This document shows positions 1 through 38,451 of a stretch of DNA of 38,451 bases, in pieces (the first letter of the stretch is position 1; each line of letters opens with the position of its first letter). Made by a program: the position numbers and the translations under genes. Source of the DNA: Candidatus Zipacnadia bacterium (GTDB taxonomy: Bacteria; Armatimonadota; Zipacnadia; Zipacnadales; UBA5352); the NCBI GenBank assembly GCA_029820295.1, contig JALGVA010000032.1, positions 1 through 38,451 on the forward strand, read 5' to 3'. Under the pieces are notes generated by a model. That model was not told the DNA's origin and searched no databases. It worked only from the letters and a program-made list of their open reading frames with translations.

Positions 1-720
1 TACTGCCCGCCCGAGGACATCGTCGAGATGGCGCAGACCTACCCGGACCGGCTCATTCCGTTCTGCAACCTCGACCCGCGCTTCGACACCAACAGCCCGT
101 CGGCGGACTTCGCGCGCTTTCTGCGCATCTACAAGGAGATGGGCTGCAAGGGCGTGGGCGAGACCATCCCCAACCTGCCCTTCGACGACCCGCTGTGCTG
201 GAACATGTTCCGGCAGATCGCCGACGCGGGCCTGCCCATGACCATCCACATCGCGCCCACCATCGGCGGGGCCTACGGCTTCTATGACGAGCCGGGCCTG
301 CCGCTGCTCGAGAAGACGCTGCGCGAGTTCCCGGACCTGACCATCCTGGGGCACTCGCAGCCGTTCTGGGCCGAGATCAGCTCGGACGTGACGCCCGAGA
401 CGCGCGGCGGCTACCCGACCGGTCCGGTCATACCCGGCCGGCTGGTCGAGCTGCTCGAGTGCTACGAGAACCTGTGGGGCGACCTGTCGGCGGGCAGCGG
501 GCACAACGCCATCAGCCGCGATCCGGAGTTCGGCACGGCCTTCCTGGAACGCTTCCAGGACCGCATGCTGTTCGGCACCGACATCTCGTTCCCCGAGTAC
601 GAGCCGCCCATGCCCGACTACTTCCGCTCGCTGCGCGGGCAGATCTCGGACGAGGCGTGGGAGAAGATCGCCTGGCGCAATCTCGACCGGCTGCTCGATC
701 TGGGGATCGCCACAGGCTGA
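1..720 (+). CDS. Amidohydrolase family 2 protein (5' end missing)
   Basis: The frame is open from base 1, so the true start lies upstream; a methionine at 28 is internal, because the complete paralogue immediately downstream has about 56 more residues before the matching point. It is a metal-dependent TIM-barrel hydrolase or decarboxylase of the Amidohydro_2 type. Visible landmarks are TIHIAP (metal-ligand histidine), GHSQPFWAEI (second histidine) and LFGTD (catalytic/metal aspartate). The N-terminal HxH ligand pair falls outside the window. The substrate cannot be told from sequence; relatives act on carboxylated aromatic or lactone compounds. It is a tandem paralogue of the next gene, 26 nt apart, and the two are probably co-transcribed. 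Certain as to family, open as to reaction. Confidence 0.88.
   Translation, partial: YCPPEDIVEMAQTYPDRLIPFCNLDPRFDTNSPSADFARFLRIYKEMGCKGVGETIPNLPFDDPLCWNMFRQIADAGLPMTIHIAPTIGGAYGFYDEPGLPLLEKTLREFPDLTILGHSQPFWAEISSDVTPETRGGYPTGPVIPGRLVELLECYENLWGDLSAGSGHNAISRDPEFGTAFLERFQDRMLFGTDISFPEYEPPMPDYFRSLRGQISDEAWEKIAWRNLDRLLDLGIATG
481..535 (+). repeat. 55-nt identical patch, copy 1
   Basis: These 55 bases are identical, wobble positions included, to 1389-1443 in the paralogous downstream gene. They encode the segment from GDLSAG to EFG. Flanking codons differ between the two genes, so this patch is more conserved than its surroundings. Confidence 0.85.
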
Positions 721-746
721 TCGACCGACGCGCAGGAGGCGCTCAC

Positions 747-1628
747 ATGCTGATCGACTGCCACACGCACGCGTCGCGCTCACGGGCCGTGCCACGCGCC
801 GGCGGCACCGACTACGCGCTGGTTGAGGAGCTGATCGCCAAGCTCGATGAGCTGGGCATCGACCGCGCGGTGCTGCTCTCGGGCGTGGCGCCCGAGGCCC
901 GGGCGCGCTTCGTGCCGCCCGAGGACGTCATCGAGATGTACCAGGCCTACCCCGACCGGCTGATCCCGTTCTGCAGCCTCGACCCGCGCAGCGACCGCAA
1001 CTCCCCCGACAGCGACTTCCGGCGCTTCCTGCGCATCTACCGCGAGCTGGGCTGCCGGGGCGTGGGCGAGACGACGTGCAATCTGCCCTTCGACGACCCG
1101 CTGGTGTGGAATATGCTGGCGGCCTGCGCGGATGAGGGCATGCCGGTGACCATCCACATCGCGCCGGCGCTGGGCGGCTACTACGGCCTCTTCGACGAGG
1201 TCGGGCTGCCGCGCCTGGAGCGCACGCTGCGCGAGTTCCCCGACCTGATTATCTTCGGCCACTCGCAGCCGTTCTGGGCGGAGATTGACGCGCGCGTCAC
1301 TCCCGAGAACCGCAACAGCTACCCGCCGGGGAAGGTGCAGCCCGGGCGGCTGGTGGAGCTGTTCGAGCGTTACGAGAACCTGTGGGGGGACCTGTCGGCG
1401 GGCAGCGGGCACAACGCCATCAGCCGCGATCCGGAGTTCGGCAACGCCTTCATCGAGCAGTTCCGCGACCGGCTGATGTTCGGGACCGACTTCGCCTACC
1501 CCGAGCACGAGCCGCCGAACGCGGACTACTTCCGCTCGCTGCGCGGGCAGATCTCCGACGAGGCCTGGGAGAACGTGGCGTGGCGCAACATCGACCGCGT
1601 CCTGGGGCTGGGGGCGGATCCCGGCTAG
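747..1628 (+). CDS. Amidohydrolase family 2 protein
   Basis: 293 residues. ATG at 747 is preceded by CAGGAGG about 9 nt upstream and opens directly with the metal-binding motif IDCHTH (H6, H8), as expected of Amidohydro_2 proteins. Other expected ligands are H137 (TIHIAP), H172 (GHSQPF) and D248 (FGTD). The protein should be a cytoplasmic mononuclear-metal TIM-barrel hydrolase or decarboxylase; there is no signal peptide. It is a close tandem duplicate of the upstream gene, with long shared blocks such as FRSLRGQISDEAWE. A longer open frame reaching upstream to 459 is an artefact running through the previous gene. The reaction is not known; keeping two copies suggests two related substrates or a heteromer, which is inference. 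Confidence 0.92.
   Translation: MLIDCHTHASRSRAVPRAGGTDYALVEELIAKLDELGIDRAVLLSGVAPEARARFVPPEDVIEMYQAYPDRLIPFCSLDPRSDRNSPDSDFRRFLRIYRELGCRGVGETTCNLPFDDPLVWNMLAACADEGMPVTIHIAPALGGYYGLFDEVGLPRLERTLREFPDLIIFGHSQPFWAEIDARVTPENRNSYPPGKVQPGRLVELFERYENLWGDLSAGSGHNAISRDPEFGNAFIEQFRDRLMFGTDFAYPEHEPPNADYFRSLRGQISDEAWENVAWRNIDRVLGLGADPG
1389..1443 (+). repeat. 55-nt identical patch, copy 2
   Basis: Second copy of the patch at 481-535, 908 nt away in direct orientation. The base just upstream differs (c at 480, g at 1388), and identity falls off after the shared ggca. Confidence 0.85.
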
Positions 1629-1646
1629 GTTCGGGTCCCCGGGAGT

Positions 1647-2792
1647 TCAGGCCCAATCGGCAAGTGCCGACTCCTCTGCTATCGGGAGTTCCGCACTCCC
1701 TCGTACCTGAAGATGTCCGATGGCCGCCATTTCGCGGATCATCGCCGCAATCTCCGCTTCCTGAAAGGGAGGCTTGCGACGCTGCTTCCACTCCACAACG
1801 GAATTGAGTACCTCAAGTTCCGTGGGGGTGTAGTGGCCCTGTCGGAGTTCCTCCGCAGCGAAATGCACCGTTGCAGCCAACTCAGCCGCAGTGGTATCCA
1901 TGCGTGCGAACAGATCGTGCAACTGGTCAATAGTGCCCTCGTATTCAGCCAACTCGCCCGAGAATCTGTCCCTGGCGTCGAGATAGGTGGCGCCCGGGCG
2001 TGCTCGGAACATGCGACCGCGCCGCTCCTCACAGAGCACTCCGTTGTTGATCAGACGACTCAGGGTACCCTTCAGCTCTTCGGAGTACGGACCGTAGCTT
2101 GACCTGCGAAACGTCAGGCCAGTCGGGAGCCCCATCGCTGTTGCGAAGTATGCGAGCTTCTGCAGCTTGATTCGCCCGGTGGGGTGAGCATGCGGCTCCG
2201 CCTCAAGGCGGCGCAGGACCTCCACAATCGCGATCACACCTGGCCACAGGCTGTCATGCTGGCCAGCCGCGGTCGCGGTCCTCTCTTGGAAGAAGGCGAG
2301 GCTCAGTTGCTCCGCGGGGGCATCCCATGGGGCGTAAAGCTCCACCGGCACGCGTAACTGCGCCAGGTAGCGGTACAATGTCGGCCCGACTATGCGCCAG
2401 TCGAGCTGTCCGTTCCCGCATCCCAAGGGCGGCACGGCAATCGACTTGACGCCCCACTCCTCAGCATGGTCCACGAGATACTCTAGGCCAGCGATGATGT
2501 CCTCAATGCGCGAGAACGCGCGCCAGTGACTCTTCGTCGGAAACACGACGATCTGCGGCGGCGCCGGCCGGCGGTAGAGGTACGGCTGGCCAAGCCGCAC
2601 CTCACCCGCATCACAACGGCGAGCATAGTCCTCGAACATGTCAGGGAAGCGCTTCTTGAACTCAAGCGCGATGCCCTTGCCCATGACTCCCACACAGTTG
2701 ACGGTGTTGACGAGAGTCTGTGCGCCGGACCTGAACAGGTCGCCCTGTAGAACACGGACAGCTCCGCCTTCGCCGCTAGTGGAAGAACACAT
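1647..2792 (-). CDS. darG: DarG-type antitoxin: macrodomain ADP-ribosylglycohydrolase with C-terminal toxin-binding domain
   Basis: 381 residues. Residues about 12-155 form a macrodomain: GDLF at 17-20, a glycine-rich NTVNCVGVMGKG block at 29-40, FPTKSHWR with the likely catalytic lysine K87, and the DarG signature PPLGCGNGQLDW at 121-132. Known DarG macrodomains remove ADP-ribose from thymidine in DNA. Residues about 185-381 match the DarG C-terminal domain (RIKLQKLAYF, SSYGPYSEEL), which sequesters the DarT toxin. ATG at 2792 has a strong GGAGGTGA 6 nt upstream and overlaps the darT stop by 17 nt, so translation is probably coupled. Third positions are richer in A/T than in neighbouring genes, consistent with horizontal acquisition. 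Confidence 0.93.
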   Translation of the reverse strand: MCSSTSGEGGAVRVLQGDLFRSGAQTLVNTVNCVGVMGKGIALEFKKRFPDMFEDYARRCDAGEVRLGQPYLYRRPAPPQIVVFPTKSHWRAFSRIEDIIAGLEYLVDHAEEWGVKSIAVPPLGCGNGQLDWRIVGPTLYRYLAQLRVPVELYAPWDAPAEQLSLAFFQERTATAAGQHDSLWPGVIAIVEVLRRLEAEPHAHPTGRIKLQKLAYFATAMGLPTGLTFRRSSYGPYSEELKGTLSRLINNGVLCEERRGRMFRARPGATYLDARDRFSGELAEYEGTIDQLHDLFARMDTTAAELAATVHFAAEELRQGHYTPTELEVLNSVVEWKQRRKPPFQEAEIAAMIREMAAIGHLQVRGSAELPIAEESALADWA

Positions 2793-3390
2793 CAGGACTC
2801 ACCTCCACAGGCAAGTTCACCCCTGCCTCCGAAAGTAACCGGCTAACCACCTCTGACGACTCGTCCCTCGACACGACAATCCCGGTGAACAGCCCAACTA
2901 CGACCCGATCGGGAACAAGCACCTCGGCGCACTTGATCTTCTTCCTCCGGTCCTTTTCCACGGGATCAGCGTGATCCCACGAACGCGCGTACACGAGTTC
3001 CGCGTCGATGCCTGCAAGACCTCCGGGCGACGCATAGAAGCGAGTGAGTCTGGCGGCTGCGTTGCCGTCCGCAATCACAACACCGTTTGCGTGAAGGGAG
3101 TCAGGCGACACCGTGATGACGCAGAGTTCACAGTGTCGTGACTGCAAGCAGTACATCATCGGGTTCCGCGCACAGAAGTAAAGGTTCACATAGGAATGAA
3201 GGGAACGAGATGTGCCATTGGGCAGACTGACGGTACGCAGTGCTCTGCGCTGCTGCACGTTGGCATTGGCGACTGACTCATGCTGTAGCTGTCGGACCGC
3301 GCTGTGCGACAGGATGCCCCGCTGCAATATCGAACTTATGTTCGATATAGGCGTAATGTAGCACAGGTCGCGCACTTCGTCAAGTCTCAC
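2776..3390 (-). CDS. darT: DarT-type DNA thymidine ADP-ribosyltransferase toxin
   Basis: About 204-209 residues, the usual DarT length. Family knowledge: DarT attaches ADP-ribose from NAD to thymidine in single-stranded DNA, blocking replication, and many DarTG pairs protect against phage. Counted from an upstream TTG (3405), visible motifs are YITPISNISSILQRGILSH (NAD-pocket start), NLYFCARNPMMY, and KCAEVLVP with the likely catalytic glutamate E161. I chose GTG at 3390 because AAGGAG lies exactly 6 nt before it; TTG at 3405 has no comparable ribosome site and would add five residues. An in-frame TAG at 3442-3444, the stop of the upstream gene, rules out longer versions. The gene overlaps darG and follows a secreted-peptidase gene by about 50 nt. 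All key motifs look intact, so the toxin is probably active. Confidence 0.9.
   Translation of the reverse strand: MRLDEVRDLCYITPISNISSILQRGILSHSAVRQLQHESVANANVQQRRALRTVSLPNGTSRSLHSYVNLYFCARNPMMYCLQSRHCELCVITVSPDSLHANGVVIADGNAAARLTRFYASPGGLAGIDAELVYARSWDHADPVEKDRRKKIKCAEVLVPDRVVVGLFTGIVVSRDESSEVVSRLLSEAGVNLPVEVSPDVFFH
3327..3348. repeat. Perfect 9-bp inverted repeat in the 5' coding part of darT
   Basis: ATATCGAAC, a 4-nt spacer (ttat), then GTTCGATAT. It is AT-rich in a GC-rich genome and lies about 15 codons into darT, where it encodes the ISNISSI stretch. It could be an operator or an mRNA hairpin limiting toxin translation, or a coincidence of the repeated Ile-Ser codons. Confidence 0.6.
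3355..3383 (-). promoter_or_regulatory. Possible intragenic promoter inside darT
   Basis: On the minus strand TTGACG (3383-3378), a 17-nt spacer and TACATT (3360-3355). Predicted transcription would start near 3348, at the edge of the inverted repeat 3327-3348. It would give a message lacking the darT start but carrying all of darG. The -10 matches consensus at only 4 of 6 positions, so this is tentative. Confidence 0.3.
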
Positions 3391-3441
3391 GTCCAGCTCC
3401 TTCAATCGTGCTACGAGGGCGCACTCCCACTTGGCACTCCC

Positions 3442-5133
3442 CTACTCCTCCAGCCCCGGCGCGGGGACGGTGGGCTCGCCGGTCTTGATGACCAGCGCCT
3501 GCAGCGTCACCGGCTCGCCGTCCTCGGGAACCTGCAGCGTCAGCGTGTGCCAGCCCTGCTCGCGGCGGCCCAGGCTCACCGGCTCATCGCCGGTCAGCGG
3601 CAGTGGGCCCACGTCGTCCGCGTAGAGGTCCAGCTTCGCCGCGCCCAGCCCCGGCATCACCCGCACCGCCGCCGGGCCCTCGAGCAGGAAGACCGGGTAC
3701 TGCGCCCTGTCACCGGGTGCCAGCTCCACATTCTCGCGCCGCAGCGCGCCCTCGACCGGCGGCGTGGACAGCTCACTGCGCCCCAGGTCCAGCGCGCCGG
3801 CGTCGAGTGTGACCTCGCCCGCCTCCACGGCCTCGCACAGCGCCTGGCGGTAGCCGTAGTAGAAGTCCGCCGGCGACTCGCCGGGCGCCTTGAGCAGCGT
3901 GGCGCGCAGCAGGTCGTGCCCGTGTGCCGCCTCCACCCACAGCATCGCGCCCACCAGGTAGCGGAATGACTCCTCGCCCAGCCCGGCCGCCAGCTCCGAG
4001 TTCGGCCCGCGCGCGAGCCACAGGTCGAGGGTGTCGGTGCGCATCTGCGTCAGGTAGTCGGCCAGCTCCACGCGCCCGTTGCCCCACAACGCGCCCACCG
4101 CCGCCTGCGCGCGTTCCGACGGCCAGCGCTCGCCCACCACCAGCCCCGCCTCCTCGGCGAGGCGCTGCAGGAAGATCGCCTCGCCCAGCACGCCACTGGC
4201 ATACGGCTCGGGCTCGGTGAAGCGGCCCATGCGCGGCAGGGCGTAGTGCCCCCACTCGTGCGCGATCTCACGCAGCCACTCCACGGGTCGGCGGTCGCGT
4301 GCCGCGTCGTAGATGAAGACATCATCCTCGTACTGCTCGGCGCCGGTCGGCCCGCTCTCGCACATCCACACGCGCACGATGCGCTCCTCCGGGGCCTGCG
4401 GCAGGCCGTAGCAGGCGCGCGAGTAGCAGTGCACACGCAGCAGGATGTGCGCCAGGCGCTCGGCCAGCGCGGAATAGTCCGCCGAGCGTTCGCTCAGCAA
4501 CGGCGACGGGTAGCTGACCATGGCGGTCATGCGCAGCTCATCGCCCTCAGGCACGGCGGTGAAGCCGTAGCAGACACGGTTGAAGTGCGCGGTGCCCACC
4601 ACGCCCTGCCCGCCGGCGGAGGGGATCTCGACCTCCATGGGCGCGCCGCGGTCGGCCATGGCCTCGGGGTAGATGACGCCGCGCGTCCACGCGATCTGCC
4701 GGAGGAGGTCGTTGCCGCCGGCGAGACGCAGGCGGCACTCATCGGTCACGAACGAGACCGGGCTGAACTGCAGCAGCGACAGCCGCAGGCGCCGGGGGAA
4801 CTGCTCGCCGAAGAACAGGTGGGTGATGCGCGCGCGCCCGTACTCATCGTCGGGCCGCAGCTCGAGCAGCCGCCCGTAGCTGGCCAGCGCCTTGAGGGTG
4901 TCCCCCTCCAGCTCGTAGAGGTAGCCCAGGTGCGCGTGGATGCTGGGGTAGGCCGGGTCCAGCTCCAGCGCCTGCAGCAGCCGGTCGAACGCGCCGGCGC
5001 GATCGCCCGCGTCCGCCATCTCCTGGCTCTGTCGCACCAGCTCAACCACCTGCGCGCGCGTACTCGGCTGCTGCGCCCAGGCCGGCGCGGCGCTCAGCAC
5101 CAGCGCGGTCGTCAGCGCGAAGCGACGCATCAT
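3442..5133 (-). CDS. Secreted TPR protein with HEWGH metallopeptidase-like motif
   Basis: 563 residues. A Sec signal peptide (MMRR, hydrophobic stretch, cleavage after AWA at about residue 20) sends it out of the cytoplasm. Residues about 25-105 form two or three TPR-like helical repeats (LELDPAYPSIHAHLGYLYEL). Residues 292-296 are HEWGH, an HExxH zinc-peptidase motif; E318 in GVLGEAIF, 22 residues after, could be the third ligand of a gluzincin-type site. The last 100 residues look like a beta-rich domain. ATG at 5133 overlaps the TGA of the upstream gene (ATGA), so the two are translationally coupled. I do not recognise a named family; peptidase activity is inferred from the motif only, and the substrate is unknown. 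Confidence 0.75.
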   Translation of the reverse strand: MMRRFALTTALVLSAAPAWAQQPSTRAQVVELVRQSQEMADAGDRAGAFDRLLQALELDPAYPSIHAHLGYLYELEGDTLKALASYGRLLELRPDDEYGRARITHLFFGEQFPRRLRLSLLQFSPVSFVTDECRLRLAGGNDLLRQIAWTRGVIYPEAMADRGAPMEVEIPSAGGQGVVGTAHFNRVCYGFTAVPEGDELRMTAMVSYPSPLLSERSADYSALAERLAHILLRVHCYSRACYGLPQAPEERIVRVWMCESGPTGAEQYEDDVFIYDAARDRRPVEWLREIAHEWGHYALPRMGRFTEPEPYASGVLGEAIFLQRLAEEAGLVVGERWPSERAQAAVGALWGNGRVELADYLTQMRTDTLDLWLARGPNSELAAGLGEESFRYLVGAMLWVEAAHGHDLLRATLLKAPGESPADFYYGYRQALCEAVEAGEVTLDAGALDLGRSELSTPPVEGALRRENVELAPGDRAQYPVFLLEGPAAVRVMPGLGAAKLDLYADDVGPLPLTGDEPVSLGRREQGWHTLTLQVPEDGEPVTLQALVIKTGEPTVPAPGLEE

Positions 5134-6116
5134 CGGATCGGCTCCTCCCGCTCAGAGTCGCTCTCGTCCGCGTCGGGACAGGCGATGCGCCGGGCCACCT
5201 GCTCGGCCAGTTCCAGCCGGTCCTCGTCCACCAGCACGCCCGCGTAGTAGATGCGGTTCTCCTCCCGCGAGTGCCACACCCAGCCCTTGACCGCCTCCGG
5301 ATAGGGCTTGCCCACCACGTGCATCGCGAAGGACTGGATGTGGCGCAGGGGGTTGGCGAAGTAGCCGCTCACCTCCACGGCAGGATGCCCGCGGAAGGTG
5401 GCATCCTCGTAGGAGAGCTTGACGCCCTTGTGGTGCGGGGGGATCTCGCGCTGGGCCCAGCGGCGCAGCGAGCCGTCCTTGAGGACAACATTCGCCATGC
5501 CCCAGCGGGCGGCAATGATCTGCTCACCCTTGTCCTCGAACTGCAGCTCGATCAGCCCGGCCATGAGCTTCTGGCCGCTGAGGGTGAAGCGCTCGGGTGC
5601 CTGCATCTGCAGCCCGTAGGTGGACCAGGTGATCCACTCGTCCTCGGGATGATCCTGCAGGCTGCCGATGATCTCGCCCGCCAGGGCCAGCCCGTCCTCG
5701 TCGGGGAGCGCGAGCACCTGCACCACCATCACGCGCTCGCACTCCTCGCAGTACCAGCCGGCGCCGAAGCCGTCGGTGGCGCCGTGCCAGGCGAAGCAGT
5801 TGAGGTCGCGCTTACGCCGCATCCGGCGCTTGCTGACCACGACGCAGTCGCGGTCCACCTCGACCTCGGGCTCGCCCTTCTTGCGCTTGCGCCCCAGCTC
5901 GGTCAGGTACTTGTCCACCACGCCGTCGATGTCAACGAAGCCCTTGGCCTTCTGCCACTTGATCTCCACGCGTGGCATGTTGTCGATGTCGTCGAGGCGC
6001 ATGTAGCCCTGGTCGGCGTCGCCGCTGATGGCGGCGATGTCCCACTCGGGCGGCACGGTGACCACGACCCCCTGCCAGCCGCGGACCTCCCAGTTGCTCG
6101 TGTCGGTGTTGGCCAT
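5130..6116 (-). CDS. Hypothetical protein with internal duplication
   Basis: 328 residues, no signal peptide or membrane segment. I do not recognise the family. Two halves look alike: residues about 8-150 (GWQGVVVTVPPEW ... GWYCEECERVMVVQV ... LALAGEIIGSL) and about 168-315 (YGLQMQAPERF ... GWVWHSREENRIYYAGV ... LELAEQVARRI), each a beta-rich block ending in a helix. The first half has a CxxC in WYCEEC. The C-terminus is acidic and probably disordered. The ribosome site before ATG 6116 is weak. The stop overlaps the start of the secreted HEWGH protein, and rodA lies 33 nt upstream, so it sits in an operon concerned with the cell surface; its function is unknown. Confidence 0.7.
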   Translation of the reverse strand: MANTDTSNWEVRGWQGVVVTVPPEWDIAAISGDADQGYMRLDDIDNMPRVEIKWQKAKGFVDIDGVVDKYLTELGRKRKKGEPEVEVDRDCVVVSKRRMRRKRDLNCFAWHGATDGFGAGWYCEECERVMVVQVLALPDEDGLALAGEIIGSLQDHPEDEWITWSTYGLQMQAPERFTLSGQKLMAGLIELQFEDKGEQIIAARWGMANVVLKDGSLRRWAQREIPPHHKGVKLSYEDATFRGHPAVEVSGYFANPLRHIQSFAMHVVGKPYPEAVKGWVWHSREENRIYYAGVLVDEDRLELAEQVARRIACPDADESDSEREEPIR

Positions 6117-6149
6117 GTGCTCAGCTCGTTCCCGTCGTCGCGTGCGTCG

Positions 6150-7241
6150 CTAGAAGACGATCTGCTCGCGCCGGATGTGAATGCTCTGCAGGATGCCGAC
6201 CGCGATCATGTTGGTGATCAGGCTGCTGCCACCGTAGCTGAGGAAGGGCAGGGCCATGCCCTTGACCGGCGCCAGGCCGATGGTCATCGCGATATTGGCG
6301 TAGACCTGGATGAGCAGCATGGCCGCGATGCCGGCGGCCACGACGCGCTCGAAGGTGTTGACCGCCTGGCCGGCGATGGTCAGGGCGCGGTAGAGCAGCA
6401 GGCCGAAGAGGACGACGATGGCCGCGGCGCCGACGAAGCCCAGCTCCTCGGCGATCACCGTGAAGACGAAGTCGGTCTCCTGGTCGGGGATGAACTGCCC
6501 CTGGCTCTGGCGACCGTGGAACAGCCCCTGCCCCCACAGGTGGCCCGAGCCCACGGCGATCAGCGACTGGTTCTGATGGTAGGCGGCGCCGTGCGGGTCG
6601 CGCTCGGGGTGCAGGAAGGCGGTCAGGCGCGCCTGCTGGTGCGGGCGAATGAGGCCGAAGCCCCAGGCGCCGGCGAAGAGCAGCACCGCCGCCAGTACGA
6701 AGGCGCCCAGGTGCGCGGGGCTGGAGCCGAAGATGAACATCATGACCAGCCAGATGAAGAACAGCACGATGGGCGTGCCCAGGTCGGGCTGGAGCAGGAT
6801 CAGCCCGGCCGGCACGCCTACGTAAATGAGCGTTCGCACCAGGAAGAGGAAGTCGGTACGGTCTCCCTCCTCGCGGGCCACGAAGGCGCCCAGCATGAGG
6901 ATCACGGCCAGCTTCGCCAGCTCCGAGGGCTGCAGGTTGACCGGACCCAGAGGGATCCAGCGCGCGGTGCCGCGGATCTGGCCCATCATCAGCACCAGCA
7001 CCAGCAGGCCCATCACGACCAGGAACAACGGCCAGGCCATGCCGCGCAGCCGGTTCGGGTCAAGCAGCGCCGTGCCGACCATCATCACCAGGCCGATGAC
7101 CACGTAGGCGGACTGCATGGCCACCTTCGCGGTGGGCGAGGGGGCGGTGCGCGTGCAACTGTAGATGGCGATCAGGCCGATCGCGCACAGCAGCAGCACC
7201 ACGGTCAGCAACTGGAAGTCGGCGTTGCGCAGCGACCTCAT
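6150..7241 (-). CDS. rodA: RodA/FtsW-family peptidoglycan glycosyltransferase
   Basis: 363 residues with about ten membrane helices. SEDS-family proteins polymerise lipid II into glycan strands together with a class B penicillin-binding protein. The RodA-like signature is GSGHLWGQGLFHGRQSQ followed by FIPDQETDFVFTVIAEELGF, and near the C-terminus LAPVKGMALPFLSYGGSS. These favour RodA (elongation) over FtsW (division). I start at ATG 7241 (MRSLRNADFQLL), preceded by TGAGGA; a frame reaching to 7361 has no family-like residues before this methionine and crosses the promoter's -10. It leads a minus-strand operon with the two genes downstream. No mreC, mreD or class B PBP gene is in the window. 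Confidence 0.9.
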   Translation of the reverse strand: MRSLRNADFQLLTVVLLLCAIGLIAIYSCTRTAPSPTAKVAMQSAYVVIGLVMMVGTALLDPNRLRGMAWPLFLVVMGLLVLVLMMGQIRGTARWIPLGPVNLQPSELAKLAVILMLGAFVAREEGDRTDFLFLVRTLIYVGVPAGLILLQPDLGTPIVLFFIWLVMMFIFGSSPAHLGAFVLAAVLLFAGAWGFGLIRPHQQARLTAFLHPERDPHGAAYHQNQSLIAVGSGHLWGQGLFHGRQSQGQFIPDQETDFVFTVIAEELGFVGAAAIVVLFGLLLYRALTIAGQAVNTFERVVAAGIAAMLLIQVYANIAMTIGLAPVKGMALPFLSYGGSSLITNMIAVGILQSIHIRREQIVF

Positions 7242-7285
7242 CAGGCGATGTTCCTCATCACGCACAGCACACTCGGACGGCCCTG

Positions 7286-7294
7286 AGTATAGCA
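7286..7294 (-). promoter_or_regulatory. Extended -10 promoter for rodA
   Basis: TGCTATACT on the minus strand, an extended -10 element (TGn plus TATACT). No good -35 is seen 17 nt upstream, as is normal for extended -10 promoters. Transcription would start near 7279, leaving a leader of about 38 nt before the rodA ATG. Confidence 0.5.
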
Positions 7295-7378
7295 CAACCG
7301 GCGGCACGCCGGGAAGCGCGGCAGGGGCGGCTACTGTTGCTGACGGCCCGGTGGCGCGCAACGTTCAGCATCAACGCA

Positions 7379-7409
7379 GCGGCCGCCACCGCATCGCGGT
7401 GGCGGCCGC
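7379..7409 (-). terminator. Perfect 14-bp GC hairpin after the pseudopilin cluster
   Basis: GCGGCCGCCACCGC, 3-nt loop, GCGGTGGCGGCCGC. It lies about 30 nt past the stop of the last pseudopilin gene and upstream of the rodA promoter. There is no T-tract, so it may end transcription with help or protect the 3' end. Confidence 0.55.
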
Positions 7410-7439
7410 GTACAGAGCTGACAGCCATGTGCGTGGCGC

Positions 7440-8222
7440 TCAGTCGGGGTCGGGCCAGTCGCCACCATCGGCGATGCGGCCCCAGTCCTTGCACATGCCC
7501 ACCGGGTCGCCGCTCTGGGGCTGATGGTCGAATGGGTAGCTGGTGCGTGCCGCCCAGTCGGCGTGGTAGTCACAGTACAGGAAGTTCTTGCCGTCGAAGT
7601 GCCACATCGGGAACTCGTCCGGGTCCTCGTAGCCGCTGCCGTCGCCGGGCATGTCCTCATCGTGGTACTGGTAGACGTTCTGCCCGAGCGCGTCGCCCCA
7701 GGCTCCGGGCTCGTTATCGCCCTTCTCGAACAGCAGCACGGTCTTCTGCGGCGCCGGGATGTCATCGCGGAAGCCGCCGATGGCGATGATGCCCCCGCCC
7801 GACACGGTCATAGGCCGCTGCGTGTACTGGGCGATGGCGTAGGAGCGCGCGCTGCGCGCGTCGGTGTTGGGGTTGTCGGGGCAGATCAGCAGATCCTTGG
7901 TGCGCAGCGCGTACATGATGGCCGTGTCCCAGGTCCCTATCGACGAGTCGGCCACGTTCTTGAGGGGGTCGGGCGGCGGAGTCCACGGGGCGATACCCGG
8001 ATGGGTGATCGACCAGGGCGGGAGGAAGCCGGCGTTGTCCTGCACGTAGGTCTCAATCGCGACCCCGATCTGCTGCAGATTGGACAGGCAGCGGGTCTTG
8101 CGCGCGCTGGCGCGGGCGCGACTGAACACCGGGAAGAGGATTGCGGCCAGAACAGCGATGATGCCGATCACGGTCAGCAGTTCAATGAGAGTGAATCCTG
8201 TGCGGCTCTGGCATCGCCTCAT
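7440..8222 (-). CDS. Prepilin-type protein, DUF1559-like (pseudopilin 1)
   Basis: 260 residues. Type IV prepilin leader MRRCQSRTG followed by [24 protein letters not shown], cleaved by prepilin peptidase after G9 with E5 of the mature protein in place; the following ARASARKTRCLSNLQQIG is the usual start of DUF1559 proteins. The C-terminal half carries WHFDGKNFLYCDYH, a variant of the H-X9-DG motif in which the final glycine is tyrosine. I chose ATG 8222 because it gives a short leader; an in-frame ATG at 8249 would add nine residues and has no ribosome site. It is the last of three co-directional paralogues. Such proteins form or decorate type II secretion-like pseudopili; the partner is unknown. 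Confidence 0.87.
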   Translation of the reverse strand: MRRCQSRTGFTLIELLTVIGIIAVLAAILFPVFSRARASARKTRCLSNLQQIGVAIETYVQDNAGFLPPWSITHPGIAPWTPPPDPLKNVADSSIGTWDTAIMYALRTKDLLICPDNPNTDARSARSYAIAQYTQRPMTVSGGGIIAIGGFRDDIPAPQKTVLLFEKGDNEPGAWGDALGQNVYQYHDEDMPGDGSGYEDPDEFPMWHFDGKNFLYCDYHADWAARTSYPFDHQPQSGDPVGMCKDWGRIADGGDWPDPD

Positions 8223-8271
8223 GGGCGCTGTCACACTCCTGTACACCATCTCTGAGCGCGGTGTCGCGGCG

Positions 8272-8943
8272 TCAGCCCGCGGGGGGCCAGTCGCCGGACG
8301 GGGGCCGGGCAGGCACCTCACATGCGCCGGGCTCGGCCCCAGCCCGATAGCAGGCGGCGAACGGCCCGGCACCCTTAGTATACCACTTCACATGCCCGTC
8401 GATAAACGTGAAGTTCTTTCCCTCATGGTGAAACGGCACCTCTGAGTACCCCGGCTGGCCCTTCGCGGTGTGCGATTGATACACGTTCTCACCGGTGGCA
8501 TCGTCCCAGATTCCGAAGGGGTACATGCCCTTCTCGAACAGCGCGACCGTCGCCACCGGGTTGGGGAAGCGCCCGAGCTGGATGCCGCTGACGTAGCGCG
8601 GCATCGCGTACGACCGGAAGCCCCGCCCGAGCGGGTTCTCCGGACACTCCAGCACCTGCTTGTTGCGGTAGTACGGGAACACCTGCTCGTCCCACGTGTA
8701 CGGGTACGCCGACGGCGCCCCGCCGGTCGGGCTGCCCCCCACCAGGCTCCACAGCGGCATGATCTCGTCGGCGTCGTCGGCGTACATCTGCAGCGCAATG
8801 CCGAGCTGACGCATGTTGGATTGGCAGGCCGTCCCTCTCGCCTTCGACCGCGCCCGTGCGAACACCGGGAACAGGATCGAGGCCAGGACCGAGATGATGG
8901 CGATGACCACGAGCAACTCGATGAGCGTGAAGCCGCGTCTCAT
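8272..8943 (-). CDS. Prepilin-type protein, DUF1559 / H-X9-DG (pseudopilin 2)
   Basis: 223 residues. The leader is only MRRG, followed by [27 protein letters not shown] 8943 has GGAGG 7 nt upstream. The mature region continues [27 protein letters not shown], then a variable, partly aromatic domain with CPENPLG, and the processing-associated H-X9-DG motif within [17 protein letters not shown]. The protein should be inserted in the inner membrane by its N-terminal helix and assembled into a pseudopilus after cleavage and methylation. Paralogous to its neighbours on both sides. No pilin ATPase, GspF or prepilin peptidase gene lies in the window, so assembly depends on genes elsewhere. Confidence 0.9.
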
Positions 8944-8978
8944 GGTACTTCCTCCGCGGCCCCGCCGGGCGTCGCGCG

Positions 8979-9012
8979 CGGGCCGCCTGCCCCCGGGGGA
9001 CCAGGCGGCCCG
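8979..9012 (-). terminator. 11-bp hairpin between pseudopilin genes 3 and 2
   Basis: CGGGCCGCCTG pairs perfectly with CAGGCGGCCCG around a 12-nt loop that itself contains CCCCCGGGGG. It sits in the 106-nt gap after the first-transcribed pseudopilin gene. It may partly stop transcription or stabilise the upstream message, giving unequal levels of the three pilins. No T-tract. Confidence 0.45.
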
Positions 9013-9049
9013 GACGGGGATTCGACGTGCAGCCACGCTTGACCTGCCT

Positions 9050-9784
9050 CTACTCCACCGGCCAGTCACCATCGCTGGCGCCGGGGTACTCGCAGTGCCC
9101 CGGGCCGTGCTGCTCCCAGGGCGGCTGCGAGCCCGGGTGCGCGGTCGCACAGGTGCTGGCCGGGTTCACATAGGCGAAGGGGCCGCTGCCGGCGGCGGCC
9201 CACTTGACGTGGCCGTCGAGGTAGACGAAGTTCTTACCGCCGTTGTGCCACAGGGTCTTGTCGAGGCCGTAGCCGGTGCAGCCGGCGGTCTGGAAGAAGT
9301 TCTCGGCCGCGGCGTCGCCCCACACGCCGGGACCCTTCCAGCCCTTGTCGAACAACAGCACGGTCGAGGTAGGGACGGGCGGCAGGTCGGGGCACTGACC
9401 GGAGACGTAGCGCGGCATGGCGTACGAGCGCGGGCGGTCGCCGCTGGGTGTGCGCTTGGGGTTGTCCGGGCAGCACAGGATCTGCTGGTTCTTGGTGTAG
9501 GGCCCGAGCAAGGTGTCCCAGGTGTAGGCGCCGGTGGACAGGTCGTCGTCCGCGTCGCTGCCGCCGTAGCCCCACGGGGGCAGCGTGCTGTCGTAGTCCT
9601 GCGCGTACATGATCATCGCGGTACCGAGCTGCTTGAGGTTGGACGAGCACACCGCCTGCCGCGCCTTGGCCCGCGCGCGTGCAAACACCGGGAACAGGAT
9701 CGCGGCGAGAATGGCGATGATCGCGATCACGACGAGCAGCTCGATGAGGGTGAAGCCACGCGTGCGACCACGTCGATGTGTCAT
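9050..9784 (-). CDS. Prepilin-type protein, DUF1559 / H-X9-DG (pseudopilin 3)
   Basis: 244 residues, first of three paralogues in transcription order. Leader [10 protein letters not shown], then [27 protein letters not shown] 9784 has GAGGAGGT 6 nt upstream, the best ribosome site of the three. After [24 protein letters not shown] comes a variable domain with CCPDNPKR and MPRYVSG, both echoed in pseudopilin 2, and the H-X9-DG motif within [17 protein letters not shown]. Such families are expanded in Planctomycetes, Lentisphaerae and Armatimonadota. The tandem array with divergent middle regions suggests different subunits or binding specificities within one pseudopilus, which is inference. 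Confidence 0.9.
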
Positions 9785-9948
9785 GTTGCGACCTCCTCGG
9801 CGCTCCGCGCGCTGCCGAAGACGCCATGTCCATCGTCCAACCGGCCTGCCATCGCCGGGGCTGCGGGTGTGTACTGTAAACGCCGCGCGTGCGCGATTGT
9901 TCCACACCGAGGAGATTCTGCTGCGCGGGCGGGTCGGGGCCAATCGAA

Positions 9949-9973
9949 GGGGCCGGCGACAGGCGCCGGCCCC
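9949..9973 (-). terminator. 10-bp GC hairpin after the OPT-like gene
   Basis: GGGGCCGGCG, 5-nt loop, CGCCGGCCCC, a perfect stem 26 nt past the stop of the transporter gene on the minus strand. It would close the 18961-9999 transcription unit. Only a short TTCGATT follows, so it is not a textbook intrinsic terminator. Confidence 0.55.
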
Positions 9974-9998
9974 GGAGAAGGCTGCGTGATCAGGCTGA

Positions 9999-11984
9999 TC
10001 AGTAGGGCATCTGCGAGACCGCCTGGCCGATGAGCGCGAACGCCACCGAGCCCATGCCGATCAGGCCCATGCCGCAGGCATAGCCGGCGGAGAGCACCGT
10101 GGCGTACTGCTTCCAGCGGCGGGCGCCGAAGCGCGGGATCATGTAGAACTGGCTGATCAGCGCCCCGATCATCTCAGGGAAGACGAAGTGGGGCATGTGC
10201 CCAATGCCGCGCACCACTCCGTAGACCAGGAGGGTGGGCATGCGCGCCGCCGCGAGGATGCTGTAGGTGATCACGCCGAAGCCGAAGCCGCCGACCACGA
10301 ACTGCCACTTGAAGGCGCGGTGGAAGAGGCTCTTGCCGGTGAGGGTGGCGGTGAGCCACAGACCGGAGTTGAGCGCGTTGAGGTGCCACATCTTCTGCGC
10401 GTACGGGTAGTTGGCCGACGGGATGGGCGCCAGCTTCCAGATGAACTCCCAGTAGATCAGGCTGCAGACGACGACGATGGGCAGGATGAGCAGCTCGGCC
10501 TTGACCAGCGAGATGACCTTGTTGCCGGTCAGCTCGAGCACGCGGAACTGCTGGGCGCGCTGGCCGTGGTCGAACTCGGGGATGGGCGCGAACCAGATGT
10601 CGATGCCCTTGTAGCCGCTGAGGATGATGACGCCCTGCTTGACCATGGGAATGGAGACCCACTGGCCGGTGAGGCCCTTCATGCGCGCGTCCACGTAGGA
10701 ATTGAGCGGTGTGAAGATGAAGCCGAAGAAGATCACCCACAGGATGGGGAAGTCGGGCACCAGATGCCAGCACAGGAAGACGTAGCCCAGAGTCGAGAAC
10801 GCGAACATGCCGATGGCGAGCCACAGGTTGATGTCGCCGCGGCCGGGCACGCCCGCGAGCGTCCCGGGCTCGTGCTCGCGGCCCTCCTCATCGGCCCTGC
10901 GATTGCGGTAGAAGTGAGCGAGGATACCGGCGATACCGATGAACGCGACCGCGAACGCGGTGCCGATGCCGATGCTGAAGTAGAAGTCCACCGAGTTGGC
11001 GAACGAACTCTGGATGGTGTCCATCCCCGGCGTCCAGGCCTGCAGTACGCCCGCGCGGTAGAGCGCCGGGTTCAGAATGAAGGTGGCCACCGCGGTCACG
11101 AAGCTGCCCACCACCGCCCAGAACGGCACGACGAAGCCGGCGATGATGGCGCCCAGGTCGGTGGTGAAGCCGGTGGGCACGGCGGGCAGCACGTTCTCGG
11201 TGTTGCGCGTGAGGTCAACGAAGGGAATCGGCAACAGTTGCAGGGGCTTGGTCATGATCACGCCGGTGATGGTGGGCACGCCGACGTAGAAGGCGCCGAA
11301 CACCAGGCCGATCATCGCCCCGATGGCGAACACGCGCCAGCGCCAGGTCTCCGTCTTGGTGGTGGTCTCGGCCAGCGCGGTCGAGCCCTGCGCGGTGATG
11401 GCCGCGTAGGGGAAGGGCAGGCGCTCGTAGTCGGAGGTGATGCGGAAGAGCGTGTAGCCCAGCCCGAACCAGTTCAGGCGGCTGAGGATCACGCCCACCA
11501 AGAGGATGGCCATCGGGTAGTACCAGTCGGGGTGGAAGAAGGTGCGCCGCAGCAGCGCCTCGGAGTCCGGTGGCGGGACGACCCACTCGGGGATCTGGTA
11601 GGCGATGCCCAGGCCGCGCGCCGCCGGCGAGCGCACGAAGTACTGGTCCCAGATCTTGCCGGCGAAGACGCCGCCGGCGAGCTGCAGGCCGCCGGAGGTG
11701 GACGCCAGCGCCGCGGCGATGTAGAAGAGAATGTACACTTCCTGGCGCTTGAGCGTGATGAACGACCGGCGCGCCACCTCGGTGAAGAGGATGATGGTGG
11801 TCCACTCAGCCGCCGGCCCGAGGTTGCGCCCGGCCACCAGCCCCAGGTAGATGGCGCCGGGCATCATCACGAAGCCGATGAAGATGGCCCCGATGATGGT
11901 CTTGACGTCAAAACCATCCTCGTATTGCTCGGGCTGGTCCATCAGCCCTCGGTACAGCTCAAGTTCGGGGTCCAGTCGAGACAC
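9999..11984 (-). CDS. Multi-pass membrane transporter, OPT-like
   Basis: 661 residues with some 14 or more hydrophobic segments spread over the whole length and no signal peptide. Size and topology resemble prokaryotic oligopeptide transporter (OPT) proteins or the related large membrane families of unknown function seen in Armatimonadota and Lentisphaerae; I cannot name the family with confidence. Features include [15 protein letters not shown] after about residue 190, a charged cytoplasmic loop ([14 protein letters not shown]) near 365, and [15 protein letters not shown] near 435. The start is GTG 11984 with GGAGGT 5 nt upstream. It follows the peptidase-permease fusion by 72 nt on the same strand and is probably co-transcribed, which hints that the operon handles peptides or peptide-like compounds. 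Confidence 0.6.
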
Positions 11985-12056
11985 TTGACACCTCCGGGCG
12001 CCACCATGCGCGTCTGCGTGTGGTCGAAACCGGGCTCAGGCGGCCGGCGCGCCGCG

Positions 12057-15000
12057 TCACTCCGCGGTGTCGGGCAGCTCCTCGCCCGCCAGGATGGCGC
12101 GGCCGCGCGCGCCGAACTCGCCCTTGAGCGGCGTGGGCAGCGTGCGCCACAGCAGATACTGCTTGCGCAGCAGGTTGATGAAGTTGCGGGTCACGCGGAT
12201 CCACGAGGCTTCGTCGCCGCTCTCGCGCTCGATGACCGCGCGGATCTGGTAGATCTCGGCATCCTCGGTGGGCACGGTCTCGATGGTCATGTGCTCGGAG
12301 ACGCCCAGGTCGTAGGGCGCGAGCCAGACCATCACCGCGAGAGCATAGCCCTCCCCCAACTCGTACTCGCGCCTGTCGAGCCCCAGGTCACCGGTGGAGA
12401 AGTTGCCCAGCGAGTAGTCCGCGTGCGCCGACAGGTAGTCCAGCAGGAAGACGTTCACGCCCAGGGCCTGGTCGCCGGTCACGGTGAAGGGCAGGTTCAT
12501 GCGCATGACGTCATCGACCGGCTCGGGCAGCGTCCAGCGGCGCTCGATGCCGGGCATGGCGATGTCGGAGGCCACGCGCGCGGGATAGAGCACCGAGATG
12601 AGCACTGTGAACATGATCATCAGCGTGCTTGCCACCGCGGCCAGCGACGAGTAGTTGAGGTACAGCCCGCCCAAGGCCCCGGTCATCAGCAGGATCTTGG
12701 CGGCCATCTGGCCGACCAGGTAGCCCACGACGGCGCCGAGCACTGCGTACACCGAGGCCTCGGCGATGAACAGCGCTGCGATGTGCGTGGGTGCCAGGCC
12801 CAGCGAGCTGTAGATGTGGATCTCGTTGGTGCGCTCATAGACCGAGCCGAGCATGGTGTTGAGCACGATCAGGGCGGCGATGAGCACCGGGATGATGATG
12901 TCGCCGGCGCCCTGCAGGCCGGTGGTGCCGACGGCGCTGCACAGGTAGGTCTCGCCGTCGATGCCCGCGTAGAGGTTCAGTTCCACGCGCGCCATCAGGT
13001 TGTCCAGGTCCTCGCGCACGTCCGCGGCCTCGGGGATGCCGATGGCGACCGAGCGCAGCGTGCCGCCGGCGTTGATGACGAAGTTGTAGGGCACGATGAG
13101 GACCGCGTCGGGCGTGAGGTGGATGTACTCACGCAGCTCGTCCTCGCTCATCTCGTCTTCGCCGGCCTGCATGGACTGGCGCTGCGCCTGCTGCTCCTGC
13201 ATGAGCAGGTAGTCCACGGGCGTGATCTGCTCGCCGTCAAGGTCCTCGATGCGCTTGAAGCGGTCGGAGTCGATGATGCCCAGCACGCGCAGGCGGGTGC
13301 CGAAGACCGACACGTAGACGTTGCCCACGTCCTCGGCCTGGATAGCCAGCTTGTCGGCCATTTCCTGGGGCACGATGCATGCGAGCGTGTCGGTGTCGGT
13401 GAACCAGCGGCCGCCGGGCTTGAGCGCGCTCTGCGGGTCGGTGATGAGCTGCTCGTCGGGGGTGAGCCCGACCATGGCGGTGGCGGCGTAGGAGGCGCCG
13501 GCGCGGGAGACGTCCACGAAGGACTGCTCGCCGATGCGCGCGGAGAAGTACCACGCGCGCGGGGCCACCGGGTAACGGTCGCCGAACTCATTGGCCATCA
13601 CGCGCGCGGTGGGCTCGCCGATGGGCGTCCACGTCTTGTCGCGGATCATGATGCCGTTGTACTCGGCGGTGTGCGGCAGGCGGATGCGGTTGCTGCGCAT
13701 GGTCTGCTTGATCGAGGTGGTGGACAGCACGGTGAAGGTGAGCAGCACCAGGGTCACACAGGTCAGCAGTGTCCGGATCTTGCGCCGGCGCATGTTGGAG
13801 ATGCCCAGGCTGAAGGCGGCCGCCGAGGCCGACAGGCGGCCCACGTCGGCCTCGCGCACCCCGGTCTGCTCCCAGCGCACCTCGCGCATCTGCTCCTCGA
13901 ACTTCTGCACCACGATGCCCACGACCACCACGGTGAGCGCGAGGATGATGAAGGCGAGCAGGATGATCATGGGCGTGAAGGTGATGGCGAAGGCCGGATG
14001 CACCAGAGCGATGAGGATGAAGATGCCGATGAAGAACGCCACGGTGCCGATGATCTGGCCCTTGATCTCGCGCGCGCCGATGAACAGGCGCTCGGCGAAG
14101 ACCGCGAACGGCATCAGCAGTGCCAGGTAGAACAGCACGCCCTTGACCACGTCATCGGCGGTCTTACGCACGTCCGGGTAGGCGCGCGATTCGTAGCTCC
14201 AGGCAGTACGCGCGGCGGTGAAGAACTCGTCGTAGTTGCGCTCGCGCAGATACTGCTGCGCCAGGTTCAAGTACTCGAGGGCTTTCGCGTGCGAGTTGGT
14301 GACACGCTGGTTGGTGATGCCGTGCCTGGACATGTCAATCATGCGCGTCTCGTCCAGCAGCCACATGTCCGTGGCGACGCGGTAGGGCGTGGCGTAGAGC
14401 GAGGGGTAGCGATCCACCAGATAGCCCTCGCCCAGCTCTTCGCGGTCGGTGGGGTTGACCAGCAGGAAGCGCAGGCCCAGCAGACTGGCGCCCATGGTGA
14501 TCTTGACTTTGGTGCCCGATGGGGCGAAGACCACGGCCACCGGCTCGTACGACGATGTGAACTGCGCGGGCGGCAGGGGCAGACAGTAGCCGTATTCGTA
14601 GGGCGCCGCATCGGTCTGCGCGTCGTAGACCTGGATCTCGCTCAGGAGTTGGAAGAAGCGCTGGTCGACCATGTCGAAGATGGCGACCGGCTTGCAGTCG
14701 AACATGACCACGGTGACCGGCTTGATATCCTGGTCCATCGGCACCTTGTTGGGGTACTGCTCGGCGCCGGTCACGCCCATGTCCGGAGCCATCACGACGC
14801 AGCCGTCCCGGGGGTCGAGCAGGTAGGCCTCAACGGTGATGGTGCCGCCGCGCGCGCGCGAGTTGGGCAGCCCCAGCAGGGTGAAGCGCCCGTCGTCACC
14901 GACGATGTCGAAGATCTCGCTGCGCACGCCCATCGAGGTCTTGGTGCCGGTGCGCGCGACCGCGACCGAGCCCACCACGGGATCGTCGGGGAACAGGCTC

Positions 15001-17075
15001 TCCTCGGGGTCGAACTGCACCGCACGGCCGCGGATCTCCACGAAGTCGTCGGACAGCTCGAGGTCGTAGAGGTCGCGCGGGTCATCGAGCGATACCAGGT
15101 CCATGACCAGGCAGGCCAGGAAGCGGGTCTGCTCGACCAGGTTGTCGAGCTGCACGTGCTCGATATGGTCCATGGGCGTGTCCACCCATGGCCGCGAGTC
15201 GTGGACCGTAGCGAAGCCCAGGCCGGGGATGCCGGCGAGGGTGGCGACCTCGTGCGACATGGCGAGCTTGCCGGCCATGTAGGTGCGCCAGCTCTTGCCC
15301 TGGATGGCGTTGATGCCATCGACCAGGCGCACGGGCACACCCAGGGCGGCGGAGATCAGGTCGGAGTACTCACGCGCCTTCTTGCCGATGTCGGAGAACT
15401 TCCACTGGATGCTCTCGCGGAAGTCGTAGAAGTAGCCCTTGTAGAAGATGCCGAAGGTGTTGTTGTGGCTCGACAGGTCGAGGGTGAACCACAGGTAGAT
15501 CTGCTTGTCGGAGAAGTCAACGGCATCGGCGAGGGCCCAGGCGGCGCGCTCCACCTCGGCCAGCGCGGCCTGCTTCTCCTGCAGGTCGGCGTCGCGCGGT
15601 ACGCGGCGGGCCGCGCGCACGGCCTCGCGCGCGTTGTCCACCGCCTGCTCGATGCCCGGGACAGCGGCGCCGAACTCGGCGATCAGCTCCATACGCTCGT
15701 CCAGCTCGTCCTCGGTGAGCTGGCGCTCAACGAGCACGCCGCGGTTGGGAGCATCGCGCCCGGCGCGCTCAGCGGCGCGCACGGTCTTCATCAGGCGGCG
15801 ACCGTTCTTGGCCGCCAGGTTGATGGCGCGGGCGATGCGGCCGAGCGCGCGCATGCGCTCGGTGACCAGCTCCTCCTCGGTCTTGGGCTCCTCCTGGGAG
15901 TACTCGTCGGGCTCCTCCCACACGCGCGCGATGGCGTCCTCAAGTTCGGAGCGTGCGTGGTTGACCAGGTCGAACATGTGCTTGACGCGCCGCTCGCCGC
16001 GGGCGCCGCGGATGAACTGGTGGATGTAGGACTTGGTGCCGGTGAGGGCCTGGAAGTGGCCGGAGGTGGCGAGGAAGATGACGGTGCGCTTGGGCGGCTG
16101 CTCCTTGAAGGCCTTGGCGAGCTGCATCATGGCGGCGATGGAGCAGGCGCTCTCGGCTCCGGGCGCCTGGTTGGGCGTCAGCGAGATGGAGTCGTAGTAA
16201 GCCTGGATGACCACCTGCTGATTGCTCAGCCGCAGATCGGCGCCCTGGGTGTCGCCCGTGTCATCGCCCTCGGCGTGGGTCGGGGCAGCGCCCTCGATGC
16301 GCGCGACGACGTTCTCGCCCTCGACGCGCTGCCAGGCCATGTCACAGTGGATGGTGACCGGCACCTCGTCGCGCGCGAGCAGCAGGCCCATCAGGGTGTC
16401 GGCGGCCTCGCGCGGGATCCAATAGCGCGGGATGTCCACCGGGATGGACAGGAACTTGGCCTCGGCCTCGCCGCGCAGCGTCTCCTCGGGCTCGATGAAC
16501 AGCACCGCCTGGGTGCCCAGCAGCGGGCCGTTGAACCACTCGGCCTGGCAGTTGAAGTCCACCATGGTGATGGAGTTAGTGACTTCCTGGCCGTTGAAGG
16601 CGCGCAGGTTGCCGGGGCCGGCGTAGATGAGGTTGCCGCGGATACCGTCATCGGGCGTGGTGGGCGTGCGCACCAGGTTGGGCCACATGGGCAGCATGGC
16701 GAAGGAGGTGTCGGTGCCGTCGACGCTGATGGAGGCGTAGCGGCCCTGCTCATCGGGGCGGGCCACGGGGACGACCACGGGGAAGGTCTCGATGTGCACG
16801 TCCTCCAGGCCGATCTGGCGGAAGCCGTCGGCGACCATCTGCGCGGCCTCATGACAGCCCGGGTAGCCGGTGACGCGCGAGCCCAGCGCCTCGAGGTCGG
16901 CGATGAGGTCGCGCATCTCCTGCTCGTCGATGGCGGAGGCCGCCATCTCGTAGTCGGTGTCCGACTCGAGGACGATCTCCTCCTCGTGCCCGCCCTGGGC
17001 GAGCGCGGGCAGGCCGGACATCGACAGCCCCAGGATGCCTGCGACAGCAACTGTGGCCCACAGTGGACGGAGCAA
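12057..17075 (-). CDS. M28-peptidase-like ectodomain fused to FtsX/MacB-type ABC permease
   Basis: 1672 residues. Signal peptide 1-27 (cleavage near ALA-QG). Residues about 50-350 and 520-665 resemble an M28 aminopeptidase fold with a PA-like insert (about 100-250) and a charged helical insert (about 365-515). Metal and catalytic positions seem lost: the expected HxD reads YYD at 293-295, the GAND-type loop reads GAES at 306-309, the EE pair reads HF at 340-341, and the last histidine is replaced in VDTPMDH at 631-637. A beta-sandwich follows (about 675-760), then three membrane helices (975-1056), then a complete FtsX unit: helix 1101-1121, MacB-like extracytoplasmic domain to about 1390, helices near 1392-1410, 1432-1458 and 1475-1498, and a 170-residue cytoplasmic tail. 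TTG 17075 is the first possible start, two codons after an in-frame TGA. It should pair with the ATPase and small permease upstream. Confidence 0.8.
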   Translation of the reverse strand: MLRPLWATVAVAGILGLSMSGLPALAQGGHEEEIVLESDTDYEMAASAIDEQEMRDLIADLEALGSRVTGYPGCHEAAQMVADGFRQIGLEDVHIETFPVVVPVARPDEQGRYASISVDGTDTSFAMLPMWPNLVRTPTTPDDGIRGNLIYAGPGNLRAFNGQEVTNSITMVDFNCQAEWFNGPLLGTQAVLFIEPEETLRGEAEAKFLSIPVDIPRYWIPREAADTLMGLLLARDEVPVTIHCDMAWQRVEGENVVARIEGAAPTHAEGDDTGDTQGADLRLSNQQVVIQAYYDSISLTPNQAPGAESACSIAAMMQLAKAFKEQPPKRTVIFLATSGHFQALTGTKSYIHQFIRGARGERRVKHMFDLVNHARSELEDAIARVWEEPDEYSQEEPKTEEELVTERMRALGRIARAINLAAKNGRRLMKTVRAAERAGRDAPNRGVLVERQLTEDELDERMELIAEFGAAVPGIEQAVDNAREAVRAARRVPRDADLQEKQAALAEVERAAWALADAVDFSDKQIYLWFTLDLSSHNNTFGIFYKGYFYDFRESIQWKFSDIGKKAREYSDLISAALGVPVRLVDGINAIQGKSWRTYMAGKLAMSHEVATLAGIPGLGFATVHDSRPWVDTPMDHIEHVQLDNLVEQTRFLACLVMDLVSLDDPRDLYDLELSDDFVEIRGRAVQFDPEESLFPDDPVVGSVAVARTGTKTSMGVRSEIFDIVGDDGRFTLLGLPNSRARGGTITVEAYLLDPRDGCVVMAPDMGVTGAEQYPNKVPMDQDIKPVTVVMFDCKPVAIFDMVDQRFFQLLSEIQVYDAQTDAAPYEYGYCLPLPPAQFTSSYEPVAVVFAPSGTKVKITMGASLLGLRFLLVNPTDREELGEGYLVDRYPSLYATPYRVATDMWLLDETRMIDMSRHGITNQRVTNSHAKALEYLNLAQQYLRERNYDEFFTAARTAWSYESRAYPDVRKTADDVVKGVLFYLALLMPFAVFAERLFIGAREIKGQIIGTVAFFIGIFILIALVHPAFAITFTPMIILLAFIILALTVVVVGIVVQKFEEQMREVRWEQTGVREADVGRLSASAAAFSLGISNMRRRKIRTLLTCVTLVLLTFTVLSTTSIKQTMRSNRIRLPHTAEYNGIMIRDKTWTPIGEPTARVMANEFGDRYPVAPRAWYFSARIGEQSFVDVSRAGASYAATAMVGLTPDEQLITDPQSALKPGGRWFTDTDTLACIVPQEMADKLAIQAEDVGNVYVSVFGTRLRVLGIIDSDRFKRIEDLDGEQITPVDYLLMQEQQAQRQSMQAGEDEMSEDELREYIHLTPDAVLIVPYNFVINAGGTLRSVAIGIPEAADVREDLDNLMARVELNLYAGIDGETYLCSAVGTTGLQGAGDIIIPVLIAALIVLNTMLGSVYERTNEIHIYSSLGLAPTHIAALFIAEASVYAVLGAVVGYLVGQMAAKILLMTGALGGLYLNYSSLAAVASTLMIMFTVLISVLYPARVASDIAMPGIERRWTLPEPVDDVMRMNLPFTVTGDQALGVNVFLLDYLSAHADYSLGNFSTGDLGLDRREYELGEGYALAVMVWLAPYDLGVSEHMTIETVPTEDAEIYQIRAVIERESGDEASWIRVTRNFINLLRKQYLLWRTLPTPLKGEFGARGRAILAGEELPDTAE

Positions 17076-17133
17076 GTCCCTTCACCGCCTCCGGAAGGTT
17101 ACGTACATCGGTCCGGCCGCGCCCCGGATGAGC

Positions 17134-17177
17134 GCCACACAGAGAAGCATGGCGCGCGACTGTGTGGCCGCGCGCCA
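17134..17177 (-). promoter_or_regulatory. Two overlapping, mutually exclusive 9-bp hairpins in the leader of the fusion gene
   Basis: Perfect stem A: GCCACACAG (17134-17142) with CTGTGTGGC (17160-17168). Perfect stem B: TGGCGCGCG (17150-17158) with CGCGCGCCA (17169-17177). The arms interleave as A-B-A'-B' with linkers of 7, 1 and 0 nt, too short for a full pseudoknot, so only one stem can form at a time. It lies 59-102 nt upstream of the TTG start, in the 196-nt gap after the ATPase gene. The arrangement is that of an attenuator or switch; the signal is unknown. Confidence 0.5.
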
Positions 17178-17271
17178 GCCAGACTGCTCACGCCGGCCCG
17201 CCGCCCCGGTCCTGCCCTGCAGGATGGCCGACCACGCCGAGGGGCGGATCGCCGCCCTTACGACGTCCCCG

Positions 17272-18180
17272 CTACTCGTCAAGCTCGGGGTCTGCTTCGC
17301 TCCCGAGGCTGCCCACGTCGAGGTCGATGTCGGCGCGGTTCTCGATGCGCTCGACCTGACCGTCGCGAATGTGGACCACGCGGTCTGAGACGTCGATCAT
17401 CTTCAGGTCGTGGGTCGCCGAGATGATGGTGACGCCGCTCTCCTCGTTGAGTTCCTTGAGCAGGTCGATGATCTCCTTGCCGGTCTGCAGGTCCAGGTTC
17501 CCGGTGGGCTCATCGGCGAGGATGATCGCGGGCGCGTTGGCCAGCGCGCGCGCAACCGCGACGCGCTGCTGCTGCCCGCCGGAGAGTTCGTAGGGCTTGT
17601 GGTGCAGGCGGTCGCCCAGGCCCACCAGCTCGAGCAGCATGGCGCCGCGCTCCATCATCTCGTCGCTGCTCATGCCCGCGAAGATCATGGGCAGGGTCAC
17701 GTTCTCGAGCGCGGTCATGACCGGGATGAGGTTGAAGGTCTGGAAGATGTAGCCGATCTTGCGGCAGCGCAGCCAGGCCAGCTCGAAGGCGTCGAGCTGA
17801 GCCATGTCCACCTCTTCGATAAAGCAGGTGCCCTTGGTGGGCTTGTCGAGGCCGCCGACCATGTTGAACAGCGTGCTCTTGCCCGAGCCCGACGGGCCCA
17901 TGATGGACAGGTACTCGCCGCGGCGGATGTTGATCTCCACGCCGCGCAGCGCGGGCACCTCGACCTCGCCCATCACGTAGATCTTCTCCAGCTCCTTGGT
18001 GCGCACGATGAACTCGTGGGTGGTGACCGAGTCATCGTGGGCGACGTCGCGCATCTTCTCCCGGCGGTGCGCCAGCTCTTCCATGACGCCGCGCAGGTCG
18101 GCACCGCACTCCGGGCAGACGGTAACGATCCCGGGCGTGTCGACCACGTGGTGACACTTGGGACACTCGATTCTGGCCAT
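17272..18180 (-). CDS. ABC transporter ATPase (MacB/LolD type) with N-terminal zinc ribbon
   Basis: 302 residues. Residues 6-25 are a CxxC...CxxC zinc ribbon (C6, C9, C22, C25), unusual for this family, followed by a charged linker. The ATPase domain (about 57-280) has Walker A GPSGSGKST 95-103, Q-loop Q147, signature LSGGQ 199-203, Walker B IILADE ending at E224, and H-loop H257, so it should be active. It belongs to the lipoprotein-release / MacB class that drives FtsX-type permeases in mechanotransmission. An acidic tail of about 20 residues follows. ATG 18180 has AAGGAG 8 nt upstream. It lies between the small FtsX permease and the giant permease fusion, and most simply serves both. The ribbon could dock to a partner; that is inference. 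Confidence 0.92.
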   Translation of the reverse strand: MARIECPKCHHVVDTPGIVTVCPECGADLRGVMEELAHRREKMRDVAHDDSVTTHEFIVRTKELEKIYVMGEVEVPALRGVEINIRRGEYLSIMGPSGSGKSTLFNMVGGLDKPTKGTCFIEEVDMAQLDAFELAWLRCRKIGYIFQTFNLIPVMTALENVTLPMIFAGMSSDEMMERGAMLLELVGLGDRLHHKPYELSGGQQQRVAVARALANAPAIILADEPTGNLDLQTGKEIIDLLKELNEESGVTIISATHDLKMIDVSDRVVHIRDGQVERIENRADIDLDVGSLGSEADPELDE

Positions 18181-18235
18181 TGCCTGTTCTCCTTGGTGGC
18201 CGGCGCAGGCCGCCGGCCCGTAGTCAAAGCTCTCG

Positions 18236-18961
18236 CTAGATCTCGGTGGACAACGCGGCCGCGGGGGGCATGCGCGCCGCGCGCACTGCGGGCGGCACGG
18301 CCGCGAACAGCGACAGCACGGTGCCGATGCCCAGGGCGATGAGGATGTACTCCACCATCTGGCCCCAGTCCATCATCGCGGCGACGCCGCGTTCCTTAGT
18401 GATGTAGACCACCAGCATGATGAGGTGGCCCAGGATGGCGCCAACGATCGAGCCCAGCATGCCCAGCACCGCGGACTCGATCAGGAACAGGCGCACGATG
18501 AACTCATCCAACGCCCCCAGACACTTCATGGTGCCGATCTCACGGAAGCGTTCGGTGACCGACATGAGCATCGAGTTGGTGATGCCCACGGCCGACACCA
18601 GCAGCGACATGACCACCAGCCAGGCCTGGCGGGCGGCGCGGGCCTTGGCCTCGGCCTCGGCCTCCTCCGCGCCGGGCGCCAGGGAAGCCTCCTCGCCGCC
18701 CACGTAGGTCGCGCTGGTGGCCTCGAAGCGGGCGATGCCCTCCTGGGCGACCTTGGCCGTCCATACCGAACACAAGAAGGCGATGCCCAGCACCACGCCC
18801 GCGCCCGTGATCATCGCCCGGCCCAGGCGCATGGTAACGTTGCGGTAGCTGATGCGCGCGGCCTGGCCCCATGGCAGTGTGATCTGACGCTGCACCTCCG
18901 CCCCCGGTTCGAGGCGGTCATCCTCTGCATACAGCTTGCGGGCAAGCTCCTTATTGATCAT
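18236..18961 (-). CDS. FtsX-like ABC transporter permease, short form
   Basis: 241 residues. Four membrane helices: about 50-68, 112-132, 158-186 and 204-224. The helix-2 edge carries the FtsX hallmark ITNSMLMSVTERFREIGTMKCLGA, and the end VRAARMPPAAALS is typical. The extracytoplasmic segment between helices 1 and 2 is only about 45 residues, alanine- and glutamate-rich, against about 200 or more in MacB or LolC/E, so this subunit has almost no outside domain. Start ATG 18961 (MINKELARKLY) is a choice without a good ribosome site; an ATG at 19009 directly abuts AGGAGG and would add 16 residues. First gene of the unit that continues with the ATPase and the giant fusion. Confidence 0.88.
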   Translation of the reverse strand: MINKELARKLYAEDDRLEPGAEVQRQITLPWGQAARISYRNVTMRLGRAMITGAGVVLGIAFLCSVWTAKVAQEGIARFEATSATYVGGEEASLAPGAEEAEAEAKARAARQAWLVVMSLLVSAVGITNSMLMSVTERFREIGTMKCLGALDEFIVRLFLIESAVLGMLGSIVGAILGHLIMLVVYITKERGVAAMMDWGQMVEYILIALGIGTVLSLFAAVPPAVRAARMPPAAALSTEI

Positions 18962-19343
18962 CGCTGAAGCTGCGCCATCCTTTCCTGCCCTCGGCCGAGC
19001 GGCGAGCATCCTCCTGGACAGTGGCCGAGCCGACGAAATGACACGCAGGCCGCAGACGCATCCGGTCCGCGCCCGGTCACGGCTTCCGCTGTTTCCTCCC
19101 CGCGCGAAGGTTCACCTTCCCCGCGCAGAACCCTTTTTTCCGCACCCCGCCCGCGCCCCGTGCCGTCCGCTGCGCGCGCTCCCGGCCGGCAGGTCCGCGT
19201 GTGTGCATTGACATCCGCCGGCCGCGCGTGGTTCCCCTCCCGGTGCCGCGCTGTTGACCATCCCGGGGGCGCGCGGTAGAATCAGGTTGAGGTGCCGCGG
19301 GTATGTGGGCGTCGCCGTCTGGCGGCGGCCCTGGAGGTGGGGT
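18962..19343. other. Divergent intergenic region between the ABC permease and lepB
   Basis: 382 nt with no convincing gene. It holds the lepB promoter (19254-19282). No clear minus-strand promoter for the ABC unit was found. A weak imperfect hairpin (19102-19126) followed 7 nt later by T6 (19134-19139) is noted but not called a terminator. A lone TTGACA at 19209-19214 has no matching -10. Confidence 0.6.
19254..19282 (+). promoter_or_regulatory. Sigma-70-type promoter of lepB
   Basis: TTGACC, 17-nt spacer, TAGAAT. Transcription would start near 19289, so translation must begin later; this supports the ATG at 19344 and excludes an open frame that begins at the -35 element. Confidence 0.7.
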
Positions 19344-19913
19344 ATGCCCCGATCAGACGAACCAGGCCGCAGACGACGGCACATGCGCGTGGTCGTGCGT
19401 GTGGTCGTGCCGGTGGTGTTTGCGTTCTCCCTCTGGTACGTTTTCACCCATGTGATCCGCTTCGGCTACATCGTCAGCAGATCGATGGAGCCGACGCTGA
19501 AGATCGGCGAGTACTACATCGTGCGCCTGCACGACTACGGCGGCGACGACTCACCCCGGCGCGGCGACATCATCGTGTTCACCGGGGCCGACGGCGCCCC
19601 CTACGTCAAGCGCGTGATCGGTCTGGGCGGCGAGCGCTTCCTGATCGCCGGCGGCAACGTGTGGCTCGACGGGGGGTGGCTGCGCGAGCCGTATCTGAAG
19701 GAGCAGCCCGATCTGGCGCCGCCGGTCCTGGTCACCGTGCCCGAGGGCTCGGTGTACGTCATGGGCGACAACCGGAACTTGAGCGAGGACTCCCGTGACG
19801 CCGGCCCGCTACCGCTGGACCAGATCATGGGCCGCGTCACCAGGGTCGTGTGGCCGCTGGATCAGATCCGCCGCTTCGGGCGCGTGCAGTACCCGGGACG
19901 TAGCGACATCTAG
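19344..19913 (+). CDS. lepB: Signal peptidase I
   Basis: 189 residues. Removes signal peptides from secreted proteins at the outer face of the cytoplasmic membrane. One membrane helix at about 15-37, then the S26 motifs: catalytic serine S47 in VSRSMEPTL, catalytic lysine K89 in YVKRVIGLGGE, and the box-E-like VMGDNRNLSEDSRD. ATG 19344 is preceded by GGAGGTGGGG. Single-helix architecture as in Gram-positive and many other bacterial enzymes rather than the two-helix E. coli type. It is transcribed divergently from the ABC system and convergently with the solute-binding protein gene 19 nt away. Several neighbours (the HEWGH protein, methionine-rich protein and solute-binding protein) are likely clients. 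Confidence 0.95.
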   Translation: MPRSDEPGRRRRHMRVVVRVVVPVVFAFSLWYVFTHVIRFGYIVSRSMEPTLKIGEYYIVRLHDYGGDDSPRRGDIIVFTGADGAPYVKRVIGLGGERFLIAGGNVWLDGGWLREPYLKEQPDLAPPVLVTVPEGSVYVMGDNRNLSEDSRDAGPLPLDQIMGRVTRVVWPLDQIRRFGRVQYPGRSDI

Positions 19914-19932
19914 CGCGACCGGCCGTCCGCAG

Positions 19933-21207
19933 TCACGGAAGCCCGGCCTCGGCCTCCTCCCCGGGAGGCCGGAGCGCCTCGGCCGGCGTCATGCGGCCGC
20001 TCAGCGCCAGCGCCAGCGCCTCGCCCAGCCGGCCCCGCAGGTCATCCCAGCGGCCCAGCGGCAGCCCACCTCCATGCCGCAGCGCCGGAATATGCCCGGA
20101 CCACGGCGCGGCCCCGGCCAGCTCCTCGGACAGCGAGCGCAGCGCCGGGGCGCCGCACAACATCGCCAGGGCGCGCTGACTCTCCTTCTCGGCCATGAAG
20201 CGCAGGAAGCGCTGCGCGTTCTCCGCGCGGTCGGTGTCGCCGAAGGCGAACAGCCAGTCCACCTGCACGGTTCCGGAGCCGCCATCCTCGCCGGGCAGGG
20301 GCGCCACCGCCCACTCCACCGGCGGCCGCTGCGCGCGGCCGCGCAGCATCTGCGCCACCCACGGCCGGCCGATGAGCATGCCCAGCCGCCCCTGCGCGAA
20401 GGCTTCGACCAGCTCCGACTCGCCCCAGGTGAGCACTTCGGGCTGGAGCGCGCCGTCGGCCTGCAGCCCCACCAGCAGTTCCAGCGCGCGCTGGAGACGG
20501 CTCTGCTCGATGGCGTCGGCGTCATCCTCGCCCTCGGGCGGCGCCAGGGCCAGCGCGAGGGCGTAGAGCAACTCCTCTCCCCCGGCCCCGGGCCCCGGGA
20601 CGCCCAGCCCGAAGCGCTCGGGCGGTTGCGCGAGCGCGCGCGCACAGTCGGCAAGCTCGGCGAAGGTCTGCGGAGGCTCAAGCTCGGCCTCAGCCAGCAG
20701 ATCGGCGCGGTAGTAGAGCGCCGGCGTCGCCACCGCCCACGGCGCGCCGCGCGGCAGCCCGCCGCCACGTTCGAGCACGCTCGGCTCGAGGGTATCGATC
20801 AGCGTCGCCCGCAGGTCGTGGGGCACCCGCAACAGCTCGGCGCGATGGTCCCAGACCCACAGGTCGCTGGCCACCGTGACATCCGGGGCGTGGCTGCGGT
20901 AGCCGCCGATCCAGCGGCGCAGCCACTCGCCGGCGAGGTCGGCGTCCAGCCACTCGAGACAGACGATCACATCGGGATTGCTGCGCTGGAAGCTGAAGAC
21001 CAGCTCGCTGAGAGCCTCGGTCTGGCCGGGGACGCCGGTGCGCCACAACGTCACCTGCAGGTTCGTGCGCCGGCCGGCGTCGTCGGCCCGGGCATCCACG
21101 GGCGGCGCGACCAGGCCGAGGAGCAGCAGCGCGGCGGCCACGAGAACCGGCGGGGCCGCGGCCCTCAGGCCACGGCCACCGCAACGCCACATCAGTGCGT
21201 CAGGCAC
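19933..21207 (-). CDS. Extracellular solute-binding protein (family 1 type)
   Basis: 424 residues. N-terminal signal sequence (hydrophobic AAAPPVLVAAALLLLGLV, likely cleavage near DARA-DD); no lipobox cysteine. The body has the layout of sugar-type ABC binding proteins: an opening strand (LQVTLWRTG), FQRSNPDVIVCLEW, the APDVTVASD block, WAVATPALYYRADLL, and ALYYR-type hinge features, with a C-terminal helical lobe. GTG 21207 has GGGAG 8 nt upstream; an ATG five codons in is an alternative. No permease or ATPase of an importer is adjacent, so it is an orphan that must use a shared importer or act as a receptor. It is the last gene of the HIT / Met-rich operon, 27 nt after its neighbour. Confidence 0.85.
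   Translation of the reverse strand: MPDALMWRCGGRGLRAAAPPVLVAAALLLLGLVAPPVDARADDAGRRTNLQVTLWRTGVPGQTEALSELVFSFQRSNPDVIVCLEWLDADLAGEWLRRWIGGYRSHAPDVTVASDLWVWDHRAELLRVPHDLRATLIDTLEPSVLERGGGLPRGAPWAVATPALYYRADLLAEAELEPPQTFAELADCARALAQPPERFGLGVPGPGAGGEELLYALALALAPPEGEDDADAIEQSRLQRALELLVGLQADGALQPEVLTWGESELVEAFAQGRLGMLIGRPWVAQMLRGRAQRPPVEWAVAPLPGEDGGSGTVQVDWLFAFGDTDRAENAQRFLRFMAEKESQRALAMLCGAPALRSLSEELAGAAPWSGHIPALRHGGGLPLGRWDDLRGRLGEALALALSGRMTPAEALRPPGEEAEAGLP
19950..19971 (+). terminator. Hairpin in the convergent lepB / solute-binding gene junction
   Basis: CGGCCTCC, 6-nt loop, GGAGGCCG. It starts 37 nt past the lepB stop and lies within the 3' end of the opposing gene. It could end the lepB message. 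No T-tract. Confidence 0.3.
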
Positions 21208-21234
21208 AGAGTCATCTCCCCCATGGGGCGCGCC

Positions 21235-22938
21235 TCACAGATCGGTCTCCTGGATCACGAGGCTGATGGTGACGCGCACCTTCATCGGCTCGGCGGGCTC
21301 CATCTGTCCCATGCCCATGCCCATGCCGAACTCACCGGGGCCCATCATCATCCCCGGCTCCATGCCGGGGGCCATGCCCGGCGGCATGCCGCCCGGCCCG
21401 TAGACGCCCGGCTCCGGGGGCATCATCTCCGGCCCCATCATCATCCCGGGCTCCATGGGCATGCCCATCATGCCCATCTCCGCGCCCATGCCCATCTCGC
21501 CCATCTGCTGGGCGCGTTCAATCTCGAGGGTGTGGACGATGGTGTCCACGATGCGGATGGGCCGGTTGAGTTCGTAGGCCCAGTAGGTGATGCGCTCGCC
21601 GGTGTACGAGGTGTCATGCTCGACGCCGCCGGCGCCGCCCATCATGCCCCCGTCCATCGCCGCGCCGGTGTCGCCGAAGCCGCCGGGCATCATACCCATC
21701 ATGCCCGCATCGGGGGGCGGACCGCCCATCATGCCGGGCTCGCCGGCAATGCCACCGAAGACCTCGCCGCCCAGCGCGCCGCCGCCACCGGTGGGGATGG
21801 TGATCTTGTCATCGTCCACGCTGAAGGTGCTGCGGATACGCACCGTCGGCTGGCCCATGACCCACTCGAAGCCCTCGACGGTGTGCGTGGCGGGGACGGT
21901 GCGCGTCTCGATACTGGTCGGCGGCCGGGTCTCGGCCGTGGCGCCCATGCCGCCCTCCATGCCGCCCTCCATGCCGGGCTCCATGCCCATGCCGGGCATG
22001 GCGCCGGGCATCGCCCCCATGTCCATGCCCGGGGCGGCCATCATGTCCATGCCCGGGGCACCCATCATGCCCATCTCGCCGCCCATGCCGCCGGTGCTCA
22101 CCGTGCCCTTGAGGGGGTCGGGCCAGATGGTGATGCGGCCGCGCCAGGAGTCGCCCACCGAGACCATCTGCCGGCCCAGCGGTACCGAGATCTCGGCCAG
22201 CTCGAAGGGGGTGTCATCGCTGTGCTTGAGACGCATCTCGCCGTCGCGCAGAGCGCGATAGGTATGCACCTTGCCCGCGCGCGCGAGCGCCTCGACCTCG
22301 CTGGTGCCCGCCTGCGCGCCCGAGGAGCCGACCACGACGTGCAGCACCGCGTGCCCGGCGGCGACCGAGGGGCTCATCACCAGGTTCTTCCAGTTGGAGA
22401 TCAGCGCGCCGTCGTAGTTCCTGGCGATGGTGTAGACATCCTCGGGCTCCTCCTCGTCCGTGGCCGGCCGGATCGACCAGCGGGCCTCCGCGCGGTACAG
22501 CGCCTGCTGGTTGCGCTCGTACCACAGCATCAGGGGCACCTGGCGGGGGGCTTCCGAGGCGGACAGGGAGTTCTTGAGGGTGACAGTGATCGAGGCCTCG
22601 CCGACCTTGCGGCCGCTGGGAGACATCGCCACCGCGGTGATGGTGTACTGGCCGTCGGCGTAGAGGTCCTTGCCGTCCTCGCCGCGCGCGCGGGTGTCCC
22701 AGACGTAGGTGAACGGTGAGATCACCGCGCCGACGAAGTCGCCCCGGCCACCGGATTCGATCTTGTAGGAGATCCACCCCTCGTCGGGGCTGGGCTTGGT
22801 GGCCTGAAGCCTGACCATGTCGCGGACGGTGTCGCCATCCTGGGGAGTGATGAAGCTCACTCCCTGCGCGCTCGCGACCAGGCAGGCCCCGAGGGTGGTA
22901 ATCGCGATCAGGGCCATCACAACGAAGCGCCGTCGCAT
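21235..22938 (-). CDS. Secreted protein with three methionine/glycine-rich segments
   Basis: 567 residues. The N-terminus is a signal sequence; it contains LGAC (C19), which could be a lipobox, and ASA-QG at 22-26, a standard Sec cleavage site. Residues 26-125 look like an Ig-like beta domain with an RxD-type surface (ITPQDGDTVRD ... ITAVAMSPSGRKVG). Three low-complexity segments rich in Met, Gly, Pro and Asp/Glu interrupt beta-rich sequence at about 285-331 (16 Met), 403-433 (9 Met) and 479-552 (24 Met), with repeated PGM, GMM and EPGM units. Met-rich segments in copper-handling proteins bind Cu(I); a metal role here is inference, and surface stickiness or oxidant scavenging are alternatives. 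I do not recognise the family. ATG 22938 follows GGGGAAGGG. Second gene of the operon begun by the HIT gene. Confidence 0.82.
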   Translation of the reverse strand: MRRRFVVMALIAITTLGACLVASAQGVSFITPQDGDTVRDMVRLQATKPSPDEGWISYKIESGGRGDFVGAVISPFTYVWDTRARGEDGKDLYADGQYTITAVAMSPSGRKVGEASITVTLKNSLSASEAPRQVPLMLWYERNQQALYRAEARWSIRPATDEEEPEDVYTIARNYDGALISNWKNLVMSPSVAAGHAVLHVVVGSSGAQAGTSEVEALARAGKVHTYRALRDGEMRLKHSDDTPFELAEISVPLGRQMVSVGDSWRGRITIWPDPLKGTVSTGGMGGEMGMMGAPGMDMMAAPGMDMGAMPGAMPGMGMEPGMEGGMEGGMGATAETRPPTSIETRTVPATHTVEGFEWVMGQPTVRIRSTFSVDDDKITIPTGGGGALGGEVFGGIAGEPGMMGGPPPDAGMMGMMPGGFGDTGAAMDGGMMGGAGGVEHDTSYTGERITYWAYELNRPIRIVDTIVHTLEIERAQQMGEMGMGAEMGMMGMPMEPGMMMGPEMMPPEPGVYGPGGMPPGMAPGMEPGMMMGPGEFGMGMGMGQMEPAEPMKVRVTISLVIQETDL

Positions 22939-22962
22939 CGCCCTTCCCCTTTCAAAGGCGCG

Positions 22963-23466
22963 TCAGGTCTGCTGCGATTGCAGTGCCAGCCGCTGCACCA
23001 CGGGACGAAGCTGGCGATAGCTGTCCTCAAGACTCTGCGGCACCACGCGGGTTTCCGCGCACGAGGTCATGAAGTTCGTGTCCCCGTGCCAGCGCGGCAC
23101 GATGTGCATGTGCAGGTGGTCGCTGATGCCCGCACCGGCCGCCTCGCCCAGGTTCATGCCGATATTCACCCCGTGAGGGGCAAGGGCCTCCTTCAGGGCG
23201 CGAACCGCCACCCCGGTCAGCTCCCACAGCTCCGCGAGGGCCTGGGCCGACAGGTCGGTGACATCGGCAACGTGCTGATTCGGCACCACCATGAGATGGC
23301 CGCTGTTGTACGGATACGTGTTGAGCACAATGAGGCTGTGCTCCCCACGGTACAGGACGAAAGAGTGGTCGTCCTCGTTCGCGTCGATCTTCGCGCAGAA
23401 CACGCAGCCAGACGGCCTGTCGCCGGTGACGTAGCCGATACGCCACGGCGCCCACATTCTCTCCAA
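22963..23466 (-). CDS. HIT-family nucleotide hydrolase/phosphorylase
   Basis: 167 residues. Histidine-triad motif HLHMHIV (H117, H119, H121, the middle or last acting as nucleophile) and a CVFC zinc pair (C21, C24) with H57, as in bacterial Ap4A-phosphorylase-like HIT proteins that open with MERLWAPWR. It hydrolyses or phosphorolyses dinucleoside polyphosphates or related adenylylated compounds in the cytoplasm. The start is TTG 23466: it gives MERMWAPWR, has AAAGGAAG 9 nt upstream, and lies about 19 nt after the predicted transcription start. An upstream in-frame ATG (23493) is part of the promoter's TATAATG and would be untranscribed. It leads the operon with the methionine-rich protein (24 nt gap) and solute-binding protein. 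Confidence 0.9.
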   Translation of the reverse strand: MERMWAPWRIGYVTGDRPSGCVFCAKIDANEDDHSFVLYRGEHSLIVLNTYPYNSGHLMVVPNQHVADVTDLSAQALAELWELTGVAVRALKEALAPHGVNIGMNLGEAAGAGISDHLHMHIVPRWHGDTNFMTSCAETRVVPQSLEDSYRQLRPVVQRLALQSQQT

Positions 23467-23491
23467 CGCGGCGCACTTCCTTTCTCGCGGC

Positions 23492-23520
23492 ATTATATCC
23501 CCGGTCCCTGCGCAAGTCAA
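23492..23520 (-). promoter_or_regulatory. Consensus sigma-70-type promoter of the HIT operon
   Basis: On the minus strand TTGACT (23520-23515), 17-nt spacer, TATAAT (23497-23492). Eleven of twelve consensus bases with ideal spacing. Transcription should begin near 23485, giving a leader of only about 19 nt that carries the ribosome site for the TTG start. Confidence 0.8.
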
Positions 23521-23570
23521 TTGCGCCCGGCTGCGGCGTGCACGTCTGCCCATTCGCGCCATCCGCTTCG

Positions 23571-23599
23571 TTGACTCCGCACGGGGCCGATGCTATACT
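23571..23599 (+). promoter_or_regulatory. Consensus sigma-70-type promoter of the membrane protein / hisS operon
   Basis: TTGACT, 17-nt spacer, TATACT. It stands back to back with the HIT-operon promoter, the two -35 boxes 50 nt apart, so a regulator binding between them could affect both. The leader before the first gene is about 90 nt. Confidence 0.78.
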
Positions 23600-23694
23600 C
23601 GCAACCCCAGCATATGCACCGTCCGTGGGCCGGGACAGGGCCGGCCCACTCCTCGTATTTCGGGGCGCAGGTCCCGGCGCGGAGACGGAGGACC

Positions 23695-24294
23695 ATGGCT
23701 CAGGAGCCCGATGAGATGCAGGCACTGCGCGAACATCTGCTGCACCGCTGGATGACCTGGGGCATCACGCCGCTGGTGGCGTGCGCGGTAATCGCCCTGC
23801 TGCTGGCCGCCTGGGGCCCGGTCGGGCCGGTCAGTGGCAAGCAGGCCACGCGCCTGGCCTTCGAGATCGTGCTGGGCGTGGGCGCCGCAGTCTTCCTCGC
23901 CGGCTTCTACCTCGACGGCCACTGGACCGACGCCGACCGACTGGCGCGCCATATCTTCCGCGCCGCCGGCGGCGACGAGAGCCGCAGCCCGCTGTCGTGG
24001 GCCCAGAGCGCGGCACACCGCTCGGCGCTGCAGAGCAACGCCCAGATCGCCCTGCGCTCCATCCGCGCCTCGGCGGACTCAATCACGCTCATGGGCGTCG
24101 CCATCGGGTTGACCGCGATCGTGAGCGTGATCATGGGCCTGCCGGTCATGCACGCCATCCAGCTCCTGCTGCTGGGGCTGTGCTATCAGCTCTTCGTGCT
24201 CTCGCGCCACCCCTACTACCTGCAGCTTGCCGAGGCGGCGCTGGGCGGCGAGCTGCTGCCCAAAGAGGATGACGACGACGGCAAGAGCTCCTGA
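23695..24294 (+). CDS. Four-helix membrane protein of unknown function
   Basis: 199 residues. ATG 23695 follows GGAGG by 3 nt. Four hydrophobic helices in two hairpins: about 22-44 and 56-77, then about 126-146 and 150-168. Between them is a charged cytoplasmic stretch of some 45 residues (LARHIFRAAGGDESRSP, AAHRSALQSNAQIALR), and the tail is acidic (PKEDDDDGKSS). I do not recognise the family and see no catalytic motif. It is the first gene behind a strong promoter and precedes hisS by 58 nt, a position that may simply reflect shared transcription. Confidence 0.7.
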   Translation: MAQEPDEMQALREHLLHRWMTWGITPLVACAVIALLLAAWGPVGPVSGKQATRLAFEIVLGVGAAVFLAGFYLDGHWTDADRLARHIFRAAGGDESRSPLSWAQSAAHRSALQSNAQIALRSIRASADSITLMGVAIGLTAIVSVIMGLPVMHAIQLLLLGLCYQLFVLSRHPYYLQLAEAALGGELLPKEDDDDGKSS

Positions 24295-24352
24295 GCGCGG
24301 CCCTTCCGCGCCATCGAGGGGCCTTCCACGACACAAACGAGCTGATCCGCCC

Positions 24353-25624
24353 ATGCGCTACCAGAGGCCCAAAGGCACCCAGGACATCCTGCCCGAGGAG
24401 GCGCCGCGCTGGCGCTTCGTTGAGCGCACCTTCCGCGACATCTGCCGGCGCTTCGGCTACAGCGAGATCCGCACGCCCATCTTCGAAGAGACCGAGCTGT
24501 TCGTGCGCTCGGTGGGCGAGGACACCGACATTGTCTCCAAGGAGATGTACACCTTCGAGGACAAGGGCGGGCGCAGCCTGACGCTGCGCGCCGAGGGCAC
24601 CGCGCCTGCGGTGCGCGCCTTCGTCGAGGAGAACCTGCAGGGCCAGGACCGCGAGCGGCTGGTGAAGCTCTACTACATCGCCCCCATCTTCCGCCAGGAC
24701 AAGCCGCAGGCCGGGCGCTACCGCCAGCACCATCAGGCAGGCATCGAGGCCATCGGCTCGCCCGAGCCGGCGGTGGACGCCGAGGTCATCGACCTGGCGC
24801 TGAGCTTCTACCGCGCGCTGGGTATTGAGGGCACGCGCCTGCTCATCAACTCGGTGGGCTGCCCCGTGTGCGCGCCGGGCTACGTGGACGAGCTGAGGGC
24901 CTCGGTCGCCGACTCGGTGGAGCACATGTGCCGCGACTGCCGGCGCCGCTATGACACCAACCCGCTGCGCCTGCTCGACTGCAAGGAGGAGACCTGCCGG
25001 CGGGTGCTGGACAACGCGCCGACCATGCTCGACAGCCTGTGCGGCGAGTGCGCCGAACACTTCGCGGGCCTGCGCGAGCATCTGGAGGCGCTGGACATCG
25101 CCTACGAGATCGATACGCGCATCGTGCGCGGGCTGGACTACTACACGAAGACCGCCTTCGAGTTCCGCCACGACGCGCTGGGCGCCCAGGACTCGATCGG
25201 CGGCGGCGGGCGCTATGATGGCCTGGTCGAGCAGTGCGGCGGCCCGGCCATACCGGGCGTCGGGCTGGGCATCGGCATCGAGCGCGTGCTGCTGGTGCGC
25301 GAGGCGCTGGGGCTCGCCGACGAGGAGCAGCCGCGCGAGGGCAGCTTCATCGTAACCATCGGCGACGAGGCGTGGCTGCCGGGCTACCGCCTGCTGCACG
25401 ACCTGCGCGGCGCGGGCGTGAAGGCCGAGATCGACTACCGGCGGCGCTCGATCCGCGCGCAGATGCGCTACGCCGACGCGCAGGGCTACCTGAACGCCGT
25501 GATCCTGGGCGGCGACGAGATCGCGCGGGGCATCGCCACCGTCCGCGACATGCTCTCCGGCGAGCAGGAGGAAGTGCCGCTGGAGGCGCTGGCGGAGCAC
25601 CTGAAGGGCGACGCGCAGGAGTGA
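24353..25624 (+). CDS. hisS: Histidyl-tRNA synthetase
   Basis: 423 residues, normal for the bacterial enzyme, which charges tRNA-His in the cytoplasm. It begins with the typical YQRPKGTQDILPEE. Class II motif 2 lies in YYIAPIFRQDKPQAGRYRQ; the histidine-specific loops are RGLDYYTKTAFEF and GGGGRYDGL; motif 3 is GLGIGIERVLL. The C-terminal anticodon domain runs from about residue 325 (GDEAWLPGYRLL). An insert with several cysteines (CPVC, CRDC, CKEETC, CGEC) lies at about 165-235, as in many HisRS, and may bind zinc. The ribosome site before ATG 24353 is weak; the start is set by homology. The next gene begins 3 nt after the stop. Confidence 0.97.
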   Translation: MRYQRPKGTQDILPEEAPRWRFVERTFRDICRRFGYSEIRTPIFEETELFVRSVGEDTDIVSKEMYTFEDKGGRSLTLRAEGTAPAVRAFVEENLQGQDRERLVKLYYIAPIFRQDKPQAGRYRQHHQAGIEAIGSPEPAVDAEVIDLALSFYRALGIEGTRLLINSVGCPVCAPGYVDELRASVADSVEHMCRDCRRRYDTNPLRLLDCKEETCRRVLDNAPTMLDSLCGECAEHFAGLREHLEALDIAYEIDTRIVRGLDYYTKTAFEFRHDALGAQDSIGGGGRYDGLVEQCGGPAIPGVGLGIGIERVLLVREALGLADEEQPREGSFIVTIGDEAWLPGYRLLHDLRGAGVKAEIDYRRRSIRAQMRYADAQGYLNAVILGGDEIARGIATVRDMLSGEQEEVPLEALAEHLKGDAQE

Positions 25625-25627
25625 GAG

Positions 25628-26131
25628 ATGCGCTGTCCGCAGTGCCGGCAGGAGGTGCAGGAGCTTCGGGGTGAGGCCTGCCCGTACTGCGGCTTCCCGT
25701 GCGCGGAGTTCGACCGGCGCGTGCGCGTCATCCAGGTGATCCTGTTTGCGCTCTTCATGTCAACGCTGCTCTACGGCGTGCTCGTCGCGATCCTCGAGAT
25801 GGTCGTCCGCTACCGGCCGGCCGGGCTGGGGGAGGTCGAGCACGTGGTTGGCGGGGCGATGCTCGGAGCGGCGGCCGGGGTGTTTCTGGCGTCGCTGGCC
25901 TTTGAGCGGCGCGCGCTGGAGGCGGCGACGCTCGATTCGTACGCGCACACGGTGATCATCCTCGCGGCGATCGCGGAGCTGCCGGCGGTGTTCGGGCTGG
26001 TGATGTACCTGCTGGCGGGGAGCCTGCCGTGGATGGTGGTCTTTCTGGCGGCGAGCTGGGTGTTGTTCCTGCGCCTGGGCACGCGCCTGCCGCTGGTTCT
26101 GCGGGGGATCACCGACTGCCTGCGGACGTGA
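25628..26131 (+). CDS. Zinc-ribbon membrane protein of unknown function
   Basis: 167 residues. It opens with a CxxC...CxxC zinc ribbon (C3, C6, C18, C21), then four hydrophobic helices at about 34-58, 72-92, 106-127 and 130-150. ATG 25628 has AGGAG 6 nt upstream, inside the end of hisS, so it is probably translated with it. Fusions of a short zinc ribbon to a small membrane domain are common and mostly uncharacterised; no catalytic residue stands out. Nothing links it functionally to histidyl-tRNA synthesis beyond position. Confidence 0.78.
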   Translation: MRCPQCRQEVQELRGEACPYCGFPCAEFDRRVRVIQVILFALFMSTLLYGVLVAILEMVVRYRPAGLGEVEHVVGGAMLGAAAGVFLASLAFERRALEAATLDSYAHTVIILAAIAELPAVFGLVMYLLAGSLPWMVVFLAASWVLFLRLGTRLPLVLRGITDCLRT

Positions 26132-26418
26132 GGCCATGTCGTTCGTGGCACGGGCGGTCTCGCCTGTGCGCCGTTGCCGTAACCGTTCAGTGGCATCCCG
26201 CCCGGGGGGTGGGCCCCGGGCACCGGTGCCATCCCGTGGCCGGGGCACTCATGCCCGGGCGTCGTTTCGACGGTCGATGCGCGAACGGCAAATGACAACG
26301 ACCGGGCGGGTCAGACGCGAGGCGTCTGCCGTAGCCCTGCCCCTCCAGACGGCCACGGCATGACGGAACCGCCGCCTGCTGATTGCCCATCGCTTCCCTT
26401 CAGACGAGGTGTCCTGCC
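26132..26418 (+). other. Leader region before aspS
   Basis: 287 nt without a supported gene. It contains a 12-bp perfect palindrome GGCACCGGTGCC (26219-26230) within a dense GC stretch and a tight hairpin CAGACGC-gag-GCGTCTG (26312-26328). No T-box consensus and no clear -35/-10 pair were found, so how aspS is expressed is open; it may be read through from hisS. Confidence 0.5.
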
Positions 26419-28233
26419 ATGGAGCAACTCAACGAGCTGCGCGACGACCTCAAACGAACCCGCCACTGCGGCGAGCTGCGCGCCGATGACATCGGCGACG
26501 CCGTCGTGCTCAACGGCTGGGTCAACCGCCGCCGCGACCACGGCGGGCTGATCTTCGTGGACCTGCGCGACCGCTCCGGGCTCGTGCAGGTGGTCTTCGA
26601 TCCGCAGGTCAGCGCCGAGGCCCACCAGCTCGCGCACCAGCTCCGCTCCGAGTTCGTCATCGCGGTGCGCGGCACCGTCGCGCGCCGGCCCGAGGGCACC
26701 GAGAACCCCGACCTCCCCACCGGCGAGGTGGAGGTGCGCTGCGCGGAGCTGGCGATCCTCAACGTGGCCGAGACGCCGCCGTTCTCGTGGCTCGATGAGA
26801 CCGAGGTGGACGAGAAGGTGCGCCTGGAGTACCGCTACATCGATCTGCGCAACCCGCGCATGCAGCGCAACCTGCGCATCCGCCACGAGGCCGCGCGCGC
26901 GACCCGCGAGTTCCTCTCCGACGAGGGCTTCCTGGAGATCGAGACGCCACTGCTGTTCCGGCCGACGCCGGAGGGCGCGCGCGACTATCTGGTGCCCAGC
27001 CGCGTGAACCCGGGCAATTTCTACGCGCTGCCGCAGTCCCCGCAGATCCTCAAGCAGCTCCTGATGATCTCCGGCTGCGAGCGCTACTTCCAGATCGCGC
27101 GCTGCCTGCGCGACGAGGACCTGCGCGCCGACCGCCAGCCGGAGTTCACGCAGATCGACATCGAGATGAGCTTCATCACGCGCGAGGACATCTTCGACCT
27201 CACCGAGCGGCTCTACGCGGCCATCTTCGCGGCGTGCGGGCACGAGCTGCCCTACCCGTGGCCGCGCATGACCTGCGCCGAGGCGGTCGAGAGATTCGGC
27301 ACCGACAAGCCCGACACGCGCTTCGGCCTCGAGCTGGTGGATATCACCGAGGTCGTGCGCGAGGCCGAGTTCAAGGTGTTCGCGAGCGTCGCGGCCTCCG
27401 GCGGCGTGGTCAAGGGCCTGTGCGCGCCCGGCTGCGCGGACATCGGCCGTGCGCAGATGGACCGGCTGACCGAGTTCGTGCAGGAGCACAAGGCCAAGGG
27501 GCTGGCGTGGTTCCAGGTGACCGACGACGGGCTGGAGGGCCCGATCGCCAAGTTCTTCTCAGCCGACGAGCTGGCGGCGATCACCGAGGCCTTCGGCGCA
27601 CAGGTTGGCGACATGCTGATGATCGTAGCCGACGAGCCCGAGACCGCGCACGAGGCGCTCGACTGGCTGCGGCGTGAGATGGGCGAGCGGCTGGGGCTGA
27701 TCGACGAGAGCGCGTGGGCGCCGCTGTGGGTCTACGACTTCCCGCTGGTGACCTGGAACGAGGACGAGAAGCGCTGGGACGCCGAGCACCACCCGTTCTG
27801 CATGCCACACGAGGATGACTGGGAGCTGCTCGAGAGCGACCCCGGCAAGGTGCGCGCGCTGTCGTACGACGTGGTGCTCAACGGCTACGAGGTGGCGTCG
27901 GGCTCGATCCGTATCCACCGGCGGGACATCCAGGAGAAGGTCTTCAAGGTGCTGGGGATCACGCGCGAGGAGGCGCAGCGGCGCTTCGGGTTCTTCCTGA
28001 AGGCCTTCGAGTACGGGGCGCCGCCGCACGGGGGGATCGCGCCGGGCTTCGACCGCATCGTGATGCTGCTGTGCGGCGAGCCCAACATCCGCGAGGTCAT
28101 CGCCTTCCCGAAGACGCAGAAGGCGCAGGACGTGATGGCGGGCGCCCCCGCCCCTGCGGACCCCAAGCAGCTCAGGGAGCTGCACATCCGCCTCGACCTC
28201 CCGCCGCAGGTGGACGATGAGGCGCCGGTCTAG
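26419..28233 (+). CDS. aspS: Aspartyl-tRNA synthetase, bacterial type
   Basis: 604 residues, the length of bacterial AspRS with the GAD insertion domain. N-terminal OB-fold anticodon domain ([25 protein letters not shown]), then the class II core: [18 protein letters not shown] with PEFTQID (motif 2), the GAD insert from about residue 290 to 420, and [19 protein letters not shown] (motif 3). It charges tRNA-Asp in the cytoplasm. Whether it also misacylates tRNA-Asn cannot be told, and no gatCAB gene is in the window. ATG 26419 has GAGG 9 nt upstream. It is followed 12 nt later by the end of the convergent STAND gene. Confidence 0.97.
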
Positions 28234-28245
28234 TCCGGGGGCCGG

Positions 28246-31134
28246 TCATCCCTCAGCGCGGCGGGTGCGGCGCAGAAGCCGGTCGGCGGCGGCGACGGCC
28301 GGCTGGTAGCAGTACGGCGGACCGTCGCACCAGGCACGCTCCTTCGCGATCTCGGCGTACTCGCGGGCTGCGTCGAGTTCGCCGGCATCGAGCGCCAACT
28401 CGGCGAGCAGATTGTGCGCGTCCGCCTGCACGAGCCGGTACTCGCACCGCTGCGCGATCGTGAGCGCCTCGTTCACTGCCTCGCGCGCCTGCGCGTCATC
28501 GCCCATCGCCCGGTACCACCGCGCCCACACCAGCAGGATGTCCGGCTCGTGGTCGACCATGTTGATGCGCCGACACAGCACGAGTGCGTCCGTGAGGTGT
28601 TGCTCGGCTTGCGCCAGGTGCTCCCGCCTGCGCTCGGAGTCGGTCAGGGCCATCTCGATGAGCGTCCACCCCATAAGCCAGCCGACCCGGACGAAGTCGC
28701 GGTGGTGGGCGTAGAGCCGCCGCGCTACGCGCTGGGCCAGGCTCAGAGCGCGTTCGGCCGCCACTAGGGCCTCGTCCGGTGCGCCCATCAGGAGGGCACG
28801 CAGGGCACGGTAGGAGGCCACGACACACTGGTCCTGCGACTGGCCCAGGGCTCCGAAGATCTCCCACGCTTCATGCATCTGCGCCTCGGACTCCTCGAAG
28901 GCGCCGGTCAGCGCCAGGACCCAGCCCAGGTCAGACTTGGCACTTCCCCTGCCGGGGTGGTACTTGTCCTGGGCGGCCAGATCGATCGAGCGCCGCAGCG
29001 CCGCGCAGGCATCCTGCAGCGCGCCGAGCTTGACGAGATCATCGGCCAGGTTGCACAGGCCGATGGCAATGCTCTTAAGCACGCCCTGTTCCTCACGAAT
29101 CGCGATCTGCATGTCGTAAAGCATGGCCGCCCGCCTGGACTGGCCGACGAGGCTGTAGGCGTTGGCCAGCGAGTTGAGGACCCAGGCCTGCGCGCCGGGA
29201 TCGGTGAGTCGTGGCGGCTGATCCTCGCCGCCCGGGAAGAGTTCCCGCAGCAGCTCAATGCAGGTCAGGTACCTGCCCAGCCGGTAGTAGAGATCATTCG
29301 ACAGCCGCTCGGAGTAGAGTCGCAGGGCGTCATCAAGGCCGCCTGTGCGGACGGTGTGGTGGTACAGCTCGATGGTCGGCATCAGGTCGTCGATGCTGGC
29401 CACCTCATCGGGCTCGGGCATGGCGGCGAAGTAGTCCCGCACCTGTTCGTGGATGTGCTCGCGGCCACCGAGGCGGTCGTAGGCGTAGCGGTGCACGATC
29501 GGGTGCAGGCTGAAGCTGCCGCCCTCCCACATGACGAGGCCGCGGTCGACCAGCTCATCAAGTGCGGGGTCCAGGTCGTCCTGGTCTGCGAAGGGGCTGA
29601 CGGCGCCGATGGCGTCGTAGCCCACCGAGCCGCGGAAGGCGGCGATGCGGCTCAGCAGCTCGCGCAGGTCGGGGTCGAGCGCATCGTACGCGACCTGCAG
29701 GACGTGGTGGCGGCCGTGGGTGCCGGTCAGGTCGGGCAGCACCTCGTCCAGGTGCCGGCGGGCTGCGCGAATGTCACCGGGGTTGCGCTTGTCGCGCTTG
29801 ACGACACCCGCAAGCAGCCGCAGCGCCAGCGGGTGGTAATCCCACGGCCTGCAGATCTCCTCGATCTCAGCCCGCGTGCCGGTCACGTCCTGGGCGTGGA
29901 AAAAGGCTACCGCGTCGGTCGGGGCCATCCCCGGCAGGTCCTCGCGGTGGCAGCCCTCGGCCTCGTCCAGTTCATGAGGGAACAGGCGCGAAGTGATGAG
30001 CGCGCGCCCCTGCAGGGGGAGTGCGGCCAGCCCGCGCAGGAACTGGGCGGCGTGGGGATCGATGCACACGCGCCCGGCGACGTCGGCCTCTTCGGCCGGC
30101 AGATCGCCGGCATAGGCGGCGTTGAGGCTGTGATAGGCGCGCAGTTCGCGCTCGAAGCCGTCCAGCACCAGCAGGACGCGTCGGTCCTGCAGCAACTGCA
30201 GGAGCCAGTGCACCTTCTCGTGCTGGCAGTCCGAGGCGCCGGGGTCGACCTCGCCACCGCCCACGTAGCGCAGGGCCGCGTCGAGGAACGCGCCGAAGCC
30301 GGCCTCGGCGTCGTAGAAGGACCACCACAGCAGCCCCTCAGGGCGCGCGTGCTGGGGCACGCGGCACTGCGCACTCACATCGGCAGGGCCATCGGGCAAG
30401 CCCGGCACGGGCAGGCCGATGACGTCGCGCAGGGCCCAGACCCACGTTAGCGCCGACTTGCCCATGCCACCGATCGCGATCAGCGCCATGACCTGGTCGG
30501 TACCCTCGGCGAGCCAGCGGGTGAGCATGGCGCGCTCGCGCACGCGGCCGGTGAAGTCCTGCTGCAGCGGGTAGGGGTGGACGAAATACGGCTGGGGCGG
30601 CAGAGGCAGGGCCATCGTCGGACGCCCGGCGGCGCGCTCGCGCTCCATGCGCTCCTGGTCGCGCTCCCAGTTGTGGATGGCCCGAGCCACCCGCCAGGCC
30701 AGGTCCTCAGGGCTCGAAAAGGTGTCGAGGATGCGCTCGCGGCTGACGCGTTCGCGGAATGCGCGCTGCCGCGCGCGCCATTCATCGGGCTCCTCGACAG
30801 GGGCGCTGGGCTCGTAGTCATCGCGGGCGAGGAGCACGATGCACGGCTTCCTCGGGGGCCTGCATGCGGCCTCGTACTCGCGCTGAGTGTACGAGGTGCA
30901 GCTCTCGTCCGGGCAACTGCCGTAGCAGAACCCGAGCATCAGCACCAGCAGGTCGCAGTCGGAGACGCGCGCACGGCAGAAGTCGTCGGCGTCCCAGTCG
31001 CGGGCGCCGAAGTCCTCCATGCGCACACAATGCCAGCCGTCCAGCCCCTCGATGGCGTCGTAGGCAAGTTCGCGGTAGACGCTCAGTTCGCGGCATACCG
31101 AACTCAGAAACGCAGTACGGATCAGCACAGCCAT
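28246..31134 (-). CDS. DUF4062-STAND NTPase-TPR protein, NLR-like
   Basis: 962 residues. Residues 1-110 resemble DUF4062 (RTAFLSSVCRELSVYRELAYDAI, then DCDLLVLMLGFCYG and SYTQREYEAA), a TIR-like Rossmann effector or sensor domain. Residues about 190-560 are an NB-ARC/STAND ATPase: DFTGRVRERAML, Walker A IGGMGKSALT (K226), Walker B LLVLDGFE (D325), sensor ALITSR, a PLAL box, and a winged-helix end with LHPIVHRYAYDRL in the place of the MHD motif. From about 590 to the end are TPR-like repeats, the likely ligand-sensing part. This is the layout of bacterial NLR-like proteins, several of which are anti-phage; defence is inference here. Upstream GGAGGG is very close to ATG 31134. It follows the epimerase gene by 41 nt. 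Confidence 0.87.
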   Translation of the reverse strand: MAVLIRTAFLSSVCRELSVYRELAYDAIEGLDGWHCVRMEDFGARDWDADDFCRARVSDCDLLVLMLGFCYGSCPDESCTSYTQREYEAACRPPRKPCIVLLARDDYEPSAPVEEPDEWRARQRAFRERVSRERILDTFSSPEDLAWRVARAIHNWERDQERMERERAAGRPTMALPLPPQPYFVHPYPLQQDFTGRVRERAMLTRWLAEGTDQVMALIAIGGMGKSALTWVWALRDVIGLPVPGLPDGPADVSAQCRVPQHARPEGLLWWSFYDAEAGFGAFLDAALRYVGGGEVDPGASDCQHEKVHWLLQLLQDRRVLLVLDGFERELRAYHSLNAAYAGDLPAEEADVAGRVCIDPHAAQFLRGLAALPLQGRALITSRLFPHELDEAEGCHREDLPGMAPTDAVAFFHAQDVTGTRAEIEEICRPWDYHPLALRLLAGVVKRDKRNPGDIRAARRHLDEVLPDLTGTHGRHHVLQVAYDALDPDLRELLSRIAAFRGSVGYDAIGAVSPFADQDDLDPALDELVDRGLVMWEGGSFSLHPIVHRYAYDRLGGREHIHEQVRDYFAAMPEPDEVASIDDLMPTIELYHHTVRTGGLDDALRLYSERLSNDLYYRLGRYLTCIELLRELFPGGEDQPPRLTDPGAQAWVLNSLANAYSLVGQSRRAAMLYDMQIAIREEQGVLKSIAIGLCNLADDLVKLGALQDACAALRRSIDLAAQDKYHPGRGSAKSDLGWVLALTGAFEESEAQMHEAWEIFGALGQSQDQCVVASYRALRALLMGAPDEALVAAERALSLAQRVARRLYAHHRDFVRVGWLMGWTLIEMALTDSERRREHLAQAEQHLTDALVLCRRINMVDHEPDILLVWARWYRAMGDDAQAREAVNEALTIAQRCEYRLVQADAHNLLAELALDAGELDAAREYAEIAKERAWCDGPPYCYQPAVAAADRLLRRTRRAEG

Positions 31135-31175
31135 GCCCTCCGATGCCAGCGCAGGTTGCGCGGTCCGTCAGTATC

Positions 31176-32018
31176 TCAGTCGAACTTCGCCGCCAGCGCG
31201 CGCAGGAAGTCGGCGTTCCAGGCGAACTTCTCCTCCAGCGAGTCGAACTCGGCGAAGTCCTCGGCGGTCAGGTAGCCGTCGTAGCCGATGGCGACCAGCT
31301 CGTCGGCGATGACGTCCCAGTCGAGCACGCCCTCGTTCACACGCACGTTGCCGCCGGGCAGGCGCTCGTGCGCCAGCGGCTCGCCCGCCGCGGTCATGCG
31401 GTTCTTCACGTGCACGTTGCGGATCCACCCGCCCAGCATGCGCACCTGCACCCACGGGCGCTCGAAGCCCTCGCTCACCGCGTTGCCCGGGTCGAAGACC
31501 ACGCCCAGGTTGGGGTGCTCCAGCCCGCGCAGCATGTCGAGGCACTGCCCGGCGGAGGCGATGTACCGGCCACCGTGCTGCTCGGGCGTGACCACGATCC
31601 CGTAGGCCGCACCCATCTCCGCCACGCGCACAATCTGATCGCGGAAGGCCGCGCGACAGACCTCGTAGTCGTAACCCCGGTCGTAATCGGCCGAGGAGAT
31701 GCGCATGAACTTCGCGCCCAGCAACGAGGCGGTGCCCAGCGCCCGCTCGATGGCGTCGAGCTGCTCGATCGCCTCGTCGCGCTCCACGCGCCCGGCCTCC
31801 CAGTAGGTGGTCAGGCCCGAGACGTGCAGGCCGGCGTCCTCCACCATGGTGCGCACGCGCACGGCCTCCTCGTCGGAGATGTCGGGGGGGATGTGGATGC
31901 CGTCCTCGCGCATGCGGATGTCCACGGCGTCGAAGCCGGCGCCCGCCGCGAGTTTCACCGCCTCCTCGAGCGACACGGTGTTCGCCAACAGCGTGTAGAG
32001 CGATATCTGAACAGCCAT
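31176..32018 (-). CDS. Sugar phosphate isomerase/epimerase-like TIM barrel
   Basis: 280 residues of the AP-endonuclease-2 / xylose isomerase-like family. The barrel begins MAVQISLYTLLAN; metal-ligand candidates are the glutamate in TPEQHGG, the D and H of VVFDPGN and NVHVKN, and the glutamate in YLTAEDF. Members isomerise or epimerise sugars or act on inosose and hydroxypyruvate. The substrate is unknown. ATG 32018 has GGGAGG 6 nt upstream. Transcribed divergently from the activase and just upstream of the STAND gene. No sugar importer is adjacent. Confidence 0.88.
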   Translation of the reverse strand: MAVQISLYTLLANTVSLEEAVKLAAGAGFDAVDIRMREDGIHIPPDISDEEAVRVRTMVEDAGLHVSGLTTYWEAGRVERDEAIEQLDAIERALGTASLLGAKFMRISSADYDRGYDYEVCRAAFRDQIVRVAEMGAAYGIVVTPEQHGGRYIASAGQCLDMLRGLEHPNLGVVFDPGNAVSEGFERPWVQVRMLGGWIRNVHVKNRMTAAGEPLAHERLPGGNVRVNEGVLDWDVIADELVAIGYDGYLTAEDFAEFDSLEEKFAWNADFLRALAAKFD

Positions 32019-32348
32019 CGTCGGCCTCCCCTGGCCTGTGGGTTGCGTACGCGGCGCAGGTTCGCCGCGAGCCGTCATCAGGCCTTCTGCATGCACTCAC
32101 AGCACGCGCCGGCCGCGGAGGGCGACGCTATTCTTCACTTTTCCGGTTGAGTTTGCATCCGGGGGGCCGGTCTTGTATAATGCGCGCGTTGGCGGCCCGC
32201 GCCTGTGGTGCGGGCCTGATGTACGCACGCGCGGGCGCCGGTCGGCTGCCCGCACACCCGTCGCCGGCGTCACGCGCTCGATCATCAGCCGGCGGCCAGG
32301 CTTATCACGCGGCACCGCCGTGGCGCCGCTGTTGGAGGATAGCCCCAG
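32019..32348. other. Divergent intergenic region between the epimerase and activase genes
   Basis: 330 nt without a supported gene. The plus-strand promoter at 32153-32181 leaves a 160-nt GC-rich leader for the activase, including a 7-bp hairpin (GGCCCGC 32194-32200 with GCGGGCC 32210-32216). No convincing minus-strand promoter for the epimerase was found. Confidence 0.55.
32153..32181 (+). promoter_or_regulatory. Sigma-70-type promoter of the activase gene
   Basis: TTGCAT, 17-nt spacer, TATAAT. The -10 is perfect; the -35 matches at four of six positions. Transcription would start near 32188. Confidence 0.65.
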
Positions 32349-35300
32349 ATGTCAGAGGTGAGCAGCTACTACGTCGGCATCGATGTCGGCTCGGTGAGCG
32401 TGGACATTGCGGTGCTCGACGAGCAGGGGGCGGTCGTCGAGACGAAGTACATCCGCCATCACGGCCGGCCGATCCAGGTGGCCGGCGCCGCGCTGCGCGA
32501 GACCGTCGAGGGGGTGGGGCGCGAGTGCATCCGGGGCGTGGCCGCCACGGGCAATGCCGGGCGGCTGATCGCAGAGCGCATCAACGCGGCCTTCGTCAAC
32601 GAGGTGGTCTCGCAGGCCACGGCCACGGCGGCGCTGCACCCGTCGGTGCGCACCATCATCGAGATCGGCGGCGAGGACTCGAAGTTGATCTTCCTGCGCG
32701 AGGCCGAGGGCGCGACGGGGGTCATCGAGGTCGCCGACTTCAACATGAACGCCATGTGCGCCGCCGGCACCGGGTCGTTCCTCGACCAGCAGGCGGCGCG
32801 CATGAACCTGTCGATCGAGGAGTTCGGCCGGACCGCGCTGGAGAGCGAGCACCCGCCGCGCGTGGCCGGCCGCTGCTCGGTCTTCGCCAAGTCGGACATG
32901 ATCCACCTGCAGCAGATGGCCACGCCGGTCAAGGACATTGTGGCGGGGCTGTGCTACGCGCTGGTGCGCAACTTCAAGTCCACGGTCGGCTCGGCGCGCG
33001 ACCTCGAGCCGCCGGTGTCCTTCCAGGGCGGCGTGGCCGCGAATCCGGGCATCGTGCGCGCCATCCACGACGTCTACGAGCTGGACGAGGACGCCCTGAT
33101 CATCCCCGAGCACTTCGGTGCCATGGGCGCCATCGGCGCGGCGCTGCACTCAATCGAGAGCGGCTTCCCCGAGGTGGACCTCGACCGCATCGCCGAGCTG
33201 GAGGGCCACGTCTCGACCGCCGGACGCAAGGAGCGCCTGGAGCCGCTGCGCCTTGACCGGAGCGTCATTCACCCGTCGGGGATCCACCGGCCGGAGTTCG
33301 CGCCGGGCGAGCGCGTCCCGGCCTATCTGGGCGTGGACGTGGGCTCGATCTCGACCAACCTGGTGGTCATGGACGAGGAGGGCCGGGTGCTGCACAAGGA
33401 GTACCTGATGACCGCCGGCCGGCCCATCGAAGCGGTGCGGCGGGCGCTGAAGCTCGCGGGCGAGGCCGTGGGCGAGATGGTGGAGGTGCGCAAGGCGTGC
33501 ACGACCGGCTCGGGACGCTACCTGATCGCCGACTTCATCGGCGCCGACGTGGTGAAGAACGAGATCACCGCTCAGGCGCGGGGGGCGATCCACCTCGACC
33601 CGACCGTGGACACGATCTTCGAGATCGGCGGCCAGGACAGCAAGTACATCAGCATCGACAACACCGTGGTCGTGGACTTCACCATGAACAAGGTGTGCGC
33701 GGCCGGCACGGGCTCGTTCCTCGAGGAGCAGGCCGAGAAGCTGGGCATCTCCATCAGGGAGCAGTTCGCCGCCGAGGCGCTGAGCGCCGACGCGCCGGCA
33801 AACCTGGGCGAGCGCTGCACGGTGTTCATGGAGTCGGAGCTGCTCAAGCACCAGCAGGCGGGGGTGGGTACGCCGGACCTCGCCGCGGGCCTGGCGTACT
33901 CGATCGTCTACAACTACCTCAACCGCGTGGTCGAGGACCGGCGCGTGGGCGACAACATCTTCTTCCAGGGCGGCACCGCCTTCAACCACGCGGTGGTGGC
34001 GGCCTTCGAGCAGGTCACCGGCAAGCGCATCACGGTGCCGCCGCACAATGAGAACACGGGGGCGCTGGGCTGCGCGTGCATCGCGCGTGAGCATGACGAC
34101 GGCGCGGGCAGCACCTTCAAGGGGTTCGATCTGAGCAACGTCGAGTACACCATCGAGAGCTTCGAGTGTACCGACTGCCCGAATCGCTGCGAGATCAACA
34201 AGGTCATCGTGGTGGGCGAAGAGCCGATGTTCTACGGCGACCGCTGCGGGAAGTACGACATCCGCGAGACCGCCGAGGACATCTCGCACATCCCCGACCT
34301 GTTCCGCGAGCGCGAGCGCATGCTCCAGCGGGCCTACGAGCCCGAGGGTGAGCTGCCCGAGGATGCGCCACGGGTGGGCATTCCGCGCGCGCTGCTCTAC
34401 TTCGACCTGTTCCCGTTCTGGAAGGCGTTCTTCACGGAGCTGGGGGCGCGCGTGGTGCTGTCACCGCGCACCAACAAGCGCACCGTGCACCGCGGCGCCG
34501 AGCGCTCGGTGGCCGAGACCTGCTTCCCGAACAAGGTGAACCTGGGCCACGTGATCGACCTGCTCGAGGGCGGGGAGATCGACTACCTGTTCCTGCCCAG
34601 CGTCATCAACCTGGCCTGCCCCGACGAGCGTATGACGGACAGCTTCGTGTGCCCCTACATCCAGAGCGTGCCCTATCACATCAAGTCGTGCCTCGACTTC
34701 GACGACTACGACATCGAACTGCTGGAGCCGTATCTGTGGATGGCGCATGGTCAGCGGCACGTGGCCGGGCAGCTCATTGAGGTCGCCCGTCGCATCGGGG
34801 CCGACCCGCGCGATGTCCGGCGCGCGGTCGAGGTCGGCTGGCAGGCCATGGAGCGCTTCCAGGAGCAGGCGCAGGAGCGTGGCCGCGAGGTGCTGGCCGG
34901 GCTCGGCGAGGACGAGCGCGCCATCGTGGTGGTGAGCCGCTCGTACAACGGCTGCGACCCGGGCGCGAACCTGGAGATCCCGCAGAAGCTGCGCAAGATG
35001 GGCGTACTGGCGATTCCCATGGACTTCCTGCCGCTCGACGAGGTCGAGCTGCCGACCGACTGGTTCAACATGTACTGGCGCTACGGCCAGAAGATCATGG
35101 CGGCGGCGGATATCATCGCAGATGACGGCCGGCTGTTCCCGCTGTATCTGACCAACTTCGGCTGCGGGCCGGACTCGTTCATTATGCAGTTCTTCCGCGA
35201 GCGCGTGGGCGAGAAGCCGACGCTCATCATTGAGGTGGACGAGCACTCGGCCGACGCGGGCATGATCACGCGCTGCGAGGCCTTCCTGGACTCGCTCGAC

Positions 35301-36596
35301 GCCACGCGCGGGCGCGAGTTCGCGAAGGGCCGCCACCTGCGCCCGCTGACCATCGACAGCGAGTCGCGGCGCACGATGCTCATCCCCAATATGAGCACGC
35401 ACGCCGACGCGCTGGCCGCGGCCTTCCGCGCGCAGGGGATGCCCGCCGAGGTGCTGCCCGAGCCCGACGAGGAGACGCTCATGTGGGGGCGGCGCTACAC
35501 CTCGGGCAAGGAGTGCTTCCCGGCCATCGTCACCACCGGCGACATGGTCAAGTTCGTCAAACGCCCGGACTTCGACCGCGACCGCTACGCCTTCTTCATG
35601 GGCGGCTCGGGCGGGCCGTGTCGCTTCGGGCAGTACAACACGCTGCAGCGCATGGTGCTCGACGACCTGGGCTTCGAGGACGTACCCATCTACGCCCCCC
35701 ATCAGGGCCGGCGCTTCTTCGACGACATGGGCATCGTCGGCCGCGACTTCCTGCGCGTGGCCTGGCGGGGCATGGTGGCGGCGGACATGCTCTTCAAGGC
35801 GCTGCTCGAGCTGCGCCCCTACGAGGTCGAACCCGGCGCCGCCGAGGCCGCCCATCAGGAGAGCCTTGACGACCTGGTGGCGACCATCGAGGGGCAGGGC
35901 GACCTGGTGCAGTCGATGGTGCGCGCGCGCAGGCGCTTCGACGCGGTCGCCATCGACCGCTCGACGCCGCGGCCGGTGATCGGCCTGTCGGGCGAGTTCT
36001 ACGTGCGCGCCAACGCCTTCAGCAACCAGCATGTGATCGACAGGATTGAGGCGCTGGGGGGCGAGGTGTGGATGGCGCCGGTCTACGAGTGGTTCCTCTA
36101 CCGCAACTACCGCCGCGACATGCGCGCGAGCCTGCACGGCGACCTGCTCTTCCGGGTAAAGAACCGCATCGAGGACGAGGTCATGACACGCGACGAACGC
36201 GCGCTGGCGCGACCCTTCGAGGGCCTGCTGCGCAACGCGCACGAGCCGACCACGGGGGAGGTTCTGGACATGGCGGGCTGCTACGTGCACCGCTCGTTCG
36301 AGGGCGAGGCGATCATGACCGTGGGCAAGGCCGTGGACTTCATCGAAAAGGGCCTGCACGGGGTGGTCAGCGTGATGCCCTTCACGTGCATGCCGGGGAC
36401 GATCTCACACGCGATCCTCAAGCGCGTGCGCACCGACTACGGCGACTTCCCGTTCCTGAACATGGTCTACGACGGGAACGAGCAGGCGACGGATCAGACG
36501 CGGCTCGAGGCGTTCATGCACCAGGCGACGCAGTTCATGCGTCGCAACGGCCCGATCCACGCCGACCGCGAGGAGCTCTCGGCTGCGAGTCACTGA
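32349..36596 (+). CDS. Fused acyl-CoA dehydratase activase (double BcrAD/BadFG-type ATPase with DUF2229 and HgdB-like region)
   Basis: 1415 residues. Two ASKHA activase domains in tandem: about 8-275 (YVGIDVGSVSVD) and 326-585 (YLGVDVGSISTN). Each keeps the cysteine pair that, in dimeric HgdC, binds the bridging [4Fe-4S] cluster: C137 (MCAAGTGSF) with C176 (GRCSVF), and C450 (VCAAGTGSF) with C490 (ERCTVF). A cysteine cluster follows (C607, C610, C614, C633), then a DUF2229 region from about 674 (VGIPRALLYFDLFPFWKAF) and a long part resembling the 2-hydroxyacyl-CoA dehydratase subunits. Known relatives use ATP to inject a low-potential electron into a dehydratase or reductase in anaerobes; the partner of this large form is not established. 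GGAGG lies 10 nt before ATG 32349. It stands alone behind its own promoter, with no dehydratase genes nearby. Confidence 0.93.
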   Translation: MSEVSSYYVGIDVGSVSVDIAVLDEQGAVVETKYIRHHGRPIQVAGAALRETVEGVGRECIRGVAATGNAGRLIAERINAAFVNEVVSQATATAALHPSVRTIIEIGGEDSKLIFLREAEGATGVIEVADFNMNAMCAAGTGSFLDQQAARMNLSIEEFGRTALESEHPPRVAGRCSVFAKSDMIHLQQMATPVKDIVAGLCYALVRNFKSTVGSARDLEPPVSFQGGVAANPGIVRAIHDVYELDEDALIIPEHFGAMGAIGAALHSIESGFPEVDLDRIAELEGHVSTAGRKERLEPLRLDRSVIHPSGIHRPEFAPGERVPAYLGVDVGSISTNLVVMDEEGRVLHKEYLMTAGRPIEAVRRALKLAGEAVGEMVEVRKACTTGSGRYLIADFIGADVVKNEITAQARGAIHLDPTVDTIFEIGGQDSKYISIDNTVVVDFTMNKVCAAGTGSFLEEQAEKLGISIREQFAAEALSADAPANLGERCTVFMESELLKHQQAGVGTPDLAAGLAYSIVYNYLNRVVEDRRVGDNIFFQGGTAFNHAVVAAFEQVTGKRITVPPHNENTGALGCACIAREHDDGAGSTFKGFDLSNVEYTIESFECTDCPNRCEINKVIVVGEEPMFYGDRCGKYDIRETAEDISHIPDLFRERERMLQRAYEPEGELPEDAPRVGIPRALLYFDLFPFWKAFFTELGARVVLSPRTNKRTVHRGAERSVAETCFPNKVNLGHVIDLLEGGEIDYLFLPSVINLACPDERMTDSFVCPYIQSVPYHIKSCLDFDDYDIELLEPYLWMAHGQRHVAGQLIEVARRIGADPRDVRRAVEVGWQAMERFQEQAQERGREVLAGLGEDERAIVVVSRSYNGCDPGANLEIPQKLRKMGVLAIPMDFLPLDEVELPTDWFNMYWRYGQKIMAAADIIADDGRLFPLYLTNFGCGPDSFIMQFFRERVGEKPTLIIEVDEHSADAGMITRCEAFLDSLDATRGREFAKGRHLRPLTIDSESRRTMLIPNMSTHADALAAAFRAQGMPAEVLPEPDEETLMWGRRYTSGKECFPAIVTTGDMVKFVKRPDFDRDRYAFFMGGSGGPCRFGQYNTLQRMVLDDLGFEDVPIYAPHQGRRFFDDMGIVGRDFLRVAWRGMVAADMLFKALLELRPYEVEPGAAEAAHQESLDDLVATIEGQGDLVQSMVRARRRFDAVAIDRSTPRPVIGLSGEFYVRANAFSNQHVIDRIEALGGEVWMAPVYEWFLYRNYRRDMRASLHGDLLFRVKNRIEDEVMTRDERALARPFEGLLRNAHEPTTGEVLDMAGCYVHRSFEGEAIMTVGKAVDFIEKGLHGVVSVMPFTCMPGTISHAILKRVRTDYGDFPFLNMVYDGNEQATDQTRLEAFMHQATQFMRRNGPIHADREELSAASH

Positions 36597-36666
36597 GGGG
36601 CGGATACTCGACGAGGATCGGCGAGGGCGAGGCCAGCACGGCCTGGCCCTTTGCGCGTACGCCGGC

Positions 36667-38163
36667 TCACGATCGTGCCCGCAGCAGTCGCCGCGCCAGT
36701 CGGAGCGCGTCCGCCCGCGTGGTGATGTCGCGGTCGGCGTAGGCCTCGGCGATGCGATCGAGCAGCTCGCCCACCAGCGGGCCCTCTTCGAGGTCCAGCT
36801 CAGCCATCAGCTCGTTGCCGTCGATGAGGGCCGGGCGTGCGCGCTGCTCGCGCAGCCACGCCAGGTAGCGCGCCAGCATGTCGTCGAAGATCTCGTAGAT
36901 GCGCCCGCGCTGCTCGAGCAGGCTGGCCGGGCCGCGGCACGCCGCGCGGTCGGCAGCCGCCAGCAGCAGCAGGCCCACCGACGCCGGCTCGGCGTCGCGC
37001 ATGAGCCGGCGTACCGCGCGCAGCGTCACCACATGCGCAAGCGCGCGCCCCTCCGCCTCCGCCGCCAGCCCCGCGTTCGCCAGCTCCAGCGGCCGCATGT
37101 GCAGGCGGATCATGCGCACCACCTGCCGGCGCAGGTGCGTGGGCAGGGACACGCGCTCGGCCATCTCCAGGAACGCCTCGGCGCCCGCGTCGGCATGGCC
37201 GACGAAGCGCACGTGCCCGTCCTCCACCGTGCGACACTCGGGCTTGCCGACGTCGTGAAAGAGCGCGGCCATGCGCACCGCCGCGCGGTTGCCCGAGTCC
37301 GCCGCCCACGCCCGCACCGCCTCGGCCGAGCGCGGCAGGACCAGCTCCGGCTCGTTGATGTAACGCTCGGCCTCATGCAGCGCCAGCAGCGTATGCCCGA
37401 GCACGTCGAGGTGGTGGTAGCCGCCCTGCTCGACGCCGCGCATGGTCGCCAGCGCCGGGAACAGGTCCTCGAGCGCGCCGATCTCCTCGGCGAGCTGGAT
37501 GGCGTCCGCGGCATGGGGCGCCGCGAAGAGCTTGAGCAGCTCCTGGCCGATGCGCTCCCCGGGCACGACCCACACGCCTGGTGCCAGCTCGCGCAGCCAT
37601 CGTGCGGTGTCGGCCTCGATGCCGAAGCCAAGTTCCGCCGCGAAGCGGAAACCGCGCAGCACGCGCAGAGGATCGGCCTCGAGCACTGCGCGCGAGGGCG
37701 CGCGCACCAGCCGCCGGTTGAGGTCATCGGCGCCGCCCGTGGGATCGACGAGATGCTCGGCGCCGCGCACGTCCCAGGCGATGGCGTTGATGCTGAAGTC
37801 GCGGGCGCGCAGGTCCTCCTCGAGGGTCGGCGCTCGCAGCTCGACGAAGTCGAGGTAGCCGGCCGGCTCTCCCGGCCGCAGGATCACGCGCGCGGTGGGG
37901 AAGTCCTCGTGCAGGATCACCACGCGCAGGTCGTGCTCGCGCGCGAAGCGTCGTGCCAGCTCGATCATGCCGCGGCCGGCCACGTCCCAGTCGCCGGCGT
38001 CACGCTCGAGCAGCACATCGCGCACCGCGCCGCCGACGAGGAAGACCTCCCGCCCCGTGGCAATCGCGAGCGACGACAGCTCACGACGCAGCGGCTCGGC
38101 CCGCCACGCCCGCTCGAGTGCGGCGACATCCGCGGCCTCGTGGCGCGCGCGTTCACAGGTCAT
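36667..38163 (-). CDS. tRNA nucleotidyltransferase (CCA-adding / poly(A) polymerase family) with HD domain
   Basis: 498 residues. Class II nucleotidyltransferase head: GGAVRD at 44-49 and the metal-binding DWD at 58-60, then RDFSINAIAW and the DPLRVLRGFRFAAELGF helix. Residues about 250-410 form an HD phosphohydrolase domain (H251, LFHDVGKPE with H303-D304). The enzyme should build or repair the CCA end of tRNAs; separate A-adding and CC-adding enzymes, and poly(A) polymerase, look alike at this level. The start ATG 38163 overlaps the end of the pseudouridine synthase gene by 11 nt, so the two RNA-modifying genes are coupled. Confidence 0.92.
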   Translation of the reverse strand: MTCERARHEAADVAALERAWRAEPLRRELSSLAIATGREVFLVGGAVRDVLLERDAGDWDVAGRGMIELARRFAREHDLRVVILHEDFPTARVILRPGEPAGYLDFVELRAPTLEEDLRARDFSINAIAWDVRGAEHLVDPTGGADDLNRRLVRAPSRAVLEADPLRVLRGFRFAAELGFGIEADTARWLRELAPGVWVVPGERIGQELLKLFAAPHAADAIQLAEEIGALEDLFPALATMRGVEQGGYHHLDVLGHTLLALHEAERYINEPELVLPRSAEAVRAWAADSGNRAAVRMAALFHDVGKPECRTVEDGHVRFVGHADAGAEAFLEMAERVSLPTHLRRQVVRMIRLHMRPLELANAGLAAEAEGRALAHVVTLRAVRRLMRDAEPASVGLLLLAAADRAACRGPASLLEQRGRIYEIFDDMLARYLAWLREQRARPALIDGNELMAELDLEEGPLVGELLDRIAEAYADRDITTRADALRLARRLLRARS

Positions 38164-38451
38164 CGTTCTCGATGGGGAGCCCGACCGCCTGGCGCAGCGC
38201 CCGCACCTGGGCCGGGGTCAGCGCCCGCACCTCGCCCAGCGACAGCTCGCCCAGCCGCAGCGGCCCCATGGCCACGCGCTTGAGGCGCCGCACCGGGTGG
38301 CCGATGGCCTCGCACATGCGCCGCACCTGGCGGTTGCGGCCCTCGGCGATGGTGATGCGCAGGCGGCTCTCTCCGCCGCCGGTGGCGACGAGCATCACCT
38401 CCGCCGGCTGCGTCGGGCCGTCGTCCAGCTCGACGCCCGAGCGCAGCGCCC
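38153..38451 (-). CDS. Pseudouridine synthase, RsuA/RluB family (N-terminal part missing)
   Basis: Only the last 98 or so codons are in the window; the frame is open to base 38451. The visible part reads LRSGVELDDG, then RLRITIAEGRNRQVRRMC and GHPVRRLKRVAMGPLRLGEL, the standard C-terminal motifs of RsuA/RluB/RluE/F enzymes, which convert single uridines in rRNA to pseudouridine. The catalytic aspartate (GRLD motif) and S4 domain would lie upstream, outside the window, so the exact target (16S or 23S) cannot be told. Confidence 0.92.
   Translation of the reverse strand, partial: ALRSGVELDDGPTQPAEVMLVATGGGESRLRITIAEGRNRQVRRMCEAIGHPVRRLKRVAMGPLRLGELSLGEVRALTPAQVRALRQAVGLPIENDDL

Follow-up and report, generated by a model that had tools for sequence, protein, structure and literature searches.

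We examined a 38,451-nucleotide stretch of DNA from a Candidatus Zipacnadia bacterium (contig JALGVA010000032.1, hereafter the window) and identified on its minus strand a gene, M28-FtsX, whose 1672-aa product combines an M28 aminopeptidase-fold domain with a type VII ABC permease in a single polypeptide. Among the open-access papers searched, none described such a fusion. From the N-terminus onwards, the protein comprises a predicted signal peptide, an M28-like domain with a PA-like insertion, a beta domain, three transmembrane helices, the permease and a C-terminal domain, distributed along the window as follows.

12057..17075, minus strand: M28-FtsX gene (1672 aa), its TTG start codon preceded by GGAGG
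16995..17075, minus strand: hydrophobic, signal-peptide-like N-terminus, residues 1-27, ending in PALAQ (from hydropathy; cleavage predicted from sequence)
15072..16943, minus strand: M28 aminopeptidase-fold domain, residues 45-668, with the PA-like part at roughly 124-224
15522..15992, minus strand: helical insertion separating the EE motif from the LD motif, residues 362-518 (its length in homologues is 2-169 aa)
13893..14150, minus strand: three extra transmembrane helices, residues about 976-1061 (from hydropathy and model)
12552..13841, minus strand: type VII ABC permease (MacB/LolC/HrtB-like) with a MacB-like periplasmic domain, residues about 1079-1508
12141..12521, minus strand: C-terminal domain (residues about 1519-1645); its matches to helix-grip (Bet v 1/START-like) or KA1-like folds are weak (Z 7.5-8.6, near chance)

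Pfam recognized the two halves in part, with Peptidase_M28 (PF04389) covering residues 285-352 only (E 2.6e-9) and FtsX (PF02687) located at residues 1395-1502 (E 1.3e-11). A plus-strand open reading frame spanning the same stretch (10188..17426) was rejected as a gene and probably just mirrors the codon bias of GC-rich DNA.

The AlphaFold model of residues 691-1672 (pLDDT 78.8) was matched by MacB, LolC/E, HrtB and YtrF over residues about 1079-1508, with Z scores of 12-15. Hydropathy placed the permease helices at about 1100-1118, 1393-1411, 1432-1463 and 1478-1502, giving the four transmembrane segments, with a large periplasmic domain between the first and the second, that characterize a type VII ABC permease. 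With an exported M28 domain, the three extra helices would bring the chain back to the cytoplasmic side, where permeases of this type must start. The four-helix permease and the MacB-like periplasmic domain are shared with MacB, LolCDE, HrtBA and FtsEX, as is, in the clade of the window, an adjacent LolD-type ATPase; none of these systems, however, is known to have a permease extended by an M28-like domain, by three further helices and by a further domain at the C-terminus. The weak helix-grip or KA1-like matches of this last domain hint at a cytoplasmic and possibly lipid-binding module.

Gene neighbourhood

Three genes encoding putative partners surround M28-FtsX on the same strand.

18236..19009, minus strand: FtsX/LolCE-type permease, 257 aa, a possible second permease half
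17272..18180, minus strand: ABC ATPase of LolD/MacB type with an N-terminal zinc-ribbon-like segment, upstream partner
9999..11984, minus strand: multi-transmembrane protein, 661 aa, conserved downstream partner without Pfam or NCBIfam family

Of the 20 loci examined in the clade of the window, nearly all preserve the order small FtsX permease, LolD-type ATPase, M28-FtsX and 661-aa-type gene. More broadly, a 661-aa-type gene lay less than 500 bases downstream on the same strand at 72 of 110 loci, which include all 15 testable loci of Latescibacterota and Gemmatimonadota. No ABC ATPase was found adjoining the M28-FtsX gene in most lineages outside the window's clade, and a paralogous M28-FtsX subfamily has a DUF6785/DUF6784 membrane protein just upstream instead. 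The 661-aa protein carried the working label "OPT-like", drawn from its general appearance with no family match behind it; a relationship with DUF6785 is not claimed, the hhalign match being weak (probability 6 percent, E 0.0065).

Downstream of the cassette, three consecutive DUF1559-type pseudopilin genes occupy positions 7440-9943 (minus strand), one of them checked against Pfam (PF07596, PF07963). Elsewhere in the window, we observed a DarT-DarG-like toxin-antitoxin pair (1647-3405, minus strand), in which a DarT ssDNA ADP-ribosyltransferase gene (PF14487, E 5.5e-51) overlaps that of a macro-domain protein (PF01661, E 1.6e-16) extended at its C-terminus. A 567-aa protein rich in Met/Gly/Pro repeats (GMMG, MAPGM) and without Pfam match (21235-22938, minus strand) is a possible low-complexity envelope protein, and a DUF4062 and TPR protein with a P-loop-like GIGGMGKSAL motif (28246-31134, minus strand) resembles STAND-type sensor or defence proteins. 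Finally, a 1415-aa fusion similar to 2-hydroxyacyl-CoA dehydratase activases, containing BcrAD_BadFG twice and DUF2229, is encoded at 32349-36596 (plus strand).

Fold and structural relatives of the M28-like domain

The AlphaFold model of residues 40-690 was obtained with high confidence (pLDDT 91.6, pTM 0.92). Its structural alignment retrieved the aminopeptidases BSAP (6hc6, Z 31.9 over 374 residues at 4.5 A), 2ek8 (Z 30.3) and that of Aeromonas (1amp, Z 28.6 over 265 residues at 2.5 A), as well as the transferrin receptor TfR1 (Z 25.5). Consistently, a sequence profile of 56 homologues matched solved M28 enzymes with a PA domain (2ek8, E 4e-20; BSAP/YwaD, E 1.7e-17) and also the transferrin receptor (1.2e-8) and nicalin (4e-8). 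Both sequence and fold, over the whole catalytic domain, place the protein in the M28 fold superfamily, non-peptidase homologues included. The original prediction, made from the sequence of the window alone, was therefore right to assign it to M28, in agreement with Pfam. It had also likened the domain to the transferrin receptor ectodomain: this receptor is a real relative, but a more distant one than the YwaD/BSAP-type aminopeptidases, and the nearest structures are active bacterial enzymes.

With YwaD/BSAP and the Aneurinibacillus aminopeptidase (6hc6, 2ek8), M28-FtsX shares the fold with its PA-like domain, the motif order, the HxD Asp, the Asp179-type ligand and the HTPxD Asp. Unlike M28-FtsX, these enzymes hold a full zinc site and the Glu pair, and have neither the long helical insertion nor a membrane part.

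Composition of the former active site

To assign the sites, we took as reference three M28 enzymes with canonical sites that the same genome encodes (L001, L002 and L003) and aligned them to family members with a short insertion, the positions being matched to the Aeromonas numbering (H97, D117, E151, E152, D179 and H256). The following elements were recognized.

16191..16199, minus strand: Y293-Y294-D295, replacing the M28 HxD; D295 invariant (110/110)
16149..16160, minus strand: G306-A307-E308-S309 loop, replacing GA(N/D)D, with a one-residue deletion
16053..16058, minus strand: H340-F341, in the places of the catalytic Glu (H340, in 108/110) and of the zinc-ligand Glu (F341, variable)
15477..15479, minus strand: D533, equivalent of the Asp179 zinc ligand (111/111)
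15192..15251, minus strand: E609, D626 and R628, nearly invariant, family-specific and near the former active site
15168..15182, minus strand: D632-T-P-x-D636, replacing the M28 yHTPxD (His ligand to Asp)

Relative to the three reference enzymes, the HxD His has become Y293, the EE pair H340-F341 and the last His D632, with D295 (HxD Asp), D533 (Asp179-type ligand, in the LD motif) and D636 (HTPxD Asp) being kept. HMMER alignments to solved M28 enzymes agreed on the HxD, loop, EE and HTP motifs. In the bridging-Asp loop, which is one residue short, E308 fell on the Asp with HMMER and MAFFT and one place earlier with hhalign; this column contains E in 99 and D in 8 of 110 homologues, and E308 probably stands in for the bridging Asp. 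A Ser298-His340-Asp triad was also considered as a candidate arrangement, S298 being found in 102 of 110.

These changes extend to the family as a whole. Among the non-redundant homologues, the site-1 HxD His was found in only 3 of 110, neither the catalytic Glu nor the neighbouring ligand Glu in any of 110, and the last His ligand (His256 type) in none of 111, so that each of the 111 sequences holds just one or two canonical residues. The three members with a site-1 His sit at two places in the tree and all are without the Glu pair and the last His. Of the residues expected in an active M28 peptidase, M28-FtsX retains the Asp179-type ligand and has lost the HxD His, the EE pair and the last His. 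As judged from these alignments, the catalytic Glu is lost and, of the five canonical zinc ligands, no fewer than three and probably four have gone with it.

The original prediction located YYD (293-295), GAES (306-309), H340-F341 (within SGHF) and VDTPMDH (631-637) at exactly these positions, but its claim that every zinc and catalytic residue had disappeared holds for the histidines and the Glu pair (H to Y293, EE to H340-F341, His to D632) and not for D533 and D295, kept in 111/111 and 110/110 sequences, nor probably for the bridging Asp, for which E308 may substitute. The same substitutions are, as it had asked to be checked, common to close and distant homologues (111 non-redundant sequences from Armatimonadota, Latescibacterota and Gemmatimonadota). 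Of the residues it had named as possible substitute ligands, H340 is conserved across homologues, and H637 and H640 are not and were rejected in this role.

Conservation and distribution of the replacement residues

Ranked among 424 alignment columns, D295 came 5th, D533 7th, D636 8th, E609 11th, D626 14th, R628 15th and H340 17th, followed by D632 (36th) and E308 (49th). The old Glu152 position, mostly Phe and drifting, ranked 140th, and position 309 ranked 250th. Comparison of the domain with that of a near homologue (L088) gave dN 0.124 and dS 0.497, i.e. a dN/dS of about 0.25. Because H340, D533, E609, D626, R628, D632 and E308 all rank near the top in conservation and the Glu152 position drifts, the replacements cannot be ascribed to drift: on the evidence of these substitution patterns, they are fixed and under strong purifying selection.

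The M28 half was present in 74 of 81 related genomes. The membrane half was matched at least weakly in 151 of 151 genomes from the phylum, with strong matches mostly in frames of about 1500-2100 aa, the weakest matches being probably ordinary FtsX permeases. Named records belong to Candidatus Zipacnadia, WS1, Chthonomonadales, Fimbriimonadales, Latescibacterota and Gemmatimonadota. The spread outside Armatimonadota was established from 80 loci kept from a scan with the pattern [AS][YF]YD..., a choice biased towards members that lack the HxD His and blind to intact-site M28-FtsX fusions in other phyla. A search with the FtsX half, independent of this pattern, detected no intact-site fusion among 20 divergent Armatimonadota members.

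The homologues L010 (from the same-genus genome G001) and L088 (from a Ca. Zipacnadia MAG) share equal length and score, and the genome itself contains one paralogue (L004/L065) with identical substitutions. PF04389 also matched two M20-type peptidases of this genome (L005, L006), which we took as cross-matches. The most divergent pair, L171 and L172, forms one clade on a long branch and has lost H340, E308, E609, D626 and R628 together, keeping D295, D533, D636 and long open frames, though these two sequences align with less certainty. This joint loss suggests that the five residues may work as a set. Both paralogues (1812-6881 in locus L171 and 1774-6294 in locus L172) are fast-evolving and still linked to a 661-aa-type membrane gene.

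Possible functions of the modified pocket

From the residues present, a standard two-zinc aminopeptidase function is very unlikely for this domain. The original prediction had proposed a pseudopeptidase that binds peptides rather than cutting them. Its M28 relationship and its loss of metal ligands and catalytic Glu both stand, but the empty site that it implied is unsupported, since the replacements are highly conserved and D533 and D295 remain. Because these replacements are among the most conserved residues of the domain, and because one ligand and the HxD Asp persist, a pocket rewired for binding or catalysis is no less likely than a passive binder.

The explanation that we favour, and to which we give an even chance, is that of a non-canonical M28 homologue whose pocket has been kept and re-specialised for a ligand, and which serves a type VII ABC machine as its receptor domain. 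In type VII ABC systems, the use of ATP in the cytoplasm moves the periplasmic domain, a process described as mechanotransmission (PMC5985334, PMC7668044). By analogy with LolCDE, MacB and FtsEX, the exported M28-like domain could bind its ligand in an acidic pocket around H340, D533, E308 and D632, with a peptide, an amine-bearing molecule of the cell envelope or the N-terminus of a lipoprotein as candidates. ATP-driven movements of the permease would then open and close this pocket, and the ligand would be passed on, possibly to the neighbouring membrane protein, or a signal sent. Several observations weigh against such a receptor, however. The ABC ATPase is not adjacent in most lineages outside the window's clade, making ATP coupling a prediction for most members; a role in catalysis, or in structure alone, would explain the conserved residues equally well; and one lineage at least can dispense with the pocket, as L171 and L172 have lost H340, E609, D626 and R628.

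A tentative alternative, to which we attach a lower probability, is a rewired enzyme holding one metal ion or none, in which H340 would act as general acid/base at the place of Glu151 and E308, D533 and D632 (perhaps E609) would provide new ligands. H340 falls exactly at the catalytic Glu, and the structural matches included PDB 2anp, titled "Functional Glutamate 151 to Histidine mutant of the aminopeptidase from Aeromonas Proteolytica" (Bzymek 2005, by its title as cited in PMC4320195). Furthermore, D533 and D295 are kept in all sequences, two of the three aligners put E308 on the bridging Asp, and the whole residue set is fixed across three phyla. The Aeromonas mutant and M28-FtsX thus have in common a His at the position of the catalytic base, but the former is man-made and altered at one site, and the latter bears a natural His with most metal ligands gone. 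As a single-site mutant, 2anp should retain its five zinc ligands, of which the M28-FtsX family keeps one or two, and for this reason it illustrates that a His can serve at Glu151 and not that M28-FtsX is active. One-zinc M28 enzymes do exist, and GPAA1, a subunit of the GPI transamidase, is likewise a multi-pass membrane protein with an M28-type domain and an incomplete metal site; its site-1 His is a Pro, it is argued to coordinate a single zinc through the sites that are left, and it has no ABC permease (PMC7522609). Against a rewired enzyme, the Glu152 position is mostly Phe and drifting, and the His ligand positions are occupied by Tyr and Asp, leaving no histidine ligand save possibly H340. 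A broader version, in which an M28-fold enzyme with a new active site (a His general base at the Glu151 place, acidic residues, one metal or none) is built into a type VII ABC permease whose ATP-driven movement would gate catalysis at the cell surface throughout the phylum, we consider unlikely.

Doubtful to a similar degree is a pure scaffold or protein-binding ectodomain comparable to that of the transferrin receptor, where the conserved polar residues would just hold the former active-site loops. TfR1, a clear structural relative and a known inactive M28 homologue, lends weight to this view, as do the long helical insertion beside the pocket, the length of which varies from 2 to 169 aa, and the fusion of the domain to a membrane machine. 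TfR1, nicalin and other inactive M28 relatives also share with M28-FtsX an M28 fold without a working zinc site and a membrane attachment, but TfR is eukaryotic, single-pass, outside any ABC system and structurally less similar than YwaD. Moreover, a scaffold would not be expected to show, in almost every lineage, a new His and new Asp and Arg residues fixed in the former active site beside an old ligand position that drifts. As for neutral decay, in which the peptidase site was lost and the present residues are accidental, the disappearance of most of the five metal ligands and the further degeneration of L171 and L172 would fit, but identical replacements in nearly all 111 non-redundant sequences, most at ranks 5-49 of 424, and a dN/dS of about 0.25 refute it for the family as a whole and make it highly improbable.

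Implications

Inactive M28 relatives are best known from animals, with the transferrin receptor, nicastrin and nicalin. M28-FtsX represents a bacterial counterpart, present in most of the sampled Armatimonadota genomes. A different set of residues has become fixed where the site was lost, and the M28-like domain is built into a membrane machine that is probably driven by ATP. Pfam-based counts of M28 peptidases in such genomes consequently take in likely non-peptidases. M28-FtsX offers a clear test of pocket reuse in a pseudoenzyme, and points to a likely envelope function in the Armatimonadota, a phylum whose cell biology is little known.
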